A DNA stretch of 64,000 nucleotides from Synechococcus sp. CC9605. GTDB taxonomy: Bacteria > Cyanobacteriota > Cyanobacteriia > PCC-6307 > Cyanobiaceae. The notes under the pieces were generated by a model, which worked only from the letters and a program-made list of their open reading frames with translations, made no database searches and was not told where the DNA came from. Below are positions 1-64,000 of this stretch, one piece after another (position 1 is the first letter of the stretch; each line of letters starts with the position of its first letter). Made by a program: the position numbers and the translations under genes. The DNA lies in assembly GCF_000012625.1 (NCBI RefSeq), contig NC_007516.1, positions 744,001-808,000 of the forward strand, read 5' to 3'.

Positions 1-34
1 GCTTTTGGTTCTGCGTTGTTATGGGGTTAGCTGT

Positions 35-229
35 TCAAGCAATACCCATCATTGGAGCCAGCCACTCGGCATGAAGTGCTGAAAGCACTGACATGTCAAA
101 GGCGTGCACTGCTGGGTTGGTCTTGTCTGCCACCCACAGCAGTCCAAAGGGAGCATTGATCGCCAGCTGCAACCTCCACCGCCAGGTGATGAACTTCCAA
201 GCCTTCAGAAGGATCGGGTTCTTGATCAC
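35..229 (-). CDS. Small hypothetical protein, possibly membrane-associated
   Basis: I do not recognise this 64-residue reading frame. It starts at GTG (229) and ends at TGA. The N-terminus is basic and tryptophan-rich (KAWKFITWRWR). A moderately hydrophobic middle and C-terminal part follow (INAPFGLLWVAD, then LSALHAEWLAPMMG), which would suit a peripheral or single-pass membrane protein. The opposite strand is also open here, so coding on this strand is judged only from the more natural residue mix. It lies beside the decayed mobile region. Confidence is low. Confidence 0.3.
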   Translation of the reverse strand: MIKNPILLKAWKFITWRWRLQLAINAPFGLLWVADKTNPAVHAFDMSVLSALHAEWLAPMMGIA

Positions 230-605
230 GGCTGAGCTGGACCCAAGGTTCGCGGACCCTATCCAGCTATGCGCCCATATCGCTGATCAACCTATTTATC
301 TCTTCTGTCATCCCTGTGCTGATAGATAAGGCAGCAGGTCGATCCTTCGCCTCCGCATCGCCAAGGATGCAGGTGACGCCAAGGACACCCAAAGACAGGG
401 CCGCCGTCGCTCAGCGGACTCATCATCCTGCCAACTCAGAGCTCAAACGGAGAGCAGCTCCCAATACCCAGGCACTGAGGACCACGACAAGCAAGACGTA
501 GAGAGACCGGATAGACAGCGGACGGTCGGCAGGGTCTACCCCTGATAAAGGATCCAAAGGTCCTTGTCGAGGTGACCCACTCATTGGTCACACTCGCCGT
601 CATCA
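230..605. other. Gene-poor stretch before the nuclease gene
   Basis: No convincing coding frame was seen. Short open frames on both strands have unnatural composition (Ser/Arg/Pro-rich) and no visible family motif. Nothing here resembles an RNA gene. It probably holds the promoter region of the downstream nuclease gene and eroded island DNA. Confidence 0.4.
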
Positions 606-608
606 GTG

Positions 609-953
609 ATGCTCCTTGCAGCTCTTGCATCCGTTGTGATCGCCTCCTGCTACGACGGCGATACATGCACGACCACCACTGGTGAGAGGGTTCGACTGGC
701 CTGCATCGACACCCCTGAACTACATGGGAAGAGAGCTGAGCCGATGCCAGCCAGAGCTGCTCGAGACCATCTGAGAGGTCTTGTGGTGGGCAAGGAGGTC
801 GTAATCCGTCGAATCACCGAAGACCGCCACGGCCGAACAGTGGCAGAGCTATCCATCGGCACAACGAACGTTCAGCAAGAGATGGTCGCCACAGGTCACG
901 CAGAGATCCTTTCGCGGTACGCCCATCAATGTCCTTGGACGGAAGGCCAGTAG
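609..953 (+). CDS. Thermonuclease (SNase-fold) with N-terminal export signal
   Basis: This is a short staphylococcal-nuclease-fold protein of about 114 residues, expected to cleave DNA or RNA to 3'-phosphorylated products with calcium. The ATG at 609 is chosen; a GTG lies three bases upstream. The first 13 residues (MLLAALASVVIAS) look like a cleavable or lipoprotein-type signal. The conserved active-site set is visible: DGDT, an Arg in VRLACID, Asp and Glu in IDTPE, and the second Arg in EDRHGRTVAEL. It is shorter than the classical enzyme and ends soon after the last conserved helix. An extracytoplasmic nuclease beside phage relics could be island cargo or a host nutrient-scavenging gene. 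Confidence 0.8.
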   Translation: MLLAALASVVIASCYDGDTCTTTTGERVRLACIDTPELHGKRAEPMPARAARDHLRGLVVGKEVVIRRITEDRHGRTVAELSIGTTNVQQEMVATGHAEILSRYAHQCPWTEGQ

Positions 954-1423
954 TCGGCACCTGCGGAGTACAGCGCCGATGAGACTTCTCATAAGCAAGC
1001 CACCCAAAGATTCCCGCAGATTCCATAGCTGAGGCAATGCGCCTTAATGCCGATGACTTTGTGCCCTAAAGGCACAAAACTGTGGTCATCGAGATCGGAG
1101 GCGTTCATGAGAGACGACGGTCCAACCGAGCAGATCCAAGAAGCAGACTGACTTTCTGGCCCCTGCTCCAACAGTCTCATAAATGACCTGGGTTGGTCCT
1201 TTGGTAGGCACGCACTGGTACGCCACGCCATTCGACGCTCCGCTTGCACCGCCGCAGGTGCCCTAGGAGAAAACGACCCATCCTCTAGAGCAAATGGCCC
1301 CAGGGCGCCTCTAGCCAGAAGCTTCGACCCTTTCTCTCTTCAGTAGTGATGGGTTGAACCATGCACAAGCGAGCGAGCTAGGCCGTCTCTTCCACCTGGG
1401 AGGGGCGGCCTCCCTCTTTAGGG
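954..1423. other. 470-bp intergenic stretch with one perfect hairpin
   Basis: No supported gene. The notable element is a perfect 8-bp inverted repeat at 1058-1078: TTTGTGCC, loop CTAAA, GGCACAAA. It has no U tract on either side, so it may be a weak terminator, an operator or an RNA processing site. Open frames on the minus strand have no recognisable motif. Confidence 0.4.
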
Positions 1424-2266
1424 ATGACTAGCTGTAAGCAGTCCGTGCCTGATACGAGCAATCCAGCCAAAATTCGTCGAGCCCCTAACGCTCAGACTTC
1501 AGGAGTAATGAAGCCACCCGTTTTTGAACCCATCACTCCCATCAAGGTGAGTGAGCGTTGGTTCCCGAAGGGTCGGAGATTCGGTCTGTATGCGTTTGGT
1601 GGACGTGTAGCGCCGAACGTCACGTCGATCTTGAGTTGGAAGTTCCCGTTCGACAAAACCAAGTGGAAGAAGTCAGAGCCTGACATCGATCACGACGCAG
1701 TCACTAGAGAATCCGCCAAGCGTGGAACGGCAGTCCACCTGGCAATGGAGAGTTGGTTGCAGAGTGAAGACCACACTCCAGTCGAAGAGCATTTGCAGTG
1801 GATCAACCCTCTTCAGAGCCTGGTTTCACGAGCCTCGAAAACACTGGCTGTTGAAGTACCGCTGCATTATTCGATCAATGGTGTTGGCGCCTATGCAGGC
1901 AGTTGTGATGGAGTCATGCTTGTCAATGGCGATGTGGTTCTCATTGACTACAAGACCAAGCGTCACGGGAAGTCCGTACATCAAAAATACTGTGAGAAGG
2001 AGCGTCTGCAATTGGCTGCTTACTCTCTTGCGATCAGTCATCTCTATGAAGATCAGCTTCCTGCACCAGTAACGAGAACAAGTCTCTTGTTTGCACATCC
2101 TGAGGATGGGAGGCCTGTCACTGTTGTTTCGACCCAAGGTGACCTACTTCTTGAGTATCAACAGAAGTGGCTTGATCTTCTAGGTGAGTGGTATGAGGTC
2201 CACGGCGAGCAGGTGGCTGATGAACAAATTATCTACGATAAGCAGCTTGAATTCTCTATCTGCTAA
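1424..2266 (+). CDS. Phage-type PD-(D/E)XK exonuclease (MGME1/cyanopodovirus-like)
   Basis: This 280-residue protein looks like the PD-(D/E)XK exonucleases of T7-like cyanophages and the related MGME1 family, which degrade DNA ends during phage genome metabolism and recombination. Visible features are an N-terminal PNVTSILS segment, the RESAKRGTAVHLAMESW helix with the conserved H and E, the catalytic run GSCDGVMLVNGDVVLIDYKTK (split Asp, then Asp-x-Lys), and a following helix with QLAAYSLAI. The catalytic residues all appear intact. The start is uncertain: ATG 1424 gives a 28-residue unstructured leader. ATG 1508 follows AGGAG but with only two bases of spacing. It faces away from the integrase/RNA polymerase relic yet is plausibly part of the same phage remnant. 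Confidence 0.75.
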   Translation: MTSCKQSVPDTSNPAKIRRAPNAQTSGVMKPPVFEPITPIKVSERWFPKGRRFGLYAFGGRVAPNVTSILSWKFPFDKTKWKKSEPDIDHDAVTRESAKRGTAVHLAMESWLQSEDHTPVEEHLQWINPLQSLVSRASKTLAVEVPLHYSINGVGAYAGSCDGVMLVNGDVVLIDYKTKRHGKSVHQKYCEKERLQLAAYSLAISHLYEDQLPAPVTRTSLLFAHPEDGRPVTVVSTQGDLLLEYQQKWLDLLGEWYEVHGEQVADEQIIYDKQLEFSIC

Positions 2267-2471
2267 GTAGTTTAGCTTTAGAAGTATTGTTTTCACTGCA
2301 TCCACCACTCCCTTCAGTAAAATGAATTCATGTCGGTGGTCGCGCCAGCAAGAAAGACATCCGCGCTCAGTGGGCTAGCCAGCAAGTAGCACTTGGTCAT
2401 CAACTGCAAGCGCGCTGATCACAACCTAGTCACATGGGTGAGTCAACTTGAGTTCGGCGAGAAGAGCTGCA

Positions 2472-2504
2472 CCCCTGGGACTGACACCACCAGGGGTTTC
2501 CTTG
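2472..2504 (+). terminator. Intrinsic terminator downstream of the exonuclease
   Basis: The hairpin has a 7-bp stem, CCCCTGG at 2472-2478 and CCAGGGG at 2490-2496, with an 11-nt loop. It is followed by a T-rich tail (TTTCCTTG). It is placed to stop transcription of the exonuclease gene about 200 bp upstream. Confidence 0.6.
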
Positions 2505-2573
2505 CCACAGCGGAGGGGAGGCGTAGGGCTGCCTCCTTCTCCCTGATTTGAGTGTCCCTCGCTTTACTCATGC

Positions 2574-2600
2574 AATAAAAACCCCGCCTTGTGGGCGGGG
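2574..2600 (-). terminator. Intrinsic terminator for the minus-strand island genes
   Basis: Read on the minus strand, CCCCGCC, a 5-nt loop and GGCGGGG are followed by TTTTTATT. This is a textbook rho-independent terminator. It stands about 135 bp beyond the YadA-like fragment and would end the minus-strand transcription unit of the phage-like genes. Confidence 0.8.
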
Positions 2601-2734
2601 TGGTTTGCGTGAGATTCAAAAAAACATCACCTAAAACTTACTGCAGTAACTTCTGGCTGCTTCCCCAAGGCATTGCCTCAAGCCTTTCGAGTCTGGCGAT
2701 TTAGTATTAATTTTTCATTTCGAATAGCTTTATT

Positions 2735-3137
2735 TTATTCACGGATAGAGGCGTTTTCTTGCTTCATCTCATCAAGTTGTGATTGCAACTCTTCTCCATC
2801 AAGGTTGGAGGTTTTGTGGATTGCGCCCAGCTTGAACACGAAGCCTCCACGCGCAGCAATAGTCTCCAAAGATCAACCGCCATAGTCGCTGGATCTTCCG
2901 AAGACATGTGATCCTCTAACATTTACAGAGAGACGCTCATTCAGCTTTGCAGCGCAACCAAGTCCCATCGCAAAGCGCCTGCTATAACCACCTGTTCCAA
3001 TGCCACAGGAGATAGGTGCGTCATCAGCAGTAGTAGGCAAAGAAGACAATGCTGAAGTTAAAGCAGTAGCACCAGCAACTCCATAACCAAGGATTCCCCA
3101 GCCCTGTGGAGCCTTATTTGAATGATGATGCGTCTTG
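2735..3137 (-). pseudogene. YadA-type adhesin C-terminal anchor, broken by an in-frame TGA
   Basis: Read continuously on the minus strand, this region encodes the C-terminal membrane anchor of a trimeric autotransporter-like surface protein. A Gly/Ala stretch is followed by SCGIGTGGYSRRFAMGLGCA, then KLNERLSVNVRGSHVFG and SSDYGG. An in-frame TGA follows at about 2882-2884, after which the same frame continues as SLETIAARGGFVFKLG and a hydrophilic tail (SQLDEMKQENASIRE) to a TAA. The TGA sits where a Gly codon would be expected, consistent with GGA to TGA. The N-terminal passenger is absent: a stop closes the frame at about 3138. Such anchors occur in marine Synechococcus surface proteins. The function is judged lost. 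Confidence 0.65.
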
Positions 3138-3296
3138 GGTATTCACCCTGTAGTCATTCGACAAAGCACCTAGGAGCATTGAGATGTAATTATCATCAGC
3201 ACCTGTTTTCATCTTGAACTTTCTTAGTGCGTAGTTCACCTCATCAAACAGTTCTCTCACGTCCTTGATTTCTTCTTTTGAAGCCCTGAAAGCCAT
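3114..3296 (-). CDS. Hypothetical 60-residue protein
   Basis: I do not recognise the family. The frame runs from ATG (3296) to TAA and encodes a small, charged, helix-prone protein (KEEIKDVRELFDEVNYALRK, then DDNYISMLLGALSNDY). Composition is typical of a real soluble protein, and no frame on the other strand competes convincingly. Its 3' end overlaps the start of the YadA-like fragment in another frame. Being in the decayed phage region, it may be a phage gene or a truncated remnant. Confidence 0.45.
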   Translation of the reverse strand: MAFRASKEEIKDVRELFDEVNYALRKFKMKTGADDNYISMLLGALSNDYRVNTQDASSFK

Positions 3297-3564
3297 TGAA
3301 CTTCAAACACAGGAAAACAACACTCCCATGAGGTCTTAGTGCTGTCTGTATCAAATAAATTATTCTGACCAAAAAAAAATGACTAAAATTTGGAAACTCA
3401 CATATCGGGTGGGAGGGAAGCCTTCTTGCCCCCATAGGGTGGTCCCGGTTTCACCAGGAAACGCCACGCACCCACTCCTTTTGACCTGTTGAACCTGGCT
3501 GATCCTGGGTAAAAGTCAGACATCAAAGGGTTGGTCTAACCAGACGCACGAAGTCCTTACCTCT

Positions 3565-3828
3565 ATGAATACGCAGAGTTCTTCACACATAATGGAGGAT
3601 ACACCATCCGAGTTTTCTAATTCGATCAAACGCACTTGGGTGAGTTTTGGTGATAAAATAAAGACGGATACTTCTTATACTTATGGTGCTTGGTGTGGGT
3701 TTCAGCACTGGGACTCTTACGGAGACAATTATCTATTTCTCAGTGTTTCTTGCCATTTACCTTTGGTACAGAAGAAGAAGCGAATAGAAGGGGGTTGTCA
3801 CCTTTCTGTCTCCCTTGCTTCAATTTGA
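3565..3828 (+). CDS. Doubtful hypothetical; contains a frame-shifted membrane segment
   Basis: The frame gives 87 residues starting MNTQSSSHIMEDTPSEF. The last third has odd composition. In the next frame, an internal ATG at 3683 encodes a 34-residue peptide ending TIIYFSVFLAIYLWYRRRSE and a stop at 3787. That is a convincing single transmembrane helix with a positively charged end. The original gene may have joined the first two-thirds of one frame to this membrane tail before a frameshift, or the 34-residue peptide may be a separate small membrane protein. Neither alternative is well supported. Confidence 0.25.
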   Translation: MNTQSSSHIMEDTPSEFSNSIKRTWVSFGDKIKTDTSYTYGAWCGFQHWDSYGDNYLFLSVSCHLPLVQKKKRIEGGCHLSVSLASI

Positions 3829-3859
3829 TTAACAAATAAGTCATTAATACCTACTTTAG

Positions 3860-4359
3860 TCATTGATAAAGGCGAGGAAAATTAATTTTGTGTTGCGCTA
3901 AACTATATGCAACGCCGGCATTCATTTCTTCTTGAGTGGGATTGTCGCCAAGTGCTGCGAAACGGATTAAATATTCACAGTTGCGTTCATCGTCTGCGGG
4001 AGATGATGTATGTGATTTCTTCACTTCCTCCACAATCGCTTCTGACGGCGTTGAATCCTCGATTGGTAATCGTCATCATCAATAGGATTCAAAGGCGTTA
4101 CAGACGCTTCTGGCAATGCCTCAGGCAATGCATCAACTACTGCATCCTTGCGACTGCGGACTTGCTATTGATTTTGTCGTTCTAGTTCCTGCCTCTGACG
4201 GATCTCAGCACTAGTTGGGATATCCCTACCCAATGCCTTCTCCATCAACGGAAAGATGATGTTGTCGCTGATGGCTTCAGACAACGGTTCAACAAGCATT
4301 TGTCCAGCGACACCAGCAGCAGCAGTTACAAGGTTTCCTCTTGGAAACTGGGTAAACAC
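3860..4359 (-). pseudogene. Unrecognised gene broken by a TAG stop and a frameshift
   Basis: On the minus strand a GTG (4359) opens a frame encoding FPRGNLVTAAAGVAGQMLVE and further natural sequence (GRDIPTSAEIRQRQELERQNQ). A TAG at about 4165 interrupts it. Beyond the stop the same frame continues with VVDALPEALPEASVTPLNP and IDDD. Near 4070-4080 the coding-like sequence moves to another frame (PIEDSTPSEAIVEEVKKS, later CEYLIRFAALGDNPTQEEM) and runs to a TGA at 3860. The pieces join into one plausible protein of about 165 residues that I cannot name. It lies downstream of the RNA polymerase relic on the same strand. Confidence 0.5.
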
Positions 4360-4556
4360 TCAGAGGAGGGAATACGCGAAGAAAAATCAAGGACATCTAT
4401 CGCCCGAAAGGATCAAGCAATTGAATGACTTTTACTTTTTATGGAAGATTCTCTGATAGACGGATAAGGCTTTAACACTTAATGTTTTTTGTAAGGCGTT
4501 TTTCATAATTAATGACTTTTCAGCTTTGCTATGTAACATCCTTATTTTGCTGATTT

Positions 4557-6984
4557 TTAGTTGAACATCTTGTCTGATGATTGGATTCGATGTAGTTCGC
4601 CTTCGCCTAGCTCCAGTCGTGGAAAGTCGTTTGGAGTCACTTTCAATTTATCTGCCAGCTTTGCCAACGGATCACCCTGGCAAACATGAATCATTGCCCT
4701 ACGGATCCTCTCCTGCGCGTTATCCATATCGTTTGGCAATACTGCGATGCAGTCGTGGATTGTGACTAGCGGCTTGTCCCATTGCTGAAAGGCTGTCTTC
4801 AGCAGACAAGCATCCAAACTGTGCACGAAGTTGGGTGCCAATCCACTTTTCAGCCGCTTTTCATTGGGCTTGTTGACCGATCCCACCGCAATCCGAATCC
4901 GTCCATGGCCGTAGGTGTCCACCTCAATTGAGTCGACCTCGTATTCGGCTTGATGGATCAGATCACCACACGGTGTTTGCCAACTAAGGGAGGTCGCGCC
5001 GTTCTCGATCGCAAGTATGCACAGCTTCTTGAGCCAATCCAAGGTCTCGAAGGCAGCTTGGAACACCTGCTTGCTGGCTTTCTGCAGGATGTCGGTCATC
5101 ACCTTGGTGTCCTCCCAGCTGACCGTGTCTGGGTATGAGCCCAACTTCCTCAGCGCTTCGACGATGTCGCCTCTGTTCGTCCGGTACGACCCTCCGTAGA
5201 TGGCAATCATCAGTACGGGTTTACCCAGGCTTCGATCCTTCAGATGCTCTGCAAGCCATGCAGTTTCTGGATCTGCTTCAGCTATTTCCCGTGCCACACG
5301 GAGTACCTCCAGGTAGGCGTCACGAGGTGGTTAATCTGGGTCTTCTGAAGGGATGAGGTTCGTCCACTTCATGCCGACTGGGTCACGACGCATCGCGCTT
5401 AGCAACTGCAATCCCGATGCGGTGCTGTCCACACTCACTGGCACCTGCCAAAGCGGCTTGGTCTGTTGAAGGACAACGGCGTTCCAATCCATTGCCAGTT
5501 GCAGGAACTGCCAGGGTTCTTCGGCGTTTTCCCATTGGCTGCTGTGACGGATGGGATCAGATGCAATGGCAGCAATCAATTCAGCGTTGTCGTAAGTCCA
5601 CTGGCTTCTACTGGCGAAGCTCTGCTTTGTTCCGCCGAATGCTGCACCGACAGCACGTGCAGCCCACTCCTTTCCTTGTTCGTCTAGCCGACAGCCATCG
5701 GCAAATCTCAGAACTGAACGCTCGAAGTCCCGTGATTGTGGATCGAGCCACGATTGCTGCGAGTAAATCCGACCACGGAAATCACAGCTCCACGACAGCC
5801 AGAAGCGCGGACGAGTCAGGTTTTTCCGCGCGGAAAAAAGGACTGCTTGAACACTGAGTGTCTTTTCTATGTGCTTCTGTTCAAGCTCGTGCAGATACGC
5901 CTGCCGCTTCCTCCAGGCCACTCGATCTGGGTGCTTGTTCTCCAGAGCCTTCAAATGCTCTGGCATCTCTTGATTGAGCTGTGGGTTCTCGAATGGACTG
6001 TTGAAGCCAGCGATGCTGTGCTGCTTATCCCAGCAGTCATCGATCACCTCGAAGACCTGCGGATCCACTTGGAAGGCAGTCCTCCCAAGGGTGTTCAACA
6101 GGTTGATCGCATCAGATCCGAATCGGGTTGAGTAGTGCCGGCCTCTGCACAGCGGGTTGTTCGGTTTGCGTGTGGTTGGCAGGTGATAACCGCCGCTGAA
6201 GTTGAACCGCGCTTCGCCATCTTGTAGCTGCCAATCCAATGGTGGTTCGATCAGCACTTCTTGCGTCGTCACCAGCTCGTCGATCTGTTCCGTGCGTTTG
6301 GTCAGGTGTTCTTCCAAGGCAGGTGATGGAACGACGAACTTTTCTGATCGGTTCTTGGCGACCCATTTCGTCGGCACCTCGAAATACCTCTCCTTGACTG
6401 CTGCATCCAGCAGTAATGACCCGAACTGGGTACAAAGCAGCGAAGGCCAGTCCTGGTAAAGGTCGTCCTTAGCCCACCCCTTTTCCAGCAGTCGGCGCTC
6501 CATCGACAGCTTCACACCAAGGTTTCGGTACTTGGGCGTCGAACGCGGCTTCTTGAGCCGCTTGTCTCGGATCTTTTTGCCGTCCTCGTCCAAGTTCAGG
6601 GTGAAGAACTGGTTTCTCAGCTCCTCTTGGATTGCTTTGCCAATGGCAGTGCAGACGTGGGTGCGTTGGTTTTGCTTGGTATGGATGCAGTCGATCAGCT
6701 TCCGCAGTGCGACAAACGACACGTGGTCGTACGACACCTCCAAATCTTTGAGCTGGAAGAACAGGTGCGGCTGCGGAAGCAAACCTGCCGCTTCGTCCCA
6801 CCAGCCGAGTGATGTGGTCTTCGATTGCTTTGCTGTAACCCAGGAAGACGTCACGAGTTAGTTGTTGGCCTTCAGGAGTGCTTGAGAAGTACCCACGTTC
6901 GATCGCTTTCCTAGCCTGCTGCTGTCTCTTCCTTAGTGCCTCGACGGTCGTTTCTATTTCATGCTGTTCTTGTTTAGATGTCAT
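4557..6984 (-). pseudogene. T7-type single-subunit RNA polymerase, disrupted twice
   Basis: Three pieces assemble into one phage RNA polymerase of about 800 residues. The N-terminal piece begins at ATG 6984 and reads through GYSKAIEDHIT. A +1 shift near 6805-6815 then continues as GWWDEAAGLLPQPH. The central piece holds the polymerase fold, DFRGRIYSQQ and motif A (PVSVDSTASGLQLLSAMRRD, with the catalytic Asp). An in-frame TAA at 5331-5333 follows LIPSEDPD, and the same frame resumes as PPRDAYLEVLRVAREIAE. The C-terminal piece carries motif B (GKPVLMIAIYGGSY, Lys and Tyr) and motif C (IHDCIAV, second catalytic Asp), with SGLAPNFVHSLDA. All catalytic residues survive, so decay is recent. It follows the integrase by 11 bp, as in an int-RNAP phage module. 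Confidence 0.85.
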
Positions 6985-6995
6985 AACTTACTGAA

Positions 6996-8381
6996 TCAAT
7001 AGCTTTCTGTTTTGATGTTTCTTGAGCGTGTGGACCCATAGTCAAAGTCTGTAATCTCTTTCGCCTTTTGGCCCATATCAATTCTGGCGTAATACTTCTC
7101 GCAAACTGCAATGGTGTGTCCAGCGAGCTTCGCTACCGTGTAGATGTCCTTGTTGTCCAGAATTAAGTTGCAGATGTAAGTGCTGCAGAGGCTGTAGGGC
7201 GTGTATTTCTTTTCGCTAAATACGTATGGTTTTAGGGCTGGGTTGATCTCATCAATGACTTTCCTCCATGTCCTGTTGACGTTGTTGTAGGCGTACTGCT
7301 TCATCTCGTTTTGTGGGTTTCCAAAGATCAGTGTTTCGTCGGTGACCTCGATTCCAGGGCAATATTTTTGGATGTATTGCTGTTGCTCCTCCTTCCGTTG
7401 CGTGAGCTGATTGTCCACGCCATTGGTTGGGATGATGCGCTGTTTTCCTACCTTTGAGTCGCGAACGTGTAGTACTGCAATCCACTTGTCCTTCTTCTTT
7501 CCCTCAGACTTGGACCATCTGCCGACGTTCTCTCTTCGCACATCACACCACCGAAGCTTGTTCAGCTCGATGTCCGGTCGAAGCCCAGAGTTTCTGCCGA
7601 TGACGCACCACCGATAAAACAGCTGCGCAAAGTGCGAGCCACGGTGGTTGCGAAGCTGCGCGGCACGGTCGCGGTTGCGGCTCAACGCAACGACCACCTT
7701 CTGCCAGTTGCCTTGTTCGATCAAAGGCGGGTTGGCATCGACCTCGGATTCTTTGATCGCAATGCTTGGAAGGGCTTCGCGGGGTGAGACCTCTATGTCC
7801 AGTAGTCCCCGTCGTTTGCAGAACTCGTTGAGGAAGTTCCCGATGTAGGTCAGCTCAAGCTTCCGTGTGGATTTGGCTGCCTTCCTCCATGTCGGGTAGT
7901 CCTCGAAGGTGTTGAGGTCGATCTGGCGCGTGTGCGTAACTTCCTTCTCGGCTAGGTACGGGAGCATCTGTTTGAGCAGTGCGTGGCGTTTGTTCAACAG
8001 GCTTCGTGGTTTGAGCAGCTCCGCTTCAACCTTTCGCTGCTCGGCCTCAAGAAATTCGGCTACACAAGCCTCTACTGGCCTGTTCTTGAACCTGCCGGTA
8101 TTCGAGTTCCTAGTGGCTCTCCCTTGACTCTCTGAGGCTCGTTGCTGACTGGTTCCGTCAGTTCCATGAGGAACGGCTTGCTCCTGTCTCAGAGCCGTAT
8201 AAGCCTCAATGCATTCCTCGACTGCTTCCTCAAGAGTTGAAGAGTTGGGCAGCAGTCAGTGGAGATACCGCTTTGTGCCAGGGACCTGTTCACGCCAATA
8301 GAAGTTCTCCGGCTTGTCCACGTACGACAAGACAACGCCTTTGACTCCCAGTGCCTTTGCCTTTTGAGCAATGGCAGGCAT
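6996..8381 (-). pseudogene. int: Tyrosine site-specific integrase, inactivated
   Basis: The frame from ATG 8381 to 6996 would give a 461-residue phage integrase. The start reads MPAIAQKAKALGVKGVVLSY and WREQVPGTKRYLH. An in-frame TGA follows at 8256-8258, and the sequence resumes with LLPNSSTLEEAVEECIEAY, typical integrase N-terminal sequence. The core-binding helix bundle (LLNKRHALLKQMLPYL onward) and the catalytic domain follow. Arg I is present in NSGLRPDIELNKLRW, the second box reads YTPYSLCSTY, and AGHTIAVCEKYYARID carries His and the nucleophile Tyr. The second-box Arg is replaced by Cys (codon TGC), so catalysis should be lost even with the stop repaired. The gene points away from rpsD and directly precedes the RNA polymerase relic. 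Confidence 0.85.
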
Positions 8382-8419
8382 GAAAAAAACTCCTGCTGAT
8401 AGTTGCGAAAACGGTAGCA

Positions 8420-8441
8420 AGAGTTTGAGTAGAGTTTGAGC
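8420..8441. repeat. Tandem 11-bp repeat between integrase and rpsD
   Basis: AGAGTTTGAGT is followed at once by AGAGTTTGAGC, with a partial third copy (GGGCTTGAG) at 8444-8452. The repeats sit just upstream of the integrase relic and downstream of rpsD. Direct repeats of this size next to an integrase gene can be arm-type binding sites or part of the attachment site. That role is inferred from position only. Confidence 0.5.
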
Positions 8442-8470
8442 AAGGGCTTGAGATATCCTCGAAACCCTTG
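8441..8470 (-). terminator. Hairpin downstream of rpsD
   Basis: On the minus strand CAAGGG pairs with CCCTTG, and the stem continues with one bulge (TTCGAG against CTCAAG) around a GATAT loop. It lies 14 bp beyond the rpsD stop codon, as expected for a transcription end. The tail (CTCAAACTCT) has no U tract, so termination strength is uncertain. Confidence 0.5.
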
Positions 8471-8483
8471 CAGTAAGCCAAAC

Positions 8484-9092
8484 TTAAACTTTGCGGGAGT
8501 AGTACTCCACCACCAGCAATTCGTTGATTTCCAGGGCAACCCACTCGCGTTCGCAGCGGGCGGTGACCTTGGCGCTCAGCTTGGACTTGTCCAGTTCGAG
8601 GTGGCTGGGTACGTTGGCCAGACCAGGGAACTCGAGGTTGGCTTCAGCCAGCTTCTTGCTGCACTTGCGCTCGCGGATGGCGATCACATCGCCGGGCTTG
8701 CACTGGTAGCTGGCGATGTCGGTAACACGACCGTTCACGGTGACGTGACCATGGTTCACCAGCTGACGGGCGCCGGGCACGGTTGGACCGAAGCCGAGGC
8801 GGAAACAAACATTGTCCAGACGGTTCTCGAGCAGCTTGAGCAGGTTGGTTCCGGTGGAACCTTCCTGGGCGCGCGCTTTCTTCACGTAGCGCACGAGCTG
8901 ACGCTCGGAGACGCCGTAGTTGAAGCGAAGCTTCTGCTTCTCTTCGAGACGGATCGCGTATTCAGAGCGCTTGCGACGGGCTTGGCCGTGCTGACCGGGG
9001 GGATAGGACCGTTTGGCGGCCTTCCGGGTGAGACCGGGGAGGTCTCCCAAGCGCCGCGTGATCCTCAGGCGAGGGCCGCGGTAACGAGACAT
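8484..9092 (-). CDS. rpsD: 30S ribosomal protein S4
   Basis: This encodes small-subunit protein S4, a primary 16S rRNA-binding protein that nucleates 30S assembly. The 202-residue product starts at ATG 9092 with [20 protein letters not shown], the normal S4 N-terminus. The basic [19 protein letters not shown] stretch follows. The S4 RNA-binding domain is at residues 93-155 ([13 protein letters not shown] and [14 protein letters not shown]). An open extension upstream of 9092 is ignored because it lacks S4 similarity. It is divergent from yidD, and its 3' side abuts the phage relic, making it the boundary between core genome and island. Confidence 0.98.
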
Positions 9093-9201
9093 AGGTGGGT
9101 AGGTGTGTGTTGAGTTCGTGCGGTTGTTGGGCATGCTGGAACCGAAAAAGCCCCAGGCATTTGCCGCGATGCACGAATCAAACACTTTATATGGCGGCCC
9201 G

Positions 9202-9447
9202 ATGACCAAGCTGCGACAGGCAATCAATCAGGTTCTGGCGGCTGTTCTCCTGGCAGGCATTGGTTTTTACCGGCGCTTCATCTCCCCTATGATTGGGCCC
9301 CGCTGTCGTTTCACGCCCACCTGCAGTGCCTATGGGCTAGAGGCCATCCAGAAGCATGGACCCTGGAAGGGGGGCTGGCTTACCGTGAAACGGCTGCTGC
9401 GCTGCCATCCCTTCACCCCCTGTGGCTGTGACCCGGTGCCCGATTGA
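9202..9447 (+). CDS. yidD: Membrane protein insertion efficiency factor YidD
   Basis: YidD is a small inner-membrane-associated protein that helps YidC-dependent membrane protein insertion. The 81-residue product starts at ATG 9202 ([19 protein letters not shown]). An amphipathic/hydrophobic helix is followed by the family signature [32 protein letters not shown] and the Cys-rich end [15 protein letters not shown]. An open stretch upstream of this ATG is not family sequence. The stop codon shares its last base with the next gene's ATG, implying translational coupling. Confidence 0.95.
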
Positions 9448-9719
9448 TGAGGCAGCTCATCCTGTACAGCCGCGCTGGTTGCTGCCTGTGTGAAGGCTTG
9501 GAATCCCGCTTGCGCGCCCTCGATGTTTTGGGGCTCTCGATCGAGCTGAAGGTGATTGATATCGATGCGCCTGGCACCCCCCAGGAGCTGAAGGCGCGCT
9601 ACGACCTCGAGGTTCCTGTGCTCGCGCTCGATGGATCTGAGCTTCCCCGGGTCTCCCCGCGTCTAACGGGTGAGGGACTGTTGAATTGGTTGCAACGCTG
9701 TCTGTCCACGGCGCTCTGA
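9447..9719 (+). CDS. Glutaredoxin-like protein (DUF836 type)
   Basis: This 90-residue thioredoxin-fold protein carries the CxxC motif near the N-terminus ([13 protein letters not shown]), followed by a beta-strand with KVIDIDA and the cis-Pro segment EVPVLALDG. This is the pattern of the small glutaredoxin-like DUF836 family, presumed thiol-disulfide oxidoreductases without an assigned substrate. ATG 9447 is preferred because it overlaps the yidD stop by one base (TGATG). A TTG three bases upstream would also be open. It is co-transcribed with yidD and probably murE. Confidence 0.88.
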
Positions 9720-9754
9720 ACGGCTTAAAACTCCCCCAAGCCAGGGGAGATGGG

Positions 9755-11260
9755 ATGACGCAGGCGTTGCATGCCCTGTTGAGTGATGCAGGCATCGCAG
9801 TGCCGCCGGGGCTGGTGAACCCTGGGTTGGGGGCGATCACCACCGATTCCCGCCGCGTCGGCCCTGGAACTCTGTTTCTCGGTCTCCCCGGCGAACGGGT
9901 GGATGGAGGCACCTTCTGGGCCCAAGCCCTTGAGGCCGGTGCTGCCGCTGCTGTGATTGGAGCTGAAGCTGCTGCAGCACAACCGCCTGGCGCGGATGCC
10001 CCTGTGGTGGTGATCCAGGAGCCGGTGGCGCGTCGAATCGGTGAGATTGCCGCGGCGTTTTGGGATCACCCCTGCAGGTGCATGGCCCTGATTGGTGTGA
10101 CCGGCACCAATGGCAAAACCACCACCACCCATTTGATCGAGCATCTGGCCGCTTCGGCCGGCCAATCCGTGGGCCTTTTCGGCACGTTGGTGAACCGCTG
10201 GCCCGGCCAAAGCATCACGGCTACCCACACCACGGCCTTTGCCGACCTCCTGCAGGGGCAACTCGCCGAGGCTGCCTCCGCCGGTTGCGGCCTGGCGGCC
10301 ATGGAGGTGAGTTCCCACGCCCTGGCGCAGCAGCGCGTGGCGGGCTGCCGCTTCGCAGGAGCCGTGTTCACCAACCTCACCCAGGACCACCTCGATTACC
10401 ACGCCTCCATGGAGGACTACTTCGAGGCCAAGGCGTCGCTGTTTGCGGATCCTCTGCTGCTTGCCGATGGCGCGCGATCGGTGGTCAACAGCGATGACCC
10501 CTGGGGGGAACGCCTGGCCGAACGGCTCGGTGCCGCCTGTTGGCGCAGCTCGCTGGAGGATCCATCGGCTGAGTTGCACATGAGCGACCTGCAGATGACG
10601 GCTGCTGGGGTGGAGGGCCGCTTGATCAGTCCTGTGGGTGAGGGCCGTTTCCGTTCGCCCTTGCTGGGGCGCTTCAACCTGATGAACCTGTTGCAGGCGA
10701 TAGGGGTGCTGCTTCAGCAGCAGTTGCCCTTGCCGGTGCTGCTGGAGGCCATCGGCCGTTTCGGTGGCGTGCCCGGACGGATGGAGCGGGTGATTTTGAA
10801 CGGGGTGGATGCAGCGAATTTGCCCCCGGTGCTGGTGGATTACGCCCACACTCCCGATGGTCTGGACAATGCTCTTTCTGCAGCGCGTCCGTTCTGCGCG
10901 GGCCGGCTGATCTGTGTGTTCGGTTGCGGTGGTGATCGGGACCGGGGCAAGCGTCCGCAGATGGCGGAAATTGCGGCACGCCTGGCTGACCGTGTGGTGG
11001 TCACCTCCGACAACCCCCGCACCGAGGATCCTCGGCAGATCCTGGATGACGTTGTTGCCGGGATTCCGCCCGGTAGCGATCTGCTGGTGGAGGGTGATCG
11101 AGCCCAGGCGATTGCTTCAGCCATTGCCGAAGCTGAGCCGAACGATCTGGTGCTGGTGGCCGGCAAGGGGCACGAGGATTACCAGATTCTCGGCACCGAA
11201 AAAGTGCACTTCGACGATCGCGAGGAAGCGGAACGCGCTTTGCGCTTGAGGTTGTCTTGA
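9755..11260 (+). CDS. murE: UDP-MurNAc-L-Ala-D-Glu:meso-diaminopimelate ligase
   Basis: MurE adds meso-diaminopimelate to the peptidoglycan precursor UDP-MurNAc-L-Ala-D-Glu in the cytoplasm, using ATP. The 501-residue product begins at ATG 9755, 7 nt after AGGGGAG. The Mur ligase P-loop GTNGKTTT is at residues 117-124, the central-domain signature [13 protein letters not shown] follows, and the C-terminal domain has [13 protein letters not shown]. The DNPR motif ([13 protein letters not shown]) marks diaminopimelate, not lysine, as the amino acid added. Length and all domains are normal. Confidence 0.97.
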
Positions 11261-11293
11261 AGCAAGTGCTCTATCGCGATTGATCTCAGCCGA

Positions 11294-12460
11294 TCAAAGC
11301 GCGCTGATCGCGGCCACCAGGGCGTTGATGTCGTCTTCTGTGGTGGTGATGTGGGTGCAGGCCCTCAAGCAACTGGGGTCCGCCAGATCGCGAATCCACA
11401 GCCCTTGGGCACCCAACTGCTTCACATGCTCTACAGGGGGCAAATCGCCCGTGATCTGAAAGCTCACCAGTCCGCTGGCGGGCGGCAGCTCCAGCAGGGG
11501 TGTGACGCGCTCCAGTCCTTGGAGCGCCTGCCAGAGCATGCCACTCAGCGTTCGGATGCGCTCCCAGCGTTGTTGGGCTGATCCCGTTTGGTCCAGCAGT
11601 TGCAGTGAGCTGCGCAGGCCCGCCATCAAGGGCACGCAGCTGGTGGCCACTTCAAAGCGGCGGCTGTCGTGGTGAAACAGGTCACTGCTGTTGAGATCGG
11701 CCTTGCTTTCATCACGCAGGCTGCGCCAGCCGATCACGGTCGGCGCGGCCTCTTCCAGCACCCGTTCAGACAGCGCCACGCCCCCCAGACCTTCGGGCCC
11801 GCAGGCCCACTTGTGCCCGGTGAAGGCGTAGATGTCCGCTGCTGCAGCGGCTTCGCCGACGGGGATCTGTCCGAAGCTTTGGGCTGCATCCACCAGCAGG
11901 AAGGGCTGTTGGGGGTGTTGGTTGAGCTGATCGGCGACGGCGGCAATGGGCATCACCTGCCCTGTGTTCCAGAGCAGATGGCTCAGCACCACCAGACGGG
12001 TGCGGGGGGTGATGGTCTGATGAATCGCCTCGAGCACGGCGGCATCGCAGTGGGCCTGATCACCCCGCAGATGCTTCACCAGCAGCACGTCGATGGCGAG
12101 GTTCTGGCGCCGGGCCAGTTCAACGCAGGCACTCACCACTCCGGGATGCTCGCAGTCGCCGATCAGCAGCCGATCTCCTTCCGCAAAGGGCAGTCCCCAT
12201 AGCGGCAGCACACAGCCGCTGGTGACGTTTTCGGTGAGGGCAAGCCGATGGGGCGGAACGCCGCAGCACTGAGCCAGAAGGCGGCGGGTGCTGTTCACCT
12301 CAGTGCCGATGAAGGGCCACACCTCTGCCGTGAAGGGCCCCAACTCCTGGATGCGCGACCAGCTCGCGGTGATCGCTTCGAGGGATGAACTGGGCAGTGG
12401 CCCTTGGCCGCCGTAGTTGAAATACGTCTTGTTCTGCAGGGCAGGGCAGAGGTCGCGCAT
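11294..12460 (-). CDS. Class V PLP aminotransferase, cystine lyase (C-DES)-like
   Basis: This 388-residue pyridoxal-phosphate enzyme of the NifS/class V fold resembles the cyanobacterial L-cysteine/cystine C-S lyase (C-DES). It would release sulfur from cystine for Fe-S cluster assembly. Visible features are the N-terminal YFNYGGQGPLPSSS, the LTENVTSG and GDCEHPG segments, the PLP-binding Asp in FLLVDAAQSFGQIPVG, and the Schiff-base lysine in AFTGHKWACGPEG. The long loop with active-site Cys typical of true NifS/SufS desulfurases is not apparent. The start is ATG 12460, with GTG 12466 just upstream. It converges on murE. Confidence 0.85.
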   Translation of the reverse strand: MRDLCPALQNKTYFNYGGQGPLPSSSLEAITASWSRIQELGPFTAEVWPFIGTEVNSTRRLLAQCCGVPPHRLALTENVTSGCVLPLWGLPFAEGDRLLIGDCEHPGVVSACVELARRQNLAIDVLLVKHLRGDQAHCDAAVLEAIHQTITPRTRLVVLSHLLWNTGQVMPIAAVADQLNQHPQQPFLLVDAAQSFGQIPVGEAAAAADIYAFTGHKWACGPEGLGGVALSERVLEEAAPTVIGWRSLRDESKADLNSSDLFHHDSRRFEVATSCVPLMAGLRSSLQLLDQTGSAQQRWERIRTLSGMLWQALQGLERVTPLLELPPASGLVSFQITGDLPPVEHVKQLGAQGLWIRDLADPSCLRACTHITTTEDDINALVAAISAL

Positions 12461-12842
12461 GGTCACGGCAGTGGCCTGAGCCGAAGAGTGGGTCCCACCA
12501 CGTTGGCAGTGGCTTTGTCGCTCTTCAGAGTCTTCAGTATTTGGTCAAACGATTCAGGCCCATTTTTTTCTGAACTGTTTTTCCGCTGTTCGTTCCATCT
12601 GCCATCCCGACCACCGGCGCCATTCGATCTCCGCCGCCGTCAGGCATTGATCGGCGAGTGATTCTTTTTGGTTGTTCAGGGTTCCAAACCGGATGGGGCA
12701 AGCAGGACCAGCGTTCACTTCAATTTCCCGACCTAAATCAACCTTGTCGCGCAGGCTGAACCAATGGTGGTTGTGTTGGATACAAAACCCAATCGATCAG
12801 TATTTCAACTCAGTTTGAATTGCATCTTTGGGCCTGGATGTT
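12461..12842. other. Intergenic region, no gene seen
   Basis: About 380 bp between two minus-strand genes. The open frame on the plus strand is Phe/Ser/Arg-rich and has no family signature. It probably contains the promoter of the cystine-lyase-like gene; no clear sigma-70 boxes or hairpin stood out. Confidence 0.4.
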
Positions 12843-13076
12843 TCAGCTGGCCTTGAGGTAGATCCTGCGACCTTTGCTATCAACTTTGTAGCGACCACCC
12901 CTGGGGCCGATGTGAATCACATCGGATGGTGACGTGTGGAGTGGGGTTGGCGGCACCAAAGCTTCCGGTTCAACCTTGGTGGTGGTTGGAACCTCAGGCG
13001 CTTGTGTTCTTAGGTGTGGCGCGGCTATGAAGATATTGAGCCCGAGCTTGCGATACAGAAAATCTGCGATTCGCAT
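12843..13076 (-). CDS. Small protein with basic GPRGGRY adaptor-like tail
   Basis: The 77-residue product starts at ATG 13076 (MRIADFLYRKLGLN). It has a Pro/Thr-rich linker and ends in DVIHIGPRGGRYKVDSKGRR IYL. That tail resembles the short basic 'adaptor' module found at protein ends in large DNA viruses and many bacterial proteins (GPRGGRY followed by basic residues), of unclear function. No signal peptide is evident. It stands alone between a GAF-domain gene and an intergenic gap, on the same strand. Confidence 0.6.
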   Translation of the reverse strand: MRIADFLYRKLGLNIFIAAPHLRTQAPEVPTTTKVEPEALVPPTPLHTSPSDVIHIGPRGGRYKVDSKGRRIYLKAS

Positions 13077-13161
13077 GACGCATTGCTGGAACTTCCTTTA
13101 TTTTCTGGCCGTGTCAAGTGTTCATGGTGTTGCTGATGTCAATCGATCAGCGTCATTGAAT

Positions 13162-13884
13162 TCAACTTTGATCGTTCAACGACTCCGCTCGACTGTTTTG
13201 CACGTCGGGGAAGTGCTCGTTCATGCATTCGGGACAGATGCCATGGCTGAAATTCAGCGTGCTGTGCTGCATTAGGAATCGTTCGATCGGTTGCCAGAAG
13301 CCTTCGCTGTCGCGGATCGACTTGCAGTAGCTGCAGGTGGTGATTAAGCCCTGAGCATGATGCATCTGGCAGAACTCATCCATGAGGGCTAGGGATCGGC
13401 GTCTGAGTTCCAACAGGGTGGTGGCCTGTTCCGCCAGGCCTTCCATCACCTTGTATTGCGAATTGGTGAGCGATTTGGGAATCCGATCAATCACGCAAAG
13501 CGTTCCAATGCGGTGGTTGATGTCGGTTTTGAGGGGGAAGCCTGCATAGAGCCGGATGTGGGGTTCTTCCTGAACAAGGGGGTTGTCGCGGAATTTCTCG
13601 TGAAACAGTGCGTCCTCCACCACAAGAGGTTTGGAATCGAGGATCGTATGGGCACAGAAGGAGATATCCCGGTCGGTTTCGCTGGCCTCAAGGCCCACCT
13701 TCGATTTGAACCACTGACGCTTCTCGTCCACCAAAGAGATCAGCGCAATCGGAGATTGGCAGATCTCTGACGCCATCCGGGTGATGTTGTCAAAGGCTTT
13801 CTCAGGCTTTGTTCCCAGAATCCGGTATTCACTGAGGGACCTCAGCCTGGCTGCTTCGTTGATCGGCTTGGGTGCGGCCTGCAT
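13162..13884 (-). CDS. GAF-domain sensor with C-terminal Cys-pair module
   Basis: The 240-residue protein has an N-terminal GAF domain (roughly residues 20-165) with typical segments: ITRMASEICQSPIALISLVD, KSKVGLEASETDRDISFCAH, FRDNPLV and IRLYAGFPLKTDINHRIGTL. GAF domains bind small ligands or chromophores. The Cys in DISFCAH is a common family position and does not by itself show a bilin attachment site. A C-terminal module carries two Cys pairs (CSYCKSIRDSEGFW and HGICPECMNEHFPD), likely metal-binding and known at the ends of GAF/PAS proteins. There is no output enzyme, so it probably signals through a partner. ATG 13884 is used; GTG 13890 is in frame. Confidence 0.8.
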   Translation of the reverse strand: MQAAPKPINEAARLRSLSEYRILGTKPEKAFDNITRMASEICQSPIALISLVDEKRQWFKSKVGLEASETDRDISFCAHTILDSKPLVVEDALFHEKFRDNPLVQEEPHIRLYAGFPLKTDINHRIGTLCVIDRIPKSLTNSQYKVMEGLAEQATTLLELRRRSLALMDEFCQMHHAQGLITTCSYCKSIRDSEGFWQPIERFLMQHSTLNFSHGICPECMNEHFPDVQNSRAESLNDQS

Positions 13885-14070
13885 GGACACAGCTCGCTAG
13901 GCGTTCCTTTGGTCTAAGGCATGATTTTTTTATTTTCTGTAAATAAGCAGTGCGAAAAATTTCGCTTTGTTGATTTAAATTTTCTGGATTAATTAAATTT
14001 GCCGGCCTTCCTGGTGTGGGATTCACTCTGCTGGCCATGCTTGAGCTCCTAAGGGCATGGACACGGGCCT

Positions 14071-14757
14071 GTGACCATCACTGATTGGCTCTGGATTCTT
14101 CATCCCGCCCTTGCGGTTGTGCTGATTTATCCCCTCATCGGGATGGTGGTGCGTCTTGCCTGGCAGACCCGTCAGAGGCGTGTCGCCCAGGTGAAGCATC
14201 CACCGATGGTGGGCCGCGATCACAGTGATCTGGGCCGTTGGCTCGCGGCGGGTGTGGTGCTTTTGGTGCTGATCGCCTTGACCGTGGCCATCGCCACCAA
14301 GGCACCACCAGCTGATTTCTCCGGTGGCGTTGGTCGTGCCATCCAGCTGAGCATCGTGCTGCTGGGTACGGGGGCGAGCCTGGTCGCTCTCTTGCGAAGC
14401 AAGGCTGCTGCCCTGCGCCTCAGCTTCAGCTTGATCACCTGGATTGGCGTGCTCACGCTCGGAGCGCAGCCGGAGGTGTGGCGTCTATCGGATGATCCCC
14501 TATCGCCTTTGTTCTGGCAGTCCCATTACTGGGCCGGTGTCGCGGTCACCGGTTTGATGCTGTTTGCTTTGGCGGCCCGGCCTGAGATCCTGCGTGACCT
14601 ACGCCTGCGCCGGTTGCACGTCACAGCCTCGGTGCTGGCGGCGCTGCTTTTTGTGATGCAGGGCATCACCGGTACAAGGGATCTGCTGGAGATTCCATTG
14701 AGTTGGCAAAAACCTGCGGTCTATGCCTGCGACTTTGATTTGCAACGTTGTCCCTGA
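14071..14757 (+). CDS. DUF4079-type membrane protein
   Basis: The 228-residue integral membrane protein starts at GTG 14071 (MTITDWLWILHPALAVVLIY). Hydrophobic segments lie near residues 10-32, 60-80, 90-108, 118-134, 150-170 and 180-200. An invariant-looking His in ILHPALAV and one in WQSHYWAGV are where haem-binding His would be expected in cytochrome b561-like folds. It matches the general form of the cyanobacterial DUF4079 family, of unknown function. It is convergent with the cellulose-synthase-like gene. Confidence 0.7.
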   Translation: MTITDWLWILHPALAVVLIYPLIGMVVRLAWQTRQRRVAQVKHPPMVGRDHSDLGRWLAAGVVLLVLIALTVAIATKAPPADFSGGVGRAIQLSIVLLGTGASLVALLRSKAAALRLSFSLITWIGVLTLGAQPEVWRLSDDPLSPLFWQSHYWAGVAVTGLMLFALAARPEILRDLRLRRLHVTASVLAALLFVMQGITGTRDLLEIPLSWQKPAVYACDFDLQRCP

Positions 14758-14784
14758 GCGGTGGCCGGAGGTGCTGTTCTGAAT

Positions 14785-16836
14785 TCAGGGAAGACGTGGC
14801 ACAAGAGAACGGTGGAAAACTTGGGGAGTTGGGCCGCCGAAGAGCAACCGTTTCAGCAGCATCAGCAGTCCCAACACTTCCCGTCTGGGGCGCCGGTCTG
14901 GCCATATCCCATCACTGCAGAACAACCAGCGGATCAGGCTGTGTTGTTGTTGTTGGCTGAGGTTGCCCCAGCTCAAGGCTGCCTGCCGCCCTTGGATCTG
15001 CAGCATCACAACCGGTAGAGGCGGGATGGCGGCCGTCCACTGCAGCTGGCTGCTGTGCATCAGGGGCAGAACCTTTGTGGAGAAGGCCAGCTCCACACCG
15101 CTTTCACTGATGGCGGTGATCCGACAGGGATGGCAATGGCCCCCGGAATCAATCAGCTCGGCGGCGTGATCAAGGCTGAGCCAGGGGGAGGGATCGCTCT
15201 GCGGAGGATTCCAGCAGGCGCGAAGAGCGATGAGGGTTCCCAGCAGATTTAACCCAGCCCAGACCAGCCCCAGCTGAAGCGGCCCGACTCTGTCCCAGCC
15301 TGCGAGCATCAGCTGCTGCACGAGCCCCAGCAGATTCGCCAGGTTGAACAGGCTAAGCACGATCAGGGGAAGCGCTAGAAACCATGACCAGCCGCCCCGG
15401 GATCGCTGGCGATGCTTGGGGGTGACCCGGAATCCAACGGAGGAACCGAGGACATTCCAGATCAGGCTCACCACCAGCGGAACGGTGAGCACCCAGCTGG
15501 TTAGTTCGGTCAGCAGGGCAGAGCGGCTGTTGCGATTCAGCCAGCCGATGCTGAGCAGCACCGTTCCCCAGAGGGGCAGCATCAATTCAATGATGGCTCG
15601 CTGATCCAGAAGGATTGGTGCGACACCAAGCAGCCCGTAGCTCAGCGGCATCAGCATCAGCACCAACCTCGGCAGGTTGTTGAGCCAATGGATGACGCCC
15701 TCCATGTAGGCCAGCCTCTGGCCGGGGCTGAGGCCATACGCCCGTAGAGGGCCATGGGGCAGTCTCAAACTTTGGAGGGTGCCGTTGGCCCAGCGTTGCC
15801 GCTGTTGCACGAAGTCCTCCATGGACTCGGCGGCCAGCCCAGCACTGAGCTTCTGCTGGAGGTACAGCAGCTTCCATCCCTGCGCACGCAGGGCAATGCC
15901 GGTGACGTAGTCCTCCGACAAGGCACCCTCGACGAAGCCACCGATCCCATCCAGGGCGCGCCGCCGCACCACGAAGGCTGTGCCGGCACAGACCACGGCG
16001 CCCCAGCCGTCCCGTACCGGTTCGATCCAGCGATAGAAGCTCTCCTCATCCGGCAGCAGCCACGACTCCATCCGCAGGTTGCGCATCACCGGATCGGCAT
16101 TGATGAACGACTGCGGCGTCTGCAGCATGGCTACATCGGGGTCCAGCAGAAAGCCGATGCTGTGTTCCAGGAACCGCTGCTGGGGGATGAAGTCCGCATC
16201 GAACACCGCCACCAGCTCGCCATGACATTGGCTCAGCCCGGCGTTGAGGTTGCCCGCCTTGGCGTGCAGGCGTTCGGGACGATGCAAGTAGCGACAGCCC
16301 AGTTGTTTGGCTAGGCGCTTCACCTCCTCACGGCCAGAGTCATCCAGCACCAAAACACTGGTGTGGGGATAGCTCTGCTGCGTGCAGCCCAGAAGCGAGC
16401 GTTGCAGCACCGCCAGCGGCTCGCCGTAGGTGGGTACGAGGATGTCCACATGGGGCCTCCACGCCGAGGCCTGCCAGTCCCGATGGCGTTTTTGGACGTC
16501 CCGACGTCGATCCGGGAAGCGGTGCCAGGCCAGCCACAGCGGCAGCAGACCGGTGATCAGTAGCCAGCCTTCCGCCAGCAGTAACAGGCCGCTGAGGCTG
16601 GTGGAAACAGCGGTGTTGAGATTGAGGCTGGCGGTGCAGCGCCAGTGCAGATAACGAAGGGTGAGGGCGCTGATCAACAGGATCAGGCTGCGTCGGGCCC
16701 ACAGCGAAGACTCCGCTTCCGGCCGCTGGATCAGCGCCAACGGCCAGAGCAGCAGCAGCAGGCTCACTCCACAGCCAGGCGTTGATTCCTTGCCAACGCT
16801 AGGAGGCGTTGTTCCTATGCCGCTTCGTAGAGCCAA
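14785..16836 (-). CDS. Cellulose-synthase-like family 2 glycosyltransferase with PilZ-like tail
   Basis: This 683-residue processive membrane glycosyltransferase is built like BcsA. Two N-terminal transmembrane segments precede a GT2 domain with HVDILVPTYGEP, RPERLHAKAGNLNAGL, the DxD motif in VAVFDADFIPQ, QTPQSF, the catalytic Asp in ALSEDYVTG and QQRQRWANGT. Several membrane helices follow, then a C-terminal beta-rich region after residue 570 (HPCRITAISESGVELAF) that resembles PilZ but lacks a clear RxxxR in view. Cyclic-di-GMP control is therefore possible, not shown. It would export a beta-glucan or other polysaccharide. The TTG start overlaps the upstream cyclotransferase gene; an internal GTG before SLLLLLWPLAL is an alternative. 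Confidence 0.85.
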   Translation of the reverse strand: MALRSGIGTTPPSVGKESTPGCGVSLLLLLWPLALIQRPEAESSLWARRSLILLISALTLRYLHWRCTASLNLNTAVSTSLSGLLLLAEGWLLITGLLPLWLAWHRFPDRRRDVQKRHRDWQASAWRPHVDILVPTYGEPLAVLQRSLLGCTQQSYPHTSVLVLDDSGREEVKRLAKQLGCRYLHRPERLHAKAGNLNAGLSQCHGELVAVFDADFIPQQRFLEHSIGFLLDPDVAMLQTPQSFINADPVMRNLRMESWLLPDEESFYRWIEPVRDGWGAVVCAGTAFVVRRRALDGIGGFVEGALSEDYVTGIALRAQGWKLLYLQQKLSAGLAAESMEDFVQQRQRWANGTLQSLRLPHGPLRAYGLSPGQRLAYMEGVIHWLNNLPRLVLMLMPLSYGLLGVAPILLDQRAIIELMLPLWGTVLLSIGWLNRNSRSALLTELTSWVLTVPLVVSLIWNVLGSSVGFRVTPKHRQRSRGGWSWFLALPLIVLSLFNLANLLGLVQQLMLAGWDRVGPLQLGLVWAGLNLLGTLIALRACWNPPQSDPSPWLSLDHAAELIDSGGHCHPCRITAISESGVELAFSTKVLPLMHSSQLQWTAAIPPLPVVMLQIQGRQAALSWGNLSQQQQHSLIRWLFCSDGIWPDRRPRREVLGLLMLLKRLLFGGPTPQVFHRSLVPRLP

Positions 16837-17105
16837 ACGCTGCGGCCATCCCTGAGGGTCACGCTGCTGCGTTGATACACCTCAGGCACGTCCTCCCAAT
16901 CATCCAAGGCGGGCCAACAGGGCTCGGGCACCAAATACACCTCCCCTGCAATGGCCCCATTACCCCGTTGCAGCATCGGGTAACCCCAGTGCTGGATCTC
17001 GATGAACCCGTCAACGATGCCATCTCGGTCTCGTTGGGCGCCCTTCAGCAGGTGATGGGCGCTGCCGTTGCCTTTGAGTGATCCGTAGACGAAGAGGCGT
17101 TTCAG
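16815..17105 (-). CDS. Gamma-glutamylcyclotransferase-like protein with apparent CTG start
   Basis: The 96-residue frame reads [20 protein letters not shown], then [20 protein letters not shown], then [13 protein letters not shown] and TAG. The VYGSLKG loop and the EVY(L)(V) strand with the acidic LDDWE segment match the GGCT/AIG2 fold (gamma-glutamyl amine or peptide cyclisation). No ATG, GTG or TTG lies between the preceding in-frame TGA and this sequence. The only near-start is a CTG overlapping the nfu stop (CTGA), so initiation is probably by coupled reinitiation at CTG. Its stop lies inside the next gene's 5' end. The three minus-strand genes nfu, this one and the glycosyltransferase look like an operon. 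Confidence 0.7.
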
Positions 17106-17347
17106 AGCACCTGCACCACTTCACTCACTTCAGGGATCGACTCGCGCATCTTGCGTTCGATGCCCATCTTCAAAGTCATCGTGCTGCTGGGGCAGCTGCC
17201 GCAGGCTCCCTGCAGGCGCACTTTCACGATCGGGCCGTCCAGTTCCACCACTTCAACGTTGCCGCCGTCGGCCATCAGGAAGGGGCGCAGCTCATCCAGC
17301 ACCTTCTCCACGTTCTCAAGCGTGAGGGCCATGGTTTCAGTGCTCAT
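17102..17347 (-). CDS. nfu: NifU-like Fe-S scaffold (Nfu domain)
   Basis: The 81-residue stand-alone Nfu domain is a scaffold or carrier for [4Fe-4S] clusters; in cyanobacteria it serves photosystem I and other targets. Key signs are the helix [23 protein letters not shown] and the cluster-binding CxxC in [20 protein letters not shown], ending [10 protein letters not shown]. Length is exactly that of cyanobacterial NifU/NfuA. Its start is ATG 17347. It is divergent from mqo, with about 50 bp between starts. Confidence 0.95.
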
Positions 17348-17397
17348 CGGGATGAACCAGACATCAACGCTTCAAGGTTACGGAGTGGCCCCATAGG

Positions 17398-18936
17398 GTG
17401 ACGAGAGCGGTTAACACTCCAGCTCCGGTGCAGCACGACGGTTCGTTCAACCCAGAGGCCCGCTTCGACGCCGTGCTGGTGGGCGCCGGAATCATGAGCG
17501 CCACCCTGGCGGCGCTGCTGCATGAACTCGACACGCAGCTGCGGATTCTTCTGGTGGAGCGCCTTGAAGCGCCTGCTCTGGAGAGCAGCGCAGCGGTGAA
17601 CAATGCCGGCACCGGCCATGCCGCCAACTGCGAGCTGAACTACACCCCGATCCAGGCGGATGGCACCGTTGCGACGGCCAAAGCGGTGGCCATCAATACT
17701 TCGTTTGAACGCAGCTTGGAGTTCTGGAGCTCGCTGCAGGAGCGGGGCGACCTCGACACCAGCAGCTTCCTCCACCAGGCGGCACACATCAGCGCCGTGT
17801 GGACGCCGGAGAACATTGCCTTTCTGCGTCAGCGCTTCAGCCAGCTGAAGGAGCTGCCGGCCTTTGCCCGGATGCGCTGGAGCGAAGACCAGAGCGAGCT
17901 CACCGAGTGGATGCCCCTGGTGATGGCGGGCCGCGATCTCAAGCAGCCGGTGGCGGCCACTCGGATTGATCGGGGCACCGATGTGGATTTCGGCAGCCTT
18001 ACCCGGGCCTATCTGATGCCGTTGCAGCAGAGCGGAGCGCTCAGCGTGGAGTACGGCACCCAGGTGCACGACCTCAAACGTCTGCGCCACAGCGATATGA
18101 CCGAGGCGGATTGGCGCGTGGTGCTCAAAGGGCCCTCTGGCAAAAAGGAAGTGCGAGCTCCTTTCGTTTTTCTGGGTGCCGGTGGTGGTGCCCTGCCGCT
18201 GCTGCAACGCTCAGGGATTCCGGAGGCGGCTGATTTCGCTGGCTTCCCGGTGAGTGGCCTTTGGCTCGTCTGCGGTGATGCCCAGCTGGCTGACCGTCAG
18301 CGGGCCAAGGTGTACGGCAAGGCGGCGGTGGGAGCTCCACCGATGTCGGTGCCCCACCTCGACACCCGCTGGGTCGATGGCAAGCGGTCGCTGCTGTTCG
18401 GTCCTTTCGCTGGCTTCAGCAGCAAGTTCCTCAAGCAGGGTTCCCTTTTGGATCTTCCCGCGTCTGTGCGGGCCACCAATTTGCTGCCGATGCTGCAGGT
18501 GGGCGCCACCAACTTCGAACTGGTGCAGTACCTGATCAATCAGCTGCGCCAGAGCCCTACGCAGCGGCATGAGGCGCTTCAGCAATTCATGCCCACCGCC
18601 CGCGCCGAAGACTGGACTCTCTCGGTGGCGGGCCAGCGGGTGCAGATCATCAAACGCAGCAAGCAGGGCGGACGGCTGCAGCTGGGAACCGAGGTGGTGG
18701 CCTCCGGTGATGGCTCCCTGGCGGCACTGCTGGGGGCTTCCCCGGGAGCGAGCACAGCGGTGACGATCATGTTGGAGGTGCTGGAGCGTTGCTTCAAGCA
18801 ACGGCTCGACAGCGACGCCTGGCAGCAGCGGCTTCAAGCGCTGTTGCCCAGCATCCATGAAGACCCCCATCAGGATCCGCAGGTGTTGAACCGGATGCGG
18901 GAACGCAGCGATGCCTTGCTGGGGCTCACCGCCTGA
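17398..18936 (+). CDS. mqo: Malate:quinone oxidoreductase
   Basis: This FAD enzyme oxidises malate to oxaloacetate and passes electrons to the membrane quinone pool, peripherally bound at the membrane. The product has up to 512 residues. The Rossmann motif VLVGAGIMSATLAALLHEL follows a short unstructured leader. NNAGTGHAANCELNY, DRGTDVDFGSLTR, FVFLGAGGGALPLLQ and the C-terminal SPGASTAVTIMLEVLE are all typical of Mqo. GTG 17398 is the longest start; another GTG at about 17428 would also suit. Confidence 0.95.
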   Translation: MTRAVNTPAPVQHDGSFNPEARFDAVLVGAGIMSATLAALLHELDTQLRILLVERLEAPALESSAAVNNAGTGHAANCELNYTPIQADGTVATAKAVAINTSFERSLEFWSSLQERGDLDTSSFLHQAAHISAVWTPENIAFLRQRFSQLKELPAFARMRWSEDQSELTEWMPLVMAGRDLKQPVAATRIDRGTDVDFGSLTRAYLMPLQQSGALSVEYGTQVHDLKRLRHSDMTEADWRVVLKGPSGKKEVRAPFVFLGAGGGALPLLQRSGIPEAADFAGFPVSGLWLVCGDAQLADRQRAKVYGKAAVGAPPMSVPHLDTRWVDGKRSLLFGPFAGFSSKFLKQGSLLDLPASVRATNLLPMLQVGATNFELVQYLINQLRQSPTQRHEALQQFMPTARAEDWTLSVAGQRVQIIKRSKQGGRLQLGTEVVASGDGSLAALLGASPGASTAVTIMLEVLERCFKQRLDSDAWQQRLQALLPSIHEDPHQDPQVLNRMRERSDALLGLTA

Positions 18937-18939
18937 GCG

Positions 18940-19260
18940 TCATTCCCCCAGATTCACCAAGACAACGCCGGCTGTGATCAAAGCGATTCCGATCAATTGG
19001 GCGGGCTGCAGCATCTGGCTATAGGCAATGCGCCCCACCAGCACGATCACCACAGTGCCGATGCCGCTCCACAGGGCATAGGTGATTCCCAGGGGAATGC
19101 TCAGCACCACTTTGGAGAGTAGTGCCATTGCAAGGGCGTAGGCGCTGAACACCAGCAGCGTGGGCAGCGGTCGGGTCATGCCCTCCGACAAGCGCAGGCA
19201 GGAGGTGCCGATCACCTCAGCGCTGATCGCCAGCAGCAGCAGGGTCCAGGGATTGCTCAT
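18940..19260 (-). CDS. SMR-family small multidrug/guanidinium-type transporter
   Basis: This is a 106-residue four-helix membrane protein of the small multidrug resistance family, which works as a dimer exchanging protons for cationic compounds. The conserved membrane Glu is in helix 1 ([19 protein letters not shown]). [15 protein letters not shown] in helix 3 and [12 protein letters not shown] in helix 4 are also typical. The Trp-Ser-Gly of helix 3 is retained. ATG 19260 is used; GTG 19266 lies in frame. It is divergent from lepA and tail-to-tail with mqo. Confidence 0.92.
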
Positions 19261-19331
19261 GGCCACTGGTGCAGCTCCTTAGGATTGTGGCAACGACGCT
19301 TTCTGGACCCGAGACGGGATTCCGCCGCTGC

Positions 19332-21152
<1,821 letters not shown>

Positions 21153-21393
21153 ATAGAATTCCGTAAAAGTATTTCAATATTTAGGTGATTTCGCTGAGAT
21201 ACATCTGCTAACCTCTTGAGGTCTTGTGTCAAGTAACTCGCTGGTCAGGTTATAGACGCGTTATGTGTAATTTTTTTTATTTATAGCCTCCTGCTTTTAT
21301 TGAAGCATCAAATAGTTCTTGGACTGCCGATAAGCCGTTGTCGCCAGTGGTAGCGAGACGCCATGGCTTCATTCTTCCGCGGTTCGGGAGACA

Positions 21394-22266
21394 ATGCATC
21401 TGCCTGAGGCCAACTTGCCCGTGACCCGCAGCCTCTCCACCCGCATGGCCCGCTGGGGTCTAGTGATCGTGGGGATCTACCTGCTGGTGGCCTTGATCAC
21501 GCCGTTGTTGGTGAGTGCTGGCATCCTCCCGGACGCCAATGCTGGCCTGGAGAACCCGATCTACGCCGGTCCCAGTTGGACCCACTGGTGCGGCACCGAC
21601 CGGCTCGGCCGGGATGTGTGTGTGCGCACCATGGCCGGCAGTGGGGTGGCGCTTCAGGTGGTGTTGTTGGCGGTGGGTGTAGCCCTGCTGGTGGGTGTGC
21701 CCCTGGGCATGGTGAGTGGGTATTTCGGCGGGGCTGTCGATCGCCTGATGGTGTTGCTGATGGACACGCTTTACACCCTGCCGGTGTTGTTGCTTTCGGT
21801 GGTGTTGGCCTTTCTGCTGGGCAAGGGCATCCCCAATGCCGCCGCCGCCCTTTGTGTGGTGTATGTGCCGCAGTATTTCCGCGTAGTGCGCAACCAAACC
21901 GCCCAGGTGAAAAGCGAGCTGTTTGTGGAGGCCGCCCAGAGCCTGGGGGCGGGGCCGCTCTGGATCCTGCGGCGCTACCTGTTCCGCAACGTGATCACCT
22001 CCGTGCCGGTGCTGCTCACCCTCAACGCCGCCGATGCGGTGCTGGTGCTTGGGGGATTGGGATTTCTCGGTCTGGGCTTGCCGGAGACCGTGCCTGAATG
22101 GGGTGGCGATCTCAATCTGGCCCTTGCAGCAGTGCCCACCGGGGTGTGGTGGACGGCCCTCTTCCCCGGTCTGGCGATGTTTGTGTTGGTGCTGGGGCTG
22201 TCCTTTCTTGGTGAAGGCATCGAGGCCTGGGTGAGCGGCGCAGAAGCCAGGCCCGCGTCAGACTGA
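21394..22266 (+). CDS. ABC transporter permease (DppC/OppC type)
   Basis: The 290-residue inner-membrane permease is of the dipeptide/oligopeptide/nickel type. After the first helix (WGLVIVGIYLLVALITPLL) comes the typical periplasmic segment WTHWCGTDRLGRDVCVRTM. Five more helices follow, including the EAA loop that docks the ATPase (FVEAAQSLGAGPLWILRRYL FRN). The usual partner genes (DppB permease, binding protein, ATPases) are not adjacent and must lie elsewhere, as is common in picocyanobacteria. The substrate is unknown. Confidence 0.92.
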   Translation: MHLPEANLPVTRSLSTRMARWGLVIVGIYLLVALITPLLVSAGILPDANAGLENPIYAGPSWTHWCGTDRLGRDVCVRTMAGSGVALQVVLLAVGVALLVGVPLGMVSGYFGGAVDRLMVLLMDTLYTLPVLLLSVVLAFLLGKGIPNAAAALCVVYVPQYFRVVRNQTAQVKSELFVEAAQSLGAGPLWILRRYLFRNVITSVPVLLTLNAADAVLVLGGLGFLGLGLPETVPEWGGDLNLALAAVPTGVWWTALFPGLAMFVLVLGLSFLGEGIEAWVSGAEARPASD

Positions 22267-22285
22267 CCCCATCGGCACGGGTGTG

Positions 22286-22501
22286 ATGGCCTGGTGGATC
22301 AGCTTGCTGTTGCTGAGCATGGCCGCGCTGCTCTGGAAAAAGAGCTGCGACAGCACCGATGATGTGATCGCTTTGCTCGAGCGGATCCTGGCCACCACCC
22401 TGGTGCTGGTGGTGGTGCTGGTCAGCCGAAATCTGCTGCTGGAAACGGCGGTGTTGATCGCCGCGGTTCAGTTGCCTGGGGTGCCGCGGCGACCGCGCTG
22501 A
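22286..22501 (+). CDS. Small two-helix membrane protein
   Basis: I do not recognise this 71-residue protein. It has two hydrophobic segments (WWISLLLLSMAALLW and LERILATTLVLVVVLVSRNLL) separated by KKSCDSTDD, and ends in a basic tail (PGVPRRPR). It begins 19 bp after the permease gene on the same strand and is likely co-transcribed. ATG 22286 is used; GTG 22283 also fits. Confidence 0.55.
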   Translation: MAWWISLLLLSMAALLWKKSCDSTDDVIALLERILATTLVLVVVLVSRNLLLETAVLIAAVQLPGVPRRPR

Positions 22502-22503
22502 TT

Positions 22504-22677
22504 TCAGGCTGGTTTCGGTGCCTTCACCTCACGGATCGAAATCCGGCAGGAGCTTGGGAAGATGGCATGGGCCGCTTCCACGGCATGGCTGAGATCGTCG
22601 GACTGGAGCATTTCTTCGCCCCATTCGTTGCCGCAGTGGTAGGTGACTGCGTACTGGTGCAGCTGTTTGTTGTCCAT
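22504..22677 (-). CDS. Conserved-looking small hypothetical protein
   Basis: The 57-residue soluble protein starts at ATG 22677 (MDNKQLHQYAVTYHCGNEWG). It continues with SDDLSHAVEAAHAIFPSSC and RISIREVKAPKPA. The pattern beta-strand, helix, beta-strand suggests a compact ferredoxin-like small domain, but no family is recognised. A TTG at 22686 would add three residues. It converges on the preceding small membrane gene with two bases between stops. Confidence 0.55.
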   Translation of the reverse strand: MDNKQLHQYAVTYHCGNEWGEEMLQSDDLSHAVEAAHAIFPSSCRISIREVKAPKPA

Positions 22678-22740
22678 TGCTGACAATCCGCTGCTTTGGT
22701 TATGGCCCAGGGTTCACGGAGATACAAGTCTTCCGTCGAA

Positions 22741-23430
22741 TCAGCAGCGCAGCTTCACAGTTCGCGGCAACTCCTCCATCAGAGCTCCCTCCTCACTCAA
22801 GACGGGGTAAGGCCGTTCCTGCTCCCGGCACCAGCGGGCCACCTCGGGGTAGGACCACTCAAACAGCAACTGCTGGTACTGCTCTGGTTTCAGGCCTTCC
22901 CCCTGGGTTGGAGCCAGGCCGGCCACCTGGCGTTGGCGCAGCGCCTCAAAAAGCAGGGTCGCGGTGGCGACCGACACGTTCAGGGACTGAACCATGCCGC
23001 GCATCGGGATGAATAGCGCTTCATCCATCAGGTCCCGGGCCTGATCGGTCAGCCCCCATTTCTCCGCCCCGAGCACGAAGGCGGTGGGTACGGTGAAGTC
23101 GCACTCCCGGTAGTCCTTGGCATCCACCCCGAGATGGGTTCCGTAGAGCCGGAATCCTTCCCCTTTGAGATGGCGGATGGCTGTTTCGGTGTCGGGATGG
23201 TCGTGCAGAGGCACCCATTTCTGGCTGCCCTGGGCCGTGCTGTTGAAGGTGCGTGGTCGCCCGTCAAAACTCACCGCGTGGGCTTCCAGCGCCCCGACGG
23301 CATCACAGCTGCGCAGGATGGCGGAGAGGTTGTGGGGTTTCTCCACGTGTTCGAGCAGCACCGTGAGATCCGCCATGCGGTGGTTCAGCACGGATTTCAG
23401 CCGCTCAAACCGTCGCGGCAGCAGGGGCAT
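22741..23430 (-). CDS. trmH: tRNA (guanosine-2'-O)-methyltransferase, TrmH/SpoU family
   Basis: This SPOUT-fold enzyme transfers methyl from AdoMet to a tRNA guanosine 2'-OH, typically G18. In the 229-residue product motif 1 is EHVEKPHNLSAILRSCDAVG (catalytic Arg), motif 2 is FVLGAEKWGLTDQARDLMDE and motif 3 is IPMRGMVQSLNVSVATATLL FE. The N-terminal RRFERLKSVLNHRMADLTVL and a C-terminal extension match TrmH, not the shorter TrmL. Divergent from the alkyltransferase-like gene. Confidence 0.92.
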   Translation of the reverse strand: MPLLPRRFERLKSVLNHRMADLTVLLEHVEKPHNLSAILRSCDAVGALEAHAVSFDGRPRTFNSTAQGSQKWVPLHDHPDTETAIRHLKGEGFRLYGTHLGVDAKDYRECDFTVPTAFVLGAEKWGLTDQARDLMDEALFIPMRGMVQSLNVSVATATLLFEALRQRQVAGLAPTQGEGLKPEQYQQLLFEWSYPEVARWCREQERPYPVLSEEGALMEELPRTVKLRC

Positions 23431-23545
23431 GGGCGGTCAATCGGGTGAGTGCAACAGGTTGGGTCCTTCCATGCTTTGGGGTCTGGAACGACAATCAAGA
23501 AGTCAGTGCTTTCTCGCCATCCAGATCCCGCCTGAGGATCCCTCT

Positions 23546-23893
23546 GTGGAACCGTACGTCTCCGGCGGCACGTTTGATCAGCGTGTCTGGAGCCAGGTGG
23601 CCCGCATCCCCCACGGCCGCTTGGCGACCTACGGCCAGATTGCTGAGTTGATCGGTGCCTTTGGTTGTGCGCGTCAGGTGGGTTGGGCGCTGCGGCGTCT
23701 CAAGCTCCCGTCAACCGTTCCCTGGCACCGCGTGGTGAACGCTCAGGGCCGGATTTCGATGAGCCTCAGCCGTGAGGGCAGTGACTGGATCCAGCGCGAC
23801 CTGCTGCTGGCTGAGGGCATTCCGGTGGATGCGGAGGGACGCTTGCCGCTGCGTCAGTTCCTTTGGCACCCGGACGCCCATGCTGGGGCTTGA
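23546..23893 (+). CDS. Alkyltransferase-like (ATL) DNA-repair protein
   Basis: The 115-residue protein has the O6-alkylguanine-DNA methyltransferase fold: FDQRVWSQVARIPHGRLATYGQIAELIG, a DNA-binding helix-turn-helix with the Arg finger region (CARQVGWALRRL), and the active-site loop. That loop reads PWHRVVNAQGR, so Trp replaces the methyl-accepting Cys of PCHRV. This is the hallmark of ATL proteins, which bind alkylated guanines without repairing them and flag them for nucleotide excision repair. The core begins near GTG 23546. ATG 23471 would give a longer, poorly conserved leader. Divergent from trmH and followed at once by rsmB. Confidence 0.88.
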   Translation: MEPYVSGGTFDQRVWSQVARIPHGRLATYGQIAELIGAFGCARQVGWALRRLKLPSTVPWHRVVNAQGRISMSLSREGSDWIQRDLLLAEGIPVDAEGRLPLRQFLWHPDAHAGA

Positions 23894-23896
23894 TGC

Positions 23897-25234
23897 GTGC
23901 TGCTTTTGTCTGATTCGGCTCCGATTGGACTGCTGCCGCGCCGTCTCGCCTGGGATGTTTTGCAGGCGGTTGCGGCTGGGGCCTATGCCGATGTGGCGCT
24001 GGAGCGGGTGCTGCGGGAGCGGGACCTCAAGCCTTCGGATCGGGGATTGGTGACCGAGCTGGCCTATGGCGCGATCCGCCAACGGCGCACTCTTGATGCC
24101 TGGCTGGATCGGCTGGGCAAGGTGCCGGCGTTGAAGCAGCCGCCCAAGCTGCGCTGGCTTTTGCATGTGGGGCTCTATCAACTGCTGTTGATGGAGCGGA
24201 TTCCAGATTCAGCAGCGGTGAACACCGCTGTGGAGTTAGCCAAAACCAGCAAGGGATTGGCCCGACTGGCCCCTGTGGTGAACGGGGTTCTGCGGGCGGC
24301 GTTGCGGGCGCGTGAGGCCGGCGAAACCCTGCAATTGCCCAACGATCTGCCGGCTCAGCTGGCCCTGGCCCATTCCCTGCCGGATTGGTTCACCCAGTTG
24401 TTGATCGAGTGGCGCGGGGTGGAGGGGGCCGCGGCGGTGGCAAGCGCCTGCAACCGCGTACCGGATCTGGATTTGCGGGTGAATCGGTTGCGATCGAGTC
24501 CTGCGCAGGTGCAGCAGGATCTGGCTGCGGCTGGCATCAGCAGTGAGTCCATCGTTGGTTGTCCCGATGGCCTGCGCATCTCAGGCCACAGCGGCGATCT
24601 GCGCCACTGGCCCGGCTATGCCGAGGGCCATTGGTGTGTGCAGGATTGTTCGGCGCAATGGATTGCACCTGTGCTCGATCCCAAACCGGGAGATCGCATC
24701 CTGGATGCCTGTGCGGCTCCGGGGGGCAAAGCCACCCATTTAGCGGAGTTGGTGGGGGATCAGGCGGAGATCTGGGCTGTGGACCGATCAGCGGGACGGC
24801 TCAAGCGCGTTGCGGCCAATGCCGCCCGGCTGGGCCTTGCCTCCATCAATGCCCTGGCTGCGGATGCCGCCAATCTTTTGGAGCAGCGCCCCCAATGGCG
24901 TGAATCCTTCCAGAGGATCCTGATCGATGCCCCCTGCTCGGGGCTTGGAACCCTGGCCCGTCATCCCGATGCCCGTTGGCGGGTGACGCCCCAATCCATT
25001 CGTGGTCTTTTGCCCCAACAACAGGCTCTTCTGGATGGCCTTCTGCCGTTGTTGGCTCCCCAAGGAGTGTTGGTGTACGCCACCTGCACCATTCATCCCG
25101 ATGAAAATCAGGCACAGATCCAGGCTCTGTTGAAGCGTCACCCAACGCTGCGTTTGGAACAGGAGAGCCAGCTCTGGCCGGATCAAGCCAGCGGGGGAGA
25201 TGGGTTCTATTCGGCGGTGCTGCAGCGGGCCTAG
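23897..25234 (+). CDS. rsmB: 16S rRNA m5C967 methyltransferase
   Basis: RsmB (Sun/Fmu) methylates C967 of 16S rRNA. In the 445-residue product an N-terminal NusB-like RNA-binding domain (residues 10-145, ALERVLRERDLKPSDRGLVTE) precedes the AdoMet-binding methyltransferase domain. That domain has LDACAAPGGKATHLAEL (motif I), DAPCSGLGTLARHPDARWR (motif IV with a catalytic-role Cys) and LVYATCTIHPDENQ (motif VI with the nucleophilic Cys). It starts at GTG 23897, three bases after the ATL stop. The stop is followed closely by the convergent PBP gene. Confidence 0.96.
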   Translation: MLLLSDSAPIGLLPRRLAWDVLQAVAAGAYADVALERVLRERDLKPSDRGLVTELAYGAIRQRRTLDAWLDRLGKVPALKQPPKLRWLLHVGLYQLLLMERIPDSAAVNTAVELAKTSKGLARLAPVVNGVLRAALRAREAGETLQLPNDLPAQLALAHSLPDWFTQLLIEWRGVEGAAAVASACNRVPDLDLRVNRLRSSPAQVQQDLAAAGISSESIVGCPDGLRISGHSGDLRHWPGYAEGHWCVQDCSAQWIAPVLDPKPGDRILDACAAPGGKATHLAELVGDQAEIWAVDRSAGRLKRVAANAARLGLASINALAADAANLLEQRPQWRESFQRILIDAPCSGLGTLARHPDARWRVTPQSIRGLLPQQQALLDGLLPLLAPQGVLVYATCTIHPDENQAQIQALLKRHPTLRLEQESQLWPDQASGGDGFYSAVLQRA

Positions 25235-25243
25235 GTCCTTGGA

Positions 25244-27286
25244 TCAATCCCGTGTCCAGCGGCGTCCCTGGCGATCGATGTTGCGGTCTGGAGCGCTGTT
25301 TCTCCAGAGGTAAGGCGACTGGCGAGCAGGAGGTGCCACGGGGGTGAGAGCGGGCAGGTCTGTCTCAACCGTCGGTTGAGCTGCATCTTGCTCGGCGGTG
25401 GCCTTCTGCTCCGGTTTGGTTTTCGGTGGCTTGGCAATCGTTTTCGGATCGACAGCCAAACGCACTTTTCGCTTCGTCTTTGGTTTGTCGGGGAAGGCGC
25501 GGACAGGGATCTCGTCCTTGATTTGAAGCATGAATTGCTTCCAAGCCCATGCGGCCTCGCCGCTGGTGCTCTTGGTGGCGCGGTCGTCGTCGTATCCGAA
25601 CCAGACGCCCGTTGTGAGCTGAGGAATCGAGCCGATGAACCAGAGGTCACGGGTGTTTTCTGACGTTCCCGTCTTTCCAGCCACCTGGCGATCGTCGAGT
25701 TTTGCGGCGATGCCGGTGCCTCCGGTTACCACCCGTTGCAGCATCCAGTTCATGGTGTCTGCCACATCACTATCAATCGCCTGCTTGCCTGGGTTGTCGC
25801 TCAGGCGCCGGCTCCAAAGCAGCTCATTCTTGGGTCCGCGAATTTCCTCGAAGGGGCTTGGTGTGAAGAACACTCCGCGATTGGCCATTCCTGCATAGGC
25901 GGCGGTCATGTCGAGGATGGTTTGCTCGTAGGCCCCGATGGCCATGGGGTAGTACTTGCCTAGAGGTCGCTCGGTGCCGATGTTGAAGTTGTTGGCAATG
26001 TCAATGACGGCTTCAAATCCGACGATGTCTTGCAGTTGGACCGCCACCGTGTTGAGTGAATTCTTCAGGGCATCGGCAAGGGAGATGTTGCCGTAGTACT
26101 TATCGCCAAAGTTTTTAGGGCAGTAGCCATTCCAGCAACGCTTCGCATCAAACACTTTGGTTTCGGGCTTCATGCCCCGATCAATGGCCGCGGCGTAGGG
26201 AAACAGCTTGAAGGTGGAGCCCGGAGAGCGCAGCGCCAGGATGGTGCGGTTGAACTGGCTCTTGGAGAAATCCTTGCCGCCCACCATCACCCGCACCAGC
26301 CCGTTGCCGGGATCGATCGAAACCATCGCGCCTTCGGTGTCGAAGGGGGCATTGGCTCGAATCACCTGCTGAGCTTTTTTCTGCCAGTCGAGATTCAGGC
26401 TGGTGCGCACCTTGACCCCGCCCACTTCCAGTTGTTCGGGCGTCAAGAATTTGGGCAGCTCCTGGGCAATCCAGGTGGTGAAGTAAGGCGCAGAACTGTT
26501 GAAGTACTTGGGTGTTGCGGGCTTCAGTCCAAGCGGGCTGGTGCGACCGCGCTCCGCTTCGCTGGTGGAGATGAATCCGGCCTGGGCCATGCGATCCAGA
26601 ACGATCGAGCGCTGTTCTTTCGCCAGATCTGGGTTCACCAGGGGTGAATAAATCGATGGAGCTGGTGGCAGCCCAGCGATCATGGCCGCTTCAGGAACCG
26701 TGAGCTGCTCCGGGGTTTTGGAGAAGTAGATCCACGCCGCATCGGCAACGCCGTAGGCGCCGGACCCCAGATACACGTAGTTGAGGTATTGCTCGAGGAT
26801 CTGCTGCTTGCTCAGCTGCCGCTCCAGCTTCATGGCCAGAGCCGCTTCCTTGAGTTTGCGGGTGATCGTGCGGTCCTGGCTCAAAAAGACGGTTCGAGCC
26901 AGCTGCTGGGTGATGGTGCTCGCCCCTTCCCGAACAGCGCCCTGGCGGACATTGGTGACGATGGCCCTCGCGATGCCCCAGCCATCCACACCGTCGTGCT
27001 GATAGAAGCGCCGGTCTTCGGCGGCGATGAACGCTTCCGCCACCGTCGGCGGCATCGCACCGAGCTTCACCTTCTCTCGTGTCGCTGGACCCAGCTTCTG
27101 GATCACCTTGCCATTGGTGGAGAGCAGGGTGATCGTTCCCGGCCGATTGAAGCTGGCTATCCCGCGGGCATCCGGAAGCTTGGCATCCACCAGTTCCGTT
27201 AGTGCGCGCATGCCCAGGGCAGCTCCCACGCCCACCGCAGCTGCTGTGCCAGCGATCAGTGCCCAGTGAAGGCGAGAACGGTTCAC
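25244..27286 (-). CDS. Bifunctional class A penicillin-binding protein (PBP1-type)
   Basis: This bifunctional murein synthase polymerises glycan strands and cross-links peptides at the outer face of the inner membrane. In the 680-residue product a membrane anchor is at residues 8-28. The GT51 transglycosylase domain is at about 50-220 (catalytic Glu in EDRRFYQHDGVD; EGASTITQQLARTVFL). The transpeptidase domain has SPGSTFK (Ser357/Lys360), SLN (410-412) and KTGT (538-541). A basic, Pro/Lys-rich linker and tail end the protein. The GTG start overlaps the chlG stop (ATGTGA), so the two are translationally coupled. Confidence 0.96.
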   Translation of the reverse strand: MNRSRLHWALIAGTAAAVGVGAALGMRALTELVDAKLPDARGIASFNRPGTITLLSTNGKVIQKLGPATREKVKLGAMPPTVAEAFIAAEDRRFYQHDGVDGWGIARAIVTNVRQGAVREGASTITQQLARTVFLSQDRTITRKLKEAALAMKLERQLSKQQILEQYLNYVYLGSGAYGVADAAWIYFSKTPEQLTVPEAAMIAGLPPAPSIYSPLVNPDLAKEQRSIVLDRMAQAGFISTSEAERGRTSPLGLKPATPKYFNSSAPYFTTWIAQELPKFLTPEQLEVGGVKVRTSLNLDWQKKAQQVIRANAPFDTEGAMVSIDPGNGLVRVMVGGKDFSKSQFNRTILALRSPGSTFKLFPYAAAIDRGMKPETKVFDAKRCWNGYCPKNFGDKYYGNISLADALKNSLNTVAVQLQDIVGFEAVIDIANNFNIGTERPLGKYYPMAIGAYEQTILDMTAAYAGMANRGVFFTPSPFEEIRGPKNELLWSRRLSDNPGKQAIDSDVADTMNWMLQRVVTGGTGIAAKLDDRQVAGKTGTSENTRDLWFIGSIPQLTTGVWFGYDDDRATKSTSGEAAWAWKQFMLQIKDEIPVRAFPDKPKTKRKVRLAVDPKTIAKPPKTKPEQKATAEQDAAQPTVETDLPALTPVAPPARQSPYLWRNSAPDRNIDRQGRRWTRD

Positions 27287-28236
27287 ATCACCTGGGTCAA
27301 GGGGCTGTGGCCCACGGCCAGAGCGGTCACCAACATGCCGAGCACCAGAAAGGGCTGAGCGCTGGCCTGATATTTCACGTCAAAAGCCACGGGGTCTCGC
27401 AGCAACCAGATGTCCTGGAAGGTGATCTGAGGAACGATCAAGAGCACCAGCAGAACCGCTGCGAAATGCTGGCCGATCCCGATCAGGACGGCAACCATCG
27501 CAAGCTGAAAAACATCGATCATTGCGGCGCTGATCCAGCTGGCCCGTTCGATGCCGAACACAACAGGCAAGGATTGAAGTCCCAGTTCTCGGTCGCCCTC
27601 AACGCTCTTGAAGTCGTTGACCACAGCAATGCCAAGGCCCGCAAGGCTGTAGGCCAGGGTGAGCAGTGCTGTGCCCCAGGTCAGCTGCCCGAACAGGGCC
27701 TGGCCGGCCCACCAGGGAAGAGCGATGTAGCTGGCACCGAGGGCATAGTTGCCCAGCCAACCGTTCTGCTTGAGCTTCAGCGGGGGTGCTGAATAGATGT
27801 AGCTCACAAAGGAGCCTCCCAACGCCAGCAGAAAAACCACAGGCGTGGAGTGGCCGGCCCACTGGTCGAGGCCGTAGGACACGCCCAAACCCGCAAGCAG
27901 CAGAACCCAGATCTGCAGCTTGACCTGGCCCAGGGGAATCGCTCCCGAGGGGATCGGCCGGTAGGGCTCGTTGATCGCGTCGATCTCGCGGTCGTAATAG
28001 TCGTTTATGGTCTGGGTGAAGCCCGCCAGCAAGGGGCCGCTCATCAACATGCAGGCGAAGGCCGCGAGCACGTGGTCCAAACGCCACTCGTAATTACCGC
28101 TGGCTGCGGCACCACAGATGACACCCCAGATCAAGGGGATCCAGGTGACCGGTTTCATCAGCTGCAGCCGCAGCTTCCAGATGTTGGTGGTGCCTGAGGC
28201 ACCTTTCATCCCAAGCAGCTGACGCGCGTCGCTCAC
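27283..28236 (-). CDS. chlG: Chlorophyll synthase
   Basis: ChlG esterifies chlorophyllide with phytyl or geranylgeranyl diphosphate, the last step of chlorophyll a synthesis, in the membrane. The 317-residue UbiA-type prenyltransferase has about eight membrane helices and two Asp-rich motifs: NDYYDREIDAINEPYRPIPS and NDFKSVEGDRELGLQSLPV. These are diagnostic for ChlG/BchG among UbiA enzymes. The N-terminal MSDARQLLGMKGASGTTNIW is also typical. It precedes and overlaps the PBP gene and follows a small DUF2862-type gene on the same strand. Confidence 0.98.
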   Translation of the reverse strand: MSDARQLLGMKGASGTTNIWKLRLQLMKPVTWIPLIWGVICGAAASGNYEWRLDHVLAAFACMLMSGPLLAGFTQTINDYYDREIDAINEPYRPIPSGAIPLGQVKLQIWVLLLAGLGVSYGLDQWAGHSTPVVFLLALGGSFVSYIYSAPPLKLKQNGWLGNYALGASYIALPWWAGQALFGQLTWGTALLTLAYSLAGLGIAVVNDFKSVEGDRELGLQSLPVVFGIERASWISAAMIDVFQLAMVAVLIGIGQHFAAVLLVLLIVPQITFQDIWLLRDPVAFDVKYQASAQPFLVLGMLVTALAVGHSPLTQVM

Positions 28237-28247
28237 AGAGTCAGTCC

Positions 28248-28463
28248 TCAGGCGGCGGCGATTTCGTCTTCGAAGAACCAGCTGGTGGAGCCATCGCTGA
28301 GCTCAACAACCACACCGATTCCCTTGCCGTCGACGGTGCGGAAATCCTTCACCGTGCCGTTCGCGTCCTTCTTCAGAAGGTCAACCATGGCCTGGGGAAT
28401 GCGATCACGCACGCGGGTCACGCGAACCTTGGAGCCGATCGAGATGGCGTCACCCTGGGACAT
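28248..28463 (-). CDS. DUF2862-type small protein
   Basis: The 71-residue protein begins MSQGDAISIGSKVRVTRVRD and ends GVVVELSDGSTSWFFEDEIA. The compact beta-barrel pattern (KVRV, GTVKDFRTVDGKGIGVVVEL) suits an SH3-like fold. It matches the cyanobacterial/plastid DUF2862 family, of unknown function, often found beside pigment genes. It lies 12 bp upstream of chlG in the same orientation, so they are probably co-transcribed. Divergent from hisF. Confidence 0.75.
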   Translation of the reverse strand: MSQGDAISIGSKVRVTRVRDRIPQAMVDLLKKDANGTVKDFRTVDGKGIGVVVELSDGSTSWFFEDEIAAA

Positions 28464-28519
28464 GGCCTGCGAGGCTTGGATAGTGGCGCAACCTTAACAG
28501 TCGCTTTTGCGCCGAATCG

Positions 28520-29290
28520 ATGGTTGCTCTGCGTCTGATTCCCTGCCTGGATGTCGCCCGTGGACGGGTGGTGAAAGGTGTCAATTTCGTTGGCCTGCGC
28601 GATGCCGGCGATCCAGTGGAGCTGGCTTGCCGTTACAGCCGTGCAGGTGCGGATGAGCTCGTTTTCCTCGACATCGCAGCCAGCCATGAGGGGCGCGGCA
28701 CCCTGATCGACATGGTGCGTCGAACAGCTGAATCGGTCACGATTCCCTTCACCGTCGGCGGTGGCATCAGCACCGTTGAAGGAATCACCGAGTTGTTGCG
28801 GGCCGGTGCCGACAAGGTGAGTCTCAACTCCTCTGCGGTGCGGCGCCCTGAGCTGGTTCGGGAGGGGGCCGATCAGTTCGGTTGCCAGTGCATCGTCGTG
28901 GCCATTGATGCCCGTCGGCGCGATGCCGGCGGCTGGGATGTGTACGTGAAGGGAGGCCGCGAGAACACGGGCCTCGATGTTGTGGAGTGGGCCCAGCGGG
29001 TGGCTGGCCTTGGGGCTGGAGAGATCCTGCTCACCTCCATGGATGGTGATGGCACCCAGGCGGGATACGACCTTGCCCTGACCAGGGCCGTGGCCGATGC
29101 AGTCCCCATCCCGGTGATCGCCTCCGGCGGCGCGGGCTGCCTGGATCACATCGCTGAGGCGTTGGACGTGGGCCCCACGGGAGGCCATGCTTCCGCAGCC
29201 TTGCTGGCTTCGTTGTTGCACGACGGCGTTCTCACCGTGGAAGAAATCAAGCAAGATCTGCTCTCCCGTGGCCTGACGATCCGTCCATGA
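28520..29290 (+). CDS. hisF: Imidazole glycerol phosphate synthase, cyclase subunit
   Basis: HisF uses ammonia from HisH to turn PRFAR into imidazole glycerol phosphate and AICAR in histidine synthesis. The 256-residue beta/alpha barrel carries the catalytic Asp in [18 protein letters not shown] and the second in [12 protein letters not shown]. The phosphate-binding repeats FTVGGGIST and [11 protein letters not shown] are also present. It starts at ATG 28520. The stop overlaps the next start by four bases (ATGA). Confidence 0.98.
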
Positions 29291-29988
29291 AGCCTGGTGA
29301 TCCCGCGGCGGTGGAACAGCTGTTTGACGCTGTCGCTCCCCGCTACGACCGCCTCAACGATGTGCTCAGTTTCGGGTTGCATCGCCAGTGGAAACGTCAG
29401 TTGGTGCGCGCCCTGAAGCCGGTAGCAGGTGAGCATTGGCTGGATCTGTGCTGCGGAACAGGGGACCTGGCCTTGGAGCTGGGGCGCTGGGTTCGCCCCG
29501 CTGGTGCGGTGACCGGTCTGGATGCCGCCGCTGCTCCCCTGGAGCGCGCCCGCCAGCGCCAGCGCCAGCAGCCCTGGTTGCCGGTGACCTTCCAGCAGGG
29601 GGATGCTCTGCAAACCGGCTTGCCCAGCGCCTGCGCTGATGGCGCGGTGATGGCCTACGGATTGCGCAACTTGGCGGACCCCCTGCAGGGGCTGCAGGAA
29701 CTCCGCCGGTTGTTGAAGCCCGGCGGCCGCGCCGGGGTGCTCGATTTCAACCGTCTGCCCCAAAGCGGCGCGGCGGCCGCCTTCCAGCGTTTTTATCTGC
29801 GTCGCCTGGTGGTGCCTGCTGCCGCCTCTGTGGGCTTACGGGAGGAGTACGCCTACCTGGAGAAGAGTCTGGAGCGCTTTCCTGCCGGCCCGGAACAGGA
29901 GCGGCTGGCCCGTCAGGCGGGATTTGCCGGAGCCAGTCACCGCTCGCTCGTGGCTGGACAGATGGGCGTTCTGACCCTCAGAGCGTGA
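29287..29988 (+). CDS. menG: Demethylphylloquinone methyltransferase (UbiE/MenG family)
   Basis: This AdoMet-dependent C-methyltransferase performs the last step of phylloquinone synthesis for photosystem I. In the 233-residue product the family-start segment [20 protein letters not shown] is followed by motif I ([19 protein letters not shown]), [26 protein letters not shown] (the UbiE signature) and [16 protein letters not shown] short [12 protein letters not shown] leader is normal. It is translationally coupled to hisF by an ATGA overlap. Confidence 0.95.
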
Positions 29989-29997
29989 GTCTTTGCC

Positions 29998-30015
29998 TGT
30001 GTCGCTTGCGACACA
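29998..30015. promoter_or_regulatory. Perfect 8-bp inverted repeat after menG
   Basis: TGTGTCGC, a two-base centre and GCGACACA form a perfect palindrome 10 bp after the menG stop and about 50 bp before the next gene's ribosome-binding site. No T tract follows. It could be a weak terminator or a regulator-binding site for the downstream gene. Confidence 0.4.
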
Positions 30016-30067
30016 CCCCATCTCTGTCGTAGGAAAGCTGTAGAGAACGTTAAGGGGAGGTTCCGGA

Positions 30068-30418
30068 TTGCCGTTTCCGCTGCCGAAGCTGCTGCCCCGC
30101 ATTGAAGAGCTGCTTCAGGAAGTGCAGTGGCTGGATGGTTTGATCCTGATCACCGACTCCGACCGTGCCTGTTTCGTTTCCTTCTCGCAGGTGGATCCTC
30201 TGCTGCGTCGCCTGCGCCAGCGCCCCAAGGGGCCGGAGGTGGCTGAAAAGCTCTGCATGTCCTTGCTGGATTGCCATGGCAAGGGAGGCGCAAAGCCCGT
30301 TTTGGTCTTTCAAGGGGATGGCAGTTTCTGGCTCGGAATGATTGGTCCCAGCGGCAACAATCCGCATCGCCATCACGCCATTGCACACCTGCACCGTTGT
30401 CTGGCCTTGGAGGGCTGA
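30068..30418 (+). CDS. Hypothetical protein of 116 residues
   Basis: I do not recognise the family. The frame begins at TTG 30068, seven bases after GGGGAGG, a strong ribosome-binding site that decides the start. The protein is soluble, with a helix-rich N-terminus (LLPRIEELLQEVQWLDGLIL) and a beta-rich second half (KPVLVFQGDGSFWLGMIGPS). A His cluster near the end (NNPHRHHAIAHLHR) may bind metal. It is likely a picocyanobacterial conserved gene, given its position among core genes. Confidence 0.6.
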   Translation: MPFPLPKLLPRIEELLQEVQWLDGLILITDSDRACFVSFSQVDPLLRRLRQRPKGPEVAEKLCMSLLDCHGKGGAKPVLVFQGDGSFWLGMIGPSGNNPHRHHAIAHLHRCLALEG

Positions 30419-30488
30419 CCGGCCACTGGGCAGAATCGGAATCCAGGACGCCCCGGACAAGTGCATTTTCAGGACTTCAGTTTATTGT

Positions 30489-31142
30489 TTAATTAATCGC
30501 AACGCTTACGGCTCTACTTAATGTCAAGCCGAGAATATCTAGTGCAATAAAGCTATTTGCTATCGAAGTGTACTTGGCTGTTTTGGTTTTCATTTTGTGC
30601 GACGTAACATAATTTTTTATAAAAGTGCCAAGAGAGAGCATTAAATAGTCCGCAGGTGTGGGTATTGGATGCGCAAATTCGATTGCAGGTGCATTGCCTT
30701 CCGCGTCTGGGAGGTTAATCCTCCAGTACCACCAAGAGAAGGCGACGACGATGACAGGTATAAACAATATAAGTTCAATCAGAAGAAGTGTAGGGCTTTT
30801 TAGGGGGGAGAGTAAAAGGACGTTCATCGTTATGAGTTCTACAGCCCAAGCAATTGATAAGTATATGGCAAGAACATCATTGATTTTTCTGGCTTTGAAG
30901 CCTGCGATAGAAAGGACGATCGAGATGCTGAATATGGCGAATGTTGCAGCTCCAAGGGGGTGATTCGGCTCGGTTATGGATTGAAGAAAATTATGAAGAA
31001 CTTCGAGAACACTTCTCTGAAGACTTTGCTCTACGCCTTCAAGGTCAAGATTCCGGTCGAATTGCTCCGTAAAAATAAATGTTGTTAATAAGGTCAGGCT
31101 TTCAAGAGCGTTAAAAATACTGGGTTTTATTCTTTGAGGCAC
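30489..31142 (-). CDS. A+T-rich hypothetical membrane protein
   Basis: The 217-residue protein starts at GTG 31142. It has about four hydrophobic segments: ATFAIFSISIVLSIAGF, VLAIYLSIAWAVELITMNVL, LLLIELILFIPVIVVAFSWW YW and a weaker C-terminal one (IALDILGLTLSRAVSVA). The family is not recognised. Codon third positions are far richer in A and T than in the flanking core genes, and it sits in an A+T-rich pocket between core genes. Recent acquisition is likely. Confidence 0.6.
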   Translation of the reverse strand: MPQRIKPSIFNALESLTLLTTFIFTEQFDRNLDLEGVEQSLQRSVLEVLHNFLQSITEPNHPLGAATFAIFSISIVLSIAGFKARKINDVLAIYLSIAWAVELITMNVLLLSPLKSPTLLLIELILFIPVIVVAFSWWYWRINLPDAEGNAPAIEFAHPIPTPADYLMLSLGTFIKNYVTSHKMKTKTAKYTSIANSFIALDILGLTLSRAVSVAIN

Positions 31143-31415
31143 TTGTTTTGAATGTCAATTTATTTTATTAATAGCTGCGCCGGGTGTGAGTAACAACCGC
31201 AGCCGTTCTTTTATCAGCGACTCCCCGCAAACAGTCTCGTTCCAAGCGGCTTAAAGGCTCTTTGTAGAACCATAGAGGTTTTAGCTAATAACATTGTTTG
31301 AAGACGGTAAGTCGTAAGTGTGCACCTTCGTAATAAAAATAAACATTTATGAATTCATTGCTCTGCCGTCTGTTGATTGAGTGAGTTGCTCTCTGCGCTC
31401 ACAGCGCTTCCAATG

Positions 31416-31535
31416 GTTGGACAAACGCTGCTTTGAGAGAATTGTCCAACTCAGGTCCAACTCGCCTAGACAGCGGCGTTGGTGAGTGAGACAGCGCAAC
31501 ACATTTGTGTTTCCTGTCCAACTGATGTCCAACTC
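31416..31535. repeat. GTCCAACT repeats upstream of glyQ, spaced one helical turn
   Basis: GTCCAACTC occurs at 31444-31452 and 31455-31463, and GTCCAACT(G/C) at 31516-31523 and 31527-31534. Each pair is spaced exactly 11 bp. An inverted copy (GTTGGAC) lies at 31416-31422. No coding frame in this roughly 430-bp gap is convincing. The paired, phased arrangement suggests binding sites for a DNA-binding protein, either a regulator of glyQ or an integrase. Confidence 0.55.
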
Positions 31536-31569
31536 CACGGACACCCAAACTCAAAACTAGGACTGCGTT

Positions 31570-32460
31570 TTGTACTTTCAGGACATCATCAGCACGCTCA
31601 ACAGGTTCTGGGCGGATCAGGGGTGTCTGTTGTTGCAGCCCTACGACACCGAGAAGGGTGCCGGCACCATGAGTCCCCACACGGTGCTGCGTGCCATCGG
31701 CCCTGAGCCCTGGGCCGTGGCCTACCCCGAACCCTGCCGTCGCCCCACCGACGGCCGTTATGGCGACAACCCCAATCGGGCCCAGCACTACTTCCAATAC
31801 CAGGTGCTGATCAAGCCATCCCCAGATGGCATCCAGGAGACCTACCTGGCGTCACTGGAGGCGTTGGGCATCAAGGCCGCTGACCACGACATCCGTTTCG
31901 TCGAAGACAACTGGGAGTCCCCCACCCTCGGCGCCTGGGGTGTGGGCTGGGAGGTGTGGCTCGATGGCATGGAGGTGACCCAGTTCACCTACTTCCAGCA
32001 ATGCGGCGGCATCGATTGCAAGCCCGTTTCGATTGAGATCACCTACGGCCTCGAGCGGCTGGCTATGTACCTCCAGGACGTGGAAAGCATCTGGGACCTC
32101 AGCTGGAACAGCGAACGCAGTTACGGCGAGATCTGGCTGCCGTTTGAAAAGGGGCAGTGCCACTTCAACTTTGAGGCCTCCAACCCGGAGCGGCTCAAGC
32201 AGTTGTTCGCCATCTACGAAGCGGAAGCGGCTGATCTGATCGAGAAGCAACTGCCGGCACCGGCCTTGGATTTCGTTCTGAAGTGCAGCCACACATTCAA
32301 CCTGCTGGAGGCCCGTGGCGTGATTTCCGTGACGGAGCGCACCGCCACCATCGTCCGGATCCGCAACCTGGCCCGCAAGGTGGCTGAGGCTTGGCTGGCG
32401 GAACGGGAGGCCCTTGGTTTCCCTCTTTTGAAAGGGGGAACTCTCGAGACAGCGGCCTGA
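31570..32460 (+). CDS. glyQ: Glycyl-tRNA synthetase alpha subunit
   Basis: GlyQ is the catalytic subunit of the bacterial heterotetrameric glycyl-tRNA synthetase. The 296-residue product begins at TTG 31570 ([20 protein letters not shown]). It shows the class II core: [45 protein letters not shown] (motif 2 region) and [20 protein letters not shown] (motif 3). The beta subunit is not adjacent, as is usual in cyanobacteria. Confidence 0.97.
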
Positions 32461-32520
32461 TGGTTTCTGCGTCCACGTCGTTCTGCTGATGCCATTGCCC
32501 TCTGTCTTCTGGCACTGCTT

Positions 32521-34362
32521 GTGCTGCGAGGGCTGTTCTGGGGGGTGCCGGCGCCGAGCCGAGTCGATCCATCTCGCCTGATCCAAATGCCGCCTGCGGC
32601 TGTGGCGATCAGCGGTCGCTTGCTCGCTGATGTGCGCCGTTTTCCCTCGGGATGTTCTGCTCTGCTGGAGGTGGATTGGATCGAGGCTCGCCGGGTCGAT
32701 GGACGAACCGAGCTCCAGCTGCCTGCCTGCTCTGCGCCGTTGCAGCAGGGCTGGCGAGTCCAGGCCATAGGGGTGCTGAGGCGTCCGCTGCCAGCGGCGC
32801 ACCCGCTGTTGCCGGGATCGGCAGAACGTCTGGCTCGTCAAGGCAGTTGGAGTCAGCTGCGGGTCGAGAGCATCGAGGTGCTGCAGCGTCCATGGACGCC
32901 ATTGGCTGATCTGCGGCGCGATGTTGCCCAGCGACTGCAAAAGATTGTCGGGCCGCGGCGGGGTGGTTTCTTGGCCGCCCTGGTGCTGGGCAGCGCCCAG
33001 GTGCAGCTCTCCGCAGACATCCGAGAGGCGTTCCGGATGGCCGGTTTATCTCATGCCCTTGCGGCATCGGGGTTTCACCTCTCCGTTCTGCTCGGCACTG
33101 TGCTGATGTTGGCTCGCCGCTGGCCGCCTGGCCTGAGGCTTCCCCTGGCGGCCATGGCGCTGCTGCTGTTTGTCTGTCTCGCCGGAGCCCAGCCATCGGT
33201 GGTGCGGGCGGTGCTGATGGCTGCGATGGCCTTGCTGATTCGTGAGGCAGGGCATCACAGCCGTCCCCTGGGGGTGGTGGTGCTGACGCTCAGCGGCATG
33301 TTGCTGTTGCGCCCGGCCTGGGCCCTATCGATTGGTTTTCAACTCAGTGCGGCGGCCACCGCTGGGCTGATCCTCACGGCTCCCCGCCTCGAGCGGGCTG
33401 TTCAGGCGTGGTTGCCGGATCGCTGCCAGGGGCTGGCAGCGGCGTGCTCCATTCCTCTGGCGGCGCTGGTCTGGACGCTGCCGCTCCAGTTGCTCCACTT
33501 CGGTGCAATGCCGTTGTACGCCCTGGTTGCCAATCTTCTCGTTGCCCCGCTGCTGGCGCCGCTCACGCTGCTCGCCATGCTCTCGGCGTTGTTGGTGCTC
33601 GTGGGGCCTCCGGCTGTGCTGCCCCTGCTGCTGTGGCCCGTTCATCAGTTGACGGGCCTGGTGATCACCATGGCCAGCTGGATCAGCCACTGGCCTGGTG
33701 CACAACTGCTCACCGGCCGGCCCCAAGAGTGGGTGATTGCCCTGTTTGTGCTTGGACTGTTGCCTTGGTGGCTGGGGGCAGGGCCTTGCCGCCGGTGCTG
33801 GTCGTTGATCCCCCTGGCAATCGCCCTGTTTGCCCATGGCCTGCTTCAGCTCGGCGATGGCCTGGTGGCGGTGGAGCGGTTCGGTCGCCACTGGTTGCTG
33901 GCTCGCCATCGTGGGCGTGCCGCGCTGGTGAGCACCCATGGAGATGCGCGCAGTTGCCGAATGGCGAAGAGACATGCCGCCGTGCACGGCCACGCCCGTC
34001 TGGACTGGGTGATGCTCTTGGATCCTGTGGCCACAGAGGTGATGGCCTGTTGGCAAGCGTTGGCGCACTGCGTTGAGGCTCCCCAGCAAGGCCAAGCTCC
34101 CATCTCCATCGGCCAGGTGCTTCGGAGTGATGGCTTATCGGTGCAGCACCTCCAGCATCGCTCTGGAGCACTGTTGATGCGGGTGGGTCCTCAGCGCTGG
34201 CAACTGTTCCCAAGCCCTCAGGCCTTGTGGGCACTGCAGCATCGGCAGCGATCAAAACCCCAGCAGATGATCACCGGAACATGGCTGGGCTTCAAGCCTT
34301 CCGCACCACAGCGGCGTTGGCTTCTGAAGCATGGAGCTGGCTCGCGGTTCATCGGCCTTTAA
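32521..34362 (+). CDS. comEC: ComEC/Rec2-like DNA-uptake channel with degenerate C-terminal domain
   Basis: This is a 613-residue homologue of the competence channel protein. It has a soluble N-terminal OB-like domain (residues 30-120), the ComEC membrane core with GLSHALAASGFHLSVLLGTV and AGAQPSVVRAVLMAAMALLI, and multiple helices to about residue 430. The C-terminal domain, normally a metallo-beta-lactamase fold, retains its outline (RAALVSTHGD, LDWVMLLDP) but lacks the HxHxDH metal site. The frame is open back to the glyQ stop with hydrophobic sequence (ADAIALCLLALLVLRGLFWG). The GTG at 32521 therefore cuts the first helix and the true start may be a non-standard upstream codon. Confidence 0.85.
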   Translation: MLRGLFWGVPAPSRVDPSRLIQMPPAAVAISGRLLADVRRFPSGCSALLEVDWIEARRVDGRTELQLPACSAPLQQGWRVQAIGVLRRPLPAAHPLLPGSAERLARQGSWSQLRVESIEVLQRPWTPLADLRRDVAQRLQKIVGPRRGGFLAALVLGSAQVQLSADIREAFRMAGLSHALAASGFHLSVLLGTVLMLARRWPPGLRLPLAAMALLLFVCLAGAQPSVVRAVLMAAMALLIREAGHHSRPLGVVVLTLSGMLLLRPAWALSIGFQLSAAATAGLILTAPRLERAVQAWLPDRCQGLAAACSIPLAALVWTLPLQLLHFGAMPLYALVANLLVAPLLAPLTLLAMLSALLVLVGPPAVLPLLLWPVHQLTGLVITMASWISHWPGAQLLTGRPQEWVIALFVLGLLPWWLGAGPCRRCWSLIPLAIALFAHGLLQLGDGLVAVERFGRHWLLARHRGRAALVSTHGDARSCRMAKRHAAVHGHARLDWVMLLDPVATEVMACWQALAHCVEAPQQGQAPISIGQVLRSDGLSVQHLQHRSGALLMRVGPQRWQLFPSPQALWALQHRQRSKPQQMITGTWLGFKPSAPQRRWLLKHGAGSRFIGL

Positions 34363-34387
34363 AGTGCATGTACGCCTGAGGGCGTGT

Positions 34388-34474
34388 GGAGAGGTGGCAG
34401 AGTCCGGTTGATCGCGCACGACTCGAAATCGTGTAGGGGTAACACCCTCGTGGGTTCGAATCCCACCCTCTCCG
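34388..34474 (+). tRNA. tRNA-Ser (anticodon CGA)
   Basis: The 87-nt class II tRNA has acceptor GGAGAGG paired with CCTCTCC and discriminator G. The D arm is GCAGAGTCCGGTTGATCGC. The anticodon stem CACGA/TCGTG has loop CTCGAAA (anticodon CGA, reading UCG). There is a long variable arm (TAGGGGTAACACCCTC) and a T arm GTGGG TTCGAAT CCCAC. CCA is not encoded. Its 3' end is repeated at 35515-35529, marking it as an integration site. Confidence 0.97.
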
Positions 34475-34571
34475 TATCTAAATAGTCCCGTGTGTTCCTT
34501 GCTCGTCCCAAAACCAGTGCGTTGGTAGTCGCTTGGAACCGTCATTCCAGTCGGCACTTTCAGTTTCCGAA

Positions 34572-34600
34572 GGAGCGATAGGGATACCGCTCCTTTTTTT
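34572..34600 (+). terminator. Array hairpin 1 with U7 tract
   Basis: GGAGCG (34572-34577), loop ATAGGGATAC, CGCTCC (34588-34593), then seven T. Ends the first unit after tRNA-Ser. Confidence 0.8.
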
Positions 34601-34707
34601 GTGCCCTGGCGATACAGGCAAATGGGCGCTTCTACGGATGGCGGCGTGTCTGTTGCGTCGCGAATATCTGCTCATCCCTCGCAAGGGGGGATGGATGCGT
34701 CATGAGG

Positions 34708-34734
34708 GGAGCGGGTGGGATCGCTCCTTTTTTT
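34708..34734 (+). terminator. Array hairpin 2 with U7 tract
   Basis: GGAGCG (34708-34713), loop GGTGGGAT, CGCTCC (34722-34727), then seven T. The stem equals that of hairpin 1, but the loop contains GGGTGGGAT, the reverse complement of part of the tRNA-Ser T arm. Confidence 0.8.
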
Positions 34735-34799
34735 GCTCTTTCGATACAGAAAGCGGTAGTTCCGCTCATGCCTCACTGCTCTGACCCGCCTTAAAACAG

Positions 34800-34878
34800 G
34801 GATGAGGTCAGAGACCGAACAAGTCGGAAACCCAGGTCTCAACGACCTTCAGGGGGGTGTCTGCTCACCCCCCTTCTT
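34800..34878 (+). ncRNA. Candidate Yfr2/Cyano-1-like small RNA with terminator
   Basis: A composite stem (GGTC with GACC, then GAGACC with GGTCTC) presents a large loop reading GAACAAGTCGGAAACCCA. It is followed by a strong terminator hairpin: GGGGGGTG at 34852-34859, loop TCTGCT, CACCCCCC at 34866-34873, then TTCTT. An exposed GGAAAC in the loop of a 5' hairpin followed by a terminator is the layout I recall for the Yfr2/Cyano-1 RNA family of marine picocyanobacteria, which is abundant and non-coding. The match is from memory, and the family consensus GGAAACA differs at the last base. Confidence 0.5.
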
Positions 34879-34966
34879 AATGAGCGGTTTTACCGATGGT
34901 GGAAGTGTTTGTAACGGGCCGAACATAAAAGATCATCATCCGCAAAGAGATGAGTATTTCGAACAG

Positions 34967-34992
34967 AGCAGAGGGTGGGACCTCTGCTTTTT
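34967..34992 (+). terminator. Array hairpin 4
   Basis: AGCAGAGG (34967-34974), loop GTGGGA, CCTCTGCT (34981-34988), then TTTTC. The left arm plus loop contains AGAGGGTGGGA, an 11-nt reverse complement of the tRNA-Ser 3' end. Confidence 0.8.
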
Positions 34993-35103
34993 CTTGGGTT
35001 GCTGACCCCGGTAGTCGTTTGGTCGTAATGGCGACGACCAGTAGGTGAACCCCGGGTAATCCTTCGGATGCTTCTTCGGTGAAGGGGCAAATGCGTCGAA
35101 CTG

Positions 35104-35132
35104 AGAGGGGGTGGGACCCCTCTTTTTTTTTT
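35104..35132 (+). terminator. Array hairpin 5 with U9-10 tract
   Basis: AGAGGGG (35104-35110), loop GTGGGA, CCCCTCT (35117-35123), followed by nine further T. This is the strongest terminator of the array. It has the same loop as hairpin 4 with a different stem. Confidence 0.85.
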
Positions 35133-35233
35133 GGCAGTTCGTAAACGGCACCCACGGTTCTCCTGACTGCCTCAAGAGGGTGGTGCCGCTGGAGAGAGTC
35201 CAGCGTTTTCGACGCGTTCGTCCCCTTGTTGCT

Positions 35234-35262
35234 GGCGGCACTCCCTGCCGCCCTTTCTTATT
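35234..35262 (+). terminator. Array hairpin 6
   Basis: GGCGGCA (35234-35240), loop CTCCC, TGCCGCC (35246-35252), then CTTTCTTATT. A smaller hairpin (GCTGGA, GAGAG, TCCAGC near 35188-35204) lies upstream in the same unit, so the transcript would be structured. Confidence 0.75.
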
Positions 35263-35372
35263 GCTTGTTGGCGTCCGAACAAGGAACGGTCGTCACTACC
35301 TGTTCTGACGGTTCTCCTACTCCTCACGGAAGAGCACCAGAAGGGTGAATGGGTCGAGAAAAGAGGGGTATG

Positions 35373-35407
35373 GGCCTCTGGGGGGTGAGAGACCCAGGGG
35401 TCTTTTT
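35373..35407 (+). terminator. Array hairpin 7 with U5 tract
   Basis: A 10-bp stem GGCCTCTGGG (35373-35382) with CCCAGGGGTC (35393-35402), including two G-U pairs and a 10-nt loop, is followed by five T. The unit also contains CTACTCCTCACGG near 35319, which recalls the single-stranded core (ACUCCUCAC) of the cyanobacterial small RNA Yfr1. This is only a short match. Confidence 0.75.
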
Positions 35408-35483
35408 ATGTGGTCCCAGAAGGTCCTAAACAGAGTGTTGTTGGATTTCTGCAAATATGCCCTCAAGGTCTTCCCAAGTGGTT

Positions 35484-35512
35484 CCATACAGGTCCTATTT
35501 CGACCTGTATGG
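35484..35512 (+). other. Array hairpin 8: perfect 11-bp inverted repeat
   Basis: CCATACAGGTC, loop CTATTTC, GACCTGTATGG. There is no T tract; it is followed directly by the tRNA-Ser 3'-end copy. It may be the end structure of the last unit or part of a recombination site. Confidence 0.7.
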
Positions 35513-35514
35513 AT

Positions 35515-35529
35515 TCCCACCCTCTCCGT
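35515..35529 (+). repeat. Copy of the tRNA-Ser 3' end (putative att site)
   Basis: TCCCACCCTCTCCGT matches exactly the end of the tRNA-Ser gene plus one base at 34461-34475, in the same orientation, 1054 bp apart. Partial tRNA 3' duplication is the usual scar of tyrosine-recombinase integration into tRNA genes. No integrase gene remains between the copies. Confidence 0.7.
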
Positions 35530-35589
35530 TCCGATAAAAAACGATTGAGAGATAAATCAGTGGTTGATAGTTTTTCGTTTTTAATTGAG

Positions 35590-36198
35590 CTAATTTGGTG
35601 GTATCGTTTTTAAAAAAGACTGCTCAAAAGTATTGATGAAGCAATGTCTTCTGGTTTTGTAGTCACTGAATGTCCTCTGCCATTTTCTATATTCTCGGTG
35701 GTACATGAAATTTGAAAGTCGTCTGCTTGCTCTTGCTGATAGTGCTATCAAGGCAGCTTTTAATGATGGTTCATTGCTGGTGTGAAGTCGATCAAGAATG
35801 CGTTGGCGCCATTCGTCCGGTGAGGTGTAAAGGGTAATCACGTCGAGCCGTTTGGTCTGCTTTGAAATATGGCGTAATAGCTTCAGATTATTATTGTGAT
35901 TGATGCTGGTCAGGTCGATATGAAGCAGTAGACAGTTGTTCAACCTTCGTGCTTTTTGTTTCTTGGAATTCACGGGGTCCATTAGCCTCTGCATCCGTTC
36001 AACAGTTGAGCGTTTGAAGCGTTGCTTCGGGTTGCAGTCGAGCCGTTCCAGTACGCCCAGGGTGAAGGCGTCATGGGGTGGCTGACTTAACTTTTGGATC
36101 AACTTCGATTTGCCTGATCCCGATGCGCCTGCGATGACAATCACGTGGCGGGCAAGCTTTCCCTTCCCCTTGGCTTTCATCGGTTCATCATCATGCAA
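35590..36198 (-). CDS. P-loop NTPase/kinase-like protein
   Basis: The 202-residue protein starts at ATG 36198 (MHDDEPMKAKGKGKLARHVI). It carries a clear Walker A motif (VIVIAGASGSGKSKLIQKLS), a Walker B-like LLLHIDLTS near residue 90 and an Arg-rich C-terminal half (SARASRRLSNFMYHREYRKW). The size and layout resemble small nucleotide or sugar kinases and zeta-toxin-like P-loop proteins, but no specific family is recognised. It directly abuts the tRNA-flanked array and is probably island-associated. Confidence 0.65.
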   Translation of the reverse strand: MHDDEPMKAKGKGKLARHVIVIAGASGSGKSKLIQKLSQPPHDAFTLGVLERLDCNPKQRFKRSTVERMQRLMDPVNSKKQKARRLNNCLLLHIDLTSINHNNNLKLLRHISKQTKRLDVITLYTSPDEWRQRILDRLHTSNEPSLKAALIALSARASRRLSNFMYHREYRKWQRTFSDYKTRRHCFINTFEQSFLKTIPPN

Positions 36199-36709
36199 TT
36201 TGTATGATCGTTGATGTCTGCTCTTTAGAGGGACATCATTGCCTGAATGGTGACAATACTTCGTTGGATTATGTTGATTTCTTGGTGGCCGCTGGCGCAG
36301 TATCGAAGTTATTGAATGTTCTTGATGGGGCTGGCGGGGAAGTGCCTGGCCTGATCAGAAAAAACGTGTCTCGTTAATATCAATGTCTCTTTTTGCACAT
36401 GAAGAGTTTGGTTGAAGAACTTGAATCAAACTAAGAGTTAATCGATTGGGCGACCGTTGCATCTTCGCTTCAATCGACCCAAGGGACCTTGAGGGTGCCA
36501 TGGGCCCTACATCAATAACGACCCCCTTGCGCGATTCATCACTTTTTTATTAAGTATTCATTGTCAGTGCGAGCTGATATTTCCCAGGTCGACCTCCCCC
36601 CTTATATGCAAACGCTGCTATCCAAGATAAGACCGATTCGTACCAGGTACGGAAAGTTCTAGGGGCTGACGACTCTTCTTCTGCCTTTTTCTCTGCATCG
36701 ATTACCTCC
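36199..36709. other. Long upstream region of the debranching-enzyme gene
   Basis: No gene is supported in these 510 bp. Base composition is A+T-rich with scattered short inverted repeats, for example CGATTG near 36440 and CAATCG near 36469. It should contain promoters for the divergent P-loop gene and glgX. No riboswitch class is recognised. Confidence 0.4.
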
Positions 36710-38875
36710 ATGACGATTAGCGCTCCTCCTGTCATTGCATCGCTTAGGGGCAATCCGCTCGAACCACAGGGCACAGCATTTCGTCGTTACACCGGGTCTC
36801 CTCACCCTTTTGGAAGCACCGTCGAAGCAGACGGCGTGAACTTTTCTCTGTTCAGCGGCAGTGCTACTGGGGTTCAACTGCTGATTTTCACTCGACCTGA
36901 AGACCTTGAGCCGGTCAAGGTCATTACCCTCAGTGCGACTGAAAACAGAAGCTTCAACATCTGGCATGCCTTCATCGAAGGCGTCAAACCTGGCATGGGC
37001 TATGCCTACCGGGTGGACGGTCCCCGTGAACCCTGGAACGGCCATCGCTTCGATCCAGAGAAGGTTCTTGTCGATCCGTATTCCAAAGGAAACAGTCTGG
37101 CCCTTTGGAATCGCGGAGCTGCCTGCACACCTGGGAACAACCTGCACAGCAGCATGCGCAGCGTTGTTATCGACACCGGCGACTACGACTGGGAAGGGGA
37201 TCAGCCCCTGAAACGCCCGATGGCCGATACGGTTGTTTATGAAATGCATGTCGGGGGCTTTACCAAGAGTCCGACCAGTGGCGTTAAACATCCAGGCACT
37301 TATCTGGGACTGATCGAAAAAATTCCTTATCTGAAAAGTCTTGGTGTCACGGCTGTCGAGCTTCTTCCCTGCTTCAGCTTCGACCACACAGATGTCACCA
37401 AGGAACATGAAGGCCGCAAATTAGTGAACTATTGGGGCTATAGCACCATGGGCTATTTCGCGCCTCACCAGGGTTATTGCGTAAGCGCGGATGTAGGAAC
37501 TCATATCAAGGAGTTCCGTGACATGGTGAAAGCTCTACACAATGCAGGAATCGAAGTGATCCTTGATGTGGTTTACAACCATACGGATGAGGGTAATCAT
37601 CAGGGGCCGATGTTCAGCTTCAGGGGAATTGATAATTCAACATATTACTATCTGACTGGTGCTAATGGATCAAAAGAGTATTACTACGACTACACAGGAT
37701 GTGGCAACACATTTAACTGTAATCATCCCGTTGGCGAAAAGCTGATTCTCGATTCACTAAGGTTTTGGGTGGATGAGATGCATGTTGATGGTTTCCGATT
37801 CGATGAAGGTTCTGTGTTGAGTCGAGGCGAAGACGGTTCTCCATTAGAGCATCCTCCAGTGATTTGGGCGATTGAACTCGACGATATTCTTGGCAAGAGC
37901 AAGGTGATTGCTGAAGCTTGGGATGCTGCAGGTCTGTACCAAATTGGTTATTTTCCAGGAGCGCGATGGGCCGAGTGGAACGGTAAATACAGGGATTGCA
38001 TTCGTCGTTTTATTAAAGGTGATGCGGGCATCATCAGTGAGGTGGCCTCACGCATAACGGGCAGTGCAGATCTCTATCAGTGGCACCACCATGAACCTGT
38101 CAATAGTGTGAACTTCGTCACGGCACATGATGGATTTACTCTTTATGATTTAACTGCGTATAACGAAAAGCATAACTGGGCGAATGGGGAAGATAATAAC
38201 GACGGAATTGATGAAAATTTAAGTTGGAATTGTGGCGTCGAGGGCGAGACTGACGATCAATGGATTAATGATATGAGAAAAAGGCAGGTCAAGAACTTTG
38301 CCGCAATTCATATGCTTTCTATGGGTGTGCCCATGATTGTTGGTGGAGATGAATACATGCGGAGCCAAGGTGGCAACAACAACACCTATTGCCATGATAA
38401 CGAGATCAATTGGTATAACTGGGATCAGATTGAATCAAAAGAAAGTCAGGAGATGATTCGATTCTGGTCACTCCTAATTGGGAAAAGAAAAATGTATATT
38501 GACCATTTCCGTGGTCGTTATTTCACAGGTGAATCAAACAAGTTCGGGCTTTCCGATATTAGCTGGCATGGTACGCAATTGAACAATCCAGGCTGGGACA
38601 ACAGTGAAGCTCGATGTCTTGCGATGACCCTTGGAGACACGGCGGAGGATACAGATCAGACTCACAATGTTCACGTTATGTTCAACATGTTTTGGGATGC
38701 CATCGAATTTGAAATTCCTCAAATTCCTGGCTTAGTCTGGTATCGAGCAATAGATACTGCTTTGCCTTCACCTCAGGACATCGCGTCTCCCGATCAGCAG
38801 GTTGCTGTTCAAGGAAACAGCTATTTGGTAACTGGCCGCAGCATCGTGACGCTCGTCTCTCGGGCGTCGACATAA
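36710..38875 (+). CDS. glgX: Isoamylase-type glycogen debranching enzyme (GH13)
   Basis: This enzyme hydrolyses alpha-1,6 branch linkages of glycogen in the cytoplasm. In the 721-residue product an N-terminal CBM48-like domain (residues 30-130, SPHPFGSTVEADGVNFSLFS) precedes the GH13 barrel. The barrel has VILDVVYNHTDEG (region I), HVDGFRFDEGSVL (region II, nucleophile Asp), SKVIAEAWDAAG (region III, acid Glu) and FVTAHDGFTLYDL (region IV, His-Asp). The C-terminal beta domain is complete. Starts at ATG 36710 after a long 5' region. Confidence 0.95.
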   Translation: MTISAPPVIASLRGNPLEPQGTAFRRYTGSPHPFGSTVEADGVNFSLFSGSATGVQLLIFTRPEDLEPVKVITLSATENRSFNIWHAFIEGVKPGMGYAYRVDGPREPWNGHRFDPEKVLVDPYSKGNSLALWNRGAACTPGNNLHSSMRSVVIDTGDYDWEGDQPLKRPMADTVVYEMHVGGFTKSPTSGVKHPGTYLGLIEKIPYLKSLGVTAVELLPCFSFDHTDVTKEHEGRKLVNYWGYSTMGYFAPHQGYCVSADVGTHIKEFRDMVKALHNAGIEVILDVVYNHTDEGNHQGPMFSFRGIDNSTYYYLTGANGSKEYYYDYTGCGNTFNCNHPVGEKLILDSLRFWVDEMHVDGFRFDEGSVLSRGEDGSPLEHPPVIWAIELDDILGKSKVIAEAWDAAGLYQIGYFPGARWAEWNGKYRDCIRRFIKGDAGIISEVASRITGSADLYQWHHHEPVNSVNFVTAHDGFTLYDLTAYNEKHNWANGEDNNDGIDENLSWNCGVEGETDDQWINDMRKRQVKNFAAIHMLSMGVPMIVGGDEYMRSQGGNNNTYCHDNEINWYNWDQIESKESQEMIRFWSLLIGKRKMYIDHFRGRYFTGESNKFGLSDISWHGTQLNNPGWDNSEARCLAMTLGDTAEDTDQTHNVHVMFNMFWDAIEFEIPQIPGLVWYRAIDTALPSPQDIASPDQQVAVQGNSYLVTGRSIVTLVSRAST

Positions 38876-38926
38876 CTTTGATTTAACCCTTATACATTCT
38901 CTACAAACCTCACATTCAATCCAGTC

Positions 38927-41086
38927 ATGGCATCTTCCAATCAGCTTAATTTCCCTTTTTCTGACCTGATCGCTGGTTATATTCGTAGCGTTTCGTACCC
39001 CGATGTTTTCGACTGCAAAGGTGAAGTAGAGCTTGAAACATCCGATGGAAGGATGTACACAGTCAAAATTACTGACGCAGCATATGCTGAGCTGGTCAGG
39101 AACCTTGGCGAGCCATTTCAGATGGCTCCCGACCTCAGTCAAATCTTGGTTGAAGGCCGTTTCATTCATGTTTATGGCCTTTTCTATCCTGAATCAGACA
39201 GGTTGAAGTTTGAAGCCAAGCACATGTTGCTGTTTGGTCGAGGCAAGGATGATCTGAGATTTGAAGATCAGAATTGGTGGATTCATCAGATTCAGCAACT
39301 CCTGAATTTCTATTTGGAAGCTCAGTTCCGAGTGGTTGAAGGTGAAGCCATTGACTTCAAAAAATTCAGAACAGATCTCAGTTCCGAGGGTAAAAAGCAG
39401 GATGGTGTTCAAAATCTTGATACCATCTCACGCTTGATTTACGGCTTTGCCACGGCTTACATGATCACTGGCGATGAACGGGCTTTGCAGGCAGCCAAGA
39501 ACGGAACTGAATACATGCAGCGCCATTTCAGGCACCAAAATAAGAGCGAAGGGATCTGCTACTGGTATAGCCAAATTGATATCCAAGAAGATGGCAGTGT
39601 TCGCAAGTACATGGGCTCCACTGCCGGTGGTGACGAAGGTGGCAATGCAATTCCTTGTTATGAACAAATTTATGCTCTCGCTGGCCCGACTCAGACGTGG
39701 CGACTGATTGGTGGTGAAAGCATTAAGCAGGACATTGACGACACGATCTCATTCCTTAACCGCTATTACAAAGATCATGGTCCATACGGTGGATACTATT
39801 CACACGTTGACCCCGTCACGTTCGATGCCAAGGCTGATTCCCTTGGTGTCAACAAGGCCAAGAAAAATTGGAACTCCGTTGGTGACCATGCTCCGGCTTA
39901 TCTCATCAACTTGTATTTAGCTACTGGAGATGAGAACTATGGAACGTTTCTAGAAGATACTTTCGACACGATTTGCGAGCATTTCCCGGATTATGGCTAC
40001 AGCCCATTCATGAACGAGAAGTTCTATGAAGACTGGAGCCATGACTTGAAGTGGGGGATTCATCAGGCTCGGTGCGTTGTGGGTCACAACCTCAAAGTTG
40101 CCTGGAATCTCACTAGGATGCACAGTCTGATGCCCAAGGAGAGCTACAAGACATTCGCTCACCAGATTGCTGATGCAATTCCAGGCGCAGGTTGTGATAA
40201 TCAGCGCGGTGGCTGGTACGACATGATGGAGCGCACCTTGAAGGATGGGGAAGAGCATTACCGTCGTGTCTGGCACGACCGCAAAGCATGGTGGCAGCAG
40301 GAACAGGGGATTCTGGCTTATTACATCATGGCTGGTGTCTATAACGACAAGCCTGAATACCTCCGCTACGCAAGGGAAGGTTCTGCCTTCTACAACGGTT
40401 GGTTCCTCGATTACGACGCTGGCGGCATCTATTTCAACGTTCTTTCGAATGGTCAACCCTATGCATTGGGTGGAGAGCGTGGAAAAGGAAGCCATTCCAT
40501 GGCTGGTTACCACTCCTTCGAGCTCTGCTTTCTTGCAGCAATCTATTCAAATTTATTGGTGAACAAGGAACCGATGGACTTTTATTTCCAGCCGGATCCC
40601 CATGCTTGGCCTGAGAATAAACTACGTGTTGCTCCTGATCTACTGCCTGCTGGCAGCGTTGAGCTTTCCGAGGTTTGGATTGATGACAAGTCCTACACTG
40701 ATTTCGATCGCGCCAACTTGATTGTCAATCTGCCTGAGTCGGATAAGCCCGTTCGCGTTCGTGTCAGGATCGAACCTGCAGGCTTGGGTTTCAGTGCTGA
40801 TTTGATGAGCTATCAGGATGGCATTGTTACTTTTGCATTGGACGGCGAGCTGACCCGCTGCAAACTCCCACTTCTCAAAAAGGAAGTGGAGAAATTGAAT
40901 GGGCTGCAGGGCATGGTCCTCGATATGACTAATCTGAAGACTGTTGACGACACAGGTTGGAACTATCTGTTGTTTACTAAGCAACAAAGAGGTGCTGATT
41001 TCAGCCTTTCACTCAAGGGGTTGAATGCAGAAATCACCCAGTCACTCAAGGATGCTGAGCTGGACGAAGAGTTTACAACTCTCTAA
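38927..41086 (+). CDS. AGE-fold epimerase/isomerase-like protein fused to a STAS domain
   Basis: The 719-residue cytoplasmic protein has three parts. Residues 1-105 form a beta-rich domain (GEVELETSDGRMYTVKITDA, GRFIHVYGLFYPE). Residues 110-540 form an (alpha/alpha)6-barrel of the N-acylglucosamine 2-epimerase/cellobiose 2-epimerase type (GDHAPAYLINLYLATGDENY, HQARCVVGHNLKVAWNLTRM with the conserved His, GGWYDMMER, WWQQEQGILAYY, SFELCFLAAIYSNLL). Residues 640-719 form a STAS-like module (FALDGELTRC, GMVLDMTNLKTVDDTGWNYL) with Asp-Asp-Thr-Gly where anti-sigma antagonists have a phosphorylatable Ser/Thr. It lies 50 bp after glgX and is probably co-transcribed, so its sugar substrate may come from glycogen breakdown. 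Confidence 0.8.
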   Translation: MASSNQLNFPFSDLIAGYIRSVSYPDVFDCKGEVELETSDGRMYTVKITDAAYAELVRNLGEPFQMAPDLSQILVEGRFIHVYGLFYPESDRLKFEAKHMLLFGRGKDDLRFEDQNWWIHQIQQLLNFYLEAQFRVVEGEAIDFKKFRTDLSSEGKKQDGVQNLDTISRLIYGFATAYMITGDERALQAAKNGTEYMQRHFRHQNKSEGICYWYSQIDIQEDGSVRKYMGSTAGGDEGGNAIPCYEQIYALAGPTQTWRLIGGESIKQDIDDTISFLNRYYKDHGPYGGYYSHVDPVTFDAKADSLGVNKAKKNWNSVGDHAPAYLINLYLATGDENYGTFLEDTFDTICEHFPDYGYSPFMNEKFYEDWSHDLKWGIHQARCVVGHNLKVAWNLTRMHSLMPKESYKTFAHQIADAIPGAGCDNQRGGWYDMMERTLKDGEEHYRRVWHDRKAWWQQEQGILAYYIMAGVYNDKPEYLRYAREGSAFYNGWFLDYDAGGIYFNVLSNGQPYALGGERGKGSHSMAGYHSFELCFLAAIYSNLLVNKEPMDFYFQPDPHAWPENKLRVAPDLLPAGSVELSEVWIDDKSYTDFDRANLIVNLPESDKPVRVRVRIEPAGLGFSADLMSYQDGIVTFALDGELTRCKLPLLKKEVEKLNGLQGMVLDMTNLKTVDDTGWNYLLFTKQQRGADFSLSLKGLNAEITQSLKDAELDEEFTTL

Positions 41087-41120
41087 CACTCTGACGAAGG
41101 CTGACGTCAATCGTTAAATT

Positions 41121-41151
41121 AAGAGGGCATGGTCATCATGCCCTCTTTTTT
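41121..41151 (+). terminator. Intrinsic terminator after the AGE-STAS gene
   Basis: A perfect 11-bp stem AAGAGGGCATG / CATGCCCTCTT with loop GTCAT is followed by TTTT. It separates glgX and the AGE-STAS gene from the next gene, whose ATG is only 11 bp beyond. Confidence 0.9.
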
Positions 41152-41162
41152 GCAACAAAATT

Positions 41163-42566
41163 ATGACAGCAGGTAATACCTCCAACAATAGAAAGGGTGT
41201 GCAGGCTGCGATGGCAGGTAACCATATTGAAGCAGAAAACTTCTTTCGCCAAGCAATCAAAGAAAGTGATACGGCCATCGAAGGCAGCATGAATCTTGTC
41301 AGATTGCTGCACATGCAAGGAAGACATGCCGAGACAATTAGAGCATTTGAAGAGCTTCAAACAAAAGCTCAAATAGAAAAGATACATCCACAAATTTTGT
41401 ATATGGTCACTCAGAGTGCCCTAGATCTAGGTGACCAGAAAACGGCATTACGGAACCTCAGAGTACTAGCACCACAGAATCCCAAGAATAGTGAGATACA
41501 GTGCATGCTGTCCAAGATATTGATCGAAAGCGGGCGTCTCGTGGAGTCTAAAAAAGTTCTTGAGCAGGCAATGCTAGTCAACCCAGATGATCCTAGTATT
41601 GCTACACAATTGGCCATTACACAGAGTGAGCTTGGAAACTACGATAAGGCAGAGATACTCCACAAAAGGCTTACACAGAAATATAGAAATGCCTTTTTAA
41701 GTCACTTCAACTATGGTCTTTTTTTAGTCAACATTGGTGAACGGGAAAGAGCATTAAGTTGCTTTATACGATGCCAGCAAATTGTTCCAAATGCACCTGA
41801 GGCGCAGGAGCAAATCGAGAAATTACTTCAGAGTGACAAAAATTGTCTGACAGCAATTTATCAAGATATTGAAAAAGAACATTGGGGTGAGGCCGAAAGA
41901 AGGCTTAGAGAAAATGAAGGGTTAATAGAGCCAATTGAGTTCTGGGCTGCGGTTAATGAGCTACCAAAAGAAAATCAGGAAAAACTAGGAGGTATTGAAG
42001 CTTTTGATTCGGAAGTTCAGATTAAAACAGTTGAACTTTATTCCGCTTTTGAGAGAAAAAAGTGTTTGGAAGATCTTATCGATACTGTAAAAAATACAGA
42101 GAGTTTGATATGGAATCGAGCTGGAAAACCAACCCGGTATGGACTGCAAAGTCATGAAATATTAAAAGAAAGTCAATCAAAATATATCCAGGATTTATGT
42201 ATACGTCTTAATGGAGCAGCAAGAGCATACATGGAGAATAAACCACTTCTGCAGAAGATCAGAGATCAGAAAAAGGGCAATCTAGAACTGAGCGGTTGGT
42301 GTGTGGTACTAAAAAAAGGAGGTCACCAAAAACGCCATATCCATCCAGAATCCCTCGTCAGTGGAGTCGTTTATATCAAATTACCATCAGAATCTGCTGA
42401 TGAGCAAAAGAAAGAAGGGAACTTGGTGTTCCCATCAAACAATATGAAAATGGTCACCCCCAAAGAAGGTATGGCTGTTCTCTTCCCCAGTTACCTCCCC
42501 CATGAAACGGTTCCGATTAGCAGCGATGATGAACGGATCTGTATAGCTTTTAACTTAATCAAATGA
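41163..42566 (+). CDS. TPR protein with C-terminal 2OG-Fe(II) oxygenase-like domain
   Basis: In this 467-residue protein residues 5-220 form tetratricopeptide-type helical repeats (AMAGNHIEAENFFRQAIKES, LLHMQGRHAETIRAFEEL, ESGRLVESKKVLEQAMLVNP, LGNYDKAEILHKRL). The C-terminal 100 residues resemble the putative 2OG-Fe(II) oxygenase family (2OG-FeII_Oxy_5 type): SGWCVVLKKGGHQKRHIHPE, SGVVYIKLP, GNLVFPS and LFPSYLPHETVPI. His residues in HIHPE and LPHET suit a His-x-Asp/Glu...His iron site. Substrate unknown. The start is ATG 41163. Codon use is A+T-rich. Confidence 0.75.
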   Translation: MTAGNTSNNRKGVQAAMAGNHIEAENFFRQAIKESDTAIEGSMNLVRLLHMQGRHAETIRAFEELQTKAQIEKIHPQILYMVTQSALDLGDQKTALRNLRVLAPQNPKNSEIQCMLSKILIESGRLVESKKVLEQAMLVNPDDPSIATQLAITQSELGNYDKAEILHKRLTQKYRNAFLSHFNYGLFLVNIGERERALSCFIRCQQIVPNAPEAQEQIEKLLQSDKNCLTAIYQDIEKEHWGEAERRLRENEGLIEPIEFWAAVNELPKENQEKLGGIEAFDSEVQIKTVELYSAFERKKCLEDLIDTVKNTESLIWNRAGKPTRYGLQSHEILKESQSKYIQDLCIRLNGAARAYMENKPLLQKIRDQKKGNLELSGWCVVLKKGGHQKRHIHPESLVSGVVYIKLPSESADEQKKEGNLVFPSNNMKMVTPKEGMAVLFPSYLPHETVPISSDDERICIAFNLIK

Positions 42567-42567
42567 G

Positions 42568-44211
42568 TTATACAAATGGCTTAACTGAATAACCTCCAAA
42601 TACCACATCCACATAAAAGCGATATTGACCAGTATGCGTGGCTGTAAATTCAAGTGCAGGTGGATTCCCATGCGAAGTCAACTGACCATAGCGTTTTAAT
42701 GAGCGCTTACTGGGATCGGCGGCATCTGGAATACTTCCAGAGAAATCATAGCCGTGACAATCAAGTTCATAATCGGCATAAACCAAAGCCCAAGGAGAGC
42801 GATTGGCAACGTATTTATAACTATATGTTTTGCCGGCAACTAAATGAACCACTTTTTCAAAACATCCTGGCAGGAGTGGATTCATCAAGTTGAGCGAGGA
42901 AGTGGGACTCCATGGTTCCATTTGTTTCGTATCGTCAAAGGAACCAACAAGGGACATTTCTGATATAGAAGAAACAGGAGTAAGCAAGGCTGAGCTATCC
43001 ACAACTTTAATAGATAAGCGATCTGTATCCGGATTAAAAGTAAAATCTAACTTGCAATCCTTATCAACTTCAAAACAGATATTTAACTCGTGAGGCTTGC
43101 CATGCCATGTTACACATTCCAAGGCTTGTGAAGTTTCATCATCCTGAAGATCAAGCCAACATCCCAACCCCATAGTGTCTAAAAATAACTCTGAACTGAT
43201 GGCGATGTTAACCACATGAAATCCAGCTTTAACAGATGTAGATAGGTTGTAATTGACACCACCTTCCATTAACCTCATTTGACGATCAGGATGAGTAGGA
43301 TCGAACTGATTTTCAGCAAAAATACTACCTAGAAGTTGATACGACGCACGCTGATTGAGAACTTTTGGTGCAGGTAGAGACGGATTGGATGGTGCTGCTT
43401 CAACAGAAAATTTCGGATTAGGGGATTCTGGAGAGTGAAGGCTGAAACGATATAGTCCATCACTGAAGACTTGCACTGTGCAGCCGGAATGCTTAGAAGT
43501 TCCATGACTGCTTCCAAATCCAGTACCTTGAACCAGAGTGTTAGAACCATCGTTAAAGCCAGAGAAACCATAGTCTTCATCTCGGTTAGAGGAGATTAAA
43601 AACTGATAAACCCCATCGGCACGAAAATCAATACCACCATCCTTGCGTAAGGGGACATCGATAGACCAGACATCAGAAGATGTCTGGACAAATTCTCGAC
43701 CCTTAATACGACAGTCAAACTTTTCAAACATATTCTGGTCATCCCAGGGAAAACCGTTCAATTCAAAGCTGTCAAAAGTATCAACATGATGTAAGGTCTC
43801 AACACCAGCACTGGGAGTAATAGCTAGTGTCATCGTTGACGAATCAAACTGAAAAGTAAGGGATTGACTAACATCAACTTTAAAATTGATATTACGTGTT
43901 CCTCTCCCGTCGCAAGTTTCTACCAAGTCCCAGACACCATCTGTCTTATTGGAGAGTGTTGTTTTCAGCTGTTTTTGAAGAGAATGATTGACAACCAAAC
44001 GGACTGTGTAAAGACCGCTTACATCTGGTGGTTGAGGTCCCACGACAGGATGAGATATTTGCCAAACCGTTTCAGAGAGACGAACCATATCTAAACCAGT
44101 ATCGAATGGATTCCACTTCCAACGACGACGGTGGACAGTCCCGAGCAGGCTTACTGACTCAATCTTGTCAGAATTAATATGGTCAGTGCTGAACGATGGC
44201 AACAAAAGCAT
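42568..44211 (-). CDS. Protein of four glycan-binding-like beta-sandwich repeats
   Basis: The 547-residue product lacks a catalytic motif and seems built of four related units of 110-135 residues. Each begins with a hydrophobic-small-Gly strand (SVSLLGTVHRRRWKWNPFDT; DSFELNGFPWDDQNMFEKFD; SYQLLGSIFAENQFDPTHPD; EMSLVGSFDDTKQMEPWSPT) and ends with a strand such as LTFQFDSSTMTLAI or GQYRFYVDVVFGGYSVK. The LVG(S/T)F...W.P start and the 'YSYKYVAN' strand recall the pullulanase-associated X25/early-set modules that bind alpha-glucans. No signal peptide is evident. Together with the nearby glgX this suggests a cytoplasmic glycogen-binding protein. The family call is tentative. Confidence 0.55.
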   Translation of the reverse strand: MLLLPSFSTDHINSDKIESVSLLGTVHRRRWKWNPFDTGLDMVRLSETVWQISHPVVGPQPPDVSGLYTVRLVVNHSLQKQLKTTLSNKTDGVWDLVETCDGRGTRNINFKVDVSQSLTFQFDSSTMTLAITPSAGVETLHHVDTFDSFELNGFPWDDQNMFEKFDCRIKGREFVQTSSDVWSIDVPLRKDGGIDFRADGVYQFLISSNRDEDYGFSGFNDGSNTLVQGTGFGSSHGTSKHSGCTVQVFSDGLYRFSLHSPESPNPKFSVEAAPSNPSLPAPKVLNQRASYQLLGSIFAENQFDPTHPDRQMRLMEGGVNYNLSTSVKAGFHVVNIAISSELFLDTMGLGCWLDLQDDETSQALECVTWHGKPHELNICFEVDKDCKLDFTFNPDTDRLSIKVVDSSALLTPVSSISEMSLVGSFDDTKQMEPWSPTSSLNLMNPLLPGCFEKVVHLVAGKTYSYKYVANRSPWALVYADYELDCHGYDFSGSIPDAADPSKRSLKRYGQLTSHGNPPALEFTATHTGQYRFYVDVVFGGYSVKPFV

Positions 44212-44461
44212 TGTGACTGACGTAGAAGCTCTAACTACTGATAGCCATAAGTAAGTGTCCTCGCAATTATTGAACGAAGATGTAACCCATTCACAGTAAC
44301 ACTCACAGAATTGCTAGAGAAATCAAAAAAGTGGTCAGTGATTCCACACAAAGTTGGTTTGGATAGTGCAAGCACCTGTGTCTTTATAGATGCCAAATTC
44401 ACTATAGGTGTCTATGGTTGAAATGAGTGAAGCAACACTCTGACCTCGATCCTTGTTGGCT

Positions 44462-45319
44462 ATGGCAAAAAGAATTCTTGTCGTCCTTTCTGAGTGGGGC
44501 TACTGGGGCGAAGAGTTGATTGGCCCTCTAGACGTACTGACAAAGGCCGGTTATCAGCTTGACTTTATGACTGCGTTTGGCCGCAAGCCGCCTGCGCTGC
44601 CTCCCAGTATGGAAGAAGGATATCTCGATCCCCCACTTAATAAGGTTGTAACTGACGCGCACTTTGCTAAGCGAACCACTGAGGTTCATGAATCAAATCT
44701 TTTAGGCAATCCAATTAATTTATCTGAAAAAATCTCATTGATGCCATATTTTAATGGCCCTAATTTTGGTTTAGAATTAGCAGCTTTCCACGAAAGACGT
44801 GAAGAATTCTGGAAGGAGTATGTTGATCCTTATGATGCCCTTCTACTTCCAGGAGGTAGTGGCCCAATGGTAGATATGGTCAACAACGAAAGACTGCATA
44901 ACTTGATCCTGGGTTACGTAGACCGGGACAAATTAATTGCTGCTGAATGTTACTGCGTAACTTGTCTGGCTTTTGCTCGTGACTGGACTGAACGTAAAAG
45001 CATTATATGGGGTAAGAATGTTACCGGTCATGCAAGGGAATATGATTACAAAGAGGGAACGGGATTTGCCCAAATGTATGGATATGATGGTCAACCTATG
45101 AATACATCTGCCAACTTTGGCCCTCCATTTTATCCCTTGGAATATATTTTGCGCGATGCTACAGGACCCAACGGTAAATACCATGGAGGTGTCGGCAAAA
45201 ATCTATCCACGATCTTGGATTATCCTTTCCTCACCGGTCGCTCTACACAAGATTCTGCATTAGTTGGTGAGCTGATAATCAAAGTCTTGGAGCAGGGTTT
45301 GAAACGCTTCGGCTGGTAA
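44462..45319 (+). CDS. DJ-1/PfpI-family protein A
   Basis: This 285-residue class I glutamine-amidotransferase-like protein starts at ATG 44462 (MAKRILVVLSEWGYWGEELI). The DJ-1/PfpI core is visible: GPLDVLTKAGYQLDFMTAFG, the acidic residue in GEELIGP, YDALLLPGGSGPMVDM and the nucleophile-elbow Cys in IAAECYCVTCLAF. A long insertion (residues 40-125) and a C-terminal extension with HAREYDYKEGTG exceed the normal 170-190 residues. Members include glyoxalase III, isonitrile hydratase and chaperone-like proteins. It opens the A+T-rich enzyme cluster and is paralogous to the protein at 53795. Confidence 0.8.
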   Translation: MAKRILVVLSEWGYWGEELIGPLDVLTKAGYQLDFMTAFGRKPPALPPSMEEGYLDPPLNKVVTDAHFAKRTTEVHESNLLGNPINLSEKISLMPYFNGPNFGLELAAFHERREEFWKEYVDPYDALLLPGGSGPMVDMVNNERLHNLILGYVDRDKLIAAECYCVTCLAFARDWTERKSIIWGKNVTGHAREYDYKEGTGFAQMYGYDGQPMNTSANFGPPFYPLEYILRDATGPNGKYHGGVGKNLSTILDYPFLTGRSTQDSALVGELIIKVLEQGLKRFGW

Positions 45320-45376
45320 CTCAAGACAATGGCGCCTTACAGGGCGCCTCATCGCTCACCCCATTCTTATTTCACT

Positions 45377-47098
45377 ATGAAAGGCCATGAGGCAATCCTG
45401 AGGCAATTTCTTGCCAACGGAATGGACCATATGTTTGGAAATCCTGGGACAGTTGAGCAGGGATTTCTTGATGCTCTGGCTGATGTGCCAGAGATGAAAT
45501 ACATTCTCACCTTGCAAGAGTCTATTGCTGTGCTGTGTGCAGATGGATATGCGAGGGCACGATTGAAACCTGCTCTTGTTCAGATTCACAGTTCACCTGG
45601 ACTAGGGAACGCCATTGGTAATCTTTATCAAGCCATGCGTGGGCAGGCTCCACTCGTTGTTATTGGGGGAGATGCTGGTATTAAATATCAAGCGATGGAT
45701 GCCCAGATGGCTGCAGATCTGGTTGCAATGGCAGAGCCAGTGACAAAGTGGTCTGCAATGGTTCAACATCCATCCAGTCTTTTGAGGATGGTTCGCCGTG
45801 CTATCAAGGTTGCAGCAACACCTCCCTGTGGACCTGTTTATCTTTGCCTCCCTGAAGACATTCTGGATGCTGAAATTACGGAGAAAATAATCCCCGCTCA
45901 TATCCCAAGCCTTGAAACATGTCCAGGCTCGCTGGATTTGGACCGTATGGTTTCTGCAATTCAGTCAGCACAGAACCCCATTATTTTGGTTGGCGATGGT
46001 GTGGCCTGGACCGGAGGTGTTGAAAAAATTGTTGATCTTGCAGAAACACTCGGCGCCAAGGTTTATTCGGCAGATGGTGGTGAAATTAATTTTCCTGATG
46101 ACCACCTATTAAATTATGGAAGCACTGGGCATATGTTTGGTGATCAGAGTCTTCCGATCATGCAATCATGTGATTTATGTCTTACTTTGGGCTGTTATTT
46201 ACTGCCCGAAGTTTTTCCTCATCTCGGTGACATTTTCAATGAGGATGCCACGATTATTCATGTGGATACCAACGTTGATAACATCGCTAAAAACCATAGG
46301 GTAGATATATCTTATGTGGCTGAACCCCATTCTGTCGTTACAGGGTTATTGCCCATTCTTAAATCACTCTCGTCTAGCTGGCACAACGCAGCTCAACAAA
46401 GACGATCAAAGCTCGAGTCAGAATCACCTGTAGTTCATAACAACGTAGATCAAAATTATCAAGTTGAACCTCCGTATCCATCTGAGGCCTATGACGGTAT
46501 CAATCGTTCCATGCGTTCCGGATACTTTATTAAAACATTGGCAGATAAGCTTCCAAAGGAAACTATTATATTTGATGAAGCCTTAACCAATTCACCTCCG
46601 GTGAATCGCTACCTTCCTGGCCAAAAACCCGGTGATCGTATGTTGACGCGTGGGGGTTCCCTCGGTACAGGATTTCCAGGCGCCATTGGCGCAAAAATAG
46701 CCTACCCCGATCGATGTGTTATTGGCTTTTCCGGTGATGGGGGGAGTATGTACACCATTCAGTGTTTGTGGACTGCAGTAAGGCATAATGTTGCAGCAAA
46801 ATTTATTGTTTGTCAAAATCGATCATACAAACTTCTTCAGTCCAATATCTCAAAATTCTGGCAAGAACGTGGAATTGAAGGTAGAGAGTTTCCAGTACCC
46901 TTTGATTTATCAAAACCTGAAATTTGCTTCAGTGTGATAGCTAATAGTTTTGGTGTGAGTGGAGAACGTGTTGTTAGGCCAGATCAAGTTGGAGAAGCAA
47001 TTGATAGGATGCTCAACCATGATGGTCCCTACCTAATTAATCTAGTTCTCGATGGAGATATCAGACCTGATTTGATTGGCGTACGCTGCGGTCAGTGA
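45377..47098 (+). CDS. ThDP-dependent enzyme, benzoylformate-decarboxylase-like
   Basis: This 573-residue thiamine-diphosphate enzyme of the 2-keto acid decarboxylase/acetolactate synthase fold starts at ATG 45377 (MKGHEAILRQFLANGMDHMF). The N-terminal domain has GNPGTVEQGFLDAL, the activating Glu in YILTLQESIAVLCADGYARA and the active-site His in QIHSSPGLGNAIGNLYQAM. The last two align with Glu47 and His70 of benzoylformate decarboxylase. The C-terminal domain has the ThDP/Mg motif GFSGDGGSMYTIQCLW with Asn in FIVCQNRSY. It probably acts on an aryl or branched 2-keto acid. It follows DJ-1 A by 57 bp. Confidence 0.85.
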   Translation: MKGHEAILRQFLANGMDHMFGNPGTVEQGFLDALADVPEMKYILTLQESIAVLCADGYARARLKPALVQIHSSPGLGNAIGNLYQAMRGQAPLVVIGGDAGIKYQAMDAQMAADLVAMAEPVTKWSAMVQHPSSLLRMVRRAIKVAATPPCGPVYLCLPEDILDAEITEKIIPAHIPSLETCPGSLDLDRMVSAIQSAQNPIILVGDGVAWTGGVEKIVDLAETLGAKVYSADGGEINFPDDHLLNYGSTGHMFGDQSLPIMQSCDLCLTLGCYLLPEVFPHLGDIFNEDATIIHVDTNVDNIAKNHRVDISYVAEPHSVVTGLLPILKSLSSSWHNAAQQRRSKLESESPVVHNNVDQNYQVEPPYPSEAYDGINRSMRSGYFIKTLADKLPKETIIFDEALTNSPPVNRYLPGQKPGDRMLTRGGSLGTGFPGAIGAKIAYPDRCVIGFSGDGGSMYTIQCLWTAVRHNVAAKFIVCQNRSYKLLQSNISKFWQERGIEGREFPVPFDLSKPEICFSVIANSFGVSGERVVRPDQVGEAIDRMLNHDGPYLINLVLDGDIRPDLIGVRCGQ

Positions 47099-47193
47099 TT
47101 TAATCAAACCAATGACGGAGTCATACGAACCCATATGACCCCACACTATTCATTAACTTAAGAGTTAACCCTAAATCTTTATTTGGCTGCTTA

Positions 47194-48174
47194 TTATTTT
47201 TCCGTTTGTGTCACGAAATAGTTTTGCACACCTACAGGCTCACCCTTCCAACCTGTGTGTCGTAGCCATTTCTCGAAATCCATCACCTCTGGATTTATAG
47301 ATTTAATAAATTCATAGTCTCGATCAATTCCATAATCCCGTATAAATTCAAACATATTGCCTACAAATTCTCCGTCTGGACTGTCTGGGATATCATTTAC
47401 TGTTGCCCGTGATTTTTCACGGAATTCTTTCAAGGACATTGGTTCATAAACAGCTTTTATTCCAGTTACGCTTGAAAAAGTTTCCGCAATTTCCATCATT
47501 GTCGGCGAACCTGAAGCAACAAATAGTTTCTTACCTTTCACGCTCTCGAATTCGGAAAATGCATAAGCTGCGAATCTTCCAATATCATCGAGTGCAACCA
47601 TTGTGTATGGCTTGTCTGCCATTGGATCTCTGAAGACAAATTCCACACCTTCTTCACTCCCTTCACGTTTTTCTGGCAATGCATACCCCATAAAATTCTC
47701 GTAGTAAGGTGCTGTAACAAGAATAGTTGCCTTAGGAAGAATCGCTTGTATGTATTCAGCTGATTCTGCTTTTGAGTCAAAATATGGAACCGCTAGAGTG
47801 CTTTTAGTAATTGCTGAAACGTATTCTAGTGAACTATAAACGAGATGCTCAACAGACTCCTTTAAGCATGCTGTAGCAACATTGATGGACTGGACAACTT
47901 CCTGAACACGACTTCCAGCAGTCCAATAATCAGTGTTGCAAAAAACACCATCCACTCCTCTAAAAGCTTCTTCTAGGCTTTTCTGATCACTTGTATCTGC
48001 TTGAACCGCAACTATTCTGTCGCTGTAATTCTCTAATTCCTTGGCGCGCTTACCCATAGGATTACGAGTTAATGCGCGTACTCTAAATCCATTGCTGGGA
48101 TGATCGATTAAAGAGTGCACGATTGAACGACCCATGGCTCCGGTGGCACCTACGACGGCAATTGTTTTCATCAT
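47194..48174 (-). CDS. NmrA-like NAD(P)-binding protein
   Basis: In this 326-residue atypical short-chain dehydrogenase fold the NAD(P) motif is IAVVGATGAMGRSIVHSLI, followed by VRALTRNP (Arg typical of NADP preference), VQADTSDQKSLEEAFRGVDG VF and VYSSLEYVS. The canonical YxxxK is not evident, as in NmrA/HSCARG regulators and some isoflavone-type reductases. The C-terminal domain has EIAETFSSVTG and VYEPMSLKEF. It is the only minus-strand gene in the cluster and could be either an enzyme or a redox-sensing regulator. It is divergent from the SnoaL-like gene at 48323. Confidence 0.8.
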   Translation of the reverse strand: MMKTIAVVGATGAMGRSIVHSLIDHPSNGFRVRALTRNPMGKRAKELENYSDRIVAVQADTSDQKSLEEAFRGVDGVFCNTDYWTAGSRVQEVVQSINVATACLKESVEHLVYSSLEYVSAITKSTLAVPYFDSKAESAEYIQAILPKATILVTAPYYENFMGYALPEKREGSEEGVEFVFRDPMADKPYTMVALDDIGRFAAYAFSEFESVKGKKLFVASGSPTMMEIAETFSSVTGIKAVYEPMSLKEFREKSRATVNDIPDSPDGEFVGNMFEFIRDYGIDRDYEFIKSINPEVMDFEKWLRHTGWKGEPVGVQNYFVTQTEK

Positions 48175-48322
48175 TAGGGCAGATTTTTTTTGATTTTAGC
48201 AAGAAACCCAAGTTTTCTCTACTATCGCTAGACTTTTTACTATTACTAATGCACAGTTATTCCGAAGCGCTTGATACAAATGATTTTGGGCTTTGGTGGG
48301 ATATTCAACTTCATTTTGTGCC

Positions 48323-48754
48323 ATGAAATCTTCAGAAAATCTGCTTATGGCGATGTTAGTTGATGATTTCTATGCCAAGGTTGCCGACCAGTCTGATAAA
48401 AATACGGCAACTAGAATTGTTAGTCCGTCTGTAGAGTTTTACGCTTCAGGTAGCGATGTGCCTGTAGGTTTTGATGATTTCTTTGATTATGTCTCCATGT
48501 TTCAAAGAGCTCTTGCATTTATGCGTCTTATTCTTGAAACCTTGGTTGACAATAAGACTGCATTGATATATTGGCGCGTTGAAGGAACTCACAAGAAAGA
48601 GTTGCTAGGTTGTTTCCCTACCAACAAAGCAATTGTCTACACAGGCATGTCGTTGTTCTATTTTGATGACGAGAATCTTATCTCAAAAGTTATTACTTGC
48701 TTCGACGAGAAAACTTTTATAGAGCAGCTCTGCGCTGGCTCAGAGCCAGAATGA
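48323..48754 (+). CDS. NTF2/SnoaL-like protein 1
   Basis: The 143-residue protein starts at ATG 48323 (MKSSENLLMAMLVDDFYAKV). The cone-like alpha+beta pattern of the NTF2 superfamily is seen: an N-terminal helix, a strand with SPSVEFYASG, DFFDYVSMFQ, then long strands (KTALIYWRVEGTHKKELLG; YTGMSLFYFDDENLISKVIT CFD). The family includes polyketide cyclases, ketosteroid isomerases and dehydratases. No single catalytic residue can be assigned. First of four such folds in this cluster. Confidence 0.7.
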   Translation: MKSSENLLMAMLVDDFYAKVADQSDKNTATRIVSPSVEFYASGSDVPVGFDDFFDYVSMFQRALAFMRLILETLVDNKTALIYWRVEGTHKKELLGCFPTNKAIVYTGMSLFYFDDENLISKVITCFDEKTFIEQLCAGSEPE

Positions 48755-48865
48755 TTGGCTTTTGTCAACACACTGTGACTTCGGGGTCTGTTTGCTGCCA
48801 AATTTAGTCTTCGTTGCTAAGACTAGTAATGGATAAGTAAATCCGTCCAAATCAGTCTTGACCTC

Positions 48866-49585
48866 ATGATTCACCAGCATATTCTGGCAGCTCCCCGTCC
48901 TGGTTTAAGCGAGGCTGAGTTTCAGGATTACTGGAGATACGTTCATGCCTTAAAGTTTGCCCGCAAAATTCCTCAAATTAGGAAATACAAAGTCAACTCA
49001 AGAATTGATATACCTGGGCAAGATAGAGAAATTGAATTTTCTGGTATAGCAGAGATATGGCTGGATAATGAGCAAGCACAAGCGGATTCGATCAAAACCC
49101 CTGAATTTCTTGATGGAGCGTTGCACGATGAACCAAATTGGGCTGCTTCTTGGCAGACCATTGGTCTTGACACTGAAGCTCATGAAGTAATGGGTGTTGA
49201 TCCAAGTGATGCCGAATTTCCTGAATACAAAATTATGCTTTTTCACAAGAAAAAACGTGATATGAGTTTAACTGATTTCAGAAGTTTGTACACATCCGGC
49301 TATTCAGACAAGATTCAAGGAGCCAACATCCCAAATCTAGTTCGTGTTCTCTGTTGTCTCTCTAAGGAACGTCTTTACGAAGCAGGAGGTGCTCCGCCTT
49401 TTGATGCTGTTACGCATCTCAGTGCTAATTCGATGCTTGATTTGAAATCTATGGTTGCTTCACCTCAACTTCAAGCCTTCCTGGATCCCGAGCATAGTGG
49501 TTTGAGTGAGTGGTGGGGTTTGGTCACCATGGCTGTGCGTTCCGAGTGGGTTTTGGGCCCTGAAGCAAGGCCATATCCATTTTGA
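48866..49585 (+). CDS. EthD-domain protein, duplicated dimeric barrel
   Basis: The 239-residue protein has two EthD-like alpha+beta barrel halves. The first has LSEAEFQDYWRYVHALKFAR and KIPQIRKYKVNS. The second begins EYKIMLFHKKKRDMSLTDFR and includes VRVLCCLSKERLYEAGGAPP FD. EthD-domain proteins occur in ether degradation and as cyclases or oxygenase-like enzymes in aromatic polyketide pathways. The internal duplication would let one chain form the usual dimeric barrel. It starts at ATG 48866. Confidence 0.75.
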   Translation: MIHQHILAAPRPGLSEAEFQDYWRYVHALKFARKIPQIRKYKVNSRIDIPGQDREIEFSGIAEIWLDNEQAQADSIKTPEFLDGALHDEPNWAASWQTIGLDTEAHEVMGVDPSDAEFPEYKIMLFHKKKRDMSLTDFRSLYTSGYSDKIQGANIPNLVRVLCCLSKERLYEAGGAPPFDAVTHLSANSMLDLKSMVASPQLQAFLDPEHSGLSEWWGLVTMAVRSEWVLGPEARPYPF

Positions 49586-49637
49586 TTTCCATACTTTACT
49601 CCTGGAAATCGGACTACCCTTCATCTCAAATTAATTC

Positions 49638-51089
49638 ATGGACCTACAACAACGCATTGATCAACTTTGGGAAGACACTAAGTCTGGTGACATTGAGGCA
49701 ATCCTCAGTCATTTTGCAAACAAGGGCTCTATTTGCTTTCCTAAAACTAGTGCAAACAACATTATTCCATTCACAGGTCTATTTCATGGCTCACAACAGA
49801 TTCGAGAATTTTTCGAATCAAAACAAGCGACCATTCATTTAAAAAATTCTACTGTTGAGTCTATTCACCACCAATCATCTACAGCATTTTTGAATGTAAA
49901 GGTTGAAGCTGAATGCTTATCGACTGGTACTTTGTTTAAATCAGATGAGCTTCATGTCTTTAAGTTTAATACTGTTCACCATATTTTAGAATGGACTATC
50001 TATGCCGATCTTAGTGAATTAATAGAAGCGTTGAAAGCTAACTTGCCAGATCAACTTCTTGAGGCCGTTTCGGCTAATAATGTCAACTCTGTTAAGCATT
50101 GTCTTCTCATGGGAGCTAATCCCAATGTGCGAAACAGTGTTACAGGGCTAACGGTTTTGATGATGGCAGCTTGTCAGGGCCAGACTGAAATTGTCAGGTT
50201 ACTTTTAGATGCTGGTGCTGATGTTTTCACCACCGACAGTTTCACTGGTGCTACTGCGCTTCACAAAGCTTGCCAAGGGCAGAATGCTGAAATTGCCAAA
50301 CTTTTAACCGACGCGGGATCTTTTATCGATGCGGTCACACCCACAATGGGGCATACACCAATCATGGATGCCCTTTGGTACTTAGCTCCAGACGTTGTGA
50401 AACATCTTGTTAGCTGTAAGCCCAATTTAAATACAAAAACACACTACGGTTTCTCTTTATGGGATCACCTTGAGTATGAGACCAAAGTCCAAGCGACTCC
50501 AGAAGGTAAGGCAACAATGGCAGCCATCAAATCAGATATTGAAGGTTACCGGGATCAATGTTTGTCATTAATTGAAGAACACAAAGTGATGGCTGCTACG
50601 GAGAAAGGTGATGCCGAACTTGTAAAGCAACTCATCGCTAGTGGTCACACTGTTGAAACTGTTTATCCCCATGTTAATACTTTTAGTGATGGTCATACTC
50701 CTTTAATTGTTGCTGCAAGGGATAATCACCTTGATATTGTCAAACTTCTTCTAGATGCTGGTGCTGAAGTAGACGTTTTTGATTGGGTTTTTAAGGGTTA
50801 TCCCATCCATAAGGCTACATATAATGGCCGCCCTGATGTCTTAAAGGTACTCTTAAGCTCACCAAAGATGACCAGCAAGGTCATTAATGTCCAGGGTAAG
50901 ATCAATGGTTACACGCCGCTAACAGATGCACTTTGGCATGGATTTGAAGAGTGCGCCAATATTTTGCTTGATCACCCTGAGTGCAAATTAGGTAATGTTG
51001 CACATGATGGTAAAGACGAATTGGCTGTAGCCGAGCAGGTTTTTGGAGTTGATCACAAACTTACCAATCGCATACGCAGTATGAGTTAG
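49638..51089 (+). CDS. NTF2-like domain fused to ankyrin repeats
   Basis: In this 483-residue product residues 1-128 form an NTF2/SnoaL-like domain (LWEDTKSGDIEAILSHFANK, PFTGLFHGSQQIREFFESK, DELHVFKFNTVHHILEWTIY). Residues 135-475 contain ankyrin repeats: GANPNVRNSVTGLTVLMMAA, QTEIVRLLLDAGADVFTTDS, TGATALHKACQGQNAEIAKL, TPLIVAARDNHLDIVKLLLD and GYTPLTDALWHGFEECANIL. The middle section around residues 255-315 is degenerate. Ankyrin repeats would scaffold a partner protein. This fusion within a metabolic cluster is unusual. ATG 49638 is used. Confidence 0.8.
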   Translation: MDLQQRIDQLWEDTKSGDIEAILSHFANKGSICFPKTSANNIIPFTGLFHGSQQIREFFESKQATIHLKNSTVESIHHQSSTAFLNVKVEAECLSTGTLFKSDELHVFKFNTVHHILEWTIYADLSELIEALKANLPDQLLEAVSANNVNSVKHCLLMGANPNVRNSVTGLTVLMMAACQGQTEIVRLLLDAGADVFTTDSFTGATALHKACQGQNAEIAKLLTDAGSFIDAVTPTMGHTPIMDALWYLAPDVVKHLVSCKPNLNTKTHYGFSLWDHLEYETKVQATPEGKATMAAIKSDIEGYRDQCLSLIEEHKVMAATEKGDAELVKQLIASGHTVETVYPHVNTFSDGHTPLIVAARDNHLDIVKLLLDAGAEVDVFDWVFKGYPIHKATYNGRPDVLKVLLSSPKMTSKVINVQGKINGYTPLTDALWHGFEECANILLDHPECKLGNVAHDGKDELAVAEQVFGVDHKLTNRIRSMS

Positions 51090-51133
51090 ATCCTCAATTA
51101 TTAGCTTTTTAATCAGTAAATTTCATTTTATTC

Positions 51134-51580
51134 ATGAACAATCTGACATCAGAAGATAGGCTTGAAATTCAAAATCTCAACGCGAGACATTTTCACTCTC
51201 TTGATGCATTGACACGTGTTCTTGATGGCAACCCAGCAGAAACTTGGGCAGACACTTTCCATCCTGACGGTACTTTTCAAATTGTTATGCAAGATGGATC
51301 GGTCTTATTTGAGGCCAAGGGTCGTGACAAGTTGATCGAAGCCCATTCTTCTTTTCCGGATATTTCAACAACCCGTCATTGGATCTGTAACCTTTTGATC
51401 GAGCCGGATCCACGTGGAGCACGATCTGCTTCGTACATTATTGCTATGAACATCGGGGTCAATCCAGCTCATATTATTAGAACGGGAACCTACGATGATC
51501 TCGTGACAAAACACAATGGTGTTTGGCTTTACGAACGTAAAATTCTTATTCTTGATGCATTCAGTCCTACTGCTGAATAA
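51134..51580 (+). CDS. NTF2/SnoaL-like protein 2
   Basis: The 148-residue protein starts at ATG 51134. The typical SnoaL-4 pattern is present: an N-terminal helix (SEDRLEIQNLNARHFHSLDA), WADTFHPDGTFQIVMQDGSV, FEAKGRDKLIEAHSSF, TTRHWICNLLIEPDPRGARS and the last strands (GTYDDLVTKHNGVWLYERKI). Asp and His positions (HPDG, TRHW) match those lining the pocket in scytalone-dehydratase- and ketosteroid-isomerase-like members, so a dehydratase or isomerase role is plausible. Confidence 0.75.
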   Translation: MNNLTSEDRLEIQNLNARHFHSLDALTRVLDGNPAETWADTFHPDGTFQIVMQDGSVLFEAKGRDKLIEAHSSFPDISTTRHWICNLLIEPDPRGARSASYIIAMNIGVNPAHIIRTGTYDDLVTKHNGVWLYERKILILDAFSPTAE

Positions 51581-51606
51581 AATTAAGTATCTCCTCTTGT
51601 TATTTT

Positions 51607-53115
51607 ATGGAACACTCACCTGCTATCGTCATCGGAAGTGGATTCGGTGGGTCTGTTGCTGCCCTGCGGCTTGCTGAGGCTGGCATCAAAACGCTTGTTA
51701 TTGAGCGAGGTAAACGTTGGACCATCCAGGATCCAACAGTCAACGAAACCTTCAGTACTTTTGACAGTCTTGATGGTCGTGCTGAGTGGTTGAATGATAC
51801 TGGACGCTCAGAAACTCCTGCTTATGAAGGATTACCTATAACCAAGCACACAGGAATTATGGAATGTGTGAAGCATGGTAAGTATACTTTTTTGGTGGGT
51901 GCTGCTGTCGGCGGTGGATCTCATTGTTATGGAGGGATTCTGATTGAACCTCCCGAGGAGCTCTGGAATAATCAAATACCAATGATTGATTATTCTGAAA
52001 TGCGAGATACGTACTTTCCAGTTGTTCATAAGACAATCGGCTCTTCACCGATTCCTGATGATATTCTAAATTCTGAATATTATTTAGGATTAAGGTCGCT
52101 TGTTTCTCAGGCAGAAAAGGCTGGTTTTACGGAATGCAGTAGTACCAACAATGGAATGAAAGATGGTTATGTTAGATTTAAGATGGGAATTGATTGGGAT
52201 GCCACAAGGGAAGAAATTGCTAATAAACGTGTGGCTTCACAGATTAAAGCTGAGTTCTGGTTTGGCCAAAATAGCGGTGCTAAGCAAACTTTAGACACTA
52301 ACTATCTAAAACTTGCCGAAGAAACTGGATCAGTCGAGATCAGACCTCTTCATCTTGTCAATTCGATTTCAGAGAACGAAGATGGATTATACATCATAGA
52401 AACATCGCGAATCAACACCAAGGGCGATGTGATTGAGACGAAGCTTTTTAGTTGCAACCAATTGTTTTTGGCGGCTGGTGTTCTTGGCACCTGTGAGCTC
52501 CTCTTGAGAGCACAATCCAACAACACAATTTCCAATCTACCCTCTGAGCTTGGTTCCAACCTTGGCAACGACGGAGATACTTTTGCAATACGTACTGAAC
52601 TTGATGAAAAAACCAATCCCCATCTTGGCGGACCTGGTGCTATTGCCATTTTGAACTATGAGAATCCCATAAGACCCGCCATCATGATGCGCGCACCACT
52701 TACCAAGTTTGATCGCTTGTTTCCCGATCATAATGCTATTGGGACTTTTATCTTTTCAAACTCTCATCACCGCGGTCGCCTAACTTTTAATAAAGATACC
52801 AATGGTCTTGATATCGAATATGAGCTTGATTATGATGCTATTTCAGCATCACAAGCGTTGCTCGATCGCTTCCAACAGGCTAATGGTGGGGAGATTATTC
52901 CTCCTGATGTTCAAATTACTGGTCATCAACTTGGAGGAGCTGCAATGGGTAGTGTCTGTGATTCTTTTGGACGTGTCCAGGGTCAGAAGGGCTTGTATGT
53001 CGTTGATGGATCTCTAATTCCAGGTTCCAGTACCTGTATGAATCCAGCTCTTACGATTGCTGCAGTGGCCGAACGTGCTCTGCAGAACATTATCCAGGAG
53101 GACATTTTGGTTTAA
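51607..53115 (+). CDS. GMC-family flavin oxidoreductase (cholesterol-oxidase-like)
   Basis: The 502-residue FAD enzyme starts at ATG 51607. The N-terminal dinucleotide fold is IVIGSGFGGSVAALRLAEAG with TLVIERGKRW. VGAAVGGGSHCYGGILIEPP follows, and the substrate domain ends in QITGHQLGGAAMGSVCDSFG (active-site His). The C-terminal GMC signature is GLYVVDGSLIPGSSTCMNPA LTIAAVAERAL. The family oxidises alcohols to carbonyls with oxygen or another acceptor; the substrate cannot be read from sequence. No Tat signal is seen, so it is probably cytoplasmic. It is the likely oxidation step of the cluster. Confidence 0.88.
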   Translation: MEHSPAIVIGSGFGGSVAALRLAEAGIKTLVIERGKRWTIQDPTVNETFSTFDSLDGRAEWLNDTGRSETPAYEGLPITKHTGIMECVKHGKYTFLVGAAVGGGSHCYGGILIEPPEELWNNQIPMIDYSEMRDTYFPVVHKTIGSSPIPDDILNSEYYLGLRSLVSQAEKAGFTECSSTNNGMKDGYVRFKMGIDWDATREEIANKRVASQIKAEFWFGQNSGAKQTLDTNYLKLAEETGSVEIRPLHLVNSISENEDGLYIIETSRINTKGDVIETKLFSCNQLFLAAGVLGTCELLLRAQSNNTISNLPSELGSNLGNDGDTFAIRTELDEKTNPHLGGPGAIAILNYENPIRPAIMMRAPLTKFDRLFPDHNAIGTFIFSNSHHRGRLTFNKDTNGLDIEYELDYDAISASQALLDRFQQANGGEIIPPDVQITGHQLGGAAMGSVCDSFGRVQGQKGLYVVDGSLIPGSSTCMNPALTIAAVAERALQNIIQEDILV

Positions 53116-53171
53116 TCCTTTATTGTCCTCAGCTGCTCTTTAGCTTTGTTCCATTCTTTACTGCAACTCCT

Positions 53172-53609
53172 ATGACTGCTTCAACGAAATCTGTCGCAGA
53201 AGCTTGGTTCGACGGATTGGATCGAGCTGATTACGCCAGTGCGATCTCTCTGCTTCATCCAGACATCGTTTGGATCAATGTTCCACAAATCAAAGATGGT
53301 AGTGATGTTATCCCTTGGATTGGAACTGCAAGGGGTCTCGACGAGGTTACTCATCAGTTCACTAAAAGAGACGGTGTTTGCGAAGTTAAAGAGTTTAAAA
53401 GTGTAGGACTTGTTTGTGAAGGTAATACTGCTGTTGGCTTGGTTCGCGATAAAGCAACAATTATAAAAACCAATATCACTTTTGAAATCATCTTTGCTTC
53501 GTGGATGACCATTGAGGACGGCAAGATTGTTCGTTGGAAGTCCTATTGTGATACTGCACCAATTATTGCTGCTTTCAATGGTATTCAGCCACCATCCCCT
53601 GAGATTTGA
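53172..53609 (+). CDS. NTF2/SnoaL-like protein 3
   Basis: The 145-residue protein starts at ATG 53172 (MTASTKSVAEAWFDGLDRAD). Pattern: ISLLHPDIVWINVPQI, IPWIGTARGLDEVTHQF, VCEVKEFKSVGLVCEGNTAV and a final strand WMTIEDGKIVRWKSYCDTAP. This is close to the SnoaL/ketosteroid isomerase-like group in which W.D...S..D..A ends the domain. A single domain with no fusion. Confidence 0.78.
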   Translation: MTASTKSVAEAWFDGLDRADYASAISLLHPDIVWINVPQIKDGSDVIPWIGTARGLDEVTHQFTKRDGVCEVKEFKSVGLVCEGNTAVGLVRDKATIIKTNITFEIIFASWMTIEDGKIVRWKSYCDTAPIIAAFNGIQPPSPEI

Positions 53610-53679
53610 TTAAACTATTGCATGCACCAGGCCTTTTGTGACTTTTTGCCTCTGCTTATCTCCACTAGTTTTGTATCTC

Positions 53680-53700
53680 TTCTTTCCCAATGGGAAAGAA
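53680..53700. promoter_or_regulatory. Perfect 10-bp palindrome upstream of DJ-1 protein B
   Basis: TTCTTTCCCA, one centre base, TGGGAAAGAA. It lies 95 bp before the ATG of the second DJ-1 gene and 70 bp after the preceding stop. The symmetry and short spacer suit a dimeric repressor or activator operator more than a terminator, since no T run follows. It would control the downstream half of the cluster (53795-57807). Confidence 0.5.
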
Positions 53701-53794
53701 ACAATGAAGAATATTGCTCCATGGCTTCGTCGAGCTAAATTGTAATTGATGTTCTTAGTTTTTAGCTAAGGATTTTTTACTTTTCAGCAGAGCC

Positions 53795-54559
53795 ATGGCA
53801 TCAATCCTTATGGTCGCCTCAAACCTCGGTGTTTGGGCAGAGGAATTACAAGGTCCTTGGGATGTCCTCAACGAGAAGGGCCACAACGTTACTCTTGCTA
53901 CTGAGCAAGGTATCAAGCCATTGCCTCATGTCATCAGCATGGATCCTGATGCACTTGACACTGTTCAGAATATTAAGGTCAATCCACAAAGTGTCGTTGA
54001 TAGATGTAAGGCTCTTTGGGCTTCAACTGCACTCGATAATCCTATTGCGATTAAAGATGCCAAGATGAGTGACTATGAAGCTATTGTTCTTATCGGGGGC
54101 CCAGGTGCCCCGTTAGACATGAATGGCAATTCTAAGCTTCATAAGCTTCTTGTTGATGCATTTGCCTCCGATAAATTAATTGCAACCATTTGCTATGCCG
54201 TTGGAGGCCTTGTTTGGGCTCGTAATCCTGAGACTGGTAAAAGTATTATTGACGGTAAGGTTATTTGTGCCCATCCCCGTGACTGGGACTTTACAGATCC
54301 TCTGCCTTATCCACTTGATGGTGCTCAATCTGGCAATGCAGGGACTGACCTCGTTACCCCTGGTTTTAATTACCCTGTTCAAACAATCGTAGAATTGGCG
54401 GTTGGAGAGAAAGGCCGTGTTCTTTCTAACCCGTACGTGCTTCGTAGTTGTCCCTGCACTCACTATGACTGGCCATTTGTGACGGCGCTATCTGTTGAGT
54501 CATCCACCCCATTTGGTTACATGATCGACAATGCTCTGAATCAAAAATATGGCAAGTGA
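53795..54559 (+). CDS. DJ-1/PfpI-family protein B
   Basis: The 254-residue protein starts at ATG 53795 (MASILMVASNLGVWAEELQG). Core motifs: the acidic AEELQGPWDVLNEKGHNVTL, YEAIVLIGGPGAPLDM and the nucleophile Cys in IATICYAVGGLVWARN, then HPRDWDFTDPLPY. It aligns well in outline with the protein at 44462 but is shorter. The Glu-Cys pair needed for DJ-1-type hydrolase/glyoxalase chemistry is retained. It follows an isolated palindrome and probably begins a second transcription unit; the next ATG is two bases past its stop. Confidence 0.82.
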   Translation: MASILMVASNLGVWAEELQGPWDVLNEKGHNVTLATEQGIKPLPHVISMDPDALDTVQNIKVNPQSVVDRCKALWASTALDNPIAIKDAKMSDYEAIVLIGGPGAPLDMNGNSKLHKLLVDAFASDKLIATICYAVGGLVWARNPETGKSIIDGKVICAHPRDWDFTDPLPYPLDGAQSGNAGTDLVTPGFNYPVQTIVELAVGEKGRVLSNPYVLRSCPCTHYDWPFVTALSVESSTPFGYMIDNALNQKYGK

Positions 54560-54561
54560 GA

Positions 54562-55431
54562 ATGTCTGTCTCTACCTCTAGCTCCTTTTTCAAGCTGGGT
54601 ACCCACACCCAACTTGATTTCCCTGTTCAGAATGTTGTTATCCACGTAATTAGTAGTCCGACTGAGGGTGGTTGGGAAGGAGTTAATAGCACTATTATTG
54701 AGCTAAATACCAAGCTCATCCTTATTGACCTACCCCTACATTATGGTGTTGCCAAGGAAATTCGTAGTTTTTGCAATGCGTCTGGCAAAGACATCCATCG
54801 CATTGTGATTACTCATGAGCATCCTGATCATTGGATGGGTACTTTTGCTTTTAGTGATCATGATATTTTTGCACAGTCTTCCACAATTGAATTTATTGCC
54901 AAAAATGGAGACGGTATTCTTGCACTCAAGAAAAATCAATTACCAGTTGATTGTCTTTCAGAATCTGTATACGTTCCCAATTGTTCTTTTGATGAACTCG
55001 AAGAGCTTGTTGATGGAATACATATTAAATGGTCAATCGCAAGACATTTAGAATATCAATCTGCTTTTTATGCTGAAATCCCTGAGTTAGCAGTTCTTGT
55101 TGCTGGTGATATGTTATATAATAATTGTCATCTTTTTCTTGGCGAGCGTCTTCAGGATGGACAACCTAATGCCACTCAATGGCTTTCCCAACTTAGGAAT
55201 ATAGATTTTTCTATTTATCGTTCAATTATTCCAGGTCATGGAGCTGTTGGTGATTCAGGCATGGTCCAAACTTGTATCGAATACCTTGAAGCCATGATTC
55301 CAATTATTACTCTTCCCGGTATGACCACTGATCTTTATAAAAATAAAGCTATTCAAAAGTTTCCTAATCATAAAGTACAGGATATGTTGGATTTGTCTGG
55401 TTTTTTCTTGTACGACTTTCAAGGTCTCTAG
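54562..55431 (+). CDS. Metallo-beta-lactamase-fold hydrolase
   Basis: The 289-residue product has the zinc-site motif HxHxDH in IVITHEHPDHWMGTFAF. The bridging Asp is in VLVAGDMLYNN and a further His in IIPGHGAVGDSG. The N-terminal strands (VVIHVISSPTEGGWEGVNST) also fit the fold. Substrates of this superfamily include thioesters, lactones and glutathione adducts. Lactone or thioester cleavage would suit a small-molecule pathway. ATG 54562 follows the DJ-1 B stop directly. Confidence 0.85.
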   Translation: MSVSTSSSFFKLGTHTQLDFPVQNVVIHVISSPTEGGWEGVNSTIIELNTKLILIDLPLHYGVAKEIRSFCNASGKDIHRIVITHEHPDHWMGTFAFSDHDIFAQSSTIEFIAKNGDGILALKKNQLPVDCLSESVYVPNCSFDELEELVDGIHIKWSIARHLEYQSAFYAEIPELAVLVAGDMLYNNCHLFLGERLQDGQPNATQWLSQLRNIDFSIYRSIIPGHGAVGDSGMVQTCIEYLEAMIPIITLPGMTTDLYKNKAIQKFPNHKVQDMLDLSGFFLYDFQGL

Positions 55432-55455
55432 GTTCTCATCCCATTTTTCTCTGTT

Positions 55456-56361
55456 ATGTCTGTACTCTTCACTGAGTTTGAAATCCCGATCAACACACCA
55501 CTGGGTTCACTGAACGCATGGGCAATTACCTATGGTAATCCTGATCATCCTAGGATTTTACTTGTTCAAGGAGGACCTGGTACAACTCATGATTATTTAA
55601 TTTCAACTGCACAAAGCCTTGCTGACCAGGGTTTCTCAGTAACAATGTATGGTCCTATCGGTACTGACTATAGTGAGAAAGCTCCTAATTATGACTTTTG
55701 TGATTTTGATTGGTTCATCAACGAGCTTAATCAAGTTGTAGATTACCTCAGGACTTCTTGTTCTGATCTGAAATTAATTGGCCATTCATGGGGAGGCTAT
55801 TTGTGTATCGATTATGTACTTAGATATCCTGATAAGATTTCCCAGCTGGTTGCATCAAATGCTGTTTCAAATTTGAAAGAGTATAATCGTTATTGTGCGG
55901 ATGTTCTTGTTCCTTCTTATCCTCCGGATAAGTGGGAGGTCGCTGCTAAAATTATTGAATCGCAAAACTTGAGTGATCCAGAGTTAAATCAAATTTTTTG
56001 GGATATACATTATCCAGTCCACGTATACCGTCATCCTTTGTCCGAATGGCCTGAACCTGTTATGAGAACCTTCACAACACCTAATCTTGAGATGTATCTA
56101 CCTGCATGTGGTCCAGTCGCTGTAGAAATTGTTGGCTGGCTAGCGGATTGGAATCGTACCGATGATATTAAGAATATTGAAATACCATCGCTCTTTATTA
56201 GTTCTGAATTTGATACAAATACGCCAGACCATATTAAATGGATGGCTTCACAGGCTCAGAATGGTCATTATCTCCATTGTCCAAATTCTGGACACTTTTC
56301 TCATCTTGATGACAAAGAAGTTTGGGAAAAATCTGTAATTGATTTTCTTAACTCTAACTGA
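55456..56361 (+). CDS. Alpha/beta hydrolase, proline-iminopeptidase-like
   Basis: The 301-residue hydrolase starts at ATG 55456. The oxyanion-region motif LLVQGGPGTTHDYLI (usually HGGPG), the nucleophile Ser in LKLIGHSWGGYLCIDYV, the Asp in LFISSEFDTNTPDH and the His in PNSGHFSHLDDKE form a complete catalytic triad. The cap domain lies between residues 125 and 225. The proline-iminopeptidase subfamily hydrolyses N-terminal prolyl bonds, but related enzymes take esters and amides. Its place in this cluster suggests a specialised substrate. Confidence 0.85.
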   Translation: MSVLFTEFEIPINTPLGSLNAWAITYGNPDHPRILLVQGGPGTTHDYLISTAQSLADQGFSVTMYGPIGTDYSEKAPNYDFCDFDWFINELNQVVDYLRTSCSDLKLIGHSWGGYLCIDYVLRYPDKISQLVASNAVSNLKEYNRYCADVLVPSYPPDKWEVAAKIIESQNLSDPELNQIFWDIHYPVHVYRHPLSEWPEPVMRTFTTPNLEMYLPACGPVAVEIVGWLADWNRTDDIKNIEIPSLFISSEFDTNTPDHIKWMASQAQNGHYLHCPNSGHFSHLDDKEVWEKSVIDFLNSN

Positions 56362-56392
56362 TCTATCCGCACAACTCTATCCTATTTATTCA

Positions 56393-57196
56393 ATGGACTT
56401 CACTTCCAAAATTTTCCAGTATCCTACTTTACAACATGATGGTTCCATTGTTTTCAATGAAGCTTCTATTGATTCCTCTTCAATTAATCTGCTAAATCAA
56501 TTTAATCTCGAGTTTATTAAAATACCTGCAGGCTCTTTTTTAATGGGGTCGACCACTGCTGATACCGGGCCCGATGCTATGCCCCAGCATGAGGTATCCA
56601 TTAAAAGCTTTTTAATGGCACAAGCACCTGTTACTCAGGATTTATATGAGGCAGTTGTTGGCAGTAATCCTTCCTTTTTTAAGAATCCTTCTTTACCCGT
56701 AGAGTGTATTAATTGGTTTGATGCCAAAAAACTCTGCGATCTTCTTACCTCTACCACCTCTTACAAATTTAGGCTACCTTCAGAGGCTGAATGGGAATAT
56801 GCGGCCCGAGGAGGTACTACATCCACTTTTTATTGCGGAGAGATGATTAGCAATCAAATAGGAAATTATATGGCCGAAGTCCCTTGGAAGAATGGCCCCC
56901 GTGGCGACTATGTTTGTAAAACACTACCTCCTAATAGTTACCCTGTTAATCCATGGGGTCTAAGTGATATGTCTGGTAATGTATTTGATTGGTGTCAAGA
57001 TGTTTACTGCTCCTATGAGCATGCCCCATCTGATGGTTCCGCTAATGAGCAATTAAATGGTCCGGAGGAGCGTTTGTTAAGAGGTGGATCTTGGTACCAC
57101 ACCCCGATTGCAACCGCAGTAACGGCACGTTTAAAGATTGACCCTTTATATAAAGGACCTGATATCGGGATGAGACTTGTTGTCGAAGCCAAATAA
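56393..57196 (+). CDS. Formylglycine-generating-enzyme-fold protein lacking the FGE cysteines
   Basis: The 267-residue SUMF1/FGE-sulfatase-fold protein starts at ATG 56393. Family hallmarks: FIKIPAGSFLMGSTTADTGP DAMPQHEVSIKSFLMAQAPV, RLPSEAEWEYAARGGT, WGLSDMSGNVFDWCQDVY and LLRGGSWYHTP ... GMRLVV. True FGE and several sulfoxide synthases carry a Cys pair or metal-binding residues after RGGSW. Here the stretch after GGSW has no Cys, so copper-dependent formylglycine formation is not expected. Such FGE-like proteins include hydroxylases and non-enzymatic binding proteins. It overlaps none of its neighbours. Confidence 0.82.
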   Translation: MDFTSKIFQYPTLQHDGSIVFNEASIDSSSINLLNQFNLEFIKIPAGSFLMGSTTADTGPDAMPQHEVSIKSFLMAQAPVTQDLYEAVVGSNPSFFKNPSLPVECINWFDAKKLCDLLTSTTSYKFRLPSEAEWEYAARGGTTSTFYCGEMISNQIGNYMAEVPWKNGPRGDYVCKTLPPNSYPVNPWGLSDMSGNVFDWCQDVYCSYEHAPSDGSANEQLNGPEERLLRGGSWYHTPIATAVTARLKIDPLYKGPDIGMRLVVEAK

Positions 57197-57231
57197 TACC
57201 AATCTTATTTTGTTCTTTCTTATTCTCCATT

Positions 57232-57807
57232 ATGCCTGAGCAAAATCCATCCAGCACTGTTCGTACTTCTTTCGATGACAATCTAGTATCAGATTATGTT
57301 TGGCCAGAGCCTCTTCAAGATATTGGCAGCTTTAAAAAAGATCAGCTCTCTCAATGTAGTAAGGATCTTTCCAGAAAAATTTTAAATCTTGGTCCTTCTT
57401 TTCAAGTAGGTTTTGCTTGTGTTGATGCTGAGAAGCAGGCTCGGTGGTATAAGGAAGCCTTTGGTTTCGTGGAAGACCGTCGTAATGATTTCAAAGAGTT
57501 TGGAACAATTGTAATTATGATGCGATGTGACACACCTCAAGGTTTTCAATTAAGGGTGGAATTTATTCAGCAACCTGAAGGTTTTGTCCTTCGTCGACCA
57601 AATCCTACATCCCATACGGTTTTTTCTGGAGTTTGTCAGTTCCAGTTCTGGGTTGACAATATTGATGAGGTATACCAAAGAATTGTTGACCGTGGTGACA
57701 TTGAAGTCTCCTGGGGGCCAATCGATGTAGGTGCTGGATTAAGAATGAAGCATCTTTTTGTTCGTGATCCAGAAAGCAATATTGTATTAATTTCTGAGCC
57801 TTATTAG
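57232..57807 (+). CDS. VOC-superfamily (glyoxalase/dioxygenase-like) protein
   Basis: In this 191-residue product an unstructured N-terminus of about 55 residues precedes one vicinal-oxygen-chelate domain. Its segments are VGFACVDAEKQARWYKEAFG, FGTIVIMMRCDTPQGFQLRV EFI, GVCQFQFWVDNIDEVYQRIV and KHLFVRDPESNIVLISEP. The terminal Glu and the Glu in RVEFI can be metal ligands; the usual first His is not obvious. It is the last gene of the co-directional cluster and is followed by a strong terminator. Confidence 0.8.
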   Translation: MPEQNPSSTVRTSFDDNLVSDYVWPEPLQDIGSFKKDQLSQCSKDLSRKILNLGPSFQVGFACVDAEKQARWYKEAFGFVEDRRNDFKEFGTIVIMMRCDTPQGFQLRVEFIQQPEGFVLRRPNPTSHTVFSGVCQFQFWVDNIDEVYQRIVDRGDIEVSWGPIDVGAGLRMKHLFVRDPESNIVLISEPY

Positions 57808-57885
57808 CCTTTCACTATATAAGTAAATGTATTATACTAACACTAACATGTTTCTTGCATTTTTCGCTATTCTAAATTGTTTTTT

Positions 57886-57925
57886 CAATAAACTGTACTT
57901 TAATTGTACAGTTTATTGATTTCTT
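57886..57925 (+). terminator. Strong 13-bp hairpin closing the enzyme cluster
   Basis: CAATAAACTGTAC (57886-57898), loop TTTAATT and GTACAGTTTATTG (57906-57918) form a perfect stem followed by ATTTCTTTTA. It lies between the convergent VOC gene and the porin gene and probably terminates the plus-strand unit. Confidence 0.8.
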
Positions 57926-57950
57926 TTATTTCTGGACCTAAGTTTATCGA

Positions 57951-59585
57951 TCAGAAGTAGAAGGTTGTCATAAGGGACGCACCTAAGGATGATCCATTTT
58001 GATCTTGATTGCCGCCCATGCCTTGGAACCAATAGATAATTGGAGTTACAGTTATGTAGTTATTAACTTGCCAGGTCAGGTTCGCCATGGCTATCCAAGG
58101 ATCACCATGATCTTCCCCAAGTGTTGCGTCGCTCCATTGAATTGATGATGGTTGACCAAAGGCGAAACCAATTGTTGTCTCCTCAGTTGGAAATCTCTCC
58201 CACTGCAAGGTGGCAAGCCAAGCCTTGGACATAGCTTCGTCCCCGCGTTTTGAATATTGTGTTGTCAAATCTGACTCGTAGAATCCCAAGTTAACACCAC
58301 CGCTAATTGAGAAATCTTCGGTTATATACCAATATCCTGCTAATCCACCCGTTTGAACGGTCATTGGTGCGGGGGATACAAATACGTTCTCTGAAAATGG
58401 GTTTGTTGCGAGAGGTGTGCCTTGCATGTAGTAGAAGGTGGAGCCAGCTGCTGAGTCTCCATATTGAGTCCGTGTCCACCCCAATTGGAATCCAGCTCTT
58501 TGACTCGAGTATGAGAGCTGAGCTGCCATATTCCCTTGTGTTTTTCCCCCTCCCATTCCCAACGTAGAGTCGCTGCTATTGGAATTGGATGTAAGGTACC
58601 CAAAGTCTGCTGCCCATCCATTCTTCTTATATTTAATAGCAGCACCTCCGCCGATAATGTAAGGATATGCTGCTGGCACATTGGTAAATGTGATCATGTC
58701 ATTATAAAGATTCCTCAGACCAACCAAATTGCCTGACTTTGGAGACAATGCTGCAGTGCCAACAGTGATGTAATCAAACGTCTGCATTCTAGGAGAAACA
58801 GTAATTTCAATATCTTCCCCTATTGGGAATTTATAAAACATCCGATAAATTTCTAGTTTATTCTCACTGGCTAGGCAGTAAGCTGATGCTGATCCGAGGT
58901 ATGGATTGCCGCATGAAGGTGAATTCAAGTCAAAGTTGCTTGCTGAAAAAATCACCTCAAACATGTCCTTGCCTGTAAAGCTTGTCTTGAGCATTGGCAG
59001 GATGGTGTAAGCATATGTAGTTCCACCGTTTGCCTCGTTGTAATCATCAGATTTGCCGCTACCACTGAAACTGTTGGCATTCAGATTCCACACGGCAAAT
59101 ACATTTAATTTTGTTGTTGTACTGAATTGCATCGCTTCCAACTCGCCAATATTAGCCTCTAATCCATCTACTTTTCCTTTCAGGATTGCAAGCTCTGGCT
59201 CAAATTCACGTATTAGTCGTCTAATTTCATCGGTGATTGCGCTTATTCTCTCGAGACATGCATTTAATAAAGCTGCTGCTTCATAACGGCTGATTGATCT
59301 GTTTCCACGAAAACCGGAATCTGGATATCCAGCAACACATCCGTATCCTTCTACAAGGCGTTTAAGTGCTTGATATGCCCAGTCGGTTGGTTGAACGTCT
59401 GAAAAACCGGTCACGGTCGTGACTTGGTCGACGCTCTCATCTAACTCGTGCGCCATATAATTGTTCACTTCATTCAATCTTTGCTCCTGTTGTAGGTTTG
59501 ATTCGATCTCTTGAGCGAAGCCAGCAGTTTGACCGCATGCTGATAATGCCAGTAATGTCAAGCCAGTACGAACGAACGTTTTCAT
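57951..59585 (-). CDS. SLH-domain outer-membrane porin (Som/OprB family)
   Basis: This major outer-membrane channel is of the cyanobacterial type. In the 544-residue product the signal peptide is MKTFVRTGLTLLALSACGQTAGFA. An SLH domain (residues 60-110, FSDVQPTDWAYQALKRLVEG YGCVAGYPDSGFRGNRSISR YEAAALLNACLERI) anchors the protein to peptidoglycan. A coiled coil follows (IRRLIREFEPELAILKGKVD GLEANIGEL), then an OprB-like beta barrel ending in the typical terminal Phe (LMTTFYF). It is more A+T-rich than the core genes and has about 115 bp of upstream region before the next gene. Confidence 0.92.
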   Translation of the reverse strand: MKTFVRTGLTLLALSACGQTAGFAQEIESNLQQEQRLNEVNNYMAHELDESVDQVTTVTGFSDVQPTDWAYQALKRLVEGYGCVAGYPDSGFRGNRSISRYEAAALLNACLERISAITDEIRRLIREFEPELAILKGKVDGLEANIGELEAMQFSTTTKLNVFAVWNLNANSFSGSGKSDDYNEANGGTTYAYTILPMLKTSFTGKDMFEVIFSASNFDLNSPSCGNPYLGSASAYCLASENKLEIYRMFYKFPIGEDIEITVSPRMQTFDYITVGTAALSPKSGNLVGLRNLYNDMITFTNVPAAYPYIIGGGAAIKYKKNGWAADFGYLTSNSNSSDSTLGMGGGKTQGNMAAQLSYSSQRAGFQLGWTRTQYGDSAAGSTFYYMQGTPLATNPFSENVFVSPAPMTVQTGGLAGYWYITEDFSISGGVNLGFYESDLTTQYSKRGDEAMSKAWLATLQWERFPTEETTIGFAFGQPSSIQWSDATLGEDHGDPWIAMANLTWQVNNYITVTPIIYWFQGMGGNQDQNGSSLGASLMTTFYF

Positions 59586-59700
59586 CGAACAAAAATAGGT
59601 TTTGATTAATTTAGGATCATTTCCTTCAAACCAAGCATAAATGTCGAAAAGCCGACAAAGTTACGACTTTTTCAGACGTCCGTCTTAAAGAATCAAAGTT

Positions 59701-60804
59701 TTATTCAGCGATTGGTGGCTGGTATTTCTTATTGCCGTGTTCGCGCTGATAAGCGGTAATGCCATTGGGGTGCCAAACCCCTGGTGAGTCAAGCTCTTCA
59801 TCTTTTTCGACGATGTTTAGGCGCCTCCTCACATCATCAATTGGCATATCTTTGTAATTAAAATAATCGATTCCGTACATTACGTCTCGGTTGCACGTCC
59901 TCCCCCTCCGAATTGCATCGGCCACCCGTTCTGGCATTCCAGGCAAATCTAGGTGTCCTTTGTCTGCGTTGAGTACGCCTCCGCCCCATGATTCAAGTCG
60001 TCCGGTTTCAAACAAACTAACAATGGCTACTAAGAAGGAGAACCCTTTAATGTCAGGTATTGCTGAGCCAATGAAGGAGAATACTTCCAGTTCACCCTCA
60101 ATGGTGGTGTTGTAATCACAAAGTAAGTGAATCCAATCGTGTTGGGCAATTGATGGGTTTACGCTTCCTTTTTGTCCTGTGAAAACAAATCCACGGCCTT
60201 GGTAATACTCCCAAATGTATCGACCTAAAGAATTCTTTGGGCAATTCTCAAGCGCAAGCCATTGATCCAATAATTCTGGATCATCTTCATCGACTTCAAA
60301 AGGATCGGTCAATGTTTTGTGCACATGCATCAGTTCACCGCCCTGCTTCACCAAATCTGGATTGCCTATGTAACCCTTACGCGCCAGGTCCGATGCAGCT
60401 ATTCCGTAAGCACCTTGACTGTATTCACGTGCAATTTCAATAAAGTCATCTTCTACACCCAGTGCCTCTGCAGCATGTTTTAAGGTTTCTGTGGCTTGCT
60501 CTGGTAATGGGTCAAGCACCAGTTCGGCAAGAGTAAAAAGTTGAAAGAGGCGATGTCGCACAGCCTCACTGATTCCTTTGAATTCTTGTGCGAGTGTAGT
60601 TAGCGAATCTTGATCAACTGCTGCGTCTTGAACATTCAGATCCACGCCTAGCAAGGCTGTTCCAATGGCATGAATCAAATGGATTTGCGTCAGCCCTGAG
60701 GGGCGCTCTTCATTGGCGTGTCTGGTTAGTCCATAAAGGCATTTCAATGCCACTGTGCGCTGATCTTCGCTCAGTCTTTTGAAATCTGGATCGAGATGAA
60801 TCAC
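59701..60804 (-). CDS. COQ4-family protein with long N-terminal extension
   Basis: In this 367-residue product the COQ4 hallmark HDxxHx11E is complete: AQHDWIHLLCDYNTTIEGE at His222, Asp223, His226 and Glu238. In COQ4 this motif binds a divalent metal, and the family works in ubiquinone head-group chemistry and complex assembly. Upstream, LGRYIWEYYQGRGFVFTGQK and downstream SFIGSAIPDIKGFSFLVAIV fit the COQ4 fold. Residues 1-150 are an extra all-helical region somewhat like TerB domains (RTVALKCLYGLTRHANEER, LRHRLFQLFTL-like helices). Cyanobacteria do not make ubiquinone, so the role here is unknown. GTG start at 60804. Confidence 0.7.
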   Translation of the reverse strand: MIHLDPDFKRLSEDQRTVALKCLYGLTRHANEERPSGLTQIHLIHAIGTALLGVDLNVQDAAVDQDSLTTLAQEFKGISEAVRHRLFQLFTLAELVLDPLPEQATETLKHAAEALGVEDDFIEIAREYSQGAYGIAASDLARKGYIGNPDLVKQGGELMHVHKTLTDPFEVDEDDPELLDQWLALENCPKNSLGRYIWEYYQGRGFVFTGQKGSVNPSIAQHDWIHLLCDYNTTIEGELEVFSFIGSAIPDIKGFSFLVAIVSLFETGRLESWGGGVLNADKGHLDLPGMPERVADAIRRGRTCNRDVMYGIDYFNYKDMPIDDVRRRLNIVEKDEELDSPGVWHPNGITAYQREHGNKKYQPPIAE

Positions 60805-60993
60805 TTTGATGCCAGAAAATGTTAATGAGGTTAGACAAGAAAATTGGCTAAATCACCTGGGTTAAGTTTTTGCTGGCAACCTTCCCAAGCCCAATTCACT
60901 TAGGTGTCTTCCCATGCAAGCTAACCAAATTGATGAGGAGTGTCAGCAGTGATGGTTTTACCAGTCCCCCATCTCCATTACTTCTGCTTTTTT

Positions 60994-61263
60994 TCATGAA
61001 TGGAACAAGAGCACTAGCCCTTGTTCCACTTGATGGAACTCCCGTTCCTCTCGACTGAGGTCGAGCCCCACATTGAGTCCCTCTTTGAGGGCATCCTCAA
61101 AGGGGTGCGTCGATGGTGGTGCGTTGTCAATCCACAGTGCGGCGATACCCACTGCTGTGGCATGCCAACGGAATCGGCTTGTCGTGCCGATGTCCGGTTC
61201 ATTCAACGCCTCCTCCAGGAGGATGTTGATGGTGAGGTTCGTGCTGGACATACTTACCAGCAT
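60994..61263 (-). CDS. Small hypothetical protein
   Basis: Frame of 89 residues from ATG 61263 (MLVSMSSTNLTINILLEEAL). It continues with FRWHATAVGIAALWIDNAPP and ALKEGLNVGLDLSREEREFH. The residue mix is natural and the plus-strand alternatives are Cys/Arg-rich, so the minus strand is preferred. No family recognised. A second ATG lies 12 bases in. It faces away from the glycosyltransferase gene that starts at 61326. Confidence 0.45.
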   Translation of the reverse strand: MLVSMSSTNLTINILLEEALNEPDIGTTSRFRWHATAVGIAALWIDNAPPSTHPFEDALKEGLNVGLDLSREEREFHQVEQGLVLLFHS

Positions 61264-61325
61264 CGTGATCCTGGCCTGCGCCTGCAATGAGCTGAGACAC
61301 TTCGTAGTGTTCGTTATCTAGAGGG

Positions 61326-62555
61326 ATGGTCTCGGTTTCAGATTCCCTCCCGCAGCGCATCGCTCTGGTTCATGAATGGTTTTCGCCCCGCTCAGTCGGC
61401 GGAGCTGAACAGGTTGTTCAAGAGGTTGATGCTCTTCTTCAGCGTTTCGATTGTGAGCCACAGCTTGCCGCTCTCATCGATGCTGAATCCCGGCGGTCAG
61501 GCAGTTGGTTGCATGGTCGATCGGTTTTCACCAGTCCGATTCAGTTGCTCCCATGGGGACGCAGCCACGTGCAGCAGTATCTGCCGCTTTTGCCCTTTGC
61601 GATCGAACAGATCGACCTCAGTTCATTTGAGTTGGTGATCAGCAGCAGCCACCTTGTGGCCAAGGGTGTGCTCACCGGACCAGAGCAATTGCATATCAGC
61701 TACGTGCACACCCCCGTGCGTTACGCCTGGGATCAGATGCACGCTTATCTGCAGCGTTCTGCTCTGGCTCGGCGTGGTCTGGGCCCTTTGATTCGCTGGC
61801 AGTTGCATGCTCTGCGGCAATGGGACCAACTCAGTGCCCAGCGTGTGGATCACCTCATTGCCAACTCCCGTTTCACGGCGCGTCGAATCCGCAAGTACTG
61901 GGGGCGCGAAGCCAGCGTGATCCATCCCCCCGTGGAGGTGGAGCGCTTTCGCTGGACTGCCGATCGAGACGACGTCTATCTCTGCCTGTGCCGTTTGGTT
62001 CCTTACAAGCGGGTGGATCTGGTGGTGGAAGCCTTCAACCGCTTGGGCCTGCCCCTGCTTGTGGTGGGGGATGGTTCAGAGCGGGCGCGATTGGAGGCCT
62101 TGGCAGGTCCAACGGTCACCTTGCTCGGCCGTCAGTCACAGCAGCAGGTGGAAGAGCTTATGGCCCGTTGTCGGGCCTTTGTGTATGCCGGCCTGGAAGA
62201 CTTCGGCATCGCTCCGGTGGAAGCAATGGCGTCTGGAGCGCCGGTGATTGGTTTGGGCCGGGGTGGTCTGTTGGACACGGTGCGTTGTGCAGCTGCCGGG
62301 ATTCCTGAGCCCACTGGGGTGTTGTTTCCAGAACAAACCGTGGAGTCGCTGGTGAAGGCCGTGGAGTGGTTTGAGCAGAAACGACTTTGGCGTTCTCTGG
62401 ATGCGGAAGCCATTCGTGCCTGGGCTGAGCGCTTTCGTCCGGAAGCCTTCGCGGCGCGCTTTGAATCCGCACTGCGAACAGCTTGGAGCGCCCATCAACG
62501 GGGCTGTGCCGTTGCAGCGAGTGACCCTGCGGAGATGCCAGGGCTTCGCTGGTGA
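61326..62555 (+). CDS. Family 4 glycosyltransferase (GT-B fold)
   Basis: The 409-residue enzyme is expected to add a sugar to a lipid-linked or polysaccharide acceptor at the cytoplasmic face. The N-terminal acceptor domain starts IALVHEWFSPRSVGGAEQVV. ANSRFTARRIRKYWGR and VIHPPVEVERF mark the linker. The nucleotide-sugar domain has CRLVPYKRVDLVVEAFNRLG and the E-x7-E motif in AGLEDFGIAPVEAMASGAPV IG. It is followed 31 bp later by an initiating sugar-phosphate transferase, indicating a surface-polysaccharide (O-antigen or exopolysaccharide) operon. Confidence 0.92.
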   Translation: MVSVSDSLPQRIALVHEWFSPRSVGGAEQVVQEVDALLQRFDCEPQLAALIDAESRRSGSWLHGRSVFTSPIQLLPWGRSHVQQYLPLLPFAIEQIDLSSFELVISSSHLVAKGVLTGPEQLHISYVHTPVRYAWDQMHAYLQRSALARRGLGPLIRWQLHALRQWDQLSAQRVDHLIANSRFTARRIRKYWGREASVIHPPVEVERFRWTADRDDVYLCLCRLVPYKRVDLVVEAFNRLGLPLLVVGDGSERARLEALAGPTVTLLGRQSQQQVEELMARCRAFVYAGLEDFGIAPVEAMASGAPVIGLGRGGLLDTVRCAAAGIPEPTGVLFPEQTVESLVKAVEWFEQKRLWRSLDAEAIRAWAERFRPEAFAARFESALRTAWSAHQRGCAVAASDPAEMPGLRW

Positions 62556-62586
62556 CGTTGAGTGTGGTGAGTCCCAGGTTGAGCCT

Positions 62587-63345
62587 TTGACCTCGGCCTC
62601 CCGGCCTTCCTTAATTCAGACTGCAGGCCGTGCGCCTCGCCGTGGCAAGTACAAGCCTCATCTTGCGCTGATCTCAGCGCCGCCCTCGGTTCTCTCGACC
62701 GGCACGCTGATCCGCCACCAGAACCGTTGGGGCCGCGTCTTCAAGCGCACCGGCGACATTGTGTTTTCTCTGGCCCTACTCAGCATCGGTTCACCGGTGT
62801 TGCTGCTTTTGGCGGCCTTGGTTAAGCTCAGTTCACCAGGGCCTGTGTTTTACGTCCAGCGACGGGTGGGCCGGAGCTACCAGCGTTTTGGCTGCATCAA
62901 GTTCCGCACCATGCGGGCGGATGCGGATGCCGTTCTTGCGCGTGTTCTGGAGGCAGATTCCTCGTTGCGCGCTGAGTTCGAGCGTGACTTCAAGCTCAGG
63001 AGTGATCCCCGGATCACTCCCGTGGGTCGATTCCTCCGCCGCTCGAGCCTTGATGAGCTACCGCAGTTTCTAAACGTTCTGCGTGGGGAAATGAGCGTTG
63101 TGGGGCCGCGCCCCATCGTTGACAAGGAACTTGTCCGTTATGGCCCTTACATGGACGAAGTTGCCTCAGTCCGTCCTGGGTTGACTGGGCTTTGGCAAGT
63201 GAGTGGCCGAAACAACCTCAGTTACAAGAAACGCGTCAAGCTTGATCTGGCCTACGCCCGTGGTCGGTCCTTCGGTCTCGACTTCGCCATCATCCTGCGC
63301 ACGTTCGGTGTGTTGCTCCTTCCGATGGATCGGGGTGCTTACTGA
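62587..63345 (+). CDS. Undecaprenyl-phosphate sugar-1-phosphate transferase
   Basis: This bacterial sugar transferase of the polyprenyl-phosphate hexose-1-phosphate type starts lipid-linked glycan assembly. A basic N-terminus precedes one membrane helix (TGDIVFSLALLSIGSPVLLL LAALVKL), then GPVFYVQRRVGRSYQRFGCI KFRTM, DELPQFLNVLRGEMSVVGPR P (catalytic Asp-Glu and phosphate-binding) and RPGLTGLWQVSGRNN. The long frame open from 62371 overlaps the preceding gene. TTG 62587 gives 252 residues, matching the soluble-plus-one-helix family form, and is preferred over starts inside the neighbour. Confidence 0.9.
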   Translation: MTSASRPSLIQTAGRAPRRGKYKPHLALISAPPSVLSTGTLIRHQNRWGRVFKRTGDIVFSLALLSIGSPVLLLLAALVKLSSPGPVFYVQRRVGRSYQRFGCIKFRTMRADADAVLARVLEADSSLRAEFERDFKLRSDPRITPVGRFLRRSSLDELPQFLNVLRGEMSVVGPRPIVDKELVRYGPYMDEVASVRPGLTGLWQVSGRNNLSYKKRVKLDLAYARGRSFGLDFAIILRTFGVLLLPMDRGAY

Positions 63346-63352
63346 GCCGTGT

Positions 63353-64000
63353 TCAGCGGCTGATCGCCCATTGGATGATCACAAGACCACTGAGCCAAAC
63401 AATCTCTAGCCGGCTGGATGCCTTCAGAACACTTTTGACGAGGGTCACGTTGGGGATGGGTTGGCCTGCTCCCAGCAGCGGTTTTTGAACCAGCCGCTCT
63501 CCATATCTGTTTTCTCCGCCGAGTTGGATTCCGATGCAGTGGGCGTAGATCGCTTCCGACCGCCCTGCATTGGGGGATGGATCTGCAGATCCATCCCGTT
63601 CCGCAGCTCGGACCCGTTGTGCCCAGTTCCTCCAGGGAGGGCAGACCAGGGGCAGCGTCAGCATGACTAGACGGCAGGGCAGCCAGGTGAGCAGATCATC
63701 CAGGCGTGCGCCCGCTGTCCCCAACCAGCGCAGCCGACCGCTGCGGTACCCGAGCATGGAGTCCAGCGTGCTGCTGGCCTTGAAGCCCCAGGCCAGCGCC
63801 AGTGGACCAGGGCCAGTGGGCATGACCATCCACAGCAGTGCACCGATCCCCATCCAGAACAGCGGTGCGAACACACCATCCACAGCATTTTCTGAGGCTG
63901 TTTCAGCTGCGGCCCTGAGCAGTCCCTCTCGATTCAAGCTTTGAACGTCTCGTCCAACGATCCAGCTCAAGTTCCGGCGGGCTGGTTTGAGATCGCCCTC
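63353..64000 (-). CDS. cbiB: Adenosylcobinamide-phosphate synthase, 5' end outside window
   Basis: CbiB/CobD attaches aminopropanol (phosphate) to adenosylcobyric acid in vitamin B12 synthesis. The last 215 residues are present. NLSWIVGRDVQSLNREGLLR AAAETASENAVDGVFAPLFW is the diagnostic run (GRDV..L and E(T)ASEN..DG). SSTLDSMLGYRSGRLRWLGT AGARLDDLLTWLP and SPNAGRSEAIYAHCIGIQLG GENRYGE follow. Membrane helices are as expected. The frame remains open to base 64000, so the N-terminal third lies beyond the window. Confidence 0.93.
   Translation of the reverse strand, partial: EGDLKPARRNLSWIVGRDVQSLNREGLLRAAAETASENAVDGVFAPLFWMGIGALLWMVMPTGPGPLALAWGFKASSTLDSMLGYRSGRLRWLGTAGARLDDLLTWLPCRLVMLTLPLVCPPWRNWAQRVRAAERDGSADPSPNAGRSEAIYAHCIGIQLGGENRYGERLVQKPLLGAGQPIPNVTLVKSVLKASSRLEIVWLSGLVIIQWAISR

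Follow-up and report, generated by a model that had tools for sequence, protein, structure and literature searches.

What metabolism is encoded by a run of A+T-rich enzyme genes that holds none of the classical biosynthetic cores? The question is raised by positions 44462-57807 of a 64,000-nucleotide stretch of the Synechococcus sp. CC9605 genome (hereafter the window; NC_007516.1, positions 744001-808000). From the letters, the original prediction had described thirteen genes, apparently horizontally acquired and internally coherent, that could build a small molecule from a 2-keto acid or degrade an imported aromatic or steroid-like compound.

Extent and composition of the island

The ORF list and Pfam gave 14 genes in this region; the ankyrin repeats of one of the encoded proteins (49638-51089) had gone unmentioned. 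Nearly all were indeed co-directional, 13 of the 14 lying on the plus strand and the NmrA gene alone on the minus strand. The gaps inside the plus-strand runs measured 9-185 bp and two gene pairs overlapped, although one overlap hinges on which start codon is chosen, so that operons are plausible. The expected A+T-richness in a G+C-rich genome was clear: GC3 was 0.27-0.39 across the 14 genes, whereas five core genes left of the island had 0.72-0.81 and one gene on its right had 0.63. The A+T-rich island extends from ~34.5 kb to ~61 kb and starts just past a tRNA-Ser (CGA) gene (34387-34475, plus strand; ARAGORN), its left edge being drawn from this gene and from composition.

The predicted limits were too short, the glycogen genes at the left having been overlooked. 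The co-conserved unit starts at the GlgX gene (36710), and its additional left genes (36710-44211) encode GlgX, an AGE epimerase-STAS fusion, a TPR/2OG protein and a remote X25-like protein. As anticipated, Pfam found no PKS, NRPS or terpene synthase among the 18 proteins of 36710-57807.

The glucan part and the icfG cluster

GlgX (36710-38875, plus strand) is a glycogen debranching enzyme of the isoamylase type (NCBIfam TIGR02100, 704.6 bits for a cut-off of 640.9) and adjoins AGE in the relatives as well, among the loci compared. The next gene (38927-41086, plus strand) encodes an AGE-family epimerase/isomerase (Pfam GlcNAc_2-epim, 37.4 bits for a cut-off of 23.4) with a C-terminal STAS fusion that remained sub-threshold in Pfam; profile matches to structures were weak for both (AGE, E 2.7e-5; STAS, E 0.002). 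The STAS domain is without the usual SSAG phosphorylation site, the aligned residues being VDDTG, while standalone STAS proteins had SSAG in 7/8 cases and ASAG in the eighth. Strains G162 and G112 have homologues (36%) of the TPR protein with a putative 2OG-Fe(II) oxygenase domain (41163-42566, plus strand; Pfam). AlphaFold models built from two-sequence alignments had a mean pLDDT of 48 for AGE-STAS and 36 for the X25-like protein and were left out of the fold searches.

The X25-like protein (42568-44211, minus strand) shows a very remote resemblance to starch-binding modules in profile matches, and the assignment is weak: its Pfam X25 score was sub-threshold (22.7 bits for 27) and its match to 7rpy had an E-value of 0.0017. 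It perhaps comprises several starch-binding-type repeats, poorly supported since BLAST matched two of six repeat pairs, one well (E 0.002) and one at E 1.3. The X25 module Sca5X25-2 (PDB 7RPY) is described as binding maltooligosaccharides (PMC9112005).

We compared this part with a cluster of Synechocystis PCC 6803. The icfG cluster has been linked to glucose and carbon regulation from the 1990s on. According to published accounts, it (slr1852-slr1862) contains the AGE epimerase Slr1855, the STAS anti-sigma antagonist Slr1856 and the GlgX protein Slr1857 (PMC8670252, PMC12329169). AGE, STAS and GlgX likewise lie side by side in the window, a likeness drawn from these published gene names. However, STAS is here fused to AGE and without the SSAG site, the Slr1861-type kinase and the IcfG-type SpoIIE phosphatase are absent from the cluster, and a DJ1a-ThDP-EthD-GMC module is added. 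In the genome, SpoIIE had one match (C1:14861) and HATPase_c_2 matched at 1122391, at 1678989 and, below the cut-off, at 1737383, with none of either in the window. The passages of the icfG literature consulted offered no explanation for the role of its AGE, DJ-1 and GlgX enzymes. Anabaena lti46.2, considered as an AGE protein, was ruled out, being a Dps protein (PMC4915528, PMC6616624).

The DJ1a-ThDP core and its accessory enzymes

The right part of the unit has a recurring DJ1a-ThDP core to which EthD, ankyrin, GMC, SnoaL and VOC genes are added. DJ1a (44462-45319, plus strand), a ThiJ/PfpI-like protein (Pfam PF17124) that we used as the marker of the module, has E18 and C163 conserved across 95% or more of 27 aligned rows. 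It is followed by a three-domain enzyme of the ThDP-dependent 2-keto acid decarboxylase/carboligase family (45329-47098, plus strand; Pfam, NCBIfam and structure-relative searches), whose nearest solved relatives matched at E ~1e-53. Taking the active site of benzoylformate decarboxylase to be S26, E47, H70 and H281, the equivalents of the catalytic Glu and first His are kept (E64 and H87, in 14/14 rows), whereas the Ser is replaced by Thr (T41) and the place of the second His holds no conserved His, as judged in the 6a50 alignment only, where 6a50 itself shows none. The NCBIfam equivalog score also stayed below its cut-off (287 versus 493).

The remaining genes lie on the plus strand, apart from that of the NmrA-like NAD(P)-binding protein (47194-48174, minus strand; Pfam), which also showed a sub-threshold overlap with the Pfam KR domain. 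A first SnoaL-like protein (48323-48754; Pfam) precedes a 239-aa EthD protein with one Pfam domain (48866-49585), homologues of which occur in nine non-Synechococcus loci and in L116. The ankyrin-repeat protein (Pfam; alignment of eight rows) carries an NTF2-like N-terminus, judged by eye. Beyond it come a SnoaL_4 protein (51134-51580; Pfam) with homologues in L055 and L116, the GMC flavoprotein (51607-53115) and a SnoaL_2 protein (53172-53609; Pfam), then DJ1b, a second DJ-1/PfpI protein (53795-54559; Pfam; 46% match in L013), and a hydrolase of the metallo-beta-lactamase fold (MBL, 54556-55431; Pfam) whose HxHxDH motif is kept in 3/3 rows. An alpha/beta hydrolase with a GHSWG nucleophile elbow (55456-56361; Pfam), an FGE-sulfatase-fold protein (56396-57196; Pfam) and a VOC/glyoxalase-fold protein (57232-57807; Pfam, NCBIfam) complete the set. 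The FGE-fold protein has no Cys past RGGSW, unlike formylglycine-generating enzyme, in which the copper-binding cysteine pair presumably lies close to the RGGS motif.

The cholesterol-oxidase-like GMC protein (Pfam) bears on a catabolic or tailoring role towards an imported aromatic or steroid-like compound. Its similarity to GMC-type cholesterol oxidase spans the full length (E ~1e-68) and, if the oxidation site of that enzyme is taken as H447 and N485 and its isomerisation residue as E361, the oxidation-site His and Asn are kept (H440 and N479, in 7/7 rows). The EthD, SnoaL and muconolactone-isomerase-type folds would also suit such a role, as would a single ORF in the related locus G611 that combines a prenyltransferase-type toroid, ankyrin repeats and SnoaL. 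However, a Met stands where the isomerisation Glu is expected, the NCBIfam score was 129 against a cut-off of 850, Pfam identified none of the 18 proteins of 36710-57807 as a ring-cleaving enzyme, a CoA ligase or a transporter, and the neighbours elsewhere are glucan enzymes. We thus consider this part of the original prediction very improbable.

The two DJ-1 proteins, the VOC and the MBL raise another explanation, reactive-carbonyl defence tied to glycogen turnover, in which DJ-1, VOC and MBL proteins would act as glyoxalases III, I and II on free-sugar dicarbonyls while the ThDP, GMC and NmrA proteins cleared aldehydes and keto acids. It accords with the distribution of DJ1c, the DJ-1 protein of the glucan part: of the 26 cyanobacterial AGE stretches read, 22 also contain a DJ1c match. 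Nevertheless, DJ1a, DJ1b and VOC fell far short of the cut-offs set for the curated NCBIfam glyoxalases. There is also no obvious reason for a detoxification kit to be as rare as DJ1a is, or to require GMC, EthD and so many SnoaL proteins (on a Runella plasmid, seven genes carry an ester cyclase or NTF2 annotation), which makes this defence doubtful in our eyes.

Occurrence in other bacteria and meaning of the linkage

DJ1a is rare, being present in 10/292 cyanobacteria and in 4/398 and 1/297 genomes of two other phyla. ThDP adjoined it in 24 of the 27 loci read, and AGE lay ~31 kb or less from it in 20. Among the 292 cyanobacterial genomes, AGE occurred in 26 and together with DJ1a in nine (Fisher p = 8e-10, which overstates independence because the genomes are related); the two lay within ~31 kb in seven of these nine, and AGE without DJ1a was common (17/26). 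Exceptions were G507, with AGE far from DJ1a; G334, with the order ThDP-GMC-DJ1a and no AGE match at 1e-60; and L091-L093 (phylum of G254), with AGE-DJ1c-DJ1a-amylase and no ThDP within the stretch read, which in L092 ends ~400 bases past DJ1a.

In 72,556 plasmid records, DJ1a was found in 14 and EthD, aligned across 97% or more of the protein, in nine, all nine being among those 14. The DJ1a plasmids include ones of Nostoc, Streptomyces, Deinococcus, Runella and Gemmobacter, Actinomycetota, Bacteroidota and Deinococcota being sampled through plasmids only. Ten plasmid stretches all had ThDP beside DJ1a and some alpha-glucan enzyme, with AGE in 9/10 and a GlgX homologue in 7/10. This presence of the DJ1a-ThDP set on plasmids of varied bacteria supports the predicted horizontal acquisition. 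The loci of Acidobacteria and Rhodobacteraceae are MAG contigs, so the cross-phylum claim rests on the named plasmid records. Two MAGs with the labels Gammaproteobacteria and Deltaproteobacteria gave matches of 98% and 87%, which we did not accept as signs of transfer but take for mis-binned Synechococcus contigs, because they had the gene order of the window, a neighbouring porin gene in one and an X25-like gene in the other, and no AGE in either MAG.

A phage origin was unsupported: 50,697 phage records gave no match to DJ1a, and a single pattern-based scan of IMG/VR, sensitive to close relatives only, confirmed none. A role in anti-phage defence found no support in the 10/18 proteins scanned (8/14 of 44462-57807), among which the only matches were the ankyrin repeats of one protein.

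Co-occurrence elsewhere had been set beforehand as the test of coherence, and besides the frequent presence of ThDP next to DJ1a, we found DJ1a, ThDP, SnoaL_4, EthD, GMC, ankyrin and VOC genes clustered in other orders in the cyanobacteria G259 and G375, so that most of the set does not occur independently. Coherence was thus supported for most of the set; against its extending to every gene, the comparison with non-Synechococcus loci listed no homologue at E 1e-6 for the NmrA, first SnoaL, alpha/beta hydrolase and FGE-like genes (4/14). Gene fusions were also observed, including ones that tie the glucan part to the core: DJ1c and DJ1a form one ORF in G392, G567 and G687, G375 joins a SnoaL_2 homologue and the ankyrin protein, and a 449-aa ORF of a Deinococcus plasmid combines MBL with a SnoaL domain. 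The trees built for DJ1a with 27 rows and for ThDP with 23 were poorly resolved in their middle parts, and Deinococcus grouped with the Synechococcus group and G334 in the DJ1a tree (100/97) but not in the ThDP tree; we therefore took from the trees only that a simple species pattern is absent, and no further history.

Accessory enzymes varied from locus to locus, and strain G112 keeps GlgX-AGE-TPR2OG with a different cassette (an EthD-domain protein, VOC and a multicopper oxidase). Together with the unequal GC3 of GlgX/AGE (0.49-0.52) and the 14 genes, this variability would fit a stress-regulated storage site of unrelated enzymes that travel together through shared mobile islands and regulation and do not form one pathway. 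Since the same families return across phyla in differing gene orders and fusions are of three kinds, such a site seems unlikely, even if the linkage itself could stem from shared regulation alone.

The rarity of DJ1a, the proximity of ThDP and AGE, the plasmids and the fusions rather indicate a real, horizontally mobile unit, usually partnered with storage-glucan metabolism and not with a PKS, a steroid or an aromatic pathway. At the level of sequence, an icfG-like glucan part (GlgX, AGE epimerase, starch-binding-type protein) is linked across phyla to a DJ1a-ThDP core with tailoring enzymes. We tentatively lean towards the island being a mobile metabolic unit that joins storage glycogen to a small-molecule pathway, and we read it as a putative glycogen-fed pathway that makes or converts a small carbonyl compound. 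Maltodextrins released by debranching would yield a free or isomerised sugar through AGE; the ThDP enzyme and the DJ-1 proteins may make, break or rearrange C-C bonds beside the carbonyl of a sugar-derived keto compound, which GMC would then oxidise. The EthD, SnoaL and VOC proteins could isomerise, dehydrate or cyclise the keto-derived compound, and the MBL and alpha/beta hydrolase might open an ester or lactone. The eventual product could be a metabolite, a protectant or a signal.

With more reserve, we entertain the possibility of an undescribed class of specialised metabolism built from the cell's own storage glycogen, in which AGE, GlgX and DJ-1, as a partner-switch-related glucan module, would supply a DJ-1/ThDP core, and interchangeable tailoring cassettes would give small products that differ between bacteria, spread by plasmids and islands over at least five phyla. 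We found no description of the combination of glucan genes with DJ1a-ThDP/GMC/EthD in the open-licence literature, where absence is weak evidence. DJ1a offers a rare sequence marker by which further clusters, of a kind missed when classical cores are sought, can be located. The linked ThDP/GMC/EthD module also gives a handle on icfG, since knowing what the ThDP enzyme consumes and produces would reveal what the glucan side supplies.

Composition and boundaries of the island

The A+T-rich island starts just past a tRNA-Ser (CGA, 34387-34475) and extends to about 61 kb. GC3 in the 14 genes at 44462-57807 was 0.27-0.39, and GlgX and the AGE-family epimerase had values of 0.49-0.52. By comparison, five core genes left of the island gave 0.72-0.81 and one gene on the right gave 0.63. 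The original prediction of an enzyme cluster there was right in its folds and the cluster is real, but it listed 13 genes, missed the ankyrin repeats and drew the boundaries too narrowly, leaving out the AGE/STAS and GlgX genes at 36710-41086. The cluster is not explained by any family tested here. It is adjoined at 57951-59585 by an SLH-domain porin of cyanobacterial type. Elsewhere in the window, two minus-strand ORFs at 4557-7997 carry consecutive segments of a DNA-dependent RNA polymerase of phage type (Pfam RNA_pol), as if left by a disrupted prophage. The ORF at 6996-7997 appeared tyrosine-integrase-like on reading and had no Pfam match.

Two contigs filed as Gammaproteobacteria and Deltaproteobacteria MAGs (L010 and L011) aligned collinearly with the window and appear to be island contigs of marine Synechococcus that were mis-binned. 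At the DNA level, identity between the window and L010 was 97-100% over the stretch from 44.5 to about 54.5 kb, and mostly 77-89% thereafter. The drop was sharp, at about 54600, at the junction of the second DJ-1 gene (DJ1b, 53795..54559) and MBL, and is a likely site of recombination within the cluster. In strain G162, a GlgX-AGE-TPR2OG-X25 block preceded DJ1a-ThDP-hypothetical-SnoaL-VOC; in strain G112 (L052 11410-16770), the genes after GlgX-AGE-TPR2OG encoded one EthD-domain protein, one VOC protein and a multicopper oxidase of 1139 aa. Neither of these two stretches contained a tRNA-Ser; the distance of tRNA-Tyr and tRNA-Thr from the cassette was about 1.3 kb in G162 and about 15 kb in G112. 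A passage of PMC2441476 gives 60-78% of marine Synechococcus island genes as without assignable function.

The DJ1a-ThDP module in 27 loci

We read 27 neighbourhoods of DJ1a (window DJ-1/PfpI protein, 44462..45319), including the window and the two mis-binned Synechococcus contigs. The gene for the ThDP enzyme (2-keto acid decarboxylase/carboligase family) adjoined DJ1a or stood one gene off in 24 of them, with at least 44% identity in 23 and a divergent copy (29%) in G392. Only L091-L093, all from the phylum to which the Rhodobacteraceae MAG belongs, were without it, the L092 stretch stopping ~400 bases past DJ1a. Window-type EthD, ankyrin, GMC, SnoaL_4 and VOC proteins occurred together, in differing orders, in G259 and G375 (identities to the window of 56% and 61% for GMC, 48% in both for ankyrin, and only 27% and 28% for VOC), and the Rhodobacteraceae MAG locus read SnoaL_2-ankyrin-MIase-MBL-DJ1b-EthD-DJ1a-ThDP. 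For the NmrA, first SnoaL, alpha/beta hydrolase and FGE-like proteins, no homologue was listed at 1e-6 among the loci from outside Synechococcus; two plasmids do carry hydrolases, of a different subfamily from that of the window.

Among plasmids, all nine records whose EthD match spanned at least 97% of the query belonged to the 14 DJ1a records, representing fewer than nine independent cases because several Streptomyces records look alike; in five further EthD records the match covered only 38% of the query. Of the ten plasmid stretches opened, EthD guided the choice of six and DJ1a that of four, which biases the EthD frequency in them. We conclude that the added DJ1a-ThDP module is a unit.

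Leader-peptide-type genes (two Nif11, one annotated NHLP) were seen near GMC genes on two Nostoc plasmids, one of them 34% like a Gemmobacter ORF without Pfam match (L014 18714-19374; L088 7932-8648; L016 21925-22254); none were noted in the window cluster.

Association with glycogen metabolism

AGE lay at most about 31 kb from DJ1a in 20 of the 27 loci. As for the other seven, contig ends cut L010, L011 and L013; AGE fell on separate contigs of the fragmented assembly in L116 (G375), was not seen within the plasmid stretch L019, was present in the genome far from DJ1a in L112 (G507), and had no match at 1e-60 in the genome of L110 (G334). DJ1a (E 1e-40) was found in 10/292 cyanobacterial genomes, in 4/398 genomes of the phylum of the Rhodobacteraceae MAG (three besides the centre genome) and in 1/297 of that of the Acidobacteria MAG, the centre genome itself. 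AGE (1e-60) was found in 26/292 cyanobacterial genomes, including nine of the ten with DJ1a (Fisher p = 8e-10, ignoring relatedness of genomes). Since 17 of these 26 are missing DJ1a, the glucan part often stands alone. The two genes were within about 31 kb in 7/9 genomes having both; excluding G375, whose contigs are uninformative, the chance of 7/8 such linkages is < 1e-10 by a crude estimate.

AGE, STAS and GlgX together make up the glucan part of icfG, a cluster named in passages of PMC8670252 and PMC12329169. In contrast to that cluster, the window STAS is fused to AGE and is without the SSAG motif; no phosphatase or kinase match was obtained inside the window. The 26 cyanobacterial AGE stretches (G375 counted twice) gave matches to GlgX in 23, to DJ1c, the DJ-1 protein of the glucan part, in 22 and to a SpoIIE-type phosphatase in 14. 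The Acidobacteria MAG contig showed the order DJ1a-ThDP-EthD-DJ1c-AGE/STAS-GlgX, its GlgX running off the stretch end, with an AGE/STAS 50-53% identical to that of the window. Between AGE/GlgX and DJ1a, the window encodes a TPR/2OG protein and an X25-like protein that was matched best, though weakly, by X25 starch-binding modules (7rpy E 0.0017; Pfam X25 under its cut-off); 7RPY is presented in passages of PMC9112005 as Sca5X25-2 with maltotriose.

DJ1c and DJ1a form a single ORF in G392, G567 and G687, the G375 ankyrin protein has an N-terminal SnoaL_2 domain, and a 449-aa ORF on a Deinococcus plasmid, of which the record annotates only the second part, combines MBL and SnoaL domains (Pfam). 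These fusions connect the module with the glucan part, and members of the module with one another. The usual companion of the DJ1a-ThDP module is glycogen metabolism. Near DJ1a in L093 (4558-7089), we also observed an 843-aa ORF in which a SnoaL domain and ankyrin repeats are combined with an alpha-alpha toroid of prenyltransferase type.

Conserved residues and possible chemistry

At the positions of the catalytic Glu and the first His of benzoylformate decarboxylase, the window ThDP enzyme has the same residues; it has Thr for Ser, and no conserved His at the second-His place. Compared to cholesterol oxidase, the window GMC retains the oxidation-site His and Asn but not the isomerisation Glu. 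Of the 27 DJ1a rows, at least 95% kept C163 and E18; the HxHxDH of MBL was kept in 3/3. The sequence of the FGE-like protein is without a Cys pair downstream of RGGS, which makes formylglycine formation unlikely.

Related loci carry extra enzymes, each noted in one or few loci and uncounted: a gluconolactonase-type protein (Nostoc ATCC 53789), a beta-propeller lactonase (Deinococcus), a glucose-1-dehydrogenase-type SDR and a glycosidase (Nostoc C052), and an HpcH/HpaI aldolase (G567). As predicted functions, these fit the oxidation and cleavage of sugar-derived carbonyls. Because of this fit and of the residues kept, we favour a glycogen-fed carbonyl pathway, whose step order and substrate we infer. 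On Deinococcus and Streptomyces plasmids (L087, L015, L017), cation:proton antiporter genes stood close to the cluster, which hints at stress physiology. The module may either build a product or clear carbonyls.
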